From positions 1 through 53,441 of the forward strand of contig JAMCYG010000005.1 of the NCBI GenBank assembly GCA_023473425.1: a DNA stretch of 53,441 nucleotides, read 5' to 3'. This DNA comes from Candidatus Martarchaeota archaeon. Its GTDB lineage: Archaea; Micrarchaeota; Micrarchaeia; Micrarchaeales; Micrarchaeaceae. The notes beneath the pieces were generated by a model. The model did no database searches. It was not told the DNA's origin and was given only the letters and a program-made list of their open reading frames with translations. Positions 1-53,441 of the stretch are shown here, one piece after another; position 1 is the first letter of the stretch, and each line of letters opens with the position of its first letter. The translations under genes and the position numbers were made by a program.

Positions 1-87
1 TTCTGTGGATTTATGAAGGGGATTGTAGAAGTGTTTGAACGGGATGAAAACTTTAGGAAAATATATCTCCCATCTAGTAAATCGTGA
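1..87 (+). CDS. Possible C-terminal end of an upstream gene (partial)
   Basis: Frame 1 is open from the window edge to a TGA at 85-87, giving 28 codons. It overlaps the start of the PEP-synthase-like gene by about 44 nt. Nothing in the peptide is recognisable, and an open frame this short can arise by chance. It is listed only because the window cuts it. Confidence 0.15.
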   Translation, partial: FCGFMKGIVEVFERDENFRKIYLPSSKS

Positions 88-1720
88 TGATATGAGCAAA
101 GCCGGGAATCTTGCTATTCTGAAAAAAGAAGGGTTTGGGATTCCCGAATTCATTGTTACTTCTGGGCGCAAATACCGCCTGACTTTCAAAGCAGCCAAAT
201 ATATAGTAAGAAGCTCCTTCGACTTGGAAGATTCTAAAAATTCATTCGCAGGTATTTTTAAGTCCTATGGTCCAATAAGAAAAAAAGATATCCCTACCTA
301 CTTAGAAAAAGTGCTGTTGAGTGGTGCAGACGCAAAGGTCTATATGAAAAAAATGAATATAACGGGTAAGCTTAGGCCAGGTGCATTAGTACAGCGATAT
401 GTTTTTTCTAGTCGGGGAGGGGTCTGTTTTACTGATATCAACAAAAAAATAATGATCGAAAGCGGGAAAAGCGCAGATACAATCACATCAGGTAAAGAGA
501 AAAAAGTAACGAGCTACGCTGTGCCGCGAACCTCGCTCGATATAAGTAAATATCCTAAATTTGTTAAGCAACTGGTATCAGATGCATTGGACATAGAATC
601 CGTCTTCGGCAAACCCCAGGACGTTGAATGGGCGTTGGATAAAAATCATGGGGATCAGGTAATAATATTTCAAACGAGGGAAGCTAAATCGGGCACTTTA
701 GAAAATTGGTCTGGCCTGGAAGAGTTTATGTCGATTGTCAAGCCATCTGATTGGGACCGCTACTTAGCATTCTCATTTCTCAACAGCAAAAGATTCCAAG
801 ATATGTCATATGATATCTGTATGAAAATATTGCGATTGGAAAAGATAAATTGGAGAAAGCTGATAGCAGAATCATATAAAAAGCCAGCGAGCCGTAATCC
901 GATAGAGGCATTCAGAGAAGTAATCATAAACTACGGTTATTACGGGCTGCTGAACCAACTAACCACTGAGGGCTCTCTAGCAATGAAACGGCTAAATCTC
1001 TCAATAGAACGCCTCGGTTTGTCGCAGGATGAACTATACAACTACGCTATCAGAAGGAAAAAGTCGGTGTATTCAAAGATACTAAAAAACCCTGAAAAAT
1101 ACAAGAAGCTCTTAAATGGGAGGCTGGAAACCAGTTTAGGAAATCGTAATCTTGAACATAATGGAAATAAGATTAAAAAGTGGAATTTTACCCCAAGAGA
1201 GAAACGTATTGCAGAATTTTTCGCGATGCTATACGATATAAAATGCTATAGCGCTATTGCGCACGAGTATAGAATATCACCGCTGCTTAGCCAAACCTTC
1301 GACGCGCTACCAAAATCACTAAGGGATGGCGATGGTGATTATATTACCATATTCGAATCTTTGGGTTTTGTCATGCCCAAAATCAGAAGGCACACTAACA
1401 AACAAGAACTATTGTATGACGTACCCTCTAACATCGAGGGAATTGTAGGCAAGGAAATATTGATATATCGCGATGTGCCTACTGAAGCGGTATTGGCGGT
1501 AGGCAGAGTAAAATGCTTAATATCAGAAAGAAGCGGCATATTGAGCCATGCTGCGATACTCGCAAGAGAATTCAATATACCATTTATTGCAGGAGTAAAG
1601 AACGCGGCAAAATTATTTCATGAGGGGGACAAACTAAAGATTGTAAATATGGGATCGCACATATCAATCAAAAATATTTCGAGAAACGCGGAATTTAAAG
1701 TTGGTACACGCCATAAATAA
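44..1720 (+). CDS. PEP-synthase-like protein: ATP-grasp plus phosphohistidine swivel domain
   Basis: This 558-residue protein has two recognisable parts of the PEP synthase/pyruvate phosphate dikinase superfamily. The N-terminal ATP-grasp (PPDK_N) region shows VRSSFDLED followed by SFAG near residues 55-70, GGVCFT near 126 and DVEWALD near 197. The C-terminal mobile domain shows SGILSHAAILARE, whose His (about residue 502) is the expected phosphocarrier. A helical region of about 280 residues lies between them. The large C-terminal PEP-binding barrel of true PpsA is absent, so the order resembles rifampicin phosphotransferase or other small-molecule dikinase-like kinases. The substrate cannot be named. 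An in-frame TTG lies 9 nt upstream at 35; the ATG at 44 seems the simpler start. The gene is visibly richer in A+T than its neighbours, which may indicate transfer. Confidence 0.75.
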   Translation: MKTLGKYISHLVNRDDMSKAGNLAILKKEGFGIPEFIVTSGRKYRLTFKAAKYIVRSSFDLEDSKNSFAGIFKSYGPIRKKDIPTYLEKVLLSGADAKVYMKKMNITGKLRPGALVQRYVFSSRGGVCFTDINKKIMIESGKSADTITSGKEKKVTSYAVPRTSLDISKYPKFVKQLVSDALDIESVFGKPQDVEWALDKNHGDQVIIFQTREAKSGTLENWSGLEEFMSIVKPSDWDRYLAFSFLNSKRFQDMSYDICMKILRLEKINWRKLIAESYKKPASRNPIEAFREVIINYGYYGLLNQLTTEGSLAMKRLNLSIERLGLSQDELYNYAIRRKKSVYSKILKNPEKYKKLLNGRLETSLGNRNLEHNGNKIKKWNFTPREKRIAEFFAMLYDIKCYSAIAHEYRISPLLSQTFDALPKSLRDGDGDYITIFESLGFVMPKIRRHTNKQELLYDVPSNIEGIVGKEILIYRDVPTEAVLAVGRVKCLISERSGILSHAAILAREFNIPFIAGVKNAAKLFHEGDKLKIVNMGSHISIKNISRNAEFKVGTRHK

Positions 1721-1871
1721 TGTTTGGTTTCGTGAGAGATACAAGAGAGGAAAGAATCAGATGGTTTTCAGATGCGAGAAGATTTGTCTCTTGCCATTCT
1801 ATGCTATAGACTATCACATGCTGGATTTGGAATAAAATAATAAATGTCTCCTCTCAATCTACATTGATGCT

Positions 1872-2384
1872 ATGCTTACTGAAAAGATGCTGAACCCCAA
1901 TCCGCACAGTCTGATAATAAAAAAAGCGTCTTGCGCCGAGCCACTTCAGGATCTAATAGAAAATATATCTCGCATAAGAAAATCCGACAAAAAATGCGTC
2001 TTACAGGTATTCGATCCGCGGGCAATAGCTACAAGAGAGCATCTTATAGCCAGTTACATTGAAGCGAAAATCTCTTTTTCCGAGAAGACAGCAAGGGCCG
2101 GTGATCCTAGCATGGAAATGCTGCTTTTCGCCGCTATGACGCGGCAGATAAGCGCAGCGATAAAAATAGCAGGCGCTAAAAACAGCGAAGAATTCATTCT
2201 GTTCACCGACAGCAAACCTGCATTCGAGAGGCTTAGAAGCATGCTCACAAGCGAAACGGAGTTCAATCCCTCAGAAAAGGATGCGCTTGCAGTTGTACGC
2301 CGCCTAGGAATAAAAGTTGGCAGATCCACCAGTCTTACCAATTTCCTCCTGGAAAGAATTGCGCTTTCAAGGCTAGAGCAGTGA
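1872..2384 (+). CDS. cgi121: KEOPS complex subunit Cgi121
   Basis: The 170-residue length and sequence match the Cgi121 family. Key features are a REHLIASYIEAKISF stretch near residues 56-70, followed by MEMLLFAAMTRQISAAIKIAG and a C-terminal half ending in an S-x-x-NFLLERIAL helix. Cgi121 binds Bud32 and the 3' CCA end of tRNA in the KEOPS complex, which makes N6-threonylcarbamoyladenosine at position 37 of ANN-decoding tRNAs. No other KEOPS subunit is visible nearby. An AT-rich TATA-like stretch (about 1835-1846) lies roughly 30 nt upstream of the ATG, which suggests a leaderless or short-leader transcript. Confidence 0.8.
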   Translation: MLTEKMLNPNPHSLIIKKASCAEPLQDLIENISRIRKSDKKCVLQVFDPRAIATREHLIASYIEAKISFSEKTARAGDPSMEMLLFAAMTRQISAAIKIAGAKNSEEFILFTDSKPAFERLRSMLTSETEFNPSEKDALAVVRRLGIKVGRSTSLTNFLLERIALSRLEQ

Positions 2385-2404
2385 CGCACGTCGGTGCAAA
2401 CAGA

Positions 2405-2411
2405 ATATAAA
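2405..2411 (+). promoter_or_regulatory. TATA box for the sdh operon
   Basis: The stretch AATATAAA sits about 38 nt before the sdhA ATG. A GGTG ribosome-binding motif lies at 2439-2442, four bases before the start codon. The spacing fits an archaeal promoter with a short leader. This is assigned by pattern only. Confidence 0.4.
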
Positions 2412-2446
2412 CATTACCTACGTATAGTTGAATTGGCTGGTGCTTA

Positions 2447-4174
2447 ATGGTTGCATATGACCGGGTGGAGACTGATGTCCTTGTCATGGGTATGGGTGGC
2501 GCCGGGCTTAGGGCAGCGCTAGAGATCGTAAGCAGGAATCTCAAGGTAGTCCTTGTATCAAAGTCGCTTCTGGGCAAGGCGCACACTGTTATGGCAGAGG
2601 GAGGGATTGCTGCGGCTGTAGCCAACGTCGATTCGAAGGATAGCTGGCAGGTGCATTTCTCAGATACGGTGGCCGAGGGAGTTTATATAGGAGACTACCG
2701 TATGGCCGAAATACTCGCAAAGGAAGCGCCCGAGCGCGTGTACGAACTCGAGAGGTACGGCGCTCTCTTTGACAGGACTCCTGACGGTAAGATAATGCAA
2801 AGAGCATTTGGTGGCCATACATACAGGCGTCTGTGCCATGTCGGCGACAAGACCGGCCTCGAAATGATACGCACGCTTGAGGACAGGGTACTCCACACCG
2901 GCAACGCCAAGCTGCTTGATGAAACGGTTATAACTAAGCTGCTTGCATGCAATGGGAGTGTCTGTGGAGCGGTGGGGTTCTCTCTAAGGACAGGCAAATT
3001 CATCGTATTCGAGTGCAAGGCAATCATAGTGGCGACTGGCGGTCTAGGCAGAATATACAAAGTGTCTTCCAATTCGCATGAGACTACTGGAGATGGAATA
3101 GCAATGGCTTTTGAAGCCGGAGCGGAGCTGCGCGACATGGAGATGGTGCAGTTTCATCCTACGGGCATGGTCTACCCTCCCGGGGTCAGAGGCCTGCTTG
3201 TGACAGAGGGAGTAAGGGGTGAGGGCGGGCTGCTATTCAATACGAAAGGAGAACGTTTCATGCTCAGGTATTCACCTGAGAAGAAGGAACTTGATGCTAG
3301 GGATGTGGTAGCAAGAGCCATATATCATGAAATACAGAATGGCAACGGTACTGAGCACGGTGGCGTCTACTTGGACATCACCAAAAAGGGCGCGGCTTTC
3401 ATAAGAAAGAAGCTCCCTGGCATGTATGAGCAGTTCAAGGAGTTCGCAGGCGTAGATATAACGAAAGAGAAGATGGAGGTCGCACCAACAGTGCATTATT
3501 TCATGGGTGGCATACGTGTTGAACCTGAGACAGCAAGGACAAATGTCAATGGCCTCTTTGCAGTTGGTGAGGCGGCTGCCGGCCTGCACGGTGCGAACAG
3601 GCTCGGAGGCAACTCACTTGCTGACATACTTGTTTTTGGAAGAAGGGCAGGGATCAGTGCAGCTACGTATGCTGCAACAAGTGTCGCGCCGAAGCTTGAC
3701 TACAGGGAAGCGGAAGCGGAGATATCCAGGATTAATTCTTTCATTGATGAAGCAGGGCGAGGAAGTACCAATCCATATGAGATAATAGATGAGCTGAGGG
3801 ATACAATGAGCTCAAAAGTCGGCATAATAAGGAATGGGAAGGACCTTAACTCTGCGCTGCAGACCATAACCGTACTGAAAGAAAGGGCAAAGAGCGTAAC
3901 TGTAAAAGGCGGGGTGCGCTTTAATCAGGGCCTTTTGGGCTGCATAGAAATGGAAAAGATGCTGCTTGTTGCAGAGTGTGTAGTCAGGAGTGCAATATAC
4001 AGGAAGGAAAGCAGGGGCGCCCACACAAGGAGCGACTTCCCGAACAAACTTAAGGAATGGAAACTTAACATAATATGTGCCAGGAATGGAAGCAAGATAG
4101 ACCTTTCCACAGTCCCCGTCCCTGAAATGCCTGAAGAGTTAAACGCGCTGGTCAAGCCGGAAGTGTATGCATGA
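2447..4174 (+). CDS. sdhA: Succinate dehydrogenase / fumarate reductase flavoprotein subunit
   Basis: SdhA oxidises succinate to fumarate and passes electrons from FAD to the SdhB iron-sulfur clusters on the inner face of the membrane. The 575-residue protein has the N-terminal dinucleotide fold (GMGGAG, residues 15-20) and His46 in AHTVMAEGG, the usual covalent FAD site. It also has the HPTG motif followed by RGEGGLLFN, the catalytic Arg region LDARDVVARA near residue 285, and GANRLGGNSLAD with the C-terminal helical domain. The normal AQGG is AEGG here. It starts an operon: the sdhB ATG overlaps its TGA by 4 nt. The linked fumarase suggests forward TCA-cycle use, but sequence alone does not separate dehydrogenase from fumarate reductase. 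Confidence 0.95.
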   Translation: MVAYDRVETDVLVMGMGGAGLRAALEIVSRNLKVVLVSKSLLGKAHTVMAEGGIAAAVANVDSKDSWQVHFSDTVAEGVYIGDYRMAEILAKEAPERVYELERYGALFDRTPDGKIMQRAFGGHTYRRLCHVGDKTGLEMIRTLEDRVLHTGNAKLLDETVITKLLACNGSVCGAVGFSLRTGKFIVFECKAIIVATGGLGRIYKVSSNSHETTGDGIAMAFEAGAELRDMEMVQFHPTGMVYPPGVRGLLVTEGVRGEGGLLFNTKGERFMLRYSPEKKELDARDVVARAIYHEIQNGNGTEHGGVYLDITKKGAAFIRKKLPGMYEQFKEFAGVDITKEKMEVAPTVHYFMGGIRVEPETARTNVNGLFAVGEAAAGLHGANRLGGNSLADILVFGRRAGISAATYAATSVAPKLDYREAEAEISRINSFIDEAGRGSTNPYEIIDELRDTMSSKVGIIRNGKDLNSALQTITVLKERAKSVTVKGGVRFNQGLLGCIEMEKMLLVAECVVRSAIYRKESRGAHTRSDFPNKLKEWKLNIICARNGSKIDLSTVPVPEMPEELNALVKPEVYA

Positions 4175-4962
4175 AGGCAGAAAATAAGAAGGAGGAAGGT
4201 GCCAAAACAGGTAGGACCCGGAAGTTCAAAGTCTACAGAGAAGATCCTACTGATGGAAAAGGCGGCGAATACCAGGAATTTGACGTCCAGGTCGAGGAAG
4301 GAATGGTTGTGCTAGACGCGATAACCTACATATCGCAGCGCGTGGACCCTACGCTTGCAGTAAGGTGGAACTGCAAAGCAGCAAGATGCGGCTCATGCTC
4401 TGCTGAGATTAACGGAGTGCCAAGGCTGATGTGCAAGACTAGGGTGGACACCATCGATGGGACAATAACTGTCGGGCCCATGAGGGCCTTCCCACTAGTC
4501 AAGGACCTGGTCACAGACGTGTCATCTAACTACGAGATAGAGAAGCTGATGCCGGAATTCAAGCCAAAAGAAGGCATTTCTAGTCCTTGGAGGATGAACG
4601 AGATGGATGTAGGTAGATCGCAGGAGTTCAGGAAGTGCATAGAGTGCTTCCTCTGCCAGGATGTTTGCCATGTCGTCAGGGACCATCATGCAGCATACAT
4701 AGGTCCGAGGCACGTGGTGAAGGCCGCATCGCTTGACATGCATCCACTGGACACACTAGACCGATCGGAGTGGCTAACCGCAGATGGCGGGTTGGGCTAC
4801 TGTAATGTGACGAAGTGCTGCCAGGACGTGTGCCCGGAGCACATAAAGATAACCGACAATGCGATAATACCTGAAAAGGAGAGATCCGCGGACAGCCTAT
4901 ACGATCCTATAATCAGTTTATTTAGAAGGTTTTCGAAGGGCAAGGCGGACAGAAAGCAGTGA
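4171..4962 (+). CDS. sdhB: Succinate dehydrogenase iron-sulfur subunit
   Basis: SdhB carries electrons from SdhA to the membrane anchor and quinone. The 263-residue protein has a plant-type [2Fe-2S] ligand set at Cys68, Cys73, Cys76 and Cys88. A ferredoxin-type set at Cys156, 159, 162 and 166 (CIECFLCQDVC) would hold [4Fe-4S]. A third set has Cys211, Cys217 and Cys221-Pro, with an extra Cys216 beside Cys217. The third cluster is normally [3Fe-4S] in classical SdhB, and the extra Cys leaves open which cluster forms here. The first 20 residues are a charged Lys/Glu-rich extension. The start codon overlaps the sdhA stop as ATGA, so translation is probably coupled. Confidence 0.95.
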   Translation: MKAENKKEEGAKTGRTRKFKVYREDPTDGKGGEYQEFDVQVEEGMVVLDAITYISQRVDPTLAVRWNCKAARCGSCSAEINGVPRLMCKTRVDTIDGTITVGPMRAFPLVKDLVTDVSSNYEIEKLMPEFKPKEGISSPWRMNEMDVGRSQEFRKCIECFLCQDVCHVVRDHHAAYIGPRHVVKAASLDMHPLDTLDRSEWLTADGGLGYCNVTKCCQDVCPEHIKITDNAIIPEKERSADSLYDPIISLFRRFSKGKADRKQ

Positions 4963-4966
4963 TAGA

Positions 4967-5689
4967 ATGGCGCAGAAAAACATAGCAGTTTCAAGGCTTA
5001 TACCTAGCGAATTCTTCGAGCCCAATCTGCGCTTGTACTCATTCATATTCCTGATAGCTGCGGCATCTATAGCTCTCTACCTGTTCCCGGTCGGGGAGTT
5101 CAAGGGCTATATAGATCCATTCTATTCGCCAACAATACTTGTGCTGCCGCTGGTGGGTCTGTATAGGCTTACCTGCTATGCATACAGGAAGGACTACAAC
5201 AGGCACGTGTTCAAGCACCCTGTGGCATGCCCAGTATATACTAGGATGGATGGGCCGCAGAGGAGCTACACTGGTGAAACTTCTTCGCTCTTCAAGGTCG
5301 AGAACCTGCACAGGTATTTCCTTTACAGCGCGATAGCCATACTTCCTTTCTTCTATTACGATCTTGTGCTCTCGTTGATGTATTCTGGCGGCATCATACT
5401 CAGGATTGGAAGCATAGTGCTGGCAGTGAACGCCGTGCTGATAACATTATACGTGTTCTCCTGCCATTCGCTGAGAAGCCTTATAGGCGGCAGAAAGGAC
5501 TGCTTCAGCTGCATGGCGAATGCATCAGGCAGGAAGAAGTTCTATGATGTGCAGTCCGGGCTCAATGCACACCATGAGCAGATCGCATGGGCCAGCCTGG
5601 TGTTCATAGTGTTCACTGACCTCTACATGAGGGCGCTGTCAGCCGGCATCCCTCTGGATCATGTAATATTTCACATATTGAAGTTGTGA
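4967..5689 (+). CDS. Probable succinate dehydrogenase membrane anchor (SdhC-like)
   Basis: This 240-residue protein has about five hydrophobic segments (near residues 23-42, 53-68, 117-140, 144-165 and 203-225). It begins four bases after sdhB. Candidate haem or quinone-site histidines are in NLHRYF, SCHSL and AHHEQIAW, just before or within the predicted helices. Two close cysteines (CFSCM) lie in a loop. I identify it as the SDH anchor mainly by position. The sequence is not a textbook SdhC, and some archaea use anchors unrelated to the bacterial ones. It may pair with the small membrane protein that follows. Confidence 0.65.
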   Translation: MAQKNIAVSRLIPSEFFEPNLRLYSFIFLIAAASIALYLFPVGEFKGYIDPFYSPTILVLPLVGLYRLTCYAYRKDYNRHVFKHPVACPVYTRMDGPQRSYTGETSSLFKVENLHRYFLYSAIAILPFFYYDLVLSLMYSGGIILRIGSIVLAVNAVLITLYVFSCHSLRSLIGGRKDCFSCMANASGRKKFYDVQSGLNAHHEQIAWASLVFIVFTDLYMRALSAGIPLDHVIFHILKL

Positions 5690-5693
5690 TTTG

Positions 5694-5864
5694 ATGAGAA
5701 GAATATTGCCACAGGCAACTAGATATCCTCTATTCTTCACAGGGATGATGCTGATGATTTCTGCTGGATTCGCAAATAGGTACATACATTCTTTTGGCCT
5801 GTTGGATACTGCTATTACCGTAGCGATAGGATTCATCTTGTTCATGGCTTCGGTCGCCCTTTAG
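5694..5864 (+). CDS. Small membrane protein, possible second SDH anchor subunit
   Basis: A 56-residue reading frame starts four bases after the SdhC-like stop and ends before fumC. It encodes two hydrophobic segments (near residues 11-26 and 38-56) separated by a short polar turn containing NRYIHSFG, with a basic N-terminus MRRILPQATR. Its position and two-span character suggest an SdhD-like partner of the SdhC-like protein. No family is recognised. Tight spacing, an in-frame ATG and a coherent membrane profile make it a real gene rather than a chance frame. Confidence 0.55.
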   Translation: MRRILPQATRYPLFFTGMMLMISAGFANRYIHSFGLLDTAITVAIGFILFMASVAL

Positions 5865-5902
5865 AGATTGAATTAAAAAGATAGCCACAGACAGAATATG
5901 CG

Positions 5903-7291
5903 ATGGTGCCTATGAGATACAGGAAAGAGAAGGATGCACTCGGGTACGTCAACATACCTGCAGATGTGTACTACGGATCTGAGACGCAGCGTGCATTGAA
6001 CAATTTTCCAATATCCAGAATAAGCCTGCCGACAATATTCATTCACAGGTATGCCCTCCTGAAAAAGGCGGCAGCAGATGCGAACATGCTCTCTGCAAAG
6101 CTTGATTCTAGACGCGGGAATGCGATAAGGAAAGCATGCGACGAGGTTGCAGAAGGCAAATTCGACAGCCAGTTTAGCATAGATATATTCCAGGCGGGTG
6201 CTGGCACGAGCACCAACATGAACCTCAACGAGGTCATAGCAAACCGCGCGATAGAGATTCTCGGGGGCAAAAAAGGTAACTATGCCATTGTACACCCAAA
6301 CGACCATGTCAACATGTCACAGTCTACGAATGACAGCTTCCATACAGCGGTCCATATAACCACATACCTGGAGATTAAGGGCAAACTGCTTCCTTCAGCC
6401 GAGCACCTTAAGAGCACCCTTGCCCGCAAGAGCAGGGAATTCTCAAAAGTTGTCAAGGTCGGAAGGACGCACCTTCAGGATGCCGTCCCGATAACACTGG
6501 GCGATGAGTTCTCTGGATACGAAGGTGCAGTTGCTTTCGCGATAGAAGGCGTGAAAAAAGCAATGGACGATTTGAGGGCAGTGCCACTCGGCGGCACAGC
6601 GGTTGGCACTGGCATAAACGCTCCAAAAGGATATAAGGAAAACACGCTCAGATACCTTTACAAGTATACTGGGGTGCGCTTCACGTCGCCTAAATACGAA
6701 TTCTCTTATATGCAGAACCAGATGGCAGAGCTTCGGGTTGCAGACTCCCTGAAGGAGCTCGCCGTAGTGGTCAACAAGATAGCTAACGACTTGCGCCTGC
6801 TCGGCTCCGGGCCTATGGATGGCTTCGGAGATATAAAATTGCCTGAGGTACAGCCTGGCTCTTCTATAATGCCTGGTAAGATAAACCCCAGCATGGCAGA
6901 GATGATGAACATGGCGTGCTTCCAGGTGTTTGGGAATGTTGCTACGATAACCGAGGCTGCTAGCGCAGGGCAGCTTGAGCTCAATGTCTTCATGCCGATA
7001 ATAGCTTACAACCTCATTTTCATGATAGACTATTTCTCATCGGCCATGCGCGCTTTCGCGGACAAATGCATAAGCGGCATAAAGCCCAACTTGGGCAGGA
7101 TAAAATCACAGCTTGCGAAGAATCTTTCGATTGTCACGGCGCTTAGCCCTGTGATAGGCTATTCGAAAGCTGCTGAGGTAGCGAGGGAGGCATACCTAAC
7201 GGACAAGACGATAAAGGAAGTGTGCCTCGAGAGGAAGATTATGGCCGAAGAGGAACTCGATAGGCTCCTGGACCCTAAGAGGCAGGTCTGA
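5903..7291 (+). CDS. fumC: Class II fumarate hydratase
   Basis: The 462-residue protein belongs to the fumarase/aspartase superfamily. It shows the superfamily signature GSSIMPGKIN from residue 319, the substrate-binding MSQSTNDSFHTA and the active-site GRTHLQDA. It would convert fumarate to malate in the cytoplasm. The IMPGK form is typical of fumarase (aspartases usually have IMPAK), and position directly behind the sdh genes supports fumarase. Aspartate ammonia-lyase cannot be fully excluded. An alternative ATG lies nine bases downstream. The gene meets the nuclease gene tail to tail with no spacer. Confidence 0.85.
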   Translation: MVPMRYRKEKDALGYVNIPADVYYGSETQRALNNFPISRISLPTIFIHRYALLKKAAADANMLSAKLDSRRGNAIRKACDEVAEGKFDSQFSIDIFQAGAGTSTNMNLNEVIANRAIEILGGKKGNYAIVHPNDHVNMSQSTNDSFHTAVHITTYLEIKGKLLPSAEHLKSTLARKSREFSKVVKVGRTHLQDAVPITLGDEFSGYEGAVAFAIEGVKKAMDDLRAVPLGGTAVGTGINAPKGYKENTLRYLYKYTGVRFTSPKYEFSYMQNQMAELRVADSLKELAVVVNKIANDLRLLGSGPMDGFGDIKLPEVQPGSSIMPGKINPSMAEMMNMACFQVFGNVATITEAASAGQLELNVFMPIIAYNLIFMIDYFSSAMRAFADKCISGIKPNLGRIKSQLAKNLSIVTALSPVIGYSKAAEVAREAYLTDKTIKEVCLERKIMAEEELDRLLDPKRQV

Positions 7292-7942
7292 TCAGTCAGA
7301 GCTTGGAATGTACTTTGAGTGCAGTATATCATATATCCTCTCCGCCTTTATCTTCCCTATTTTTTCTACTTCCGTGAGTTCGCTGACAGACGCTGCAACT
7401 ATGCTGCTGACGCTGCCGAAATGCCTGAGCAGCGACCTCGCCAGCTTTGGGCCCACGCCAGGCAGGTTGCCGACAACGTATTCCTGGAATTGGCTGCCAG
7501 TATACGCTCTGTTGCCCCCTTTCATCGAAGGTTCCCTTCTTGCTCCCTGCTGTTCGTACTTTGCAATGCTCTTTATGATGTCGGCGGTATTCTCTGAGCT
7601 GTACGATATAAGTATGCCTGCGCCGTACTCAATGTATATGTGCGCTACTGCACCAGATATCACGCTGCTGTCCAGCCTGAACTCGTTCGGCTCTCCCTCA
7701 AGGATCACCATTGGCGAAGCGTAGTGCTCCGACATCATTGCGAGCTGTTCGAACAGCCTGCCATCGATTATAGATCTCTCGAAGTCATGTAGCGATTTCC
7801 TTTCTATTGCGACTCTATCGGATATTATGTAGTCAGCTACGGGCAGAGTCCTGACCTCAACAGATACGCCTATCTCCTCCAACCTGCTCAGCAGTACAGT
7901 GTTTCTCTCCCGTTGGTCCACTATAACCCTTAGATCCATCAT
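7292..7942 (-). CDS. XPF/ERCC4-type structure-specific endonuclease (short archaeal form)
   Basis: The 216-residue protein has an ERCC4 nuclease domain with the metal-binding motif ERKSLHD (Glu47, Lys49, Asp53) and an upstream Asp in VDQRER. It is followed by a tandem helix-hairpin-helix domain (residues about 158-208: GNLPGVGPKLA and VEKIGKIKAERI). This is the helicase-free archaeal XPF architecture, which cuts branched DNA next to 3' flaps, usually as a dimer and often with PCNA. A C-terminal PCNA box is not obvious. Its ATG overlaps the stop of the upstream glycosyltransferase by 4 nt, so the two genes share a transcript. Confidence 0.88.
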   Translation of the reverse strand: MMDLRVIVDQRERNTVLLSRLEEIGVSVEVRTLPVADYIISDRVAIERKSLHDFERSIIDGRLFEQLAMMSEHYASPMVILEGEPNEFRLDSSVISGAVAHIYIEYGAGILISYSSENTADIIKSIAKYEQQGARREPSMKGGNRAYTGSQFQEYVVGNLPGVGPKLARSLLRHFGSVSSIVAASVSELTEVEKIGKIKAERIYDILHSKYIPSSD

Positions 7943-8655
7943 CTTCCGCCTCTATCTATCCTGTACCTTATGGTGCTGTGGAACATTTTAATCACCTGCC
8001 CCAACGTGACGCTCTTTCCTGTATTCTTCACGAAATATTTTATTGGGTATTCCCTTACGCGTCTGCCGCTTCGCTCCAGTTCGTAGAGCAGATTGATGTC
8101 GAAGCTGAGATCGCCGACCGAGATACGTTGGATAATGCTGCGCAGTGCGTCGGCCCTTAAGAGCTTTGCTCCGCACTGCGTATCATGGTATCGCATGCCA
8201 AACAGCACCCTTACTAGCATGTTGTAAGCCCTGCTCGCTATCTTCCTTTGCAAGGTAATTCTACCGATAAGCTTGCTTCCTTTTAAGTATCTAGAGCCAA
8301 TTATGCAATCGTATCCGCTGATTGCCGCAGCGAGCTGCATGAACTGGCCGGATGCAACTGCGTCATCTGCGTCTGTAAAACCTATCAGGTCACTGTCTTT
8401 TGCACCAACGAGCGCCTTTCTGGCGCCAACAACCACTGCGTTGCCTTTACCTCTCCTTCTCTTCCTGGAAATAAGCGATATTTCATGGTGCTTCTTTGCA
8501 TATGCGCGCACTATGTCATTGGTCCCATCAGTGCTCTCCGATACCACAAATATTTTGACCCCCTTCTTCCTGCCTATCAATTTACTGTAATCCGCCAGTG
8601 TCTCGGCTATCCTGCTCTCTTCATTATAAGCCGGTATTATTATTCGGATGCCCAT
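7939..8655 (-). CDS. Family 2 glycosyltransferase (polyprenyl-phosphate hexose synthase-like)
   Basis: The 238-residue protein has a GT-A fold start (IIIPAYNEESRI, residues 5-16) and a metal/nucleotide-sugar motif DADD at 95-98. The rest (GSRYLKGSKL, DTQCGAKLL) is typical of dolichyl-phosphate glucose/mannose synthases. The usual DDGS motif is replaced by SESTDGT, which is unusual. There is no strong membrane segment. It probably loads a sugar onto a polyprenyl phosphate for surface glycan assembly. It is transcribed together with the XPF-type nuclease. The sugar cannot be predicted. Confidence 0.8.
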   Translation of the reverse strand: MGIRIIIPAYNEESRIAETLADYSKLIGRKKGVKIFVVSESTDGTNDIVRAYAKKHHEISLISRKRRRGKGNAVVVGARKALVGAKDSDLIGFTDADDAVASGQFMQLAAAISGYDCIIGSRYLKGSKLIGRITLQRKIASRAYNMLVRVLFGMRYHDTQCGAKLLRADALRSIIQRISVGDLSFDINLLYELERSGRRVREYPIKYFVKNTGKSVTLGQVIKMFHSTIRYRIDRGGR

Positions 8656-8800
8656 CCAATCAGCACTGCCAACTAACTGATTTAAATCTGGTGCCGCACC
8701 ATAGCATACTTAGTGCACAGAGCATACAAACCAGAATTAAACCAAATTAATATAGTAATATAGACAGCATAGCAATAAAATACAAGGAGATTGTCAGCGC

Positions 8801-9520
8801 ATGCCGGCGTTCGAAATGGCGAAGTATTCGGATCTTACAGTAATAATCCCAACTCTCAACGAGAAGGGAAACATATCTGCGATTGTAAAAGATCTCACAG
8901 AGAGATACTTTGGTGTGCACATTATAATAGCGGATGATGGCTCTACTGATGGTACCTTGGAGGAAGCCCGCCTCGTCACTGAGAAAAGCGGCGGTAAAGT
9001 GGTGCTGCTTAACCGGAGCAAGAGCCATGCCCACGGGCTTACCATAAGCGTAATAGAAGCCGCGCTGCGCACAAGGACCAAAAAGATAATAGTAATGGAC
9101 GCGGACATGCAGCACCCGATAAGTAAGGTAAGAAACATATACGAAGCGCTGGACTCGAACGATCTGGCGATAGGCATACGCACAAGCGTCAGGGAATGGG
9201 GGTTGCACAGGCGCATACTCTCAAGGGGCATAAACCTGATATCGTATACGGTGTTCAAGCTTCGTGGCAAGCCGACATGCAGCGACATGATGTCAGGCTT
9301 CTTCGGCATACGCACTCCCCTGTTCCAGAAGGTCATAAAAGAGAGTAGGGACGAATATGTCAATGAGGGCTACAAAGTGCTGCTTGATACCTTGCGCCTG
9401 CTTGACAGGTCGGTAAGGATAAAGGAGATAGGCTATTCGACATTCAGGGACAGGAAGCGCGGCAAGTCTAAGTTGAGAGTAACCCACATGCTTAGGGTTC
9501 TAAACTCGACATTCAAGTAG
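8801..9520 (+). CDS. Family 2 glycosyltransferase (dolichol-phosphate mannosyltransferase-like)
   Basis: The 239-residue protein shows TVIIPTLNEKGN (13-24), DDGSTDG (45-51), the metal-binding D-A-D at 100-102 in VMDADMQHP, and DMMSGFFGIR, all typical of DPM1-like synthases. It would make dolichyl-phosphate mannose, or a similar lipid-linked sugar, on the cytoplasmic face of the membrane. No membrane span is evident. An internal ATG at 8816 is an alternative start. The flippase gene follows almost directly, so both probably serve surface glycan or N-glycan synthesis. Confidence 0.85.
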   Translation: MPAFEMAKYSDLTVIIPTLNEKGNISAIVKDLTERYFGVHIIIADDGSTDGTLEEARLVTEKSGGKVVLLNRSKSHAHGLTISVIEAALRTRTKKIIVMDADMQHPISKVRNIYEALDSNDLAIGIRTSVREWGLHRRILSRGINLISYTVFKLRGKPTCSDMMSGFFGIRTPLFQKVIKESRDEYVNEGYKVLLDTLRLLDRSVRIKEIGYSTFRDRKRGKSKLRVTHMLRVLNSTFK

Positions 9521-9530
9521 CGTGGTTAAT

Positions 9531-11105
9531 ATGGAATATTTGGCTGAGGAGCAGGCTGAAAGCCTGGGCGCGAAGACTGCCAAGATGGCTAGCTATCTGC
9601 TTCTAGGTAAGCTGCTCTCTTTCGTGCTGCTCGCAATAGCATTCGTAGTGGTAGCAAGGGTGCTCGGCCCATCGGAGTACGGTGTGTACACACTTGCAAT
9701 TGCAATAATAGGAATATTCAGTGCGTTCGGCTCATTCGGCATTGACTCTGCCACCAACAAGTTTGTTTCCGAGTATGTCGCGAAGCGCGAGCCCGACAAG
9801 ATCGGGCCGCTGATTTCCAACAGTCTATACATAGTGCTTGCCGTGGGCGTTGTGCTAACTATTGTTGCTTTCGCGGCTGCTGGTCCTATAGCGGTGCAGG
9901 CTATGCATGCACAGGGCTATCAGTACCTCGTGGAGATTGCATCTATCATAGTACTGATATCGATGGTGTTCTATGTTTCGTATTCAGCGCTCGTGGGCTA
10001 CGGCAATGGTAGACGCGTCGGAGTAGCAATAATAACTCAGGCTGCATTCCAGTCGTCGTTTAGCGTGGCGCTAGTTCTCCTTGGCTTCGGCGCTCTTGGA
10101 CCAATAATAGGTCTCATAGTAGGTATGTTGGCCGGTGCCTCGGTATCGCTATATTACATATTTATAGGCGGCAATGCGCACGCCTCGGCTCCGGACCGCA
10201 GGGAGATGTCACGCATACTGCACTTCTCTCTACCCATAGCCGGCTCGAACGTAATAACTTCGCTGGTGTCAAACCTTACGATGGTGATCCTTGGCCTACT
10301 CGCGACAAGCATAATCGTGGGTAACTTCGGTGTCGCTTCAAAGCTGGGTTCGATGGTCGACATAGTAATTGGGTCCATAAGCATCTCCCTGATTTCAGCT
10401 TTCTCCTCAGTCTCTCAATCCAAAGATAGTGGGAAAAGGAGCAGCGCATTCTTTAACAGCGCAATCCACTATGCGATGATATTCTCTGCGCCGATGCTGC
10501 TATTCATAGCAGTTTTGGCCAAGCCATTCTCCTACGTTGCATTCAGTGGGGTATACTCGCTCGCACCTATGTACATGCTGATAATGTCCCTTGGCATATT
10601 GGTCGGCCTAGTGGGGTCGTACGCCTCTGTCATGTTCATAAGCAGCGGCAAGACAAGGAGGCTGTTCAAGTACAACGCAATAATGAGTGCCGTACAGATT
10701 GTTTCGATACCGTTCCTAATCTACTATTTTGGCGGAGTCGGAGCGGCTATGGTGCTGTACGTTGTGGGTCCGGTAGTTGCCGATGTTCTGTACTTGTACG
10801 GCATAAGGAAGCACATAGGCGTGAAGCTCTCTTTCGGCAAGACCTATAGGACGGTACTGGCTGGAATAGTCAGTGCGGCTTTAATACTCCCAATAACGCT
10901 TGTGGAATCCAATTACATAGTGTTGCTGGCCGTCGCATTCGTCGAACAGATACTCATATACCCTGTGATACTCGTATATTTCGGCGGGGCGGACCGCGGA
11001 GATCTCAAGGGGATAACGCGCATGACGCGCGGCGTGCCATTAGTAGGCAGCACCGTGGCGCTGCTCAGCTCGTACGCCGAACTGTTCATACACGGCCGTG
11101 AATGA
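9531..11105 (+). CDS. Polysaccharide/oligosaccharide flippase (Wzx/RfbX-like, MOP superfamily)
   Basis: A 524-residue integral membrane protein with about 12-14 hydrophobic segments. The N-terminal pattern is that of polysaccharide export proteins: VARVLGPSEYGVYTLAIAI followed by FGSFGIDSATNKFVSEY. These proteins move lipid-linked glycans across the membrane. The ATG at 9531 is preferred; a GTG three codons upstream is also in frame. It follows the DPM1-like gene by ten bases. The many N-x-S/T sequons in the surface proteins at 16-38 kb are plausible acceptors, which is inference. Confidence 0.85.
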   Translation: MEYLAEEQAESLGAKTAKMASYLLLGKLLSFVLLAIAFVVVARVLGPSEYGVYTLAIAIIGIFSAFGSFGIDSATNKFVSEYVAKREPDKIGPLISNSLYIVLAVGVVLTIVAFAAAGPIAVQAMHAQGYQYLVEIASIIVLISMVFYVSYSALVGYGNGRRVGVAIITQAAFQSSFSVALVLLGFGALGPIIGLIVGMLAGASVSLYYIFIGGNAHASAPDRREMSRILHFSLPIAGSNVITSLVSNLTMVILGLLATSIIVGNFGVASKLGSMVDIVIGSISISLISAFSSVSQSKDSGKRSSAFFNSAIHYAMIFSAPMLLFIAVLAKPFSYVAFSGVYSLAPMYMLIMSLGILVGLVGSYASVMFISSGKTRRLFKYNAIMSAVQIVSIPFLIYYFGGVGAAMVLYVVGPVVADVLYLYGIRKHIGVKLSFGKTYRTVLAGIVSAALILPITLVESNYIVLLAVAFVEQILIYPVILVYFGGADRGDLKGITRMTRGVPLVGSTVALLSSYAELFIHGRE

Positions 11106-11117
11106 AGTGGTGTGTAA

Positions 11118-11669
11118 ATGTCTGCAGGCAGTGTAAGAGCATTCTTTTCTGTTGAGGTGCCGGTCAATGCGTTGAACTTTGTGGGCATGGAGTGGCTTGG
11201 CGCTGGCTATCTAAGGAGGGTAAGGGAAGACCAGAGGCACATAACCCCTGCCTTTCTGGGCGATGTTTCGGTTGGAAAGATCGATGCGCTTATGGGTGCC
11301 ATTTCCAATTTCTCTTTCAATAAGTTCATGGTGCACGTCAAAGGCACTGGCATGTTCTCTGGCAGTGCTAAGGTAATATATGCAGATGTCACGGAAGGCC
11401 GTGCCGAGCTAGAGGATATGAGCACGCGCCTCAGGAGCATGGCAGGTAGTCTGGGTATTCGTGTAGAACGCAGAGAATTCGTACCCCACATAACTCTAGC
11501 AAGGGTTAAGGACTTGAAGCATGAGGACGAAGTGCTGGCGCATGTAATGGAGTCCGCCGATCACGAGTTCGGCTACTTCGAGTGCAGCTCAGTGAAGCTG
11601 AAGAAAAGTGTGCTCAAGCCTGAAGGTCCAGAGTACACAGATATGTTCACTGTTTCGGCTTCGCCTTAG
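11118..11669 (+). CDS. thpR: RNA 2',3'-cyclic phosphodiesterase (2H family)
   Basis: The 183-residue protein has two HxT motifs, HIT at 41-43 and HIT at 123-125, the catalytic signature of the 2H phosphoesterase superfamily. The start RAFFSVEVP and the surrounding residues match bacterial and archaeal ThpR (formerly 2'-5' RNA ligase). ThpR opens 2',3'-cyclic phosphates on RNA ends. A GGTGTG ribosome-binding site precedes the ATG. Its 3' end overlaps the convergent hypothetical gene by 23 nt. Confidence 0.88.
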   Translation: MSAGSVRAFFSVEVPVNALNFVGMEWLGAGYLRRVREDQRHITPAFLGDVSVGKIDALMGAISNFSFNKFMVHVKGTGMFSGSAKVIYADVTEGRAELEDMSTRLRSMAGSLGIRVERREFVPHITLARVKDLKHEDEVLAHVMESADHEFGYFECSSVKLKKSVLKPEGPEYTDMFTVSASP

Positions 11670-12249
11670 TCTTGGTCTGCGCTTCAAACTGGTCTGCAGT
11701 CAACCCATTCTTGAGCTCTCCGGGCCTATATATTCTGTTCTCCAGAAGCATGTCGAATGCCATCCCTCTTTTTAGATCGAACGCTATATGCCTCAACTCG
11801 TCGCCGAAGAGGTCTACTTCCATGACAGGTATATTCTGCTCTGTCAGGTGCGACAGCACGTTTTTCACTGTAGGAGTATTATGGCCGTTCTGGAGTCCTA
11901 TTACCCTTGCTTCGATATTTGCCCTTCGGCCCAATCCCTTCTCAAACTTCTCAAGTCCGCCTATACAGCCTTTTTTGTATATCCTCCAAAGGCCGCCTGT
12001 GCAGCTGTTTATGTCATAGAGGGTAACCAGCCAGTCATAGGACAGGTTCTTCGCCGCTAAGTATGCGGGCGTGCCTCCATCTGAGTACCTTGCAATTGCA
12101 CTGCTGTCTACGTCTACATAGACTGAAGAGCCGAATTCATCCACCTTGCTAGCAGATATGTGGCTTCGCTCCTTATACTGCATTACATACCTTAATGAGC
12201 CAAAATCCTTTTGCTGCAAATCCCTTGCCACTACTTCCTCAAATCCCAA
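11647..12249 (-). CDS. Hypothetical protein, unrecognised
   Basis: I do not recognise this 200-residue soluble protein. It has a two-part look: an N-terminal region with alternating strands (YVDVDSSAIARYSDGG) and a central CTGGLWRIYKKGCIGGLEKF stretch with two cysteines. A C-terminal region (EVDLFGDELRHIAFDLKRG, NRIYRPGEL) follows, then a Lys/Thr-rich tail. No membrane segment or signal peptide is seen. The start is TTG, supported by a strong GAGGTG motif four bases upstream (about 12254-12259 on the complement). No ATG in frame gives a comparable start. It converges on thpR. Confidence 0.6.
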   Translation of the reverse strand: MGFEEVVARDLQQKDFGSLRYVMQYKERSHISASKVDEFGSSVYVDVDSSAIARYSDGGTPAYLAAKNLSYDWLVTLYDINSCTGGLWRIYKKGCIGGLEKFEKGLGRRANIEARVIGLQNGHNTPTVKNVLSHLTEQNIPVMEVDLFGDELRHIAFDLKRGMAFDMLLENRIYRPGELKNGLTADQFEAQTKTKAKPKQ

Positions 12250-12400
12250 CGCAACACCTCTCGCACACGAATAAATCTATATAAACCTTCGCAACATAAA
12301 TAATATTCGCAATACGCATAGCTACTTATATCAATGCGTGCTTAATATTCTGCGCCCCCTGGAATGCAAGCGCGGACTACTAGTCAAAAAGAGTGACTTG

Positions 12401-12976
12401 ATGAAGATCGAAATCCTCGAGGACAACGATAAGATATTCAGATTCAGGCTGAGCGGTACGGATCACGCAACCGCCAATGCGCTCAGAAGGATAGCCATGA
12501 ACAGCGTCAAGACCTTCGCGATAGACAAGGTCACCATACACGAGAACACTTCCTCGATGTTCGATGAGTACATCGCGCACAGGATCGGACTCGTCCCTAT
12601 ACTTACTCCTTCGAAGGGATACACAGACGCAGATGAGATTCTTTTCACTCTTGACAAGCAAGGTAAAGGAACGGTCTATTCTAGAGATCTCGAGACATCT
12701 GACAAGGTCGTCAAGGTTGCCAACGGCAACATACCTATAATGAAACTTGACGATGAACAGAAGCTGAGGCTAGAGGGCAAGGCAATAATGGGAGCTGGAA
12801 TCGCTCATGCAAAGTTCCAGCCAGGGCTGGTAGCATACGATATGAAAGATGAAGGCACATATGAATTTTACGTTGAGACATTTGGCCAGATGCCACCTAA
12901 GGAAATAGTTAATAAGGCTTTGGAGATAATAAAACAAGAGCTCAAGGATGTAGAGAAGGGCGTAAAGAAACTTTGA
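12401..12976 (+). CDS. rpoD: DNA-directed RNA polymerase subunit D
   Basis: This is the archaeal homologue of eukaryotic Rpb3 and bacterial alpha. It dimerises with RpoL to nucleate RNA polymerase assembly. The 191-residue protein begins MKIEILEDND and has the alpha motif ATANALRRIA and IAHRIGLVPI. It ends in the dimerisation helices (PPKEIVNKALEIIKQEL). The frame is open from a GTG at 12338, but family alignment puts the start at 12401. The cysteine-rich Fe-S insertion domain of many archaeal D subunits is absent: HAKFQPGLVAYD runs straight into the last strand. It leads a conserved transcription/translation cluster. Confidence 0.93.
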   Translation: MKIEILEDNDKIFRFRLSGTDHATANALRRIAMNSVKTFAIDKVTIHENTSSMFDEYIAHRIGLVPILTPSKGYTDADEILFTLDKQGKGTVYSRDLETSDKVVKVANGNIPIMKLDDEQKLRLEGKAIMGAGIAHAKFQPGLVAYDMKDEGTYEFYVETFGQMPPKEIVNKALEIIKQELKDVEKGVKKL

Positions 12977-12983
12977 GATTCAC

Positions 12984-13070
12984 GCGGAGGTGGCAGAGCC
13001 CGGCCAAATGCGCTGGCTTGAGGGGTCAGTGTCTTTAGTGACTGCGTGAGTTCAAATCTCACCCTCCGCA
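12984..13070 (+). tRNA. tRNA-Leu(GAG)
   Basis: The acceptor stem GCGGAGG pairs with CCTCCGC, followed by discriminator A. The anticodon stem CTGGC/GTCAG encloses the loop TTGAGGG, giving anticodon GAG. A long variable arm and the T-arm GAGTTCAAATCTC complete a class II tRNA, so the identity is leucine. It starts eight bases after the rpoD stop and ends 17 bases before L18e, so it is probably cut from the operon transcript. A tRNA-Leu ahead of L18e-L13-S9 is also known from Haloarcula. No intron is present. Confidence 0.95.
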
Positions 13071-13087
13071 AAGGAAAGGTGCAGCTG

Positions 13088-13438
13088 ATGAAGAAGCAAC
13101 CGGAAAAGGATGTAGTAGTCAAATGGCTTGCAGAGCTTGAGGCTTCACGTGCCTCTAAGGAGCGTGCAGGCCTTTCGAAGAGGATATACAAGTTTGCGAG
13201 CAAGCCTTCAAGGCAGAGGCCGCAGGTTAATATTTACAAGATAAACAGGGCCACAGGCGAAAGCGACTCTGTAATAGTGCCTGGCAAGGTCCTTTCGATA
13301 GGCTTGATGGACCACAAGGTGCGCATCGCTGCAATGGAGTTCTCAGAATCTGCTATGGCTGAGCTCAAGAGGGCGAACTGCAGCGTAGTGCCGCTCAAGG
13401 ATGCCTTGAAAGCAAAGAACGCAAAAATCATAGTCTGA
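13088..13438 (+). CDS. rpl18e: Large ribosomal subunit protein L18e
   Basis: The 116-residue protein has the L18e core: RPQVNIYKINR followed by VIVPGKVLSIGLMDHKVRIAAMEFS, a common fold shared with L15. The frame is open further upstream into tRNA-Leu, but the family start is the ATG at 13088 (MKKQPEKD), preceded by GGTGCAG. It binds 23S rRNA. It is the first protein gene after tRNA-Leu in the L18e-L13-S9-rpoN run. Confidence 0.93.
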   Translation: MKKQPEKDVVVKWLAELEASRASKERAGLSKRIYKFASKPSRQRPQVNIYKINRATGESDSVIVPGKVLSIGLMDHKVRIAAMEFSESAMAELKRANCSVVPLKDALKAKNAKIIV

Positions 13439-13445
13439 TGATTTC

Positions 13446-13925
13446 ATGAGTGCAAAAGCGAAGGAAGAGGATTACATTGTATACGATGCGACCGAAAAGG
13501 TGCTGGGCAGGCTTGCGACTGGAGTCGCGAAGCAGCTGCTTTCCGGCAAGAAGGTCGCAGTAGTGAACGCGGAGTCGGCGATAATAACTGGGAGTCCGAA
13601 GGTCCTTGCGGCCAAGTACAAGACCAGGCTGGATCTCCAGGACAAGGCAAATCCTGAGCATTCACCGTACTGGTCCAGAAGGCCAGACATGCTAGTCAAG
13701 CGCGTCATAAGGGGCATGCTGCCGTATCACAGGCCGAAGGGCAAGAGCGCCTACAGGCTGCTGAAAGTTTATATGGGTGTTCCAGAAGAGCTCAAAGGTG
13801 CCAAGCGCGTAGAATACGAGAGCAAGGACCCTGACAGGCTATATGTGAGATATACTAAGATATCAGAGCTCTCCAAAGCGCTCGGTTACAGGAAATTTGA
13901 GAGAATAAACAACAAAAGTGCATGA
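13446..13925 (+). CDS. rpl13: Large ribosomal subunit protein L13
   Basis: The 159-residue protein matches archaeal L13/eukaryotic L13a: DATEKVLGRLATGVAKQLL near the N-terminus, VVNAESAIITG, and the RRPDMLVKRVIRGMLPYHRPKGK signature region. It is an early-assembly 50S protein. The gene begins seven bases after L18e, and its stop overlaps the S9 start (ATGA). Confidence 0.95.
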   Translation: MSAKAKEEDYIVYDATEKVLGRLATGVAKQLLSGKKVAVVNAESAIITGSPKVLAAKYKTRLDLQDKANPEHSPYWSRRPDMLVKRVIRGMLPYHRPKGKSAYRLLKVYMGVPEELKGAKRVEYESKDPDRLYVRYTKISELSKALGYRKFERINNKSA

Positions 13926-14509
13926 TCATGGCAGAAGAGAGCATTGAAGCTAAAGAGGCCGGCAAGGCTGCAGGCGAGGAGAAGGCAGAGCCGGCGCAGA
14001 ATGCTGAGCAAGCTGCTGCGCAGCCTGCTAAAAAGTCGCCGAGGAGGACCTCAAAGCCAAAGAGCGCACCGCCTAGCGCAGCCAAGAAGAAGCAGAAGGG
14101 GCTTAAGCACGTCCTTGTACATGCAAAGAGGAAGGAGGCCGTGGCCAGGGCGTCCATAAAGGAGGGTACTGGCATTGTACGCATCAATGGCTTTGACATA
14201 AACACATTCAGGCAGAAGGAATTAGTCTCAGTAATGCTGGAGCCAATAAAAATGTCAGACATAACTTCAGATCTAGCCAGCAGGATGGACATAAACGTTA
14301 ACGTCAGCGGCGGAGGCTTCAGCTCGCAGGCGCAGGCCGCAAGGAATGCGATTGCAAAGGGCATAATAGAATATACCGGCAGCGAGTCGATAAGAAAGCT
14401 GTACGCGTCGCACAGCAAGTACCTGCTCACTGACGATTACAGGAGGGTCGAGCCAAAGAAGTACAAGGGGCCAAAGGCCAGGGCGAGATTCCAGACATCA
14501 TACAGATGA
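13922..14509 (+). CDS. rps9: Small ribosomal subunit protein S9 with N-terminal extension
   Basis: The C-terminal 130 residues are canonical S9: AKRKEAVARASIKEGTG, FSSQAQAARNAIAKGI and a basic tail ending ARARFQTSYR that reaches the P-site tRNA. About 60 residues of low-complexity Ala/Glu/Lys-rich sequence precede the core; most archaeal S9 proteins lack this. The ATG at 13922 overlaps the L13 stop, and an ATG at 13928 is equally possible. The same habit of charged extensions is seen in S2 and L24 in this window. Confidence 0.93.
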   Translation: MIMAEESIEAKEAGKAAGEEKAEPAQNAEQAAAQPAKKSPRRTSKPKSAPPSAAKKKQKGLKHVLVHAKRKEAVARASIKEGTGIVRINGFDINTFRQKELVSVMLEPIKMSDITSDLASRMDINVNVSGGGFSSQAQAARNAIAKGIIEYTGSESIRKLYASHSKYLLTDDYRRVEPKKYKGPKARARFQTSYR

Positions 14510-14542
14510 TGTGCTGCAATGCTGCTTAGGTAGTGTGATAAC

Positions 14543-14743
14543 ATGATGATTCCAGTAAGATGCTTCACGTGCGGCGCCGTAATAGCCGACAAGTGGGAAG
14601 AGTACGACCGCAGGGTCAATCAGGAGCATGAAGATTCCGGGAAGGTGCTCGACGAGCTTGGCGTAAAACGCTACTGCTGCAGGCGCATGTTCATCAGCCA
14701 CGTGGATCTCATAGACGAGATAATAAAATTCGGCAGGAAATGA
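14543..14743 (+). CDS. rpoN: DNA-directed RNA polymerase subunit N
   Basis: The 66-residue zinc-binding subunit (Rpb10 homologue) has [10 protein letters not shown] with Cys7 and Cys10, and the paired Cys45-Cys46 of KRYCCRRM. Together these are the atypical CX2C...CC zinc site. It sits at the assembly platform with RpoD and RpoL. The gene lies in its usual archaeal place after S9. The rpoK gene that often follows is not present here. Confidence 0.96.
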
Positions 14744-14807
14744 GTCTGAGAGTTTGATTTAGTAATACATGGCAAAACATGATAAAACATAGCAAAATAA
14801 TGCGTGC

Positions 14808-14896
14808 GGGGCCGTCTGCTAGCCTGGTAGGCTTCCACCTTGGGGTGGTGGCGACCCGAGTTCAAAAGGCTTGCCCTGAAAATCTCGGCGGCCCCA
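14808..14896 (+). tRNA. tRNA-Pro(GGG) with a 16-nt intron in the T-loop
   Basis: The acceptor stem GGGGCCG pairs with CGGCCCC, then discriminator A. The anticodon arm CCACC-TTGGGGT-GGTGG gives anticodon GGG. The T-arm CCGAG/CTCGG encloses 23 bases instead of 7. Removing 16 bases (AGGCTTGCCCTGAAAA, 14866-14881) restores TTCAAAT, so the intron lies between positions 59 and 60. The surrounding bases form a bulge-helix-bulge: TTCA pairs with TGAA, flanked by 3-nt bulges AAA and AAT. The D-stem has three good pairs and a T10-T25 mismatch. The gene ends 31 bases before the preferred S2 start. Confidence 0.92.
14866..14881 (+). other. tRNA intron (T-loop, position 59/60)
   Basis: This is the predicted excised segment of tRNA-Pro(GGG). 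Cutting each 3-nt bulge between its second and third base joins ...TTCAAA to T..., restoring the standard seven-base T-loop. The inner helix is short (GG with CC). Exact ends rest on the archaeal splicing endonuclease rule for bulge-helix-bulge substrates. Confidence 0.8.
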
Positions 14897-14927
14897 CATG
14901 AAAGATATAAAATATCACGGTGAAGGA

Positions 14928-15686
14928 ATGAGCGAAGAAGAGCAGCTGCTTGTCAACCAGAACGAATACTTAGAGGTGGGCATACACATAGCCTCGAAGT
15001 CGAAGATGCAGGGCATGAAGAGGTTCATCTACAAGACTAGAGATGACGGCCTCTATCTACTTGACCTCAAGACGATAGACAGCAGGATAAGGTATGCCGC
15101 AAACATGCTCGCAAGGTACGACCCGAAGGATATAGTTGTCACCGCATCTAGGATATATGCAGTAGCAGCTGCCGAGAAGCTGGCCCAGATACTCGGCGCA
15201 AGTTTTATGAAGGGCAGGGTCAAGCCCGGCGTGTTTACGAACCCGAACAGGGACGACTTCCAGGAGCCGAAGCTCATAGTGATAAGTGATACCAGGAACG
15301 AGAAGCAGGCTGTCAAAGAGGCAAGCAAGGTAAACATACCAATAATAGCGCTGTGCGACACGGACAATCTGGTAAAGTACGTTGACCTGATAATTCCTGC
15401 GAACAATAGAGGCCGCAGATCACTCGCATTTATCTACTACCTTATTGCAAGGGAAACCATGAAGGCGAAAGGAGTCATCAAGTCAGATGAGGAGTTCACC
15501 TACAAAATATCTGACTTCGAGGCGAGGACGGATTCGTCTTCCCATAAGGCTTCGCAACCGGATGAAGAAGGACTGGAAGAACCAAGTGTGCAGCAGGGCG
15601 AACAGTTGCAGAAGCCAGGTGCGGACGGTGAAGCTGCCGACCGCCAGGAGCCCAAGGCTGAAGGCGCGGATTCAAAGCAGAACTAA
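14928..15686 (+). CDS. rps2: Small ribosomal subunit protein S2 with C-terminal extension
   Basis: The core matches archaeal S2 (eukaryotic SA): EYLEVGIHIASKSKMQGMKRFIYKTR, then FMKGRVKPGVFTNP, IALCDTDN and IPANNRGRRSLAFIYYLIARE. The last 50 or so residues are a Gln/Glu/Ser-rich low-complexity tail. The frame is open from an ATG at 14898, two bases after tRNA-Pro. The ATG at 14928 fits the family better and has a GGTGA motif at 14919-14923, so the product is 252 residues. S2 normally follows rpoN/rpoK and enolase in archaea; here tRNA-Pro separates it from rpoN. Confidence 0.93.
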   Translation: MSEEEQLLVNQNEYLEVGIHIASKSKMQGMKRFIYKTRDDGLYLLDLKTIDSRIRYAANMLARYDPKDIVVTASRIYAVAAAEKLAQILGASFMKGRVKPGVFTNPNRDDFQEPKLIVISDTRNEKQAVKEASKVNIPIIALCDTDNLVKYVDLIIPANNRGRRSLAFIYYLIARETMKAKGVIKSDEEFTYKISDFEARTDSSSHKASQPDEEGLEEPSVQQGEQLQKPGADGEAADRQEPKAEGADSKQN

Positions 15687-15809
15687 TCTAATCCTATCAC
15701 TGCACCAGCACGCGTGCGTTGGCAAGGTATGCTGCCTCGCGCAGCAGTCATGGATGAAAAGGAATTCCTACAGCGCTCCGCATTTATCATGTGTATCTAT
15801 CATCCTATA

Positions 15810-15824
15810 CATCTATCATAGATG
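15810..15824. terminator. Possible hairpin between convergent S2 and UbiA genes
   Basis: CATCTA-TCA-TAGATG forms a perfect 6-bp stem that covers the UbiA stop codon. The 129-base gap between the two convergent genes holds no other clear feature. Without a T-tract its terminator role is uncertain. Confidence 0.25.
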
Positions 15825-16688
15825 CACATACACTATCGCCGATAACAGGAAAGCCAGAAGAGCCACACCCATAGATGCCAGGCTCACATTCCTGCCTATT
15901 ACGAAGTCCTTCGCCCGTATCCTCTTTCCTGTCATATTTGCTCCAACGTATAGCAGCAGTGCGTCAACTATGGCTACCGGCACAGCATACACAAGGTTGT
16001 AAGCGAACGGCATATACATGAAGAAGAGCACTATACTAAGTGCCACTGCTTCGATATATAACAGCAGCGCGACAGCTCCTGATCTGCGCATGCCGAAGTA
16101 GTACACTACATTCTTGGAGTGCCTTATCTTAGTGTCGCCCCTATAGTCCCTCATCATCCCATGTATCTCCCTTGCCAGGCCGCTGAGGAATATTATGAAG
16201 CATACGATTATGATGTTCGCACCCATCGAATCGGATACTACGAAGCTGCCATATATGAAAGGTATCACCATAGATAGGGCTATGTAGGAGTTCCCAACCA
16301 GCAGCATGTCCTTAAGCCTGTAGCTGTAGAGCATTGCGAGGGCGCCGAACACCAGCGCTATGACAAACGCATAGGCGTTTATGAACGCGCTTGCCATCAC
16401 GCCTATGAACAGCGTGACCGCCGTTATTAGCAGTGCGCCTTCCCTGCTTATCGCGCCCGATACCAGCGGCCTCTCTTTTTTCCCGTTTGCCCTGTCTGTC
16501 TCAAGGTCGAAGTAGTCATTTATCGCGAATGAGGCCATGCTGACGAATATCGGTGTTATAAGACTCATGGCTAGCACGAAGTGCCCCGGCAGGCCGCCTG
16601 CTATCAGTTCAGCCGCTAGCACCGCAACTACAAGCATCAAGCTGTGCTCTATCCTTGTCAGCTTTAGAAACGCGATTATCTTGTTCAT
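15816..16688 (-). CDS. UbiA-family prenyltransferase, probable DGGGP synthase
   Basis: The 290-residue protein has about eight to nine membrane helices and the UbiA first Asp-rich motif NDYFDLETD (Asn57-Asp65), followed by RANGKKERPLVSG. The second motif region is REIHGMMRDYRGDTKI. In archaea this family makes digeranylgeranylglyceryl phosphate, joining the second isoprenoid chain to the sn-glycerol-1-phosphate backbone of membrane lipids. Motif spacing and length suit that role, but other archaeal UbiA enzymes (menaquinone, haem) look similar. It points away from the following surface-protein locus. Confidence 0.78.
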   Translation of the reverse strand: MNKIIAFLKLTRIEHSLMLVVAVLAAELIAGGLPGHFVLAMSLITPIFVSMASFAINDYFDLETDRANGKKERPLVSGAISREGALLITAVTLFIGVMASAFINAYAFVIALVFGALAMLYSYRLKDMLLVGNSYIALSMVIPFIYGSFVVSDSMGANIIIVCFIIFLSGLAREIHGMMRDYRGDTKIRHSKNVVYYFGMRRSGAVALLLYIEAVALSIVLFFMYMPFAYNLVYAVPVAIVDALLLYVGANMTGKRIRAKDFVIGRNVSLASMGVALLAFLLSAIVYVHL

Positions 16689-16782
16689 TAACCCAACCGT
16701 CCTGGCGTATGCATCTTTTTTTATGTATTCTGCCGCATTCTTTCTTGCCGCATTCTTTCATTCTTTTAGTAAGATAAGGTGT

Positions 16783-16790
16783 ATTTATAT
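16783..16790 (+). promoter_or_regulatory. TATA box of the first pilin-Hint cassette
   Basis: ATTTATAT preceded by AAGGTG lies about 30 nt before the ATG at 16820, consistent with a BRE/TATA pair and a leaderless or very short-leader mRNA. No ribosome-binding motif is seen before the start. Confidence 0.45.
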
Positions 16791-16819
16791 TAATATCTAC
16801 ACATCCTATTAATGATTCG

Positions 16820-18886
16820 ATGCTTATGGGTAAAGTGCATTCGAAACGGCAGCAGTCCGCACTCGAATTTATAGTAACATACGCATGGGTACTGATAATC
16901 ATAGCCGTATTCCTTGGTGTTATATTCCTTGCATCGTATCTCAACAGGCCGTCTACATATTTGCCAACGACTTGCAACATACAACCATCATTCCCGTGCT
17001 CTCAGAGCTTGCTGTCATACAATTCCGTGACTACGCCTGTGTTCACTCTACTGTTCACAAACAATCTTGGGACGAGCGTGCTATTCGAATCCAACGCGAT
17101 AAATGTAACAATCACGAACGGCCCGGGAGCTTCCACTACGCTGCACTACGCAGGCAACTGCACACCCGCATTTGCGCCTGAAGGTACGCCAGTGGTCTGC
17201 CGGGCTCTTATGCCAAATGTATCTGCGCAGAGCGGCACCGAGTTCTCAACGTCATTCGGCTTGAACTATAAAGTTTGCAATGGTTTGGAGAAATCCTCAT
17301 GCGTATCTCCTTCTTATACTTCTACCGGGCAGTCGATACAGACGCTGCAGGAACTCTCATATACCCTTTACCTCCTAAATATTGCTACAAATCCACCTAC
17401 CGGCACCATATCCATAAACGGCTCAATATACAGAAACTCTACATCGATACTTCTCACGCAGGGCAACCACAGCGTATATGCAATACCTCCCAACGGATAC
17501 AGATTCAGCTCATGGAGCGTGAATTCCCCATCCGCTCTGACTAGCACAAGCTCGCAGAACGCAACATTGGACATGCTGTCTAACGCTACGCTTACTGCTA
17601 CATTCACGCTTATACCAATCACTTCTACAATACCTGTTACATCAACATCGACATCCACAACTTCTACATCCACTTCTACGACCACCTCGACCACTACATC
17701 TACAACAACTTCCACTACCACATCGACAACAACATCCACTACAACAACATCCACTACTACTTCTACTACTACCTCGACTACTACCTCTACCACTTCAACC
17801 TCCACTTCTACCACTTCAACATCTACTTCGACCACTACATCTACAACAACATCAACCACCACCTCTACGACTACATCCACGACAACCACTTCTACGACCA
17901 CTTCCACAACAACATCAACCACCACCTCTACGACTACATCCACGACAACCACTTCTACGACCACTTCCACAACAACCACTTCAACAACTACGTCTACGAC
18001 TACAACCTCAACAACGACAACTTCGACTACAACTCACACGACTACAACATCCACTATATCTTCTGATGGCAGCTGCTCTGTCTATGGCAATGCCAAAATA
18101 ACTCTGGCAAATGGAACATCCATCAATGCATCTGACGTCAAGTTCGGTGAAGAGATACTTTCATATAACACAAAGACCGGAAAGCTTACACCGTCAGTTG
18201 TGGTTGCCGTGTACACGCACAATACCACTAGCCAGTACATCTTCAACGGCAACCTGACAGTAGACAGTAACGAAGTCATGTTCATCAACGGCAATTGGTC
18301 TAAGGCGAGTACTGCAAAGGTTGGGGACTACTTGTTTAACCCACTCCTCAACAAGACCGTAGAAATAACTTCTATAAGCGTGAGTACGCTGAAGAGCAAT
18401 CATACTGTATATGACGTGCTTTCCCTTCCTTCGAACGATTTTATAGCTGATGGTTACTTGATTGATAGAGTGACGTCAACATGCAACTCCTTTGCAGGAA
18501 GCACATTCGTGTACACGCTGAGCGGCGCGGCCATTAAGGTATCAGATCTCAAACCTGGGCAGATGATTCTCGGATACAACAATAATACCAACACAATCGT
18601 GCCGGTTTCCGTAACAAGCGTATATCCGAGGCCGACCAACAACGAGATAATAATCAATAACGGCTCCTTGATAGTAGACGGCGGCGAACAGATGGAAATA
18701 AATGGGACTATGCAGTCTGCATCCAGCCTTAAGATAGGCGATGTGCTGTACGACCCGCTTACCCAGCAGAATGTGGTTGTGACTGCCCTCCAGTTGAAGA
18801 CCGGCAAGATAGGCACGTTCACGCTTTATGATGTGATAACATCCCCTGGATACAGCTTCATAGGGAATGGTTACGTAGTAACATGA
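16820..18886 (+). CDS. Giant pilin-like surface protein: class III signal peptide, Thr/Ser stalk, two Hint-like domains
   Basis: A 688-residue secreted protein. Residues 1-40 are a class III (type IV pilin-like) leader: basic KRQ, then QSALEF with Glu at +5 and a hydrophobic helix. Residues 40-190 are an extracellular domain with several cysteines. A small beta repeat of the InlB-B/Flg_new type follows (GTISINGSIY to ATFTLI). Residues 274-412 are almost pure Thr/Ser. Two tandem Hint-fold domains begin at Cys419 (CSVYGNAKITLANG) and near Cys555. Each has the DVKFGEEILSYN/LKPGQMILGYN, AKVGDYLFNP/LKIGDVLYDP and DFIADGYLID/SFIGNGYVVT blocks. The block B histidine (TxxH) is Glu485 in domain 1 and also Glu in domain 2; the terminal His-Asn is missing. 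Autoprocessing is therefore doubtful. ATG 16826 is an alternative start. Confidence 0.75.
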   Translation: MLMGKVHSKRQQSALEFIVTYAWVLIIIAVFLGVIFLASYLNRPSTYLPTTCNIQPSFPCSQSLLSYNSVTTPVFTLLFTNNLGTSVLFESNAINVTITNGPGASTTLHYAGNCTPAFAPEGTPVVCRALMPNVSAQSGTEFSTSFGLNYKVCNGLEKSSCVSPSYTSTGQSIQTLQELSYTLYLLNIATNPPTGTISINGSIYRNSTSILLTQGNHSVYAIPPNGYRFSSWSVNSPSALTSTSSQNATLDMLSNATLTATFTLIPITSTIPVTSTSTSTTSTSTSTTTSTTTSTTTSTTTSTTTSTTTTSTTTSTTTSTTTSTTSTSTSTTSTSTSTTTSTTTSTTTSTTTSTTTTSTTTSTTTSTTTSTTTSTTTTSTTTSTTTTSTTTSTTTTSTTTTSTTTHTTTTSTISSDGSCSVYGNAKITLANGTSINASDVKFGEEILSYNTKTGKLTPSVVVAVYTHNTTSQYIFNGNLTVDSNEVMFINGNWSKASTAKVGDYLFNPLLNKTVEITSISVSTLKSNHTVYDVLSLPSNDFIADGYLIDRVTSTCNSFAGSTFVYTLSGAAIKVSDLKPGQMILGYNNNTNTIVPVSVTSVYPRPTNNEIIINNGSLIVDGGEQMEINGTMQSASSLKIGDVLYDPLTQQNVVVTALQLKTGKIGTFTLYDVITSPGYSFIGNGYVVT
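17639..18056 (+). repeat. Thr/Ser-coding low-complexity tract with a perfect 63-bp tandem duplication
   Basis: About 420 bases of ACN/TCN codons encode the stalk of the pilin-Hint protein. Within it, 17843-17905 and 17906-17968 are identical 63-bp copies (21 codons). The strand is almost free of G, so the opposite strand reads as long Val-rich frames that are not genes. Confidence 0.9.
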
Positions 18887-18906
18887 TGCTAACGTGATGT
18901 GATATT

Positions 18907-19767
18907 ATGGATTATACACCGGATCAAAGTGGTTCTATAAATGTTCCGCAGCAAGGTATGGCTGCTCCACCGCAGGCTAAGGCCAATTCGCATGCAAAAG
19001 TGATAGTTTCAGCAGTAGTAATAGTTGCAGTCATACTTGGGATAATCGCATATATTACGCTGCATGGCTTGTCGAGTGCTCCACCAACCACTACTATCAC
19101 ATCCCAGACGACAAGCGCACCGACCACGGCTACTACCTCTTCCGTGACCACTTCTGCCACCACTACAATAATACCAATAAATGCGAGTACTATGGCAGTG
19201 GTAAGCAACATAGTAAACTCCAATGCATTAGTGCAGCAGCTACCGAACTCCAATTCACTCACTCTATACTACACAAACGACTCGCTCGGCATATTCACAC
19301 AGAACCTGACTGCCAAGTACAACCTTACCAATTCTACTAATCTATATTACATATTTGACAGGGAGTACGGTTTACCATTTACTGCCAATTATATAGCGTC
19401 CAACAACGTAACGCCCATAAATCAGACAATTCCAATTCCAGGCGAGTATGCGAATTATACCTATCCTGTAATGTTCATAGTGCATGCGGCTGCCCTCCAG
19501 AGCCCCCAGGCTGCAAAAGCCGCTGCGCTTTACCATACATACTGCGGATGCCTTGGCCCTACTGAGAAGGTAACTATGGTAGAATCGAACTCCACTTTCA
19601 CACTGTATCTTGCCAATGCAACTGTGAATGGAATGCAGTACTACGGTGCATTCTTTGCCTATAAGGACTTCTATTCTTCAATGATAACATTCGGAGTCCG
19701 CGGCAAGATGAACGCAACTTACTCTATAGGCTTGGCCAAATACTACTATTCGCTGCTGAAGAAATAG
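18907..19767 (+). CDS. Membrane-anchored secreted protein, cassette family A
   Basis: The 286-residue protein has a Pro/Gln-rich cytoplasmic tail (about 28 residues) and one transmembrane helix (about 31-52). A Thr-rich linker (TTTITSQTTSAPTTATTSS) and an extracellular domain rich in Asn, Tyr, Ser and N-x-S/T sequons follow. It shares a core (YGLPFTANY, then IPGEYANYTYPVMFIVHA) with the products at 35405 and 37106, so the three are paralogues. A CGC dicysteine occurs mid-domain. Function unknown. It lies 20 nt behind the pilin-Hint gene and 12 nt before the family B gene. The start ATG follows a GTGAT motif. Confidence 0.65.
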   Translation: MDYTPDQSGSINVPQQGMAAPPQAKANSHAKVIVSAVVIVAVILGIIAYITLHGLSSAPPTTTITSQTTSAPTTATTSSVTTSATTTIIPINASTMAVVSNIVNSNALVQQLPNSNSLTLYYTNDSLGIFTQNLTAKYNLTNSTNLYYIFDREYGLPFTANYIASNNVTPINQTIPIPGEYANYTYPVMFIVHAAALQSPQAAKAAALYHTYCGCLGPTEKVTMVESNSTFTLYLANATVNGMQYYGAFFAYKDFYSSMITFGVRGKMNATYSIGLAKYYYSLLKK

Positions 19768-19779
19768 CATGTGAGGCTC

Positions 19780-20436
19780 ATGGATAAGCGTAACAAGGCA
19801 ATTGCAGTTTACATTACGTCAGCAGCGGTAATAGCCGCGATACTGTTTATCATCGCATACTACTCTGGGCTAATTCACAGCGCTGCTGTTCAAAATATAA
19901 CCCTCCAGACTGTAGAGAACGTAGTGCCGCATGCAAACTACACCTTGATGAATAGCACCAGCGAAAACCTGACTGGCTATTTCAGCACGCAGGGCTACAG
20001 ACATATAATGGTATCAGAGTTCAATGCCTCTTCCAACGTGAAATACACTAGCTATCCGCAGTTCATAACCTCAATAATATATACTGCGAACAGCCCGGCG
20101 ACGGCAAAGAACATAGAAGAGAATTTCCTTCTAATCAACTTCTCGAGTTCATACACTCCAAATTCGATCAGCAGTCAGTATAGCTACCAGAAGTCATTCA
20201 ACTATTCCTACAAGAAAAACAATGTCATAATGTACAACGTCTATGACGTGGCAGTATCAAACCTCACATCCGTAACTACATATTCGGAGGAATACCCTAT
20301 ATTTCAGTACACTACAGTATTCGCATACGGCAACTACACTGTTTTTGTTGCTGAGGATGGTTATGGCGGTCTTAATGGGACCATCCCTGACTTGCTTGCC
20401 GAGAAGCTCTTTGCTGCTATTGTTTCTTCAAAATGA
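19780..20436 (+). CDS. Membrane-anchored secreted protein, cassette family B
   Basis: The 218-residue protein has a short basic N-terminus (MDKRNK), one hydrophobic helix (about 8-30) and a Tyr/Asn/Ser-rich extracellular domain with many sequons. The stretch YPIFQYTTVFAYGNYTVFV matches YMPDYQYTVLFAYGRY in the product at 36409, so the two are paralogues. Both occupy the third position of their cassette. No known family is recognised. The GTG at 19771 is in frame, but the ATG at 19780 is more likely. Confidence 0.62.
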   Translation: MDKRNKAIAVYITSAAVIAAILFIIAYYSGLIHSAAVQNITLQTVENVVPHANYTLMNSTSENLTGYFSTQGYRHIMVSEFNASSNVKYTSYPQFITSIIYTANSPATAKNIEENFLLINFSSSYTPNSISSQYSYQKSFNYSYKKNNVIMYNVYDVAVSNLTSVTTYSEEYPIFQYTTVFAYGNYTVFVAEDGYGGLNGTIPDLLAEKLFAAIVSSK

Positions 20437-20532
20437 TGCAATGACGCTTCTGCACTATGTAGCTTCTTGCGTGAAGTTCTGCAATAGCCCCTTGCCCAAT
20501 ATCTGCAAGCATTTATGCACGCTTCTTCCAGC

Positions 20533-20844
20533 TCAATCATTTTTGCCTGTCCATATTACAAAGCCGCTGTTTCTAAGCCATATGATGTCAGTAGCATTGC
20601 TGCCGGAAAAAAGGCACATATCCGCTCTGCAGATTGCTGCAAGAGTTGTATCAATGCACCCGACAGTGCAACTCTTACCCATTTGCGCCACGCTCGAATG
20701 AATTGCGGAAATTATCTCAAGAGATTGGTAAGTATTATATTCGCTGCTTATAACATTGCCATAATGCGATATTTTTGTAACTGCGGTTGATGTAACTGCC
20801 AGCACAATTATAGCTATGGCTATCCCGGCTCCGTATAGCGGCAC
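20533..20844 (-). CDS. Small pilin-like membrane protein
   Basis: The frame is open from 20883, but a GTG at 20844 is better placed. It follows the upstream stop by one base and has GGTGG (complement of 20850-20854) five bases ahead. The 103-residue product begins with a hydrophobic segment (PLYGAGIAIAIIVLAV), then a helix-like region and four cysteines (SCTVGC, ICRADMC). It is the last gene of the pilus-like operon. No family is recognised; the layout is that of a minor pseudopilin without an obvious processing site. Confidence 0.5.
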   Translation of the reverse strand: MPLYGAGIAIAIIVLAVTSTAVTKISHYGNVISSEYNTYQSLEIISAIHSSVAQMGKSCTVGCIDTTLAAICRADMCLFSGSNATDIIWLRNSGFVIWTGKND

Positions 20845-20845
20845 A

Positions 20846-21238
20846 TTATCCACCAACTGCGTATATGCATGAAACCGTATCATTGCGGAACACGAAGCAG
20901 TATGTTACCCTGCTGCTTCCCATAGCGCACGAGTTACTGCCTGACGAACTTGCATAGATTCCTTGATATTCATACTCCAGGCATCCTATCCCATATGCCC
21001 TGGCGATGTACCGCAACCATGCAGCTTCGCAGGAAGCGTCATTGGAAGTAAAGCAGTTTCCTATTGTTGCATTGTATCGCAGCAGCATTGGAAAATCATA
21101 TTCAAGGTTCGATATTGAAAGGCTTTCTACCCTATGTAGCGAAGAAGCATTGTATGTAACGTCAGTAAGCGCGCTTGCTGCACCTGCTATTATAATCACT
21201 GCTATGCCTGCTTCGATTACCCCCATCTGAGCCCTCAT
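20846..21238 (-). CDS. Minor pilin-like protein
   Basis: A 130-residue protein with MRAQMGVIEAGIAVIIIAGAASA at the N-terminus: basic residue, Gln, then a Glu at +5 or +6 and a hydrophobic helix, resembling a class III leader. The exported part has six cysteines, arranged so that pairs could form disulfides. GAGG lies upstream of the ATG, just after the stop of the 438-residue pilin. It is the penultimate gene of the operon. Confidence 0.55.
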   Translation of the reverse strand: MRAQMGVIEAGIAVIIIAGAASALTDVTYNASSLHRVESLSISNLEYDFPMLLRYNATIGNCFTSNDASCEAAWLRYIARAYGIGCLEYEYQGIYASSSGSNSCAMGSSRVTYCFVFRNDTVSCIYAVGG

Positions 21239-21247
21239 AAAATTGCC

Positions 21248-22564
21248 TCAGCCATTCACGTTTATTACAGTTCCTCGGTAGTTAACGCTATAAGTGTCTG
21301 CGCCATTACCCAAGACTGATGCATTTATCATATAATCAAGGTTGGAATATGGAGCGCATGCGTAATGCAGCATGCTACCCGTGTGTAACAGCGCGCATCC
21401 GCTAACGTAAGAGTAATTGGCTTCTTCAAATGCACTCGCCGCATGGTTATATGCACCTACTGCTTGCCATATCTGGTCTATTTGGTCTTGGGATACGCCT
21501 GTGTTATTGTAATAGGCAAGCGTATTGCGCATGCTTTCAAGTGTCTGCGAATATGCGTCAAATGTGCTTATGTTGACCGGTCCTGATCCCGAGCTGCTGT
21601 TCAGAACTATATAATTCGTATACGGCCGCGGCCCCTCTCCAGTTACGCCAGTCACGATAGCATTTCCTAAGGTTCTGTTACGATATGTCAGGTTTTCCTT
21701 CATATCATTCCGATTCAGGACTCCACTCATTGACACAGACGAGTTGTAGAGGCGTAGCGTAATATTGTAAGCGTAGCTCTTGCTGCTTGCAATTTCGTAA
21801 TAGCTATATGTGGTATTTGTTGGGTAGACGCAGTAAACCCTGTAAAGGTCGCCATTAGTATAGCACACGTCATCGAATATCCAGAAGTCCCATGCTTTGC
21901 TGGTACCGCATTGCACGCTCACCGGATACGGCTGATACCAGAAGTTTTGGTATAGGCAGTGGTTGGACACTCTTGTCCCCATCACGCTGCTCCTGTCTGT
22001 AAGATTATAAAATATACTCTGGTTCCCGTATGTGATAGCCGCGTCAAGCTCTTTCCCTCCAGTCACATTTTTCGTGGCACTGCCGTTCATCGCGACTGAG
22101 AAGGCGTATACGTGCGTAATATTATCGAAGGAAAGGTTTTCATAGGTCGCATTCACCTCCAAGCCTATGCCGATTGGGCCCTGAGCATGTGGGAGTATCA
22201 TGAATTCGAAATCGCCTATTCCCTGGGATGTAAGGTTGAAGAAGCCTGCTGGCTCCACTGTCGCATTTTCGGAACTAGCTGTAATGGAGCGTATGCTCGC
22301 GCCCGGAGGTAATGAGACCACGACGTTAAGCGGATTTGTAGCGTTCTGGTATATCCTGCTTTCTAGCGAGGCATAGACATACATTTTGGCCGGCAGAACG
22401 TAGTTTCCTCCAGAACTGGCGCTGCTATTCGAAATGTTTGATATATCTTCAAGAGCCGATCTCTGATATGACGCCTGATGCATGTACAGTGCCGCGCTTG
22501 CAGCGACGAGAGAAACTATTCCAGACAATATTACAACAAATTCTATGGAAGCCTGGGCCTTAAT
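21248..22564 (-). CDS. Large pilin-like protein with class III leader, probable ATT start
   Basis: No ATG, GTG or TTG lies at the right place. The first conventional start (TTG, 22528) falls inside the hydrophobic helix. Upstream in the same frame the sequence reads I-K-A-Q-A-S-I-E-F-V-V-I-L, an ideal class III signal with Glu at +5. It would begin at an ATT (22564-22562) preceded by GGTGAT four bases earlier. From there the product is 438 residues: leader, N-terminal helix, then a long Asn/Ser/Tyr-rich extracellular part with many sequons and a cysteine cluster (YCVYP, CAPYSNL). A sequencing error or true ATT initiation could both explain it. It is the largest pilin of the operon and possibly an adhesin-type tip. 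Confidence 0.6.
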   Translation of the reverse strand: MKAQASIEFVVILSGIVSLVAASAALYMHQASYQRSALEDISNISNSSASSGGNYVLPAKMYVYASLESRIYQNATNPLNVVVSLPPGASIRSITASSENATVEPAGFFNLTSQGIGDFEFMILPHAQGPIGIGLEVNATYENLSFDNITHVYAFSVAMNGSATKNVTGGKELDAAITYGNQSIFYNLTDRSSVMGTRVSNHCLYQNFWYQPYPVSVQCGTSKAWDFWIFDDVCYTNGDLYRVYCVYPTNTTYSYYEIASSKSYAYNITLRLYNSSVSMSGVLNRNDMKENLTYRNRTLGNAIVTGVTGEGPRPYTNYIVLNSSSGSGPVNISTFDAYSQTLESMRNTLAYYNNTGVSQDQIDQIWQAVGAYNHAASAFEEANYSYVSGCALLHTGSMLHYACAPYSNLDYMINASVLGNGADTYSVNYRGTVINVNG

Positions 22565-22568
22565 AAAA

Positions 22569-22916
22569 TCACCTTCCGACTATTTCATATATTTTTCCGT
22601 CCAGGACTGCGAGCCTGCCTGCACGGTTCTGTATCGAGACCGGCAGCAACGACATATTAACTTGTACCAGCGTATAGTCATACGCCTTCATTGCGGAAAT
22701 GAAGGAGGAATTATTAATGCCGTTGTTGTATTTGAGCAGAAGCAGATTCTGAAGATACGTGCTAGAATTAAGCAGGTTGAGCCCCTCCAGCTCATAGGCA
22801 GAAACAGTTTTTATTCCGATGTTATACTCGTACATAAAGTACACGGTAGCTGTACTTATCAACGATATCGCAATAAGCGTGTCAAGTCCTATTACAAAAC
22901 CTCTCTTGCTTTTCAT
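22569..22916 (-). CDS. Pilin-like single-span protein
   Basis: The 115-residue protein starts MKSKRGFVIGLDTLIAISLISTATVYF, a pattern common in archaeal pilin-type proteins with KRGF and an Asp/Glu near +5. One transmembrane helix is followed by an 80-residue extracellular part ending KIYEIVGR. Its stop overlaps the ribosome-binding site of the downstream gene. No close family is named. Confidence 0.55.
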   Translation of the reverse strand: MKSKRGFVIGLDTLIAISLISTATVYFMYEYNIGIKTVSAYELEGLNLLNSSTYLQNLLLLKYNNGINNSSFISAMKAYDYTLVQVNMSLLPVSIQNRAGRLAVLDGKIYEIVGR

Positions 22917-22920
22917 GCAA

Positions 22921-23127
22921 TCATCTCAGGAATATCCCGTATTTGCTGTAAATACCGAGGCTCGCATTAAGCTGGCTGACAGATTCAGAATAATATGCTC
23001 GCGCATCATTAAACGCGTGCGAGGTGCTTGAACTCATGCCTGCGAGTGTAAGCGCTGTAGAAACGAACATCGCTATGGCGATTGCGATCTCTATAATAAA
23101 TCCCACAGAGAGTTGCCCCTTTATCAT
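22921..23127 (-). CDS. Very small pilin-like protein
   Basis: The 68-residue protein reads MIKGQLSVGFIIEIAIAIAMFVSTALTLAG: a KG-Q processing-like site, then a hydrophobic helix with Glu displaced to about +10. A short Ser/Tyr-rich tail follows. Its ATG overlaps the previous stop (ATGA), and the next gene starts four bases after its own stop. It looks like a minor subunit of the same pilus. Confidence 0.55.
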   Translation of the reverse strand: MIKGQLSVGFIIEIAIAIAMFVSTALTLAGMSSSTSHAFNDARAYYSESVSQLNASLGIYSKYGIFLR

Positions 23128-23480
23128 CTAACCACTGAAAGCACGAAAGTTCCATTCCAAGCCATCGTCATCCTGATGGTTCTTATTGCCCCGGCAGACC
23201 CGCACAAGCTGTTGCTCAGCTCGACCTGCGCATCAAACGCTGTGCTGTGCTGCATTTGGACCGCTCCGCAAACGCCGTTGGGTACAAATACCCGGAACGT
23301 GCTGTTTGTATACTCGATATTGGCGTTGACCGAAGAGATAAATGTAATCAGCTCTGCGTTGCTTTCCATGCTGCTATATCTTGCCCCTACTGCCAAATAG
23401 GCAGTAATAGCACTGAACAGTGCCGCTATCGATATTGCTGCATAGACGGTGAACTCCAAAGATGCCTGTGCCTTCATCAT
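23124..23480 (-). CDS. Archaeal pilin with class III signal peptide
   Basis: The 118-residue protein begins MMKAQASLEFTVYAAISIAALFSAI: KA-QASLEF is a textbook class III site with Glu at +5. The exported domain is beta-rich with two cysteines (GVCGAVQ, SLCGSAG) likely to form a disulfide. AGGT lies upstream of the ATG. It is probably a structural or minor pilin processed by the prepilin peptidase encoded at 38914-39795. Confidence 0.7.
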   Translation of the reverse strand: MMKAQASLEFTVYAAISIAALFSAITAYLAVGARYSSMESNAELITFISSVNANIEYTNSTFRVFVPNGVCGAVQMQHSTAFDAQVELSNSLCGSAGAIRTIRMTMAWNGTFVLSVVR

Positions 23481-23491
23481 ATTGGTACCTT

Positions 23492-23728
23492 TTAACTACT
23501 AAGGTTGGAAAGTTGGTGCGTGAGTTCTGTCATCACACTCGAATTCGTTCCATTCACCATCGCATGGATTGCAGCACCCTTTAGTTGTGTCATCATAGCA
23601 AGTGCGATCACTATGACGATGCTTACTGCCGAGAGCATCATAACATACTCTATTGAGCCCTGGCCCTTTGCTGCCCTTGCCATGAGCAGCAAGGTCCTTA
23701 TTACGTCAGTTAAAGGCATATATTCCAT
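23492..23728 (-). CDS. Archaeal pilin, probable major subunit
   Basis: The 78-residue protein has a 22-residue leader ending AAKG, then QGSIEYVMMLSAVSIVIVIALAMM, the strongest pilin signature in the operon. After the helix only about 30 polar residues remain. The size is typical of short filament-forming archaeal pilins. GGTGAT precedes the ATG. It is the first pilin after the two platform proteins. Confidence 0.72.
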   Translation of the reverse strand: MEYMPLTDVIRTLLLMARAAKGQGSIEYVMMLSAVSIVIVIALAMMTQLKGAAIHAMVNGTNSSVMTELTHQLSNLSS

Positions 23729-23736
23729 ACCATCAC

Positions 23737-24510
23737 CTAAATCATACTTATTGAGATAAGAGATACTGCTCTCATTATCAGCAATCCTGTGAGAGAAGCT
23801 AGCACAGACTTGTAATGTGCTGTTATATTGTTCGATGGTAAGATGCTGAAACTATAGTAATTGCTTACAATTATGAAGAACGCAAATAGCAATTCAACGC
23901 CACTGCTAGCTGCTTGTGTAAGACCGGCGAATGAGCCAAGTATTCCGATGCCCACACCCGCAAATGCGGGGAAGAATATTATGGAACCCATTGAGGATAT
24001 CAGCACAGAGCCGCTCATCAAGGCGTCGGCCTTGTGAATGAGCCCCATCGAAGCGTTTTTGCCTCCGCTACCTTCTTCAAGGAAACTGTCAGCTGGCGAA
24101 CCGGTTGAGATCGTACTCATAAGCAGTCCGGCGAGCGGTTTAAGCCTCTTTGGTCCAGAGTCCATCATTTCTTCGAACGAGTATTCCAAATCTGATGACA
24201 TTCTGTATTTGCATATTGCGTTGCTGAGTTTGTTGCTGAAAGAGAGCCCTGGGGAGTTAGCTTTGGCTAACGATGTGATCAGTGGATGCCCCATCCTAAG
24301 CTCGGTAATCAAGCCTTCGGTGAGCACATACATATCCTTATTTATGCGACCTTCTGCTTCCCTGCCCCTGTGCGCCGCGAATATTATTGCGCTCATCGCG
24401 CCAGTTGCGGCTGCCAGATAAATACTTGATAATGCAGCCTCAAGTATTGATGCTATGCCAAGCACGAACCCTATTCGGATGGTTATGTCATACTTTTTCA
24501 TGCATCTCAT
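23737..24510 (-). CDS. Type IV pilus platform protein, TadC-like (T2SSF family)
   Basis: The 257-residue protein has a cytoplasmic helical region between hydrophobic segments. ITELRMGHPLITSLAKA and LEYSFEEMMDSGPKRLKPLAGLLMSTISTGSPADSFLEEG are typical of T2SSF/TadC domains. Three to four membrane helices are predicted. It should form the inner-membrane platform with the preceding TadB-like protein and be driven by the ATPase. Its start overlaps the TadB-like gene by 23 nt; ATG at 24501 is an alternative. Confidence 0.7.
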   Translation of the reverse strand: MRCMKKYDITIRIGFVLGIASILEAALSSIYLAAATGAMSAIIFAAHRGREAEGRINKDMYVLTEGLITELRMGHPLITSLAKANSPGLSFSNKLSNAICKYRMSSDLEYSFEEMMDSGPKRLKPLAGLLMSTISTGSPADSFLEEGSGGKNASMGLIHKADALMSGSVLISSMGSIIFFPAFAGVGIGILGSFAGLTQAASSGVELLFAFFIIVSNYYSFSILPSNNITAHYKSVLASLTGLLIMRAVSLISISMI

Positions 24511-25195
24511 CCATCTTTGACCTGATTACCTTGGTAACAAAGGGCAATGCCGCTCCAAAAGCAGTCACCAATGCAATGCCTGCGATAGCTCCATTCGACA
24601 TCATAGAATAGCCAACAAACCCAAAGATTACGAAAGAGGGTACAACTGCCCCTACTGCCATGTTTATAGATGCGTATCTTTGGAGAGAACCCATGGCTTC
24701 CTCCTTCCCTTTCTGGGCGTCAATCTCCGCGTTCATGTGGGTTTCCCTCACTGCCGTCATGCTGTCAGTTCTACCTACCATTTCCCCCAGTCTGCTAATA
24801 GCAGCGTATCTACTCCCATCAGCCACGAAGCCTGAACGAAATGCATCCTGCAGGCCGTACCCGAGCGCCATCATTTCACGTATATCATTTAGCCTGCTTG
24901 CAAGGTGCACATCATATTTTGTCATGAGTTTTATGACGCTTCTGATGCTGGGGGCTATCCCTTTTCCTGTGTGCTCCATTGTCTCCTTGACTATTTTGAG
25001 CATCATGTAAGATGCTGAAGCGGCCATGCGCGACTGCCTGTTTTGCAGTAATATCCTATCATATTCTATGGACGCTAGTGCGAAGGCCGCGAAGACTGGG
25101 ACAGTTAGCAATGCCATGGCTCCCAATGCCATAAACGAAAGCGCTGCGCCGGCAGCATATATGAGCGCGTCAGCCGCATATGCATATGCATTCAT
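24488..25195 (-). CDS. Type IV pilus platform protein, TadB-like (T2SSF family)
   Basis: The 235-residue protein has N-terminal hydrophobic helices, a cytoplasmic T2SSF region (IREMMALGYGLQDAFRSGF and RYAAISRLGEMVGRTDSMTAVRE) and a C-terminal pair of membrane helices. It begins with a 4-nt ATGA overlap with the ATPase stop. Many archaea encode one long FlaJ/ArlJ-like platform protein; here the function appears split between two single-domain proteins, as in bacterial Tad systems. Confidence 0.7.
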   Translation of the reverse strand: MNAYAYAADALIYAAGAALSFMALGAMALLTVPVFAAFALASIEYDRILLQNRQSRMAASASYMMLKIVKETMEHTGKGIAPSIRSVIKLMTKYDVHLASRLNDIREMMALGYGLQDAFRSGFVADGSRYAAISRLGEMVGRTDSMTAVRETHMNAEIDAQKGKEEAMGSLQRYASINMAVGAVVPSFVIFGFVGYSMMSNGAIAGIALVTAFGAALPFVTKVIRSKMDEMHEKV

Positions 25196-26694
25196 TTTAT
25201 GTCACCATATGAGGCGACTACTTCGGATATTCCCTGCTTTGAAATGTCCAAAGAAATACTCCTTAGAAAGGCAACACGCCTCTTGAACTCCTTCAGTGCC
25301 AACTTTCCGCTTATCAGCTCGCTTTTCGAATACAATTCCAGAGCTTTGGATTGCTTTACAGCACTCTCTTCCAGTGCACCGTCCTGCGATATGGTAGATA
25401 TCTTGTACTCTGCGCCGTCATCCATACTTATCTCGCTCCTTGAGAGCCAGCGGTATTCAGATATGCCGCTAATCTTTCTCTTGCTCAGGCCCTCGGTCCG
25501 CATGAAAACTGCAACATCAAGCATAGAAATAGACTGAGGCTCGACCGACATAGGCTTTGACTGGAGCCTGTTTATCAGCGCCTTGCCGTCTGTGGAGCTG
25601 TGCATTGTGGTCATGAACGGGACGCCGAGGTTTGCGCCTGAGAAGACGCTGGCCGTTTCTCCTCCTCTTATTTCACCTACAATCAATCTATCTGGCCTCA
25701 AGTGCAGTGCATTAATTATCTGGTCCCCTACCGTCACTTTTGCGTTGCCAGCAGAACCCTGAAGCGGCACAGAGTTCATGAAATTTGAATAATACCTGAG
25801 TTCGTCTACCTCCTCTTCTATCGTTATTATCCTCTGGTACCTTGGCACGAAGCAGCTGAGCGCTAGCAGTAGTGTTGTCTTTCCCGAAGACGGTGCTCCT
25901 GATACGACTATATTGCAGCCCGTCTCTATCGCCATCCAGAGGTATGCCAATTCCTCTGCGCTTACGCTGCCGCTGCTCATCATATTTCTTATGTCCGTGA
26001 ACTTGCTGCCAGAAAGCCTTATGGATGCAGCGGCCCCCCTTGTTGCATATGGTGCTCCCTGCGCGTGGATTCTCGATCCGTCTGCAAACTGCGCGTCTAT
26101 TATCGGCGTATTACTGTTCAGCTCCTTGTCAACATCTTCCAATAACCTGTTTATGGCGTATCTGAAGCCCCCTTCGTCCCTGAACTTCATGTTCGTTTTG
26201 CAATAGCCGTACTTGGAATGGTATACGCCTATGTTGTCGTTTGGGGCGTTTACAACTATCTCCTCTATATTCTTTTTGTCCTCCATCAGCATGCTGAACG
26301 GCCCGTATCCAAATATATCATGCCTAAGTATGTACAGCATTATGGCCCTTTTCGCCTCGGGGTAATCGGTGAGCACGCCTGCAAGCTCTTCCTCCGCAAT
26401 TCTGTCTTCGCGGAAATTTTCCCCTAATCCTCTGCCCACAACCTTCTCTATTATCCTGCCTTTCTCAAGCTCCATACGCGCGATGTCATTGCTGCCAATC
26501 TCCAATGAATCGATGAAGTAGACAAAGTCCCTGCCTTCCTTGCCTATCGCAGAATACTTTCCCTCTCTTTCGATTACCTCACCGGGGAAATCACGGGTGA
26601 GCTCAAATGTCAGCCTTACCCTTCTCTCCTGCTTTTCATGCGTGGGATTGCCATCAACAGCGTGCAGCAGCCCGAACATCTTTGATAGCTTCAT
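25192..26694 (-). CDS. Type IV pilus/Tad-type secretion ATPase (VirB11/TadA family)
   Basis: The 500-residue protein has the Walker A motif GAPSSGKT (266-273), Asp-box TIEEE (291-295) and Walker B RLIVGEIRG (336-344). A His-box TTMHSSTDG and an N-terminal domain (HDIFGYGPFSMLMED) are typical of archaeal PilB/TadA-like ATPases. It powers assembly of the pilins encoded downstream. The frame stays open to 26943, but the extra N-terminal residues are unlike the family and lie upstream of the promoter, so MKLSKMFG at 26694 is taken as the start. It heads an operon of ten genes on the minus strand. Confidence 0.85.
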   Translation of the reverse strand: MKLSKMFGLLHAVDGNPTHEKQERRVRLTFELTRDFPGEVIEREGKYSAIGKEGRDFVYFIDSLEIGSNDIARMELEKGRIIEKVVGRGLGENFREDRIAEEELAGVLTDYPEAKRAIMLYILRHDIFGYGPFSMLMEDKKNIEEIVVNAPNDNIGVYHSKYGYCKTNMKFRDEGGFRYAINRLLEDVDKELNSNTPIIDAQFADGSRIHAQGAPYATRGAAASIRLSGSKFTDIRNMMSSGSVSAEELAYLWMAIETGCNIVVSGAPSSGKTTLLLALSCFVPRYQRIITIEEEVDELRYYSNFMNSVPLQGSAGNAKVTVGDQIINALHLRPDRLIVGEIRGGETASVFSGANLGVPFMTTMHSSTDGKALINRLQSKPMSVEPQSISMLDVAVFMRTEGLSKRKISGISEYRWLSRSEISMDDGAEYKISTISQDGALEESAVKQSKALELYSKSELISGKLALKEFKRRVAFLRSISLDISKQGISEVVASYGDIK

Positions 26695-26739
26695 AGAAAT
26701 ACCATTTACACAAATAAATGAACTTATACTAAAATAAAA

Positions 26740-26748
26740 ATATATATA
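26740..26748 (-). promoter_or_regulatory. TATA box of the pilus-like operon
   Basis: Read on the minus strand the site is AAGG-TATATATA, a good BRE/TATA pair about 50 nt before the ATPase ATG. The 184-base gap between the ATPase and the winged-helix gene is a divergent promoter region. Confidence 0.55.
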
Positions 26749-26847
26749 CCTTTGTATTTGAAAATGAAGCTTGCTAGATAGCGGCGCGCCTTGGACTTGT
26801 TTGCCATATCTTTTATCAGGATAGCAAAAGCGGGATAAGCGAAAAGG

Positions 26848-26855
26848 TTTATATA
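26848..26855 (+). promoter_or_regulatory. TATA box of the winged-helix regulator gene
   Basis: AAAAGG-TTTATATA lies about 25-30 nt before the ATG at 26879, so the mRNA is probably leaderless. Confidence 0.55.
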
Positions 26856-26878
26856 TCTTGTATCGCAATGAGTAAACT

Positions 26879-27205
26879 ATGACAAAGAAGAACATTGAGA
26901 CTGATGAGATATGGGCTCTTAGGAAGATGCTCACAAGGCCCAATTATGCGGTTGTAGAGCTGCTACTCAGGAAGTCGCCTAGGACTACAAGGGAACTATA
27001 TTCTCTTCTTGAAAAGAAGTTTACTAGGAAGACACTCATACTTACACTTAGGGAACTGGCCCTGGATCTCAATGTCATACAGCCTACACATATAAGGACA
27101 GACAAAGGGTACGGTTTAGGCTACAGGCTCAATCCAAGAGTAAAAGACATAGTCAAGAACGTGCAGAAGTACTCAAAGATAATAGAGAGCATAAGGAAAG
27201 TGTAG
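26879..27205 (+). CDS. Winged-helix DNA-binding protein
   Basis: The 108-residue, strongly basic protein has a winged-helix layout: ALRKMLTRPNYAVVELLLRKSPRTTRELYSLLEKKFTRKTLILTLRELALDL, then a beta-wing (HIRTDKGYGLGYRL) and a C-terminal helix that could dimerise. It resembles small archaeal ArsR/MarR/HxlR-type regulators, though no exact family is claimed. It is divergent from the pilus-like ATPase operon and shares its 184-base promoter region, so it is a candidate regulator of that operon. Confidence 0.65.
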   Translation: MTKKNIETDEIWALRKMLTRPNYAVVELLLRKSPRTTRELYSLLEKKFTRKTLILTLRELALDLNVIQPTHIRTDKGYGLGYRLNPRVKDIVKNVQKYSKIIESIRKV

Positions 27206-27219
27206 CGTTAGTTCCTGCC

Positions 27220-29016
27220 TTATTCCTTTAGCCCTACCTTCTTCTGCTGGCTGTATAACTCTTCAATCTCTTTTGTAGTTGTTGCATCCTCTGGACTCTT
27301 GTCTGATCTTATGGCTTCCGGTCCGACTAGTCGCGGGAACCTGAGGGCGTACCCTACCTCAGTCCCATCTTTTAACTTCTTTCTGCCGCAGGTGTGTGTA
27401 GGTGACCTAGTTATCTCATCTGCCTTCACTGTAACCACATACTTCAGGTCCACCCAGAAATCCGGCTCTATTACTGCATCAACCCTGACTGGCTTCTTTG
27501 CCACTCTTATCTTGTTAAGGCTTTCCCTAAGTTCCTTCATCTGCTCTTCAGTGAATCCTGACCCTATCCTTGATACAGTCTCAAATGTATCATTCTTCTC
27601 ATTGTAAGTGGCGCACAGGAGGCCGCCAAACTTGAATTCTGCCCTAGAGCCGCGGCCTAGGTAGTATCCGACGACTACCAGATCTAACGTGTCTGAGAGC
27701 TCGCCTCTGTAACTCCTTTTCAGTTTTATCCAGCTGAATTTTCTTGCGCCGGCTATATACGGCGCAGCCAAATCCTTCGCGACTATCCCCTCCAAGCCGT
27801 TTTCTATCGATTCCTCGAAGAACTCATCGAGCTTCTTTGGTGAGTCTGTGAGTATCATAGTCGAGGGTCTTATCCTGCTCGGGTTTTTAAGCATTCCTTC
27901 AAGCGCCTCCCTTCTTTCTTTGTATGGCTTGCCGAGATAGTCCTTGCCATCCAGATACATGACGTCGAAGGCGAAGAGGTGCAGTGGCATTTCAAGCGCT
28001 TTATCAGCCACGCCGTGCTTCCTCTTCCTCTGTATCGTCTCTTGGAATGGAAAGAACTCATTGGTAGATTCGTTGAATGCGAGAGCCTCGCCCTCAAATA
28101 TAGCCCTTTCGGCAGAGACCTCGCTCCTTACTGCTTCCACCACATCCGGTAGCATGTCTGTCGTTTCCTCAAGGCGCCTCGAGTATATTCTTACCTTCTT
28201 GCCATCCTTGTGTATCTGGCATCTGAAACCGTCGTACTTCTGCTCGACTGCGCATTTACCACCCATTCTCTTTATTATCTCTTCGGAAGTCGGCAGCCTT
28301 TCGGCTAGCGCAGGCCTTATGGGCTTGAAGAGCGTTACCTTGAACTTGTCTATGGCTTCCATGCCGTGTTCCTTCAGCGTAGAGGCTACCAAACCCATAT
28401 CGCTGCACATGTTGTATGCCGCTTCGAGCCTGTCCTTTACGTCTCTCGTTCCGGTGGCCATTACTGATAGCGCTTCGAGTATTGTTGCATCCCCGAGCCC
28501 CAGCCTGAGCTGCCCGAGAGGGTACCTTGCGATATACCTGGCGCCAAGAGGCGTTGTAGATGCGAGCATTCCTGCGAGTTCCTTTATCTTTGTGCTCTTG
28601 CTTCCCTCACCAGAAGTACCAGCGATCTTCCTCATCACATCGTAGACTTCCCTGCTCGTGTACTGTCTCTGGCCCATTCTCTTGAGCTTCGTGGATGCCA
28701 TCAGCTCCTCGGCCACGATGCCCAAGTCGCCCTTGTTCTTGTAATAGCCATGTACTGCTTCTTTTGATCTCCCGGAAGCGATGGCTATGGCCTCTTCCAT
28801 ATATTTTTCAGCTATGCCGAACTCGACCGATTCGAAAGGGGGCGCGAGCACGCCTTGCGTCATATATATTACATCAGCAATCTCGTTCTTGTCCAGCTCC
28901 TTAAGCATCTCCCCAAGTATCTTTATCATCTCCAGCCTGGACGATACTCTTTCGAGTTTGTCGTAGTATTCCGCGAGATCTTTGAATAGCAAGCTACCTA
29001 CCGACGCAGAGTGCAT
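27220..29016 (-). CDS. lig: ATP-dependent DNA ligase
   Basis: The 598-residue protein matches archaeal/eukaryotic type I ATP-dependent ligases. The N-terminal DNA-binding domain starts LAEYYDKLERVSSRLEM. The adenylation site is Lys260 in EQKYDGFR, followed by IYSRRLEETTDMLPD (motif Ia/III region), AFDVMYLDG, LEGIVAKD (motif IV), and SWIKLKRSYRGE (motif V). It seals Okazaki fragments and repair nicks. The first few residues (MHSASVGS) are not family-conserved, so the true start could be slightly downstream. Confidence 0.93.
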   Translation of the reverse strand: MHSASVGSLLFKDLAEYYDKLERVSSRLEMIKILGEMLKELDKNEIADVIYMTQGVLAPPFESVEFGIAEKYMEEAIAIASGRSKEAVHGYYKNKGDLGIVAEELMASTKLKRMGQRQYTSREVYDVMRKIAGTSGEGSKSTKIKELAGMLASTTPLGARYIARYPLGQLRLGLGDATILEALSVMATGTRDVKDRLEAAYNMCSDMGLVASTLKEHGMEAIDKFKVTLFKPIRPALAERLPTSEEIIKRMGGKCAVEQKYDGFRCQIHKDGKKVRIYSRRLEETTDMLPDVVEAVRSEVSAERAIFEGEALAFNESTNEFFPFQETIQRKRKHGVADKALEMPLHLFAFDVMYLDGKDYLGKPYKERREALEGMLKNPSRIRPSTMILTDSPKKLDEFFEESIENGLEGIVAKDLAAPYIAGARKFSWIKLKRSYRGELSDTLDLVVVGYYLGRGSRAEFKFGGLLCATYNEKNDTFETVSRIGSGFTEEQMKELRESLNKIRVAKKPVRVDAVIEPDFWVDLKYVVTVKADEITRSPTHTCGRKKLKDGTEVGYALRFPRLVGPEAIRSDKSPEDATTTKEIEELYSQQKKVGLKE

Positions 29017-29065
29017 TACTTCGCATAACTACTTGTAACGCAAAGCTAATTAGAGATATGCGCGC

Positions 29066-32011
29066 CTATGGGCACTGGCTGGTCGCACTGTCGCATACTG
29101 TGCCCTGTGCAGTGCCGTTAAATACGTTGTTGGAGAATATGTCGCTGGATGAATTGCCTATGACCGCGCCAATAAGGTTGTGATATTGTGCCAGGTTATA
29201 CTCTATCGTCGAATCGTTTACACCCTCGAAAATGTAGGCAGTGCCTGTGTAATTGACGCTATTGTGCCCGATAGTAGAATAATTTTCGTTGCTGACTGCT
29301 ATGCCATACATGGCGTTATATACAGAGTTGCGGCTGACGATGCTGCGCCTTCCTCCTATCACGTTTATGCCGTATCCGGCGTTCTGCCCTGTGCCATATA
29401 TGGTGCTATTAACGATCCTGACGCTGTAGTTGTTCGCCTCCAATGCATTGGTGAACCCCTTAAGTTTGCAGTTTTCGATGATTCCGCCTACTCCATTCAC
29501 GAATGTTGCGAACGTGCCCCCATTTGTTGATACTATCACGTGGCCGCCGCAGTTGAGTGTGAAGTTGTTTGCCCTTATGTCATAGCACGTTGTGCCGTAG
29601 GTATATACATAATCAGATCTCAGGTCTATCGTACTGGGGTTGAATTCTGGCTCGCACGCAGGATGCGGCGAGGCGCTGTTCAGTGCAGCAAGCCAGCTGC
29701 AGTTGTTAAGCACGCCGTAGTTGTATGTTGCATTGTTTGACCCTATGTAAGATGCAGATCCTCCACACTCGTAGTCATATCTGCTATTCGTTTGCATTGT
29801 ATTGTTGAAGACAAGGTTATTTGTAGAAAAGCCGGCCATCTCCATCCCTACTTTGGCATACTGATCATAGTTATTCATTATGATGTTGTTGCTCGAGTTG
29901 AACAGCACGTATCCCGTGGCGTTCGGCTTCGTGTAGGTTACCCTGTTGTCGTTTAGCGTGCTGTAGTCTAAGCCATTTGCGAGTATGCCTGCGCCGGCTA
30001 TCGAAGTGATGTTGCTGTCGTTCACTGTAGAGTTGTTCACTCCCGAAAGTGCTATCCCATACTCGCTCGCCCTTGCTGTTATCGATAATAGGTGGATATT
30101 AGACGAGTTACTTGAGGATATGGCCGTGCCATAGCCGTAGACTGCGCAGTCGCTCACGCTCACGTTCTTTCTATTGTAGATTGACATGAAGGCGCCTGTC
30201 GTGCCGCTTGCAGCTGTTATGCTGTGGCCATTGCAATTTAGTGCGACGTTGTTTGACTTTATCGTTATGCAGTTGTTGCCCGAACCCACTATATCCTCTA
30301 CGAGGCTGTAGTTCCCGGGTTTGCTTATTGTGAAGCATGTTGTTATTGGATAGTACTTCATGTTTGCGGATATATGTTCACTGCATGGCGCCCAGAGCGC
30401 ATCGGTAAATCCGCACGAGACGGAATCTGCGAGATTGGAGTGCAGCCCTGCCGAGGCATTTGTAGCATATACATCAAACTCGGTATTGTTGAACGCTCTT
30501 CCGGAATAGAGCAGGTTGTTAGAGGAGTTTGATAAGTAAACACCGAACGTGTTGTTGCTCAGGTCAAAGCCACTAACAGTCGCCGCATTAGAGTTTGACA
30601 GATATATAGCGAAGCTGTTGTTCTCCGCGCGCACGCCGTTTACGTATGTGAGCGCTGACGAGTTCATAAATATGCCATAAGTGTCGCCGTGGAGCGTTGA
30701 CCTGCTTACGTTGAATGAGGTAGTATTCGACAGATAGACTCCATATTCCGCATTAGACAGCGTACACCCATCAACAAGATCGTTGCTGGTCCCGGCAGAT
30801 GCAATCGCATATTCTGAGCCGGATATAGAATGGTTGTTACAGTACAGCCTGACGTCGCTTGCGGCTATGCGTATGCACGGCACTCTGTACAAGCTAGAGT
30901 TATAAGCTCCTATGTAGTCGCCCGCATTTATATTGGATGCAAGCTCATATGTGCCTGGGGCTATTATTGAGCCGCACGTAGACACATTTGAGTTCAGGAC
31001 TGTGAGCGACACGTTGTTTGGTATGTTCACACCATTGCACTTCACGAAGCTACAGCCTGTATTGTTGTAGCATACGTTGCCAAATGCTGCATTGCTCTTA
31101 GGGTAGCCTGCCTGCGTGCCGCATGCAAACGAGTATAGGTTTTTCGAGATATAGTTATTCTCGAATGTGTTCCCTGTCGAATTGACTCGTATTCCATAGT
31201 ACTCGCTATTGTTCAGTGTGTTGTTGGACACAGTATTGTTTATGGAGTTGGAATCTAGCTGTATCATGCCATATGGCGAGGTTGAGCCGTATATATAGTT
31301 GTTGCTTATGGCGCTGTATGCGGTATCATTAAAGTAGATCGGCTCATAATTGTTTGTAAGGTTGTTGCCGCTTATTCTGACGTTCCTCGAACTGAAAGAT
31401 GCAACACCATATGAGAAGTTGCTTATGCCGCATTCGCCTACGGTCACGTTGCTTGCGTTGTATATCCCTATACCATAACTAGCGTGCCCTACGATATAGG
31501 TATCGCCCGGCCCCACGATCTGGTTGTCATTGCAAACAATCTTTACATTGTCAGAATGGATTCCTATACAGGAGCCGTTGGCATACTGGTCTGCCACCTG
31601 CCCGGTCAAGTAGTAGCTGCCAGGCGCATTTATGTTCTTGCAGGAAGATATGGACTGGAAGTTCTGATTTATGGTGGTGTATTGCGTAGTTGTAGTCTTG
31701 GCAGCACCTCCTGGTCTTACGAAGACTATTACAACCCCGACTATTATTATGACCGCGAGTACGATTATGAGAGCATTCTTTGACCTTTTAGGTCGCTGAG
31801 GCTGCTGTCTTTTCTGGGCCGTTTTGATATTTGCCCCTGCAGGACCCGAAGTCTCGTCAACGAACTGTTTCTGCCCTGGTATGCCTTCGGCGTAGCCTGC
31901 TCCATGGTTGGCAGGCGCTACTGGCTCGGTACCGCCTGTATTACCTGGGCTGCCTACTTGCGAGTACGGGTCTGCGCCCCCCTGCGGTGGTGTGCCTGGC
32001 TGGTCCAACAT
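29066..32011 (-). CDS. Giant membrane-anchored parallel beta-helix (NosD/CASH-type) surface protein
   Basis: The 981-residue protein has about 75 Pro/Gly/Gln-rich cytoplasmic residues, a transmembrane helix (NALIIVLAVIIIVGVVIVFV) and then a long extracellular part. That part consists of right-handed beta-helix repeats with the NosD-like pattern N-x-(I/V)-S-x-N (VRISGNNLTNNYEPIYFN, TISNNTLNNSEYYGIRV). Three sections each restart with a C-x-x-I-x-x-x-G-x-Y motif and a C-N-x-H/Q strand. Such repeats bind or process polysaccharide, or form stalks. The Pro/Gln-rich tail resembles those of the cassette A proteins. It is encoded between the two pilin-Hint cassettes. Confidence 0.8.
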   Translation of the reverse strand: MLDQPGTPPQGGADPYSQVGSPGNTGGTEPVAPANHGAGYAEGIPGQKQFVDETSGPAGANIKTAQKRQQPQRPKRSKNALIIVLAVIIIVGVVIVFVRPGGAAKTTTTQYTTINQNFQSISSCKNINAPGSYYLTGQVADQYANGSCIGIHSDNVKIVCNDNQIVGPGDTYIVGHASYGIGIYNASNVTVGECGISNFSYGVASFSSRNVRISGNNLTNNYEPIYFNDTAYSAISNNYIYGSTSPYGMIQLDSNSINNTVSNNTLNNSEYYGIRVNSTGNTFENNYISKNLYSFACGTQAGYPKSNAAFGNVCYNNTGCSFVKCNGVNIPNNVSLTVLNSNVSTCGSIIAPGTYELASNINAGDYIGAYNSSLYRVPCIRIAASDVRLYCNNHSISGSEYAIASAGTSNDLVDGCTLSNAEYGVYLSNTTSFNVSRSTLHGDTYGIFMNSSALTYVNGVRAENNSFAIYLSNSNAATVSGFDLSNNTFGVYLSNSSNNLLYSGRAFNNTEFDVYATNASAGLHSNLADSVSCGFTDALWAPCSEHISANMKYYPITTCFTISKPGNYSLVEDIVGSGNNCITIKSNNVALNCNGHSITAASGTTGAFMSIYNRKNVSVSDCAVYGYGTAISSSNSSNIHLLSITARASEYGIALSGVNNSTVNDSNITSIAGAGILANGLDYSTLNDNRVTYTKPNATGYVLFNSSNNIIMNNYDQYAKVGMEMAGFSTNNLVFNNTMQTNSRYDYECGGSASYIGSNNATYNYGVLNNCSWLAALNSASPHPACEPEFNPSTIDLRSDYVYTYGTTCYDIRANNFTLNCGGHVIVSTNGGTFATFVNGVGGIIENCKLKGFTNALEANNYSVRIVNSTIYGTGQNAGYGINVIGGRRSIVSRNSVYNAMYGIAVSNENYSTIGHNSVNYTGTAYIFEGVNDSTIEYNLAQYHNLIGAVIGNSSSDIFSNNVFNGTAQGTVCDSATSQCP

Positions 32012-32069
32012 GAATTCACTATGCGATAAAGCCTAATATCTATTGAATAAAAAGATTATTTACCAGAGT

Positions 32070-32077
32070 ATTTATAA
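32070..32077. promoter_or_regulatory. TATA-like element between the beta-helix gene and tRNA-Thr
   Basis: ATTTATAATT reads as a TATA-like box on both strands. It lies about 33 nt before the tRNA-Thr gene and about 60 nt before the divergent beta-helix ATG, so it may serve either. Confidence 0.35.
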
Positions 32078-32109
32078 TTGTGTCTACACCACATTATTCG
32101 TTTGCGTGT

Positions 32110-32181
32110 GCCTCAGTAACTCAGTGGTAGAGTGCCAGTCTCGTAAACTGGAAGCCGTGGGTTCAACTCCCACCTGAGGCT
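32110..32181 (+). tRNA. tRNA-Thr(CGT)
   Basis: The acceptor stem GCCTCAG pairs with CTGAGGC, discriminator T. The D-arm is ACTC-AGTGGTA-GAGT. The anticodon arm CCAGT-CTCGTAA-ACTGG gives anticodon CGT. The T-arm is GTGGG-TTCAACT-CCCAC. All stems pair and no intron is present. CCA is not encoded. Confidence 0.96.
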
Positions 32182-32303
32182 TATATTGCCTGCCAGGACG
32201 CACTCCGGCAGTCAATGGTTATACTTAAAAATGCTTCGATGCCATTTATAGTTATATATATTTGAACTAAGAAAGTAGTCTAGAGCGTGCAGGTAGATTT
32301 TTT

Positions 32304-35300
32304 ATGTCTCGAAACCGGGCCCAAGCAGCTATGGAGTATCTGATTACGTATGGTTGGGCCATACTAATAGTAGCCATCGCGGCAACCCTGCTTTTCTTCT
32401 ACGTTGCAGCTCCAAGGGTGCTACCTCCATCTACATGTAGTTTCGTCACAGGCGCTTACTGTAACTCACTGGTTTTCGGCACGAATTCGGTTACTCACAA
32501 TACCATCATAGCTTTCTTCATAACGAATACCAAATCAGTGCCGATTGAGAACCCTATGCTGGTCATAAACATAAACAAGGCAAACACGACCTCATATGCG
32601 TGCAAGCCTAGCTACGTGGCTCCTGGTGGATCAATAATATGCCAGACACCGTACCTTCCTGGAATAACCTCAAATTACGGGGAGCTCTATTTCGGGAATA
32701 TATATCTCAGTGCACAAGCGTGCACAGGGACCAACCCTTCAGCACCCTGTGCAACGACCTCTAGCCAGACTTATGCTGGCAGTTACAATGCGCATGTCGA
32801 ACCTTTAGTGTCGACCAATTCAACGATAACGCTTACTGCAAAGAATTCAACCCAAGCGGCGGATGGGAGCATAGACCCCTTGTACGCTCATGTAACCCTG
32901 CTGGGATATCCGCTAAAGGGAGCTACGGTCAACTTTACAGAGAACAATACCGCTTATACAATAAGCCCTAACGTTACTACTTCATCTACGAATGGGACTG
33001 CTCTCAGCGGAGTATTTGGAACAGTTTCAGGAAACACTCTGATAACCGCAACGTATGCAGGTTATACCTCAAGTGTTTCGGTAACATTTGTGCAGCCTGC
33101 ATATGTATCATTCAATATCAGCAACTACTACGACTGCGCATACTCTGCCATAATAGCGCACATAGGGGGTAACTCGTATACGTGCGCTCAGCTTAGCAGC
33201 GCACCAATCGGCTTTGTACCTGGGTCTTCCCACTGGTTCAATTTCACAGTTCCTGTTGATGTGCCTGAGTATCCGTCATTCGTGAGAAACAATTACAACT
33301 ATATGACTGTCAACTCAGTCCAGTACACCACAACAAACACACTATTGACTATTCCGTCAAACGAGACATTATCTATAGATTATAACACGCAGTACATGTT
33401 GTTCCTGAATGCGACGCCTAGTGTTGGTGGAACTGTCTCGCCTGCAGGGACCGGCTGGTATGGCCCTGGCTCCTCTGTTACCATATCAGAGTCGCCGAAT
33501 TCCGGTTATGCATTCTATGGATGGATATGCCGCGGCACCGGCTGCTACAACGGCATTGCAGCCACTACTAACGTGATACTAAATAACCCGATAAATGAGA
33601 CTGCAGTGTTTACCTCATCGACAACAACATCCACTACTACCTCTACAACCACATCTACAACAACATCGACAACGACGTCTACAACGACCTCTACAACCAC
33701 ATCGACAACAACATCAACCACCACCACTTCTACTACTACATCGACAACAACATCAACCACGACCTCTACAACTACATCCACGACAACCACTTCTACGACC
33801 ACTTCTACTACTACATCGACAACAGTATCAACCACTTCGACCTCTACAACCACAATACAGTACTGCTGGGGATACCAAGATTATGGGACTGGAGGCACCC
33901 TGTTGACTGCGGGTTGCGGAGCCAGTGGTGACACGGTAAACTTTTGTGCAGGTGGCGCTTACGGTCCGGGCATAGATAACCCGACATGGACATCAGACAC
34001 TAATGAAAACTGTGGCTCTGGAGCAAATGAATGCTCGACCAATGTTGGACACAACAATCACCAGTATTGCAATTTCACAGTAGCAAATCCGGCAATTTCA
34101 CCTTCAGGAATAGTGGGCGCAGAGGGAGCGAATGCGAGCTCTTACGAATCCCACTACGCATCAACCTCAGTGTACGGCACGAGCGGCACGTACAGCGGCT
34201 CTGTCAGTATAAGCTACAGCATACCTTCCACCTACAATCAGGCATTGGTAGAAATCATAGGCGCATGCGGCAATTCAGGTTATTGCACTAAACTCAATTC
34301 AAACTGCGGCAGCAATCAACTACTATCAAATACTAGCACTTATGGGTCGATTGGTGGCGGAATAGCTGAGGCTGCATGCTACTTGAGCCCGGGATCCTAT
34401 TCAGCAACGCTTTACTATAGTAATCCAGGGGCAACATACACTACATTCGGTTCGCTTGGAGTATACGTGTTCGTATCCACAACATCGACAACGACGTCTA
34501 CAACGACCTCTACAACCACATCTACATCAACTACATCCACATCAACGACATCTACTTCGACCACGACACATACAACTACGACAATAACTGGTGGTGGCGG
34601 TACTTCGGTCTATGGGAATGCTTCCATAACCCTTGCAAACGGCTCTACAATCTTGGCAAGCAAGGTGACACCAGGCACTATAATACTTTCATATAACCTC
34701 GAGACGCACAAGCTTGAGCCTTCTCTTGTGTCTTATGTGCATGTTCAAAAGGCAAATAATACCTACACTTTCAACAACAATCTTCAGGTGGATATGAACG
34801 AGATCATGCTGATAAACGGCACATGGCAGCGCGCATCTGCCGCCAAGGTAGGCGACTATCTGTTCAATCCTCTTACCGGCAAGAACGTAACCATAACCTC
34901 GATAGGGGTTAGCAACACCGGAGGCAGGGTTTATGACTTTATAGGCACCCCTGTTAACAACTACATAGCCAACGGCTTCCTTATAGACAAGGATTCAACT
35001 ATAGTTTATGGCGATGGCGCTTCAAGCGTTACTGGAAATGATACAATAACACTGGCGAACGGCACCACGGAGCCTGTTTCCAGCCTTACAGTAGGGACTA
35101 TTGTCATGTCATACAGTCTTGCTCTGAAGAAATTCGTCCCGTCAATAGTTGTTTCGATCAAACATGTGAAATCCAGCAACATGTACCTCATAAATAACAA
35201 CTTGCTCATAGACGGCGGGGAAGACATGATAATCAACGGGTCTAACCAGCCTGCAAGTATGGCAAAGGTCGGGGATACAATGATAGGTTCCAATGGCAAC

Positions 35301-35408
35301 ACGATATTAATCACTTCTGTGAAAAGTATAAAAGGCATAGACAACACATATGACATAAATACCGCGCCGGTCGACACGTTCTTAGTCAACGGATACGTGA
35401 TATCATGA
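32304..35408 (+). CDS. Giant pilin-like surface protein with two Thr/Ser tracts and two Hint-like domains (paralogue)
   Basis: The 1034-residue protein has a classic archaeal class III leader (RA-QAAMEYLITYGWAILIV). A pilin-like N-terminal domain with cysteines follows, then a Big_1-like Ig domain (TLTAKNSTQAADGSIDPLYAHVTLLG region). Next come an InlB-B/Flg_new-type repeat (GGTVSPAGTGWYGPGSSVTI to NETAVF), a Thr/Ser stalk, a Cys-rich domain, a second shorter Thr/Ser tract and two Hint-like domains. These begin at Thr767 (TSVYGNASITLANG) and Ser907 (SSVTGNDTITLANG), the positions of Cys419 in the first paralogue. As there, Glu replaces the block B His, and no C-terminal His-Asn is present. AGGT precedes the ATG. 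The next gene overlaps its stop. Confidence 0.75.
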   Translation: MSRNRAQAAMEYLITYGWAILIVAIAATLLFFYVAAPRVLPPSTCSFVTGAYCNSLVFGTNSVTHNTIIAFFITNTKSVPIENPMLVININKANTTSYACKPSYVAPGGSIICQTPYLPGITSNYGELYFGNIYLSAQACTGTNPSAPCATTSSQTYAGSYNAHVEPLVSTNSTITLTAKNSTQAADGSIDPLYAHVTLLGYPLKGATVNFTENNTAYTISPNVTTSSTNGTALSGVFGTVSGNTLITATYAGYTSSVSVTFVQPAYVSFNISNYYDCAYSAIIAHIGGNSYTCAQLSSAPIGFVPGSSHWFNFTVPVDVPEYPSFVRNNYNYMTVNSVQYTTTNTLLTIPSNETLSIDYNTQYMLFLNATPSVGGTVSPAGTGWYGPGSSVTISESPNSGYAFYGWICRGTGCYNGIAATTNVILNNPINETAVFTSSTTTSTTTSTTTSTTTSTTTSTTTSTTTSTTTSTTTTSTTTSTTTSTTTSTTTSTTTTSTTTSTTTSTTVSTTSTSTTTIQYCWGYQDYGTGGTLLTAGCGASGDTVNFCAGGAYGPGIDNPTWTSDTNENCGSGANECSTNVGHNNHQYCNFTVANPAISPSGIVGAEGANASSYESHYASTSVYGTSGTYSGSVSISYSIPSTYNQALVEIIGACGNSGYCTKLNSNCGSNQLLSNTSTYGSIGGGIAEAACYLSPGSYSATLYYSNPGATYTTFGSLGVYVFVSTTSTTTSTTTSTTTSTSTTSTSTTSTSTTTHTTTTITGGGGTSVYGNASITLANGSTILASKVTPGTIILSYNLETHKLEPSLVSYVHVQKANNTYTFNNNLQVDMNEIMLINGTWQRASAAKVGDYLFNPLTGKNVTITSIGVSNTGGRVYDFIGTPVNNYIANGFLIDKDSTIVYGDGASSVTGNDTITLANGTTEPVSSLTVGTIVMSYSLALKKFVPSIVVSIKHVKSSNMYLINNNLLIDGGEDMIINGSNQPASMAKVGDTMIGSNGNTILITSVKSIKGIDNTYDINTAPVDTFLVNGYVIS
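33612..33857 (+). repeat. Thr/Ser-coding low-complexity tract 1 of the second pilin-Hint gene
   Basis: About 245 bases of ACN/TCN codons. Part of it (around 33743-33810) is nearly identical to the 63-bp unit duplicated in the first cassette, which suggests exchange between the loci. Confidence 0.85.
34477..34587 (+). repeat. Thr/Ser-coding low-complexity tract 2 of the second pilin-Hint gene
   Basis: About 110 bases of ACN/TCN codons linking the Cys-rich domain to the Hint-like domains. Its first half repeats a stretch of tract 1 (near 33662-33705) exactly, which suggests internal duplication. Confidence 0.8.
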
Positions 35409-36364
35409 TAAGCATGGCTGATGGCTCTTATGGGCCGCAAGGCACGCCTCCGCAGCCTGGAGGAGAGGCTCCAACGGCACCATCCGCTCCACAGCAAACG
35501 CAGTATTCATGGAAGGCAGGGGCATCACCCTCTTCGAAGGGCAGGTCATGGGTGCACATACTTGCTGCCTTAGCTATAGTCATAGTGGCCGTTGCAGTGC
35601 TCACGTACTATTTTGGCGGGCGGCTGCCACATCCTGGTACTTCTACCACCACTACTATCCAATCCACAGTTCCAAAAACTATCCCCGGGGCTCCAAACAC
35701 CCCTATATCAAACTTCACACCAGGAATGTCTGTTAATGGTATATTCCAAAGGCAGAATATAGCGTATAGTGCACCTGGCACCTCTAACTTAAGCGTTGAA
35801 AGCGCATATAGCGTTTCGAACGAGACATACAGCAACAGCACATATACCTACTATTACGCTGGATATGGAATGAACTTCACTTCAGTCATACTTAATAGCA
35901 GCAGCATATATCTCAATCCCGCATACGGTGTGCCGATACCTGCCAAATACGCCAACTACAGTGGTCCTGTCGCCGCAAGCATTACACTTACAGAATTCAA
36001 TAACGTGAGCGACATGCGCTCAGCATACAAAGCATTCTTCTACCCGACGAACGTGTCGGATTATGTATCATATTCGGCAGATGGAAAGGAGCTGGGCATA
36101 TCGCAAACAGTAGTGCCGGGCGCATATACATACTTTTACAAGCACGGCGCACCGCTAATGCTTAATGGCAGTACATCTATTGATAATCTGACAATAGGAT
36201 CAATCAGCATCAGCAGGATATACGGCAACTTCTCCATGTACCAGACAGAGTTCCCATATGGGCGCTACATAGTAATACTGCAGCAGTACGGCATAAGCGG
36301 GTCCTACAACGAATCCTATGGCAATGCAAGCGCAGAGCACCTCTTTGGGCTGCTTTACAGCTAA
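35405..36364 (+). CDS. Membrane-anchored secreted protein, cassette family A (paralogue)
   Basis: The 319-residue protein has a Pro/Gln/Gly-rich cytoplasmic tail (GTPPQPGGEAPTAPSAPQQTQ), a transmembrane helix (about 50-72) and a short Thr-rich linker. The extracellular domain shares the core YGVPIPAKYANYSGPV with the product at 18907. Its ATG overlaps the pilin-Hint stop by 4 nt; ATG 35414 is an alternative. A late stretch (FPYGRYIVILQQYGISG) also resembles family B, so A and B may be distant relatives. Confidence 0.65.
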   Translation: MISMADGSYGPQGTPPQPGGEAPTAPSAPQQTQYSWKAGASPSSKGRSWVHILAALAIVIVAVAVLTYYFGGRLPHPGTSTTTTIQSTVPKTIPGAPNTPISNFTPGMSVNGIFQRQNIAYSAPGTSNLSVESAYSVSNETYSNSTYTYYYAGYGMNFTSVILNSSSIYLNPAYGVPIPAKYANYSGPVAASITLTEFNNVSDMRSAYKAFFYPTNVSDYVSYSADGKELGISQTVVPGAYTYFYKHGAPLMLNGSTSIDNLTIGSISISRIYGNFSMYQTEFPYGRYIVILQQYGISGSYNESYGNASAEHLFGLLYS

Positions 36365-36408
36365 GCTGGCTTATCTTATATCGGATTAGAATATTGTGAG
36401 GTGTGGAG

Positions 36409-37089
36409 ATGGAGGGAGTGAAGCGCAGTGTCACAAAATATATAGCACTAATAATCGTTGTTTCGTTAGCCCTGGCTCTTGTCGCACTTTACGCCAATGG
36501 CTTAAGGCACCATGCAAATAGGGCAGTGATTACGAACCTTAGTCTGAGCGACATAATCAGCGTGCTGGGCAACTCAAATTACGTCGCCCTCAAGTCGAAC
36601 AGCATATACATCTATAACAAGGAAATATCTTATCTCGACGGCTATAATGAAAGCTCTGTCTCGCTGTTTAATTACACTGGCAATGACTCTGCCGGCAATC
36701 CAGACGTCATAACACTTGAAGTATCCTTGATGTCAAACTCCACAACCGCCAATACTGCCCTTCAGTCGATGCTGTACAGCAACAACCAGAATCAGTCGAT
36801 ATCTGGGCAAGTATATTCTGGCGGAACAGTCGACAATTATACCTACAATGGCACTGAAATCCATTTTTACATAATAAACTCAGTTGCAGTGTTCAATTTC
36901 ACGCCGAACCAGGTCCTCAACAGCACATTCTACATGCCTGACTACCAGTACACTGTCCTGTTCGCATACGGCAGATACCTTGGCACCGTAGTAGTAAACG
37001 GCTATTCAGCATCACCTGCCTATCAAAAAGATGCCGTGAATCTCTCTAAGGCACTGTTAGGAAAGTTGCAATCCGCCCTAAAAGCGTGA
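36409..37089 (+). CDS. Membrane-anchored secreted protein, cassette family B (paralogue)
   Basis: The 226-residue protein has a basic N-terminus, one transmembrane helix (about 8-28) and an extracellular domain rich in Asn/Ser/Tyr with many sequons. YMPDYQYTVLFAYGRYLGTVVV matches the product at 19780. The frame is open from a GTG at 36403, but GAGGTG at 36398-36403 is an excellent ribosome-binding site for the ATG at 36409. Function unknown. Confidence 0.62.
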   Translation: MEGVKRSVTKYIALIIVVSLALALVALYANGLRHHANRAVITNLSLSDIISVLGNSNYVALKSNSIYIYNKEISYLDGYNESSVSLFNYTGNDSAGNPDVITLEVSLMSNSTTANTALQSMLYSNNQNQSISGQVYSGGTVDNYTYNGTEIHFYIINSVAVFNFTPNQVLNSTFYMPDYQYTVLFAYGRYLGTVVVNGYSASPAYQKDAVNLSKALLGKLQSALKA

Positions 37090-37105
37090 ATGTGGCGTGC
37101 AGGTC

Positions 37106-37900
37106 CTAACCTGCTGTCTGGCCTGATACTATGCTGTAATCGTGCTTTGCAATGCCTGTTGCATATGTCTTGTTGTATTTGCCAAGCAGCCCATAAGTAT
37201 TCACTACCACTATGGTGTTATTGTAAATGAATGCCACCTGATACTCTTCAAGGTTAGTATAAATAGGCCTAGCATATGCAATTGCAACACGGATGCCTGA
37301 AATGTCTGCCATGCCGAAGGTAATATTCATTCTTCGGCTGCCGCTAGAGTTGGCTGCTACTATAGTGTTGTTTGCATTGTAATACAGCACCCTGGTGTAA
37401 TTACTTTGAGAATAGTAGGTCTTGTTGAATACCGCAGAGGAACCCTCACTATTTGCGAACACCATCACGAATGTGTTTACCCCTACGGGAATTGAAAGGT
37501 TCGAATAGGCTGCCGGGACTGTAAGATTGTATAATATGCTGGTTTCTTGGTTTCCGCCGAAAACGCCATTTGCGAATGGAAGGGCGTAATATGTGCTGAA
37601 TTGCTGGTTTGAATAGCCTAAGTTTGACCATTCGGACATGGATCCGGGATACTGGACATACGCGGATTTGTTCGGAATACTATAAAGCGCATTGCTTCTG
37701 CCGCTTACTGACAATACGAGAGTCAGGTTGACTGCGCTATTTACTTCGCCCACTGCATTCCCTGTGCCTGAAGATGGCTTGTTGCCTGCGGAAACCGTTA
37801 GAAGGAGGACGACCACTATTGCCGCTATCACTATTATTGATACCACTTGTACAGGAAGGAAATTATTTGCCTTCTTACTTTTTTTCATTCTGGACCACAT
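37106..37900 (-). CDS. Membrane-anchored secreted protein, third family A relative
   Basis: The roughly 264-residue protein has a basic start (MKKSKKANN), one transmembrane helix and an extracellular Asn/Ser/Tyr-rich domain. YALPFANGVFGG followed by VPAAYSNLSIPVGVNTFVMVF aligns with the family A core at 18907 and 35405. It lacks the Pro/Gln-rich tail and Thr linker. The ATG at 37900 sits about 25 nt from a TATA-like TTATTTAT; ATG 37888 is the alternative, and the frame remains open to 37990. It converges on the second cassette. Confidence 0.6.
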   Translation of the reverse strand: MWSRMKKSKKANNFLPVQVVSIIVIAAIVVVLLLTVSAGNKPSSGTGNAVGEVNSAVNLTLVLSVSGRSNALYSIPNKSAYVQYPGSMSEWSNLGYSNQQFSTYYALPFANGVFGGNQETSILYNLTVPAAYSNLSIPVGVNTFVMVFANSEGSSAVFNKTYYSQSNYTRVLYYNANNTIVAANSSGSRRMNITFGMADISGIRVAIAYARPIYTNLEEYQVAFIYNNTIVVVNTYGLLGKYNKTYATGIAKHDYSIVSGQTAG

Positions 37901-37970
37901 ACTTTTATGGGATAATAGGAATAAATAACAATCCGTTAGCGCATTCGGGAATATATTACTGTGCATAAGG

Positions 37971-37978
37971 TATAAATA
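37971..37978 (+). promoter_or_regulatory. TATA box of the HTH regulator gene
   Basis: AAGG-TATAAATA lies 22-29 nt before the ATG at 38000, indicating a leaderless transcript. The region 37901-37999 is divergent with the family A relative. Confidence 0.5.
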
Positions 37979-37999
37979 AATCCGCGACAAATATCAAAC

Positions 38000-38902
38000 A
38001 TGCAAAAGAAGAATATGGTCAAGGACGCCATTAGAATACTTGATTCCCGCGGTTTTGAGTCAGTGCAGCTCGGAAACGTAAGGTCGTGCTTCGACATCGT
38101 AGCCAGGAAGAAAGGCCGTATGCTGCTGTTTAAGATAGTAGAGAACATAGATTCGATAGACGAAAGGACGGCGCATTCGGTGGCCATGCTTACAAACTTT
38201 TTCAGCACCAGCGCTTTCGCGGTAGGCTCCGGTTACAAAGGCAGCAGGCTTGAGGAAGGCATAGCTTTCGCCAGGCATGGGATAAGCTGTATATCTCTCG
38301 AGACTATGGAGAGAGTGATAGACGGGGAAAGCCCTGCGAACGCCGAGAGATTCATAGGCGCTAAATACAGGATTAACGGCCATAGTCTCAGAGAAGTGCG
38401 GGAGAAATCTAGGACCAGCATACGCGAGCTTTCAGAGGCAACAGGCATATCGGCAGACAGCATATACCGGTACGAGAGCAGCAGCCCGTATGTATCACTG
38501 TCTAACTGGAGGAAGCTTGAGCAGTTCTTCAATGGCAAGATAAGAAGTCTGCCGGCAGGCGTACCTGAAAAGGTTGTTGACCGCAAATCCGGAGAGCGAA
38601 TCGAAGAGAGCCACGGCATAAGCTTGATCAAAATGGACTCGGGCCCGTTCAATATGATAGGGAAAATGAAGCTCAGGTACGAGGTCGGGCAGATAACCGA
38701 CAGAAGGACTTCTCGCAAGCGCGCGGAAATATATGCGAGAATACACACACTTACCGGAAAAGATTTTCCTTTTTTCATATCGGACAAAGCTTCAATAGAG
38801 AACGTTTTCGGGATACCTGTGGTGAGCAGGCGCGAACTCCAGCAGCTATCTGGGGAGAAGGAACTCAAAGAAAAGCTCACAGCACGTGCAACAATCTACT
38901 GA
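38000..38902 (+). CDS. Putative archaeal HTH-type transcriptional regulator
   Basis: The 300-residue protein has an N-terminal nuclease-like or sensor region (FDIVARKKGRMLLFKIVENI). A lambda-type helix-turn-helix follows (LREVREKSRTSIRELSEATGISADSIYRYE, about 131-160), then a C-terminal domain. This layout matches the widespread archaeal family annotated as putative HTH-type transcriptional regulatory protein. Its targets are not known. It lies between the surface-protein island and the prepilin peptidase, on the opposite strand from the latter. Confidence 0.75.
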   Translation: MQKKNMVKDAIRILDSRGFESVQLGNVRSCFDIVARKKGRMLLFKIVENIDSIDERTAHSVAMLTNFFSTSAFAVGSGYKGSRLEEGIAFARHGISCISLETMERVIDGESPANAERFIGAKYRINGHSLREVREKSRTSIRELSEATGISADSIYRYESSSPYVSLSNWRKLEQFFNGKIRSLPAGVPEKVVDRKSGERIEESHGISLIKMDSGPFNMIGKMKLRYEVGQITDRRTSRKRAEIYARIHTLTGKDFPFFISDKASIENVFGIPVVSRRELQQLSGEKELKEKLTARATIY

Positions 38903-38913
38903 TGTAGACAGGC

Positions 38914-39795
38914 TCAGTACACGACCAGCAGTATAAGGTTCCCAAAGAGTATGGATGCAACTACGCCTGCGAATATCGGAAGTGCAAGCGGCATTGCGTT
39001 AACATATACTGGAAATTTAGTCTGTGGGAACTCGTTTCGAAGCTTCTTTATCAGCTCATCTGTGGCAAGCCTACCGAAGCCTCGTACCCTCTTTCCTACC
39101 CTGTCAAGGAGCGCCTTGTCCATCATGTTTACAGCTATCATATCGCCATTCTCCATCTGCCTTGGCGTTATATCCTTCACCATTGCGGCAGCGATTGGTC
39201 TGTTGAAAGCCGCTATGAAGAACGAGCCGAGTAGAAGTGCAAGCAACACCACCATGCCGTAAACGCTTATATGTATGGCTAGCTCCATGGAAAGCATGAG
39301 TGCAGCATATGCAATCGAGAACAGAATTCCCTTGAGTATATCAGACCTTCTAACTAACTGCAAAATCGGCTTGCCTGAAGATCCTCTTGCTTTTGGCAGG
39401 TAATATGCAGATGCGAAAATCAGCGCAGATATGCCTGTTGCAATGAATACCGACAGCACGAAAGGCAGCCCTAGCTGTGGAATAGAGCCCAGGAGCATAG
39501 GCTCGCTCTGCACCGGAAGTATAAGCGCTATCGCTGCGAACTCTATCACATCTGCTGCGCCTAGCTGCCCTAGCTTGTATACAAAGTACCCAAAGCCCAG
39601 GATGGCGACCGCTATAACTGTGCTTATCATCGCTGCGCTGAGATTGAAAAGCATGACCGTAAGCAGCACACCATAAGCAAGCGTCGCATACGCGATGATT
39701 GTTGGTATATTTCTTTTGTTGAGAAGGTCAAAGAGCATGTAGATCAGTGCGACAGCTGCCACACTTACCAGTCTCAGCAGCATGAAATCCGTCAT
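38914..39795 (-). CDS. Prepilin peptidase, FlaK/PibD-like (family A24)
   Basis: The 293-residue membrane protein has several hydrophobic helices and two candidate aspartates: Asp23 in MLFDLLNKRNIPTII and Asp82 in LGAADVIEF, the latter in the GxxD position of archaeal preflagellin/prepilin peptidases. It should remove the leaders of the class III signal proteins encoded at 16-35 kb. A GAGGT motif lies seven bases before the ATG at 39795; the frame is open to 39852. It is divergent from leuS. Confidence 0.75.
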   Translation of the reverse strand: MTDFMLLRLVSVAAVALIYMLFDLLNKRNIPTIIAYATLAYGVLLTVMLFNLSAAMISTVIAVAILGFGYFVYKLGQLGAADVIEFAAIALILPVQSEPMLLGSIPQLGLPFVLSVFIATGISALIFASAYYLPKARGSSGKPILQLVRRSDILKGILFSIAYAALMLSMELAIHISVYGMVVLLALLLGSFFIAAFNRPIAAAMVKDITPRQMENGDMIAVNMMDKALLDRVGKRVRGFGRLATDELIKKLRNEFPQTKFPVYVNAMPLALPIFAGVVASILFGNLILLVVY

Positions 39796-39897
39796 AGTTT
39801 TTACCTCAGCAAGAAGAGATATCTGAACAAAACAATTAATAGATATCGCCACTAAACAGGTTAGTATGCGGAAGCGATATGAAAGTGGTAAGGTAGC

Positions 39898-42726
39898 ATG
39901 TTAGATTATAAGGCCATGGAAAAGAAATGGCGCAAAAAATGGGAAGAGGCGAAGATATTCGAAGCTGAGCCTAGCGAAGGCGATGGCATGCTTGTAACTG
40001 GCGCATGGCCATATGTGAATGCGCCGCAGCACATAGGCCACCTTAGGACTTATGGCACAGCTGATGTTTATGCCAGATACATGAGAATGCGTGGCCATAA
40101 CGTTCTATACTCTATGGGAATACACGCAACAGGCACGCCGGTTTTCGCATTTGCAAGGAGAATTGCGGCCAACGATAGAGATATATTCGAGGAACTGAGT
40201 ATGTTCCATATACCTGAAGATACGATAAGGAGCATGGTCGATCCAAAGGTAATACTGGATTATTTTACCCCCCTCACAATAGAGAGCATGAAAGAGGCAG
40301 GGTACAGCATCGACTGGAGGAGAATGTTTATATCGATAGATCCATTGTACTCGAAGATGGTCGAATGGCAGTTCTCCAAACTGAAGGAGAAAGGCTATCT
40401 TGTTACCGGCAGGCACCCGGTCGGCTGGTGCCCGAATGACAACAATGCCGTGGGGCAGCACGATACTATGCACGCCGCACAGCCTGAGATAGAGGCACTT
40501 GCAGCGGTCAAGTTCAAAGAACCGAGTTCGGGCGTCTCATTCCTCTGCATGACGTACAGGCCCGAAACGCTATATGCCGCAACAAACCTTTTCATCAATA
40601 CCAGCGCAAAATATATTACAGCTGAAATAGGTGGAGAAAAATATTACATTTCAGAGGAGTCATTCAAAGCAATCTCTTATCAAATGAATGTCAAGAAGAT
40701 CGGAGAGATAACTGCTGAAGAATTGCTCAAGAAAAGTGCCATCAACCCGCTTACAAATGAAAGCCTGCCAGTGCTGCCCGGCTTTTTCGTGAAGCCGGAA
40801 GTAGGCACTGGAATCGTCATGTCAGTGCCTGCCCATGCCCCGTTTGATTATGCAGCTCTGGAGAAACTTAGGGGTGAGGGGCATGGCCTGCCTTATACAC
40901 AGTACAAGGCAGCTATAGCTATAGAAGGGCAGGACGCAGTCGATGGGATGGTGCCGGCGCTTGCATACATAGAGGCAGCGGGCGGTTCCACGATGCCATC
41001 GAATGAGATCCTCGAAGAGGCTACTAAGAGGTTGTACAAAGACGAATCCCACAAAGGGGTCATGTTGGTCGGAGAGTATAAAGGTATGAAAGAGAGTGAA
41101 GCAAGGGACAAGATAAAAGAGAAGCTCATCGCATCAAAAGATGCACTGGAAATGTACGCCTTAACCAATGACGATCCGGTGGTGTGCAGGTGCGGAGCAA
41201 ATGTCGTGGTGAAAGTTGTTACGGATCAGTGGTTCATAAACTACGGCGATGAAAAATGGAAAGCAGAAGTACGCGCGCAGCTCGGCAACATTAAGATATA
41301 TCCAGAAAAGATGCGCACTGCATACAAGAACACAGTAGACTGGATAAACCTCAGGGCGACTGAGCGAGCGCAGGGCTTCGGAACACGATTCCCGCTCAAT
41401 CCAAACCACATAATCGAGTCTCTTTCGGACTCCACGATATACATGATGTTCTATACGTTTGTGCACATACTAAAAGCGCATGGCGTGAAGGCTGAGCAGT
41501 TGAAGCCGGAATTCTTTGACTATATAATAGACGGCCGTGGGGATCCTGATAGCGTTGCCAAGACCACTGGTATAGACTTTTCCGTAATAAAGAGATGCAA
41601 AGAGTCGCTCGATTACTGGTATACGAGCACGTCTAGGCACTCTGCCCACGAACTTATACCGAGCCACCTTACTATGTATATATTCAACCACATCGCAGTC
41701 ACGCCTGAAAAGTTTTGGCCCAAACAGATTGTGACTAACGGAATGGTTAACTATGAAGGCGAGAAGATGAGCAAGAGCCTTGGCAACGTCGTACCTCTCG
41801 CCGACGGCATAGAGAAATACAGCGCCGATGCGCTTCGTTTCACTGAGATTGCAGGTAGTGATCTCATATCCGACGGGGAGTTCAGCCCTGTCGTGGCCCA
41901 AAGCATAATATTGAAGAATGAATACTTGCTTGGCGTGGCAGATTCTCTCAAGGACATGAAGAGCAGCGAGCTCACGCGCGTGGACTATTGGCTGTACTCA
42001 AAGCTAAACAGCAAGATAAAGAGGGCGACGGAGAACATGGATACATTAGACTTCAGGGATGCATATGTTGACATCTACTACAATTCAATGATAGAAATAA
42101 AGCAGTACACAGATATGGGCGGAGCAAACAGGCTAGTTCTTCAGGAGTTCATGGAAGACATCGCATTGATGCTGTCCCCTATAATGCCGCACATTTCTGA
42201 GGAGCTTTGGCACAGGCTGGGCAAGGATACGTTCTCTTCCAAGGAGAAATGGCCCAGTCCTAACGATGACATGGTCAATGAGGGCATAGAGCAGATGCAG
42301 CAGATGGTGTTTGATACTGCGGCTGATGCTGCAGAGGCGATCAAGCTCACTGCGAAGATGAAAGGCAATGAAGGAAAGAACCCAGAAATAGTGAGGATAG
42401 TTATTTCGGACGACTGGAAGATATCTGCGTACAACGCGCTGCTCAAGACCGGCAGCATATCAGAGGCATTGAAGGCTCCAGGAATCGATGAGATGGACAA
42501 GGAAGCCGTGTCCAAGTTCCTTGCGCCGATTGCAAAGAGAATACATGGCGCGCCGCGCATCGACTTCTCCCAAGATGAAATGCTCTCTGCCTTCGCCGAA
42601 TCTAAGGTTTATCTGGAAGCTAAGCTAGGCGCAAAGGTGCTCATAGAGCGTGAGAGGGATTCCAAGTCACAGCGTGCCGCACGCGCCGCGCCGCAGAAGC
42701 CGAGCATAGATATAGAATGGAGGTAA
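39898..42726 (+). CDS. leuS: Leucyl-tRNA synthetase
   Basis: The 942-residue class I synthetase has HIGH at 45-48 (APQHIGHLRT) and KMSKS at 623-627 (YEGEKMSKSLGN). It also has a CP1 editing domain with YRPETLYAATN and GTGIVMSVPAHAPFD, and a C-terminal anticodon-binding region. The length and N-terminus (MLDYKAMEKKWRKKWEE) are those of the archaeal/eukaryal LeuRS type. It charges the tRNA-Leu family, including tRNA-Leu(GAG) in this window. The HAD gene follows within five bases. Confidence 0.95.
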   Translation: MLDYKAMEKKWRKKWEEAKIFEAEPSEGDGMLVTGAWPYVNAPQHIGHLRTYGTADVYARYMRMRGHNVLYSMGIHATGTPVFAFARRIAANDRDIFEELSMFHIPEDTIRSMVDPKVILDYFTPLTIESMKEAGYSIDWRRMFISIDPLYSKMVEWQFSKLKEKGYLVTGRHPVGWCPNDNNAVGQHDTMHAAQPEIEALAAVKFKEPSSGVSFLCMTYRPETLYAATNLFINTSAKYITAEIGGEKYYISEESFKAISYQMNVKKIGEITAEELLKKSAINPLTNESLPVLPGFFVKPEVGTGIVMSVPAHAPFDYAALEKLRGEGHGLPYTQYKAAIAIEGQDAVDGMVPALAYIEAAGGSTMPSNEILEEATKRLYKDESHKGVMLVGEYKGMKESEARDKIKEKLIASKDALEMYALTNDDPVVCRCGANVVVKVVTDQWFINYGDEKWKAEVRAQLGNIKIYPEKMRTAYKNTVDWINLRATERAQGFGTRFPLNPNHIIESLSDSTIYMMFYTFVHILKAHGVKAEQLKPEFFDYIIDGRGDPDSVAKTTGIDFSVIKRCKESLDYWYTSTSRHSAHELIPSHLTMYIFNHIAVTPEKFWPKQIVTNGMVNYEGEKMSKSLGNVVPLADGIEKYSADALRFTEIAGSDLISDGEFSPVVAQSIILKNEYLLGVADSLKDMKSSELTRVDYWLYSKLNSKIKRATENMDTLDFRDAYVDIYYNSMIEIKQYTDMGGANRLVLQEFMEDIALMLSPIMPHISEELWHRLGKDTFSSKEKWPSPNDDMVNEGIEQMQQMVFDTAADAAEAIKLTAKMKGNEGKNPEIVRIVISDDWKISAYNALLKTGSISEALKAPGIDEMDKEAVSKFLAPIAKRIHGAPRIDFSQDEMLSAFAESKVYLEAKLGAKVLIERERDSKSQRAARAAPQKPSIDIEWR

Positions 42727-42730
42727 ATTG

Positions 42731-43402
42731 ATGCTGGAATATAGAATACTTGACGAGTTCGATGCCTTTATATTCGACTGGGATGGCACTCTTTCGAATA
42801 TGCGCGCGCTGCTAAGGCTCTCCGACAGCTACAAGCGCGTTTTCTCCCATAAAAAGAGCATAAAAAAGTATATTGATGCGGAGAAGTTCCCACACAGTGA
42901 TGTGACTAGGAAGATGATAGAGCTTGAGGAGGAGAAGAATGACTTTCTCTCAGTCGTTTACGACATATTCTTCTCTTTGAGCAAGCCGAAGCTTCAAAAG
43001 GGTGCATTAGAAGCGGTCAAGTACCTGAGATCAAAGCGCAAGCGCCTCGCCATACTTACCAATGGGAACTTCTACAGGGTAAACAGGGAGCTTGAGCGCA
43101 CAGGATTGAAGGGCATGTTCGAAACAGTCGTGAGCATGAGGTCCTTGGGTTCCATGAAACCCGATCCGAGCGGCCTTATACACCTCATAAAGCGTATGAA
43201 GGTGGAAAGAGGCAGGGTGCTGTACATTGGAGACGCTATCGACGACATTCTTGTCGCGAAGTATGCTGGGGTCAAGGGATGTGCGATAGCAGACGGCTTC
43301 GACAGCCGCGCCACGCTTGCAGAGCTGAAGCCTGACTTCATGTTCAGCAACATGGAGCAGTTCTATAAAAACATAACTGCACGCAGCGCACGCATGCGCT
43401 GA
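42731..43402 (+). CDS. HAD-family hydrolase (phosphoglycolate phosphatase-like)
   Basis: The 223-residue protein has HAD motif I FDWDGTL, motif II LTNGN, the conserved Lys in MKPDPSG, and motif IV GDAIDDILVAKYAG, with an alpha-helical cap (C1). This is the phosphoglycolate phosphatase/pyrophosphatase-like subfamily of small-molecule phosphatases. The substrate cannot be named. A TTG precedes the ATG directly. It is likely transcribed with leuS. Confidence 0.85.
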   Translation: MLEYRILDEFDAFIFDWDGTLSNMRALLRLSDSYKRVFSHKKSIKKYIDAEKFPHSDVTRKMIELEEEKNDFLSVVYDIFFSLSKPKLQKGALEAVKYLRSKRKRLAILTNGNFYRVNRELERTGLKGMFETVVSMRSLGSMKPDPSGLIHLIKRMKVERGRVLYIGDAIDDILVAKYAGVKGCAIADGFDSRATLAELKPDFMFSNMEQFYKNITARSARMR

Positions 43403-43436
43403 AGCAGAACGGAACGGGCAAAGGCCATCCAGCATG

Positions 43437-43455
43437 GTTGGGTCAGCGCCCCAAC
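43437..43455. terminator. Possible bidirectional hairpin between HAD and SOD genes
   Basis: GTTGGG pairs with CCCAAC around a 7-base loop in the 57-base gap between two convergent genes. There is no T-tract, so its role as a terminator is only suggested by position. Confidence 0.3.
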
Positions 43456-43459
43456 GCAG

Positions 43460-44098
43460 CTATTCCAAGTATTTGCCAAGCCTCTTTTCAGCGTCATCCC
43501 AATTGACCAGGTTCCACCATGCAGTTATGTAGTCTGGGCGCTTGTTCTTGTACTGCAGGTAATAGGCGTGCTCAAACTCATCGACTATCAGCACCACTGG
43601 CATTTCAGCTAGATGATTCATGAAGTGGTTTTCCACCGTCATGATTTGCAGGTTCCCATTCTCAGCATCGTAATTGAGCACCGCCCATCCCGTGCCTGGG
43701 TTGGAGTTCGCTGCTTCAGTGAATAGTGCCTTGAACCTATCGAAGCTGCCGTACTGCCTGTCTATCATATCGGCGAGCTTGCCTCCAGGCTTTCCTCCGC
43801 CTTTGCCCTGCTCAGTCATGTTGTTCCAGTACATAGTGTGCAGTTTGTCCCCGTTTATGTTGAATGTCAGGCTCCTTATCACGCCGTGCAGGTCATAGCT
43901 CTTCTCCTCTTCCTTGATTATGCTGTTCATCCTGTCAATAAGCTTATTGGCCGTGTTGACGTAGCCTTTGTGGTGCGCGTTGTAGTGTATATCTACTATG
44001 TCCTTGCTGATGAAAGGTTCAAGCCCATCCACTTTGTAAGGCAGTGGCGGCAGCTCGTATTTATGCAGGCCGTTTACTATACTATTTTCTTCGCTCAT
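43460..44098 (-). CDS. sod: Superoxide dismutase (Fe/Mn family)
   Basis: The 212-residue protein begins [19 protein letters not shown]. Metal ligands are the His in [12 protein letters not shown], the His in LHTMYWNN, and Asp/His in [13 protein letters not shown], where the usual Trp of DVWEH is Phe. It converts superoxide to oxygen and peroxide. Metal choice (Fe or Mn) cannot be fixed from the sequence. Its presence fits an aerobic or microaerobic life with a respiratory chain (see the sdh genes). Confidence 0.93.
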
Positions 44099-44218
44099 AT
44101 TCTCACTCCATATTAAGATTATGTAGGTTCTTTTTAGAGCTTTTGCAAAAATACTTTACGCCAATGGCAACATTTTCCAAAATCGGGCCGTGAAGTGTGC
44201 AAGACGGCAGAGGCAAGG

Positions 44219-44226
44219 TTTAAATA
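44219..44226 (+). promoter_or_regulatory. TATA box of the TRAM-protein gene
   Basis: AAGG-TTTAAATA lies about 75 nt before the TRAM-protein ATG. The 199-base gap between the divergent sod and TRAM genes otherwise shows no gene. Confidence 0.45.
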
Positions 44227-44297
44227 TTTGCGAGGGCTATCTACATTCAATACGGAGTAAGGCGTAACAGCTGATTCTGCGTATAAGGACAGATAGA

Positions 44298-44594
44298 ATG
44301 GAAGACAACAGTCCAGAAGAAGATAGCTTCGGAGAAAGAGAAGGGCGCTCTGCAATGGGCGAAAGAAGAGAAGGGAGGGGTAGAATGTCGATGAAGGCAA
44401 ACTACTTCATGGAAAAACCCGTTAAGGTAGGGGACGAGCTTGAGGTCGATGTTGAGGCCGTGGCGTCTCGCGGTGACGGAATAGCGAAGAAGGACGGCTT
44501 TGTGATCTTCGTAAAGGGAGCCAAGCAGGGCGACCATATGACGGTCAGGATAACCGAAGTCAGAGCAAGGTTTGCTCTGGGCGAAGCAGTCTGA
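44298..44594 (+). CDS. TRAM-domain small RNA-binding protein
   Basis: The 98-residue protein has a disordered, charged N-terminus (about 30 residues) and a single TRAM domain: VKVGDELEVDVEAVASRGDGIAKKDGFVIFV followed by KQGDHMTVRITEVRARFALGEAV. Stand-alone TRAM proteins are abundant in archaea and have been described as RNA chaperones. An ATG at 44386 (MSMKANYF) would remove the charged extension. A strong hairpin/T-tract terminator follows the gene. Confidence 0.88.
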   Translation: MEDNSPEEDSFGEREGRSAMGERREGRGRMSMKANYFMEKPVKVGDELEVDVEAVASRGDGIAKKDGFVIFVKGAKQGDHMTVRITEVRARFALGEAV

Positions 44595-44607
44595 CGCCGC
44601 ATAATTT

Positions 44608-44645
44608 GGCAGGGCATTGTCCTGCCTATTTATTTTTACTTTTTA
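44608..44645 (+). terminator. Hairpin and T-rich terminator after the TRAM gene
   Basis: GGCAGG pairs with CCTGCC around a 7-base loop, then comes a T-rich run (TATTTATTTTTACTTTTT). Archaeal polymerases stop at T-runs, so this is the clearest terminator in the window. Confidence 0.65.
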
Positions 44646-44744
44646 ACTATTAACTTTAACTACTAACTACCTACTCAATGACCTATAGCCATACAATTAT
44701 GGCGTTGTTGTGTAGGTATTGGCGTTTAGGCAAAAGGTGGCATA

Positions 44745-47186
44745 TTGTACAACATAGAAGTTGACAAGAAGTGGAATGCATACTGGCTTGAAAATAAAAT
44801 GTTTAAGTTCGATAAGGACGATACCAAAAGGCAGCTTTTCGTCATAGATGTGCCTCCGCCAAACACGACAGGCGACCTCCATATGGGTCAGACATACTGG
44901 GTCAGCTATGTAGATTCCCTGGCGCGATACAAGCGCATGAAGGGCTACAATGTATTATATCGTCAAGGTTGGGACGCCCAAGGCTTCCCCGTCGAGATCG
45001 CTGCCGAAAAGAAGTATGGGAAAGGCCTATCCAGGGACGAATTCCGCAGCAAGTGCGTAGAGATAGCAAGCAATAACATAAAGATCCTGAAGGAACAGAT
45101 GCGCCTAATGGGTGCATCATTCGACGAGTCCCTTGAGTTCACCACAATGTCAAAGGAGCACTGGAGAAAGGTGCAGCTCACCCTACTTATGATGTATGAC
45201 GGCGGCATGCTATATAGGGCAAAGCACCCTGTGCTATGGTGCCCCTACTGCAACTCTTCGATTGCAAGGGAGGAAACTGAAGACATGGAAAAGAGCACCG
45301 CGCTGAACCATATCCTATTCTCCATCGAGGGATCTGCTGACAAAATAGAGATAGCGACTACAAGGCCGGAATTGCTGCATGCATGTGTAGCAGTAGCAGT
45401 GAATCCTGGCGATGAAAGGTACAAGAAGCTGATCGGCAAGACTGCAGTGACTCCAATATTCAATAAGAAAGTGGAAATAATAGCTGACGATATAGTGGAC
45501 AAGGAGTTCGGCACCGGTGCAGAAATGGTATGCACTTTCGGTGATAAGGATGATATGCTGATGGTATACAAGCACAAGCTGCCCATTATCGAAGCCATGG
45601 ACGGTCGCGGCTTCATAGTAAACGCCGACAAATACAACGGCATGCCTGCAGAAAAGGCGCGCGAGCAGATAATAGCCGACATAAAGGCGAGTGGCGCCCT
45701 CCTGAAGCAGGAAAGCATAAATCACACAATTAAGATACATGACAAGTGTGGCACAGCTGTGGAGCTTCTCACTGCGATGCAATGGTTCATAAAGATTAAG
45801 GACCACGCTGAAAGGATAAAGGAAACTGCAGCGAGCATCAAATGGATACCGGAATCCGAGATGCAAAGGCTGTATGACTGGGCAAACTATATAGAATGGG
45901 ATTGGAACATATCTAGGCAGAGGACGTTCGGTACTCCGATACCGTTCTGGTACTGCGAATCCTGCGGATATATACTCAAACCTGAGGAAGGGGCACTCCC
46001 GGTCGATCCGGCAAAGGACAAGCCTAAAGAGGAGAAGTGTCCAAAGTGCGGGCAAAAGCTGAAAGGAGAGACCGATACGTGCGACGTCTGGGTAGATTCG
46101 TCCTTCACACCACTCGTTGTGGCCGGCTGGCCTGATGACAAGAAACTTATGGAAAGGGCATTCCCATCCTCTATAAGAATAAATGGAAGGGACATAATAA
46201 GGTCATGGGACTTTTATACAATCCACAGGGTGAGGGAACTTACTGGCGAGAAGCCATGGGAGAAAATACTGGCGCACGGCATGATACTTGGCCCTGATGG
46301 CAAGGAAATGCACAAAAGCGCAGGCAATGGCATAAATCCTCTTGATCTGATGGCAAAGTATCCTGTGGATACAATAAGGATGTGGGTGGCCCTAAGCGGC
46401 AGCCTCGGCAAAGACAAGGTATTTTCCTATGAAGACATGGACTATTTCAACAGCTTCCTTAGGAAGCTGGAAAACTCTGCAAACGTTGTTTGGAAGGCGA
46501 TAGAAGCTGCAGGCAAAGTGACCAAAGCAGCTGAGGAGCCGCACAAGTACATGAACATATTCGACCTCTGGATACTTGACAGGCTCAATGCAGTCATCAA
46601 AGAGGTAACCGAAGGCTATGACTCAATGGAGCTGTTCAATGCTGCGAGCCCGCTAGTGCAGTTTTACTGGCACGAGTTCTGTGATTACTACATAGAAGAT
46701 GTCAAGCACCGCATCTACTCAGAAGAGGAATCTATGCACGGCAGCAAGAAGGCTGCGGCATACACTCTTAAGACAGTCCTCGACGCCACGCTGCGCATGC
46801 TAGCGCCTATAGCGCCGCATATCTGTGAGGAAATAAACTCCAGATTCTCGGCAAAAAGCATATTCACTGAAGAATTCCCGAAATATGCGGAAAAGCCCGA
46901 AGGCCCTTCGTTCGTGCTAAACGGCGTGGTATTCTCGAGCGACATAGTAGAAGTGGACTACAGCAGTGCCGGAGTTCTGCTCAACGATATAATAGCTGAT
47001 GTAAGGAAGCAGAAGGCCGCGCAGAGGCTCGCCCTCAACAAGGAGATAACATCAATCAATATAAATGTTCCTGAAGAATATTATAAAGCCGTTGAGATCG
47101 GCAGGAGCGACCTCAAAAGCATCTGTAAGGCTTCTGAGGTAAAGTTAAGCAAAGCGGCTGAATACTCTGTGTCTATAGAAGTGTAA
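44745..47186 (+). CDS. valS: Valyl-tRNA synthetase
   Basis: The 813-residue class I synthetase has PPPNTTGDLHMGQT (HIGH-like at 46-49) and zinc-ribbon cysteines (WCPYCNSS, CESCGY, CPKCGQ). The editing domain has TTRPELLHACVAVAVNP, and the C-terminus binds the anticodon. The KMSKS loop reads K-E-M-H-K-S (520-525). The start is TTG at 44745, with GGTGG at 44736-44740. No ATG gives a fitting N-terminus. Valine rather than isoleucine specificity is judged from the NTTGDLHMG block. Confidence 0.92.
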   Translation: MYNIEVDKKWNAYWLENKMFKFDKDDTKRQLFVIDVPPPNTTGDLHMGQTYWVSYVDSLARYKRMKGYNVLYRQGWDAQGFPVEIAAEKKYGKGLSRDEFRSKCVEIASNNIKILKEQMRLMGASFDESLEFTTMSKEHWRKVQLTLLMMYDGGMLYRAKHPVLWCPYCNSSIAREETEDMEKSTALNHILFSIEGSADKIEIATTRPELLHACVAVAVNPGDERYKKLIGKTAVTPIFNKKVEIIADDIVDKEFGTGAEMVCTFGDKDDMLMVYKHKLPIIEAMDGRGFIVNADKYNGMPAEKAREQIIADIKASGALLKQESINHTIKIHDKCGTAVELLTAMQWFIKIKDHAERIKETAASIKWIPESEMQRLYDWANYIEWDWNISRQRTFGTPIPFWYCESCGYILKPEEGALPVDPAKDKPKEEKCPKCGQKLKGETDTCDVWVDSSFTPLVVAGWPDDKKLMERAFPSSIRINGRDIIRSWDFYTIHRVRELTGEKPWEKILAHGMILGPDGKEMHKSAGNGINPLDLMAKYPVDTIRMWVALSGSLGKDKVFSYEDMDYFNSFLRKLENSANVVWKAIEAAGKVTKAAEEPHKYMNIFDLWILDRLNAVIKEVTEGYDSMELFNAASPLVQFYWHEFCDYYIEDVKHRIYSEEESMHGSKKAAAYTLKTVLDATLRMLAPIAPHICEEINSRFSAKSIFTEEFPKYAEKPEGPSFVLNGVVFSSDIVEVDYSSAGVLLNDIIADVRKQKAAQRLALNKEITSININVPEEYYKAVEIGRSDLKSICKASEVKLSKAAEYSVSIEV

Positions 47187-47254
47187 AGTGCCGTTGCGCA
47201 GCATCCTAAACATCATCAACAAGGTAATATCGACGTTAAACAAGGGTTAAGTAC

Positions 47255-47719
47255 ATGGCAAGAATGCATACGAAGAGGCGCGGAAAGGCTAAGTCTAGAA
47301 AGCCCGTCCTCAGCGCTGATGCGCCAAGAGTTACACAGCTCAGCAACGAGGAGATAGAAAATCAGATCGTTTCGATGGCGAAGCAGGGCATGCCGCCCAG
47401 TACCATCGGCTACAGGCTCAAAGATGAGCACAAGGTCATGTACATAAAGCAGGTGCTCGGCAAGAGGCTAGGAAAAGTAATGGCAGAGAAAGGTGTAGCT
47501 GGCGAGATGCCACCTGACCTCATGGATCTAATGAAGAAAGCGGTAAATCTGAGAAGCCATCTCGCGCACAACAAGCACGACAAGAGCAACACGATGGGCC
47601 TGCAGAGGGTCGAAGCGAAGATATGGCGTCTTACTAAATACTATTCAAGAAGGGGTAAGCTACCGGCCGGCTGGAGATATGATCCAGAGCAGGCAGCTCT
47701 TCTAATAAAGGGCAAGTGA
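47255..47719 (+). CDS. rps15: Small ribosomal subunit protein S15
   Basis: The 154-residue protein matches archaeal S15 (eukaryotic S13): MARMHTKRRGKAKSRKP at the start, IGYRLKDEHKV in the middle, and the 16S-binding region NLRSHLAHNKHDKSNTMGLQ followed by WRLTKYYSRRGKLPAGWRYDP. S3Ae follows 16 bases downstream. Confidence 0.96.
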   Translation: MARMHTKRRGKAKSRKPVLSADAPRVTQLSNEEIENQIVSMAKQGMPPSTIGYRLKDEHKVMYIKQVLGKRLGKVMAEKGVAGEMPPDLMDLMKKAVNLRSHLAHNKHDKSNTMGLQRVEAKIWRLTKYYSRRGKLPAGWRYDPEQAALLIKGK

Positions 47720-47735
47720 TTTGTAGGCTGATACG

Positions 47736-48305
47736 ATGGCACTCGAAAGGAAGGTAGACAAGTTCAAGCTGAAGAAGTGGTACAATGTTTATGCGCCGAA
47801 AGTCTTCGACAGCGCGATAATAGGAGAAATGCCTGGCAACGACGAGAAGGCAGTAATGGGCCGGAGCATAGTCGTGGGCATGGATTCGCTGACACACAAT
47901 ACATCAAAGATGAACACCAACGTCAGGCTCAAGGTGACAGAGGTATCGGGAAATGCTGCGCACACCAACGTTGTAAGGATTGAGACTTTATACAGCTATC
48001 TCAGGTCGCTGATAAGGAGGCACAGGAGTCTGGTCAACGCCATCATACCTGCAAAGTCCAGTGATGGTTCGCCTCTGGTCCTTAAGATGCTGGTCGTTAC
48101 GAAGAGGCGCGTAGCCCGTTCCAAAATATCCGGGATGAGGAAGGAGGTAACCGAATTCGCGTCTGCATACTGCAAGGAGAACACCAAGGATGGCATAGTC
48201 AGTTCCATAGTCAGTGGCGCCCTGCAGGCTGAGGTCTCATCAAAGCTAAAGCACATAACCGATATAAGCAGCGTCGAAGTGAACAAACTCGAGATAAAGG
48301 GTTGA
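47736..48305 (+). CDS. rps3ae: Small ribosomal subunit protein S3Ae
   Basis: The 189-residue protein matches S3Ae (eS1): KVDKFKLKKWYNVYAPKVFDSAIIGE, SLTHNTSKMN, RSLIRRHRSLVNAI and MLVVTKRRVARSKISGMRKEV. It is found only in archaea and eukaryotes and sits near the mRNA exit of the 30S subunit. It forms a two-gene unit with S15. Confidence 0.95.
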   Translation: MALERKVDKFKLKKWYNVYAPKVFDSAIIGEMPGNDEKAVMGRSIVVGMDSLTHNTSKMNTNVRLKVTEVSGNAAHTNVVRIETLYSYLRSLIRRHRSLVNAIIPAKSSDGSPLVLKMLVVTKRRVARSKISGMRKEVTEFASAYCKENTKDGIVSSIVSGALQAEVSSKLKHITDISSVEVNKLEIKG

Positions 48306-48431
48306 TGGTCTCTTCAGGCATGCGGTGAATGGCGCAGATGCCCTATACGCGTCCAATCATATGTATTTTTATTCTGTATTATCCTTTATTCTATAAGCGC
48401 TGCGTTCAACTGCGCGGATATCGGCGATCCG

Positions 48432-49658
48432 ATGACTGAAAGGGTTCTGGTACTTGCTGTCGACATAGACAATGACCTGTATAGGAAGACGAAGGTAACC
48501 GGGCCGGTAATAGGTAGAAAGGAGAACATTGATGCGGCTACCAAGCTGATACTCGCTGACCCGAAGGACTCTGACGGCAACACTATGTTTGAAGCCGTAA
48601 AAAGATACGATGAGCTGAAGAAGGACGGATATGTTGCCGGTGTGGCGACTATAACCGGCGCCGAAACTGAGGGGTACGCTGCTGACGCTGAACTGGCCAG
48701 GCAGATAGAGCTGGTCCTTGACGAGTTCAAGGCTGATTCATGCCTCCTTGTAACTGATGGCGAGAGTGACAACCGTGTGCTGCCGATCCTCAAGACAAGG
48801 GTGAAAGTCAACAGCGTGGACTTCGTTCACATAAACCAGGCGCCTCAGTTCGAGAAGGCGTACTTCACCCTTCTCGAGAAGCTGAAGGAGCCTCACTACG
48901 CAAGGATAGTTTTCGGGATACCTGCTGCACTGCTGCTGCTTTTCTCAATAAGCCTGTACTTCAAGCTTGGCATATACCTGCCAATAGCGCTCGTCGGGAT
49001 ATACTTGATACTCTACGGCTTTGGAATGTGGGAGGCCCTTGTCAGATCGTTCAAGGGGCTAGGCTTCAGCATAGACAGAGTGAGCTTCATCTTCTACATT
49101 GCTTCGATAATATTCTTCATAATAGCGCTCGTGATCAGCTACGGCAGCTATTCCGCTGGCACTGCGAAGACATCCAACCTTCTGATGCTCTTCTCTTACG
49201 GTGCAGAGGGCTTTCTGATGATGTTCCCAATTTCACTCATGCTCTACTTCATAGGCAGGGTTATAGACCTCGGAAAAAAGAGGATGAGATACAGGACCAT
49301 CAACCAGGGAACCTACATAGGTTATGGTATAATCTCCCTCGCGCTGCTCTACATACTCTCTGCGTGGTTCGCAGCGCAGATATACTTCTGGGAGTTCCTC
49401 CTGCTCAGCGCCGTCTCGATAATGTTCGGCTACGGGATATCAGAGTTCAGCAGCTTCCTGAAGAGAAGGGCGATAAAGAACGCCAGGATGAAGAACAAGA
49501 AGGTCATAAACGAGATAGGCGCATATATAGGCCGCATTGAGGACATAGACCTTAGCAGGAACAGCATACTAGTCAAGACGCACTATGGCTCTACCCTCAG
49601 GTTCGACATAGACCGCGTGACCAACATAACTGACCGCGTAATGATAAGGCAGTTGTGA
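48432..49658 (+). CDS. DUF373 family membrane protein
   Basis: The 408-residue protein has an N-terminal soluble domain (LVLAVDIDNDLYRKTKVTGPVIGR, LADPKDSDGNTMFEAVKRYDEL, DSCLLVTDGESDNRVLPIL). About six to seven membrane helices follow from residue 155 on, with a cytoplasmic basic C-terminus. This is the archaeal DUF373 layout, whose function is unknown. The start ATG lacks a clear ribosome-binding site. Confidence 0.85.
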   Translation: MTERVLVLAVDIDNDLYRKTKVTGPVIGRKENIDAATKLILADPKDSDGNTMFEAVKRYDELKKDGYVAGVATITGAETEGYAADAELARQIELVLDEFKADSCLLVTDGESDNRVLPILKTRVKVNSVDFVHINQAPQFEKAYFTLLEKLKEPHYARIVFGIPAALLLLFSISLYFKLGIYLPIALVGIYLILYGFGMWEALVRSFKGLGFSIDRVSFIFYIASIIFFIIALVISYGSYSAGTAKTSNLLMLFSYGAEGFLMMFPISLMLYFIGRVIDLGKKRMRYRTINQGTYIGYGIISLALLYILSAWFAAQIYFWEFLLLSAVSIMFGYGISEFSSFLKRRAIKNARMKNKKVINEIGAYIGRIEDIDLSRNSILVKTHYGSTLRFDIDRVTNITDRVMIRQL

Positions 49659-49709
49659 GAAGCCACCATGGTGCGCCAAATACGCAGATGACAGAAAGGT
49701 TTAAATTCT

Positions 49710-50006
49710 ATGGGGATTTATAATAATAGGAACATAGTGCTCCACGAGCTTAACGGCTTGCGCGCGAGAGTCGTCAACTGCAGCGATTCGGGCCAGATAG
49801 GCATATCAGGCACGGTCGTGATGGAGACGAAAAATACTCTCCACATAAAAGACGGTGCGCGGACAAGGATAGTAGCCAAGAAGAATTCAGTGTTTGAATT
49901 CCTTGTTGACGGCGAGAGATTCGTCGTCAATGGCGATGAGATATCCTTCAGGCCACATGAGCGGCTCGAGAAAGCGATAAAATTCTACAGAAAAAGAAAG
50001 GCATAG
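49710..50006 (+). CDS. rnp1: Ribonuclease P protein component 1 (Rpp29/Pop4)
   Basis: The 98-residue protein matches archaeal Rpp29: [39 protein letters not shown], then [14 protein letters not shown] and a basic helix [14 protein letters not shown]. It binds the RNase P RNA specificity domain with Rpp21. It stands just before S17, its common archaeal place. AGGT lies nine bases before the ATG. Confidence 0.93.
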
Positions 50007-50044
50007 CAAGAAACCTGTGCCTGCGAAACGAAGAAAGTGATTGC

Positions 50045-50347
50045 TTGGAATGCAACGATCCAAAATGCCCTATCCATGGTAATCTGAAGACCCATGGCAA
50101 CGTGATAGAAGGAGTCGTGATAAGCGACAAGGGCAAGAAAAGCGTGATAGTCCAGAGAGACTACACAATATATCTAAAGAAGTACGAGAGGCACCTGAGG
50201 AGGAGGTCCAAAGTACATGCTTACAGCCCTGAGTGCCTGGGTGTCAAGGTCGGCGACACGGTGCGCATAGAAGGCACAAGGAAGCTGAGCAAGATGAAGG
50301 CATTCGTAGTTACAGGAATAATCAAGAAGGCTGAATCAGCCGCGTGA
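50045..50347 (+). CDS. rps17: Small ribosomal subunit protein S17
   Basis: The 100-residue protein matches archaeal S17 (eukaryotic S11): [11 protein letters not shown] at the start (a metal-binding-like archaeal feature), [36 protein letters not shown] and [20 protein letters not shown]. The start is TTG with a GTGAT motif just upstream; no ATG fits. Confidence 0.94.
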
Positions 50348-50409
50348 GTTGAGATTATTGATATTGGAATAAAACAAGCAAAAATGAATACAAATAACGG
50401 TGTAATCGG

Positions 50410-50808
50410 ATGAAGGCCCTTTCAACCAAGATATCGAAGACGCTTATACCGAGCAGCAGACTGGTCTGCGCTGACAACAGTGGGGCTAAAGTAATAAGCA
50501 TAATAAACAAGCTCGGCAAGGGTCAGGCATACAAGAGGAACGCGGCTTCGGGTATAGGAGACATCGTCATAGCCAGCGTCAAGGTCGGCACTCCTGCATA
50601 TGTCAAAAAGAAGGTCAGAGCTGTCATAATAAGGCAGACTGCGCCGATCAGGCGCGCCAATGGCATGCGCATCAGGTTTGAGGATAATGCTGCTATACTA
50701 ATAAACGACGCGGACCTGCCGATAGGCACTGAGGTAAAAGGGGCTATGGCAAGGGAAGTCGTGGAAAGGAACATAAAGCTCGCAGGCATAGCCCAGAGGG
50801 TGATATAA
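50410..50808 (+). CDS. rpl14: Large ribosomal subunit protein L14
   Basis: The 132-residue protein matches L14 (eukaryotic L23): SSRLVCADNSGAKVISII, GDIVIASVKVGTP, RAVIIRQ and IRFEDNAAILIN. GGTG precedes the ATG. Its TAA overlaps the L24 ATG by one base (TAATG), indicating coupled translation. Confidence 0.96.
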   Translation: MKALSTKISKTLIPSSRLVCADNSGAKVISIINKLGKGQAYKRNAASGIGDIVIASVKVGTPAYVKKKVRAVIIRQTAPIRRANGMRIRFEDNAAILINDADLPIGTEVKGAMAREVVERNIKLAGIAQRVI

Positions 50809-51323
50809 TGATAAAGAGCGCTAAACCGAGGAAGCAAAGGAAATACAGGATGACCGCACCTCTTCACGAGAGGCAGCATTTCCTTCATTCGCACTTGGAC
50901 AAAGCGCTGAGGCAGAGGCTAGGCATAAAAGCCAGGTCTGTGAGGGTGTCGAAGGGCGATACTATCAAGCTTATGTCTGGAGCAAAGAAGGGCACGAGCG
51001 GGAAGGTGACTGCAGTGGAACTCTCTACAGGCAGGATAGTTGTGGACTCCCTAGTCAGGAAAAATGCGCGCGGCAAGGAAAGGAGCGTGAAGGTAAGTGC
51101 ATCTAACGTTTACATAACTGACTTAAATCTTGAGGACAAATTCAGGGCATCGAAGCTTGGCCTGCAGGTCCAGAAAAAGAAGCCGGAAGAGAAAGCAAAT
51201 TCCGAGAAAAACGTGAAGGCAAAGGCCGGGAATGCTGCGGATCAGGGGGAGAAGAAAGTCGCTGATGTGAAACAGGGACAGGAGGTTGCGCAGGCTATCG
51301 TGCCAGCGCAGGAAACAAAGTGA
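50808..51323 (+). CDS. rpl24: Large ribosomal subunit protein L24 with C-terminal extension
   Basis: Residues 1-120 match archaeal L24 (eukaryotic L26): SAKPRKQRKYRMTAPLHERQHFLHSHLDKALRQRLG, then the KOW motif GDTIKLMSGAKKGTSGKVTAV. The last 50 residues are Lys/Glu/Ala/Gln-rich low-complexity sequence absent from most orthologues. It lies between L14 and S4e as in other archaea. Confidence 0.94.
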   Translation: MIKSAKPRKQRKYRMTAPLHERQHFLHSHLDKALRQRLGIKARSVRVSKGDTIKLMSGAKKGTSGKVTAVELSTGRIVVDSLVRKNARGKERSVKVSASNVYITDLNLEDKFRASKLGLQVQKKKPEEKANSEKNVKAKAGNAADQGEKKVADVKQGQEVAQAIVPAQETK

Positions 51324-51328
51324 TATTC

Positions 51329-52009
51329 ATGGCAGGAAAGGGAAATAAGAGGCATTTGAAAAGCATTGCAGCTCCGAAGTACTTTGCGGTACACAGAAAG
51401 GAGTTTGACTATGTGAGGAAACCAAATGCAGGAAGGCATAGCGCCGAAAGGTCCGTCGCACTCTCATATGCGCTCAAGCAGATAGGCCACGTGTCTACTA
51501 CCGCTGACGCGGACCGCGCCATAAAGCGCGGCAGCATAGAGGTCAATGGGCGCGTAGTGCGCGAGCCGAAATACCCTGTCGGTCTTAGCGATGTAATAAG
51601 CGTGGGCCCGGACAAGGTTTCGAAGAGGCTGGGCATAAACAACCTCGGCAAAATGGTATTCGATGAGGTTTCTGAGAAGGACGATATTGCTGCTAACACC
51701 TACAAGGTCGTGGGCAAGTACAAGGCTGGCGCCGGTAGGCTTATTCTCAGGCTTCACGACGGCAGGAACGTTGAAGCCGATGCAAGAACGAACGATTCAG
51801 TCGTGCTGAAGGGTGGTAAGGTTGCTAAAGTCCTTAAGCTTGAAAAGGGTGCAAGGTGCTTCGTGATAGATGGCGTACACGTCGGGGCATACGGCACCGT
51901 CAGTCAGCTCAACAAGGGCGATAGGAAGCGCGACGCATCAGTAGTCATTAATCCGGAGTCAGGCGAGCAATTCGAGACTCTAGTTAAAAACATAATGATA
52001 GTGGTCTGA
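51329..52009 (+). CDS. rps4e: Small ribosomal subunit protein S4e
   Basis: The 226-residue protein matches S4e: GNKRHLKSIAAPKYFAVHRKE, an S4-like RNA-binding domain (IKRGSIEVNGRVVREPKYPVGLSDVI) and a C-terminal KOW-type region. A GTG in frame at 51320 overlaps the L24 stop, but the ATG at 51329 gives the family start. Confidence 0.95.
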   Translation: MAGKGNKRHLKSIAAPKYFAVHRKEFDYVRKPNAGRHSAERSVALSYALKQIGHVSTTADADRAIKRGSIEVNGRVVREPKYPVGLSDVISVGPDKVSKRLGINNLGKMVFDEVSEKDDIAANTYKVVGKYKAGAGRLILRLHDGRNVEADARTNDSVVLKGGKVAKVLKLEKGARCFVIDGVHVGAYGTVSQLNKGDRKRDASVVINPESGEQFETLVKNIMIVV

Positions 52010-52011
52010 TC

Positions 52012-52587
52012 ATGCAGGAAGAAAGCACCGTTTTGAAGGAAGGCGTCCAGAAGAAGGGCAGCTCTGGCGCGAACCCGATGACAGCTATACGCATAAACAG
52101 AGTCGTGCTAAACATAGGCACTGGCAACGACGAGAAGGCACAGGCAGGAGCGAAGAAGCTGCTGCAATTCATAACAGGCAGGAAGCCTGCGGACGGTCTG
52201 TCCAAAAAGAGAATACCCACTTTCAAGATATCAAAGGGCACGAAGATCAGCGCATTCGTCACGCTGAGGGGCGCGCCTGCCAAGGATATACTGAAAAAGA
52301 TGTTTGCTGCAGTAGACAACAAGATACCACAGAGTGCAATAAGCGAGAACAGCGCCAGCTTTGGAATAAGAGAGTACATAGAAATTCCCGGCGTGAAATA
52401 CGATCCCAGCATAGGTATGCTCGGCATGAATGTGAGCATCTCCTTCATGAGGAGCGGGCTTCGCGTTTCCATAAGGAAGAGGCAGATGGCGCGCATCCCG
52501 AAGAGGCACAGGATAATCAGCAAGGAAGAGATAGCCGAGTACCTGAACAAGGAGTTCGGGACAGAAGTTACCGCAATCGGCGGCTGA
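52012..52587 (+). CDS. rpl5: Large ribosomal subunit protein L5
   Basis: The 191-residue protein matches archaeal L5 (eukaryotic L11): [72 protein letters not shown] and [13 protein letters not shown]. It binds 5S rRNA. The N-terminus is some 20 residues longer than usual. It starts three bases after S4e. Confidence 0.95.
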
Positions 52588-52597
52588 AGTTGATAGC

Positions 52598-52753
52598 ATG
52601 ATAAAGAAGGAATATAAGCTTGAGGGCAAAGGGGCGCGTAAATGCAGAGTGTGCGGCACCACCAGGGGCCTCATAAGAGCGCACAACCTCTACATATGCA
52701 GGAGATGCTTCCGCGAGGTCGCGAAGGATATAGGCTTTAAAAAGTACGGTTGA
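52598..52753 (+). CDS. rps14: Small ribosomal subunit protein S14
   Basis: The 51-residue protein has a zinc ribbon CRVCG ... CRRCF and ends [14 protein letters not shown], the archaeal S14 (eukaryotic S29) form. It stands between L5 and S8 as expected. S8 starts five bases downstream. Confidence 0.95.
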
Positions 52754-52757
52754 TACG

Positions 52758-53141
52758 ATGGTAGACAGGCTTGCTGACGCTATAAATACGATAAAGAACA
52801 ACGAGCGCATAGGGAGGGAGCACTGCGTCCTCTATTCGACCAAGCTCATAAGGTCGGTGCTCGACATACTTAAGAGTGAGCACTACATAGAGAGCTACGA
52901 GGAGTTCGACGAAGGCCGCGCGAAGAAGCTCAAGGTCTACCTGTCAAACAGGATAAATGACATAGGGGTTGTAAAGCCGAGGTTCGCGGTGGGCAACGGA
53001 GAATACCAAAAGTACGAAGAGCGCTTCATACCCAGCAGGGACTTTGGCATATTGATAGTGTCGACGCCCAAGGGCATAATGACAAACAGAGATGCGAGGG
53101 AAAAGAACACAGGCGGCAGGCTGCTAGCCTATGTGTATTAA
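52758..53141 (+). CDS. rps8: Small ribosomal subunit protein S8
   Basis: The 127-residue protein matches archaeal S8 (eukaryotic S15A): DRLADAINTIKNNERIGREHC at the start, YLSNRINDIGVVKPRF, and the C-terminal SRDFGILIVSTPKGIMTNRDAREKNTGGRLLAYVY. It is a primary 16S rRNA binder in 30S assembly. Confidence 0.96.
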   Translation: MVDRLADAINTIKNNERIGREHCVLYSTKLIRSVLDILKSEHYIESYEEFDEGRAKKLKVYLSNRINDIGVVKPRFAVGNGEYQKYEERFIPSRDFGILIVSTPKGIMTNRDAREKNTGGRLLAYVY

Positions 53142-53165
53142 GGTTTACTGACAGGCGTGATGTTA

Positions 53166-53441
53166 ATGGAGAAGATAGAGATTCCGGAAGGCGTTAAAGC
53201 CGAGGTGTCTGGCAATACTGTCAGCATAAGCGGCAAGCTCGGTACCAACGCAAGGAAGTTTAACAAGTCGCTCATGAGCGTGAAGGTCGAAGGCAACTCT
53301 ATATCGATAGAGCCCGTGGCTCACAAGAATCTTGCGAGGAAGGCGGCCAATGCTGAGAGGGCCGTACTGGCCGAGCTGAAGGATGACATAAAAGGAGTGC
53401 AGGAGTATCACGAGATACTAATGCAGTACGTCTATGCGCAC
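53166..53441 (+). CDS. rpl6: Large ribosomal subunit protein L6 (partial, cut by window end)
   Basis: The visible 92 residues match the first half of archaeal L6 (eukaryotic L9): IPEGVKAEVSGNTVSISGKLGTNARKF and a second strand pair, then LARKAANAERAVLAELKDDIKGV. The ATG at 53166 has a GGCGTGA motif six bases ahead; ATG 53160 is also in frame. It follows S8 as in the standard archaeal cluster. Confidence 0.94.
   Translation, partial: MEKIEIPEGVKAEVSGNTVSISGKLGTNARKFNKSLMSVKVEGNSISIEPVAHKNLARKAANAERAVLAELKDDIKGVQEYHEILMQYVYAH

What the first reader, a model, noticed from the sequence alone, without database searches (positions are those of the whole stretch)
16820..18886. Pilin-like surface protein with a Thr/Ser stalk and two tandem degenerate Hint domains
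Hint domains normally splice or self-cleave (inteins, hedgehog, BIL domains). Here two in tandem form the C-terminal end of a class III signal-peptide protein, outside the cell. Each keeps the Hint block order and starts at or near a Cys (419, 555). Glu replaces the block B histidine in both, and the C-terminal His-Asn is gone. Either the fold was reused as an inert adhesive or assembly module, or it uses different residues for thioester or cleavage chemistry. I know of no described archaeal pilin with this architecture.
Basis: partly seen in the sequence, partly recalled or inferred. Interest (0 to 1): 0.9.

Follow-up and report, generated by a model that had tools for sequence, protein, structure and literature searches.

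The report
Pilin tipped with rewired Hint domains
Tiny archaea (Micrarchaeota) carry a family of pilus proteins whose outer end is made of one or two copies of the protein-splicing (Hint) fold; the parts needed for splicing are gone and the old active site has been rebuilt with a fixed new set of residues, so a cutting machine seems to have become a surface module, possibly one with different chemistry.

Summary
The ORF (16820-18886, 688 aa) and its two C-terminal Hint domains are real. Structure prediction plus Foldseek gives intein-like (BIL) domains and inteins as best matches, and a family profile hits BIL and intein structures by sequence. About 30 of 301 genomes of the phylum encode such pilins, all in the window's order. 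The Cys nucleophile reading is wrong here: position 1 is Ser (S420, S557); C419 and C555 lie just outside and look like a disulfide pair. Across the family position 1 is Ser or Cys, block B TxxH has become DxxE, the penultimate His has become Asp, and the C-terminal Asn is lost. The new residues are among the most conserved in the domain. Best reading: an extracellular, glycosylated, non-splicing Hint module at the distal end of a pilin, working with its two cassette partners. Still open: a Ser/Glu variant of the N-terminal acyl shift. I found no described equivalent. New variant of a known kind.

The parts
16820..18886 (+). Hint pilin 1, 688 aa: pilin-like N-terminus, InlB-like repeat, Ser/Thr stalk, Hint d1, Hint d2
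16850..16940 (+). pilin-like (class III type) signal and hydrophobic segment KRQQSALEFIVTYAWVLIIIAVFLG
   Evidence: sequence; paralogue matches PF04021 weakly, E 0.083
17417..17614 (+). divergent InlB B-repeat domain (Flg_new_2)
   Evidence: Pfam E 1.3e-10, above cut-off
17639..18034 (+). Ser/Thr stalk, pure S/T run of residues 274-405
18062..18466 (+). Hint domain d1; rebuilt site S420, D482, E485, D549
18473..18883 (+). Hint domain d2; S557, D620, E623; protein ends where the His-Asn would stand
18074..18076 (+). Cys419, position -1 of d1; probable disulfide partner of Cys555
   Evidence: co-occurrence
18482..18484 (+). Cys555 in the d1-d2 linker; probable disulfide partner of Cys419
   Evidence: co-occurrence
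18907..19767 (+). cassette gene g2: single-pass membrane protein with ectodomain
   Evidence: synteny
19771..20436 (+). cassette gene g3: single-pass membrane protein with ectodomain, related to g2
32304..35408 (+). Hint pilin 2 (paralogue), 1034 aa: Big_1, InlB-like repeat, two S/T runs, tandem Hint 34590-35405
35405..36364 (+). g2 of the second cassette, overlapping the pilin stop (ATGA)
36403..37089 (+). g3 of the second cassette
20533..26943 (-). type IV pilus locus: T2SSE ATPase (25192-26943), two TadC-like membrane proteins (no Pfam match), small pilin with class III motif (23492-23728), minor-pilin-like ORFs
   Evidence: PF00437 E 8e-23; PF04021 E 4e-4
38914..39852 (-). prepilin peptidase-like protein, the only Peptidase_A24 match in the genome (below the curated cut-off)
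   Evidence: E 5e-5

Best explanation
This is a large pilin-like surface protein (minor pilin or tip adhesin) of a type IV pilus system in a Micrarchaeota archaeon. Its extracellular C-terminus is a shared Hint module, here duplicated as d1-d2. The module no longer splices or releases its C-terminus. The former active site has been rebuilt with an invariant Ser(Cys)1, Asp, Glu and Asp set and now serves as a structural or binding pocket. In part of the family the ends of d1 are probably stapled by a disulfide, here C419-C555. The module is the constant end of otherwise variable pilins and most likely docks to the cassette's two membrane-anchored partner proteins (g2, g3) and/or to a surface ligand on a neighbouring or host cell. 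Shown: fold, family, residue replacements, cassette, glycosylation-motif enrichment. Inferred: extracellular assembly into a pilus, the disulfide, docking to g2/g3, adhesion.
For: Fold: single-domain model pLDDT 87.2 (five models 84-87), Foldseek 6TMM/6Y75 E about 1e-9, TM 0.80-0.82; 2LWY TM 0.82-0.84. Profile A2 hits 6TMM at E 1e-10 and 2LWY at 1e-7. Lost chemistry: ungapped alignment with a canonical Hint of the same phylum (L098) maps T to D482, H to E485, penultimate H to D549, terminal N to R550; over 24 d1 domains the terminal-Asn position shows K/R/V/A/T/L/F among its listed residues and no N, and the complete d2 domains end one residue earlier. Rebuilt site: E485 ranks 8th, D482 10th, S420 17th among conserved columns over 63 domains, kept through clades d1, d2 and ii. 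Extracellular: class III pilin N-termini across the family, N-glycosylation motifs 213 against 122 +/- 10 in shuffles, low charge. Shared end: in one genome two different pilins have 96% identical Hint DNA with unrelated sequence upstream. Cassette: Hint pilin-g2-g3 in most loci whose contig reaches far enough; among 61 genomes full g3 occurs only in Hint-pilin carriers (Fisher 6e-7). Pilus context: T2SSE ATPase in the window and in all 12 carrier genomes checked. Cys before d1 and in the d1-d2 linker occur together: 7 of 7, against 1 of 9.
Against: Position 1 is Ser or Cys in nearly every domain and in many d1 domains follows Gly; an inert module would not need a nucleophile there. No partner interaction is tested. 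The tandem arrangement in the model is unreliable (models 39-81 pLDDT). Pilus assembly is inferred from the N-terminus and neighbourhood only. The Cys co-occurrence reflects only three changes on the tree.
Confidence: 0.6

Rival explanations
1. The Hint domains still carry out the first step of Hint chemistry in altered form: Ser1 (or Cys1) attacks the preceding peptide bond, helped by Glu485/Asp482 in place of His/Thr, giving an ester that is cleaved or transferred to an acceptor, so that the pilin stalk is released or attached. The His-to-Glu change would resemble that from subtilisins (Ser-His-Asp) to acid-active sedolisins (Ser-Glu-Asp) and would fit an acidic habitat.
For: Position 1 is S in 24/24 d1 and C in 7/7 type iii domains; Gly at -1 in 14/24 d1 and 7/7 type iii; DxxE invariant in d1 and type ii. 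Ser1 or Cys1 and a C-terminal Asn/Gln/Asp are the only residues common to all class 1 inteins, and inteins without block B His exist (PMC7664689; PMC6333167). The closest solved fold, BIL2, forms isopeptide bonds (PMC8616854). Cultured relatives are acidophiles (PMC5864196).
Against: Four canonical catalytic positions have changed. The -1 residue of d2 is not conserved. A C419-C555 disulfide would hold the pieces together. No intact Hint pilin was found in the phylum. The habitat of this genome is unknown to me; the sedolisin parallel is from memory.
Confidence: 0.22
2. The Asp/Glu/Asp/Ser cluster is a metal site (for instance Ca2+ or another divalent ion) that rigidifies the module or triggers adhesion.
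For: Three invariant acidic residues and a Ser at positions that meet in the Hint active site, in a domain otherwise poor in charge. BIL2 binds Zn near its active site.
Against: No metal-ligand geometry could be measured; d2 has Thr/Ser instead of the fourth residue, Asp549; at low pH carboxylates bind metals poorly.
Confidence: 0.1
3. Plain decay: the Hint domains are relics of an intein-like element and have no function.
For: Canonical catalytic residues are gone.
Against: Two families of the order keep the module, d1 and d2 descend from one old duplication, the pocket residues are among the most conserved, reading frames are intact and the cassette is kept.
Confidence: 0.04

Closest known systems
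BIL2 domain of the Tetrahymena BUBL1 locus (6TMM, 6Y75)
   Same: Closest solved fold (E about 1e-9, TM 0.8) and best profile hit
   Different: BIL2 has Cys1, block B His69 and terminal Asn143 and forms isopeptide bonds; here Ser1, Glu, no terminal Asn
Bacterial intein-like domain of Clostridium thermocellum (2LWY)
   Same: Fold (TM 0.82-0.84), sequence profile E 1e-7
   Different: Catalytic residues replaced; no C-terminal flank
Class 1 inteins with Ser1, and the few without block B His (e.g. Tko CDC21-1)
   Same: Hint fold, Ser allowed at position 1, block B His dispensable in a few
   Different: Those keep the C-terminal Asn/Gln/Asp and a +1 nucleophile; here absent, and the domain is at the very C-terminus
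Hedgehog C-terminal (Hog) domain
   Same: C-terminal Hint module behind variable secreted N-parts; Gly before position 1 is common
   Different: Hog keeps Cys1 and TxxH and carries a sterol-recognition part; here none
Modular type IV pilins such as PilB of Streptococcus sanguinis
   Same: Pilin N-terminus with an added adhesive module (PMC8179133, abstract)
   Different: Module there is not Hint; here archaeal, with S/T stalk and two cognate membrane partners

Membership tests
Hint superfamily | Horseshoe Hint fold | tested here: met
Hint superfamily | Sequence profile relation to known Hint proteins | tested here: met
   (E 1e-10); single-sequence Pfam below cut-off
Class 1 intein | Cys or Ser at position 1 | tested here: met
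   S420, S557; S/C across the family
Class 1 intein | Block B TxxH | tested here: not met
   DxxE
Class 1 intein | C-terminal His-Asn and +1 nucleophile, with a host protein on both sides | tested here: not met
   d2 ends the protein
BIL domain | Cys1, TxxH and terminal Asn for cleavage, variable flanks | tested here: not met
BIL domain | Autocleavage activity | not testable with these tools
   needs protein
Hedgehog (Hog) | Cys1, TxxH, sterol-recognition extension | tested here: not met
Type IV pilin-like protein | Class III signal peptide and hydrophobic N-helix | tested here: inconclusive
   QSALEF/QAAMEY motif in nearly all homologues with complete N-terminus; PF04021 below cut-off
Type IV pilin-like protein | Prepilin peptidase and assembly ATPase in the same genome | tested here: met
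   (peptidase below curated cut-off)
Type IV pilin-like protein | Assembly into a filament | not testable with these tools
   needs microscopy or proteomics

The most novel reading that the evidence does not exclude
A Ser/Glu/Asp Hint: an extracellular Hint domain in which a Ser1 nucleophile and a DxxE motif replace Cys1 and TxxH, giving self-cleavage or ester/amide transfer at low pH, and thereby attaching or releasing a pilin stalk. It would be the Hint counterpart of the subtilisin-to-sedolisin change.
Probability: 0.15. Interest if true: 0.92.

Novelty: new variant of a known kind. Interest (0 to 1): 0.68.

Why it matters
Nearly all described Hint domains are self-processing. A whole lineage-specific family in which the splicing residues are replaced by another fixed set, at the outer end of pilins of episymbiotic archaea, shows either reuse of the fold as a surface module or a new way to run its chemistry. 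Cells of this group are seen touching their Thermoplasmatales hosts by pili-like structures (PMC5864196, PMC5498576), and the molecules involved are unknown; this cassette gives named candidates that can be tested.

Tried and rejected
Cys419/Cys555 as nucleophiles: rejected by alignment to canonical Hints and by the co-occurrence pattern. Chance low-complexity similarity: rejected by fold and profile. A one-off or assembly artefact: rejected, since 54 near-complete domains come from about 30 genomes. Identifying g2 and g3: no Pfam or PDB relative, only that they are related to each other and to the type iii partners. Habitat of the genome: not found; the TL2-1 bin could not be traced. Linkage to the pilus ATPase as a general rule: close in the window and about 5 kb in G267, but loose or absent elsewhere. 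The phylogeny-aware test of the Cys pair has too few events. Literature: no paper found on Hint domains in archaeal pilins.

Full report
What is there. The ORF 16820-18886 (+) encodes 688 aa: a pilin-like N-terminus (KRQQSALEFIVTYAWVLIIIAVFLG), an ectodomain, a divergent InlB B-repeat domain (Flg_new_2, E 1.3e-10), a stalk of Ser and Thr only for 132 residues, and two domains of about 135 residues at the C-terminus. A search of the window's own genome found a paralogue in the same window, 32304-35408 (1034 aa), with the same order plus a Big_1 Ig-like match and a second Ser/Thr run. The four domains align over their whole length.

Are they Hint domains? Single sequences give only sub-threshold Pfam hits. 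A profile of 25 family members hits PDB chains of Hint proteins: BIL2 of Tetrahymena (E 1e-10), C. thermocellum BIL (1e-7), several inteins. Individual members match Hint-type Pfam models most often (PT-HINT and Intein_splicing, 10 of 25 each). AlphaFold2 on d1 with four relatives gives pLDDT 87.2 and pTM 0.78, with all five models at 84-87; Foldseek returns only Hint proteins at the top: 6TMM/6Y75 E about 1e-9, 2LWY TM 0.82-0.84, inteins, Hedgehog. The tandem model gives the same hits, but its domain arrangement is not trustworthy.

Family. Searches found matches in 38 of 301 genomes of the phylum; eight of these are ordinary inteins or canonical Hints, leaving about 30 genomes with Hint pilins, all in the two families of the window's order. 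The named relative is Candidatus Micrarchaeota TL2-1.bin30 (L004). Nearly all homologues with a complete N-terminus carry the class III type pilin motif, and the Hint module is always at the C-terminus. A tree gives clades d1 (95), d2 (84), single type ii (92), single type iii (100), with canonical Hints outside (98). So d1 and d2 come from one duplication older than the split of the two families; some genes later lost d2.

Active site. Alignment with the canonical Hint L098 of the same phylum is ungapped through block B (YIFNGNLTVDSNEVMFINGNWSKASTAKVGDYLF / YIINDKIRATGEHPFFVNGKWIKADNLRVGMKLF) and block G. Position 1 is Ser420 (d2: Ser557), Thr becomes Asp482, His becomes Glu485, the penultimate His becomes Asp549, and the terminal Asn position is Arg550, variable in the family; d2 ends one residue before it. 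Over 63 domains position 1 is Ser or Cys apart from two or three divergent d2 copies; D482 and E485 are invariant in d1 and type ii; D549 is D in d1 and nearly all of ii and iii, and Thr/Ser (one Gly) in d2. Type iii has Cys1 after GGG and TPxDQP in block B. The pocket has not drifted; it has been reset. Splicing and C-terminal cleavage as known cannot work; an N-terminal acyl shift cannot be excluded.

The Cys pair. No Hint domain of the family holds a Cys apart from Cys1 of type iii. Among tandem proteins a Cys just before d1 goes with a Cys in the d1-d2 linker in 7 of 7, and of nine without the first, eight lack the second and one (L071) has two in the linker (Fisher 0.0014). The single-domain L077 has one before and one after its Hint. 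The N- and C-ends of a Hint lie side by side (established for the fold), so I infer a disulfide staple (C419-C555). On the tree this rests on three changes, so it is suggestive only.

Surroundings. Each Hint pilin is followed by g2 and g3, single-pass membrane proteins with about 200-residue ectodomains, in most loci whose contig reaches far enough; type iii pilins have their own versions. g2 and g3 are related to each other (hhalign E 3e-7) and to nothing in Pfam or the PDB. Among 61 genomes, full g3 is found only in genomes with a Hint pilin, though the profile was built from such loci. Between the two cassettes lies a type IV pilus locus: T2SSE ATPase, two TadC-like proteins (my reading; no Pfam match), small pilins; the only prepilin peptidase match of the genome follows at 38914-39852. 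All 12 carrier genomes checked have T2SSE ATPases, usually not next to the cassette.

Location and role. N-glycosylation motifs are 1.7 times more frequent in the Hint domains than in shuffled copies (213 against 122 +/- 10; related sequences, so the spread is understated), and charge is low, as expected for an exposed archaeal surface domain. In genome G011 two different pilins carry 96% identical Hint DNA that stops at the domain border; in G214 a tandem and a single pilin share 90%. The Hint module is thus the constant part and the rest is variable. That speaks for a common partner or processing step rather than a variable ligand site, and the cassette genes are the obvious candidates.

Verdict on mechanism. 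I judge a non-splicing structural/docking module most likely (0.6), an altered N-terminal acyl shift with Ser1/Glu second (0.22). The second is worth an experiment, because the only residues kept in kind are the nucleophile and, often, Gly before it, and because inteins without block B His are known (PMC6333167, PMC7664689). The parallel with sedolisins is from my own knowledge and is a lead, not a test.

Limits.

Noticed in passing
L094 4113-7055, L095 4169-5797, L096 4031-5734, L097 3899-6610: Release factor aRF1 genes of four Micrarchaeota genomes carry inteins directly after the catalytic GGQ motif (..HKGGQ|C..HN|S..), two of them long inteins and two mini-inteins. One paper search found no report.
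   Followed up: partly
L093 968-3667 (-): A secreted or membrane protein begins with a signal-like segment followed by two canonical tandem Hint domains (Cys1, TAEHP, HN) joined by poly-Gly: an apparently intact extracellular Hint pair in another lineage of the class.
   Followed up: partly
L098 1568-1570: An in-frame TGA stands between the Gly-rich end of a surface-like ORF and a canonical Hint domain (STGG-TGA-GCFLKGT); sequencing error, point mutation or read-through.
   Followed up: no
L031 8256-8640 and L032 10154-10538: Two contigs of one genome end inside near-identical Hint sequence of two different pilins, and several other contigs in the set also end inside a Hint domain: Hint modules seem recently homogenised and break assemblies.
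   Followed up: partly
window 29066-32011 (-): 981-aa protein with an N-terminal transmembrane segment and NosD/right-handed beta-helix ectodomain between the pilus locus and the second cassette.
   Followed up: no
window 37109-37990 (-): A third g2-like membrane protein facing the second cassette (phmmer to g2b E 2e-9).
   Followed up: partly
L092 1042-2901, L099 984-2945: Inteins in SufB-like and Mrp-like ATPase genes of Micrarchaeota.
   Followed up: no
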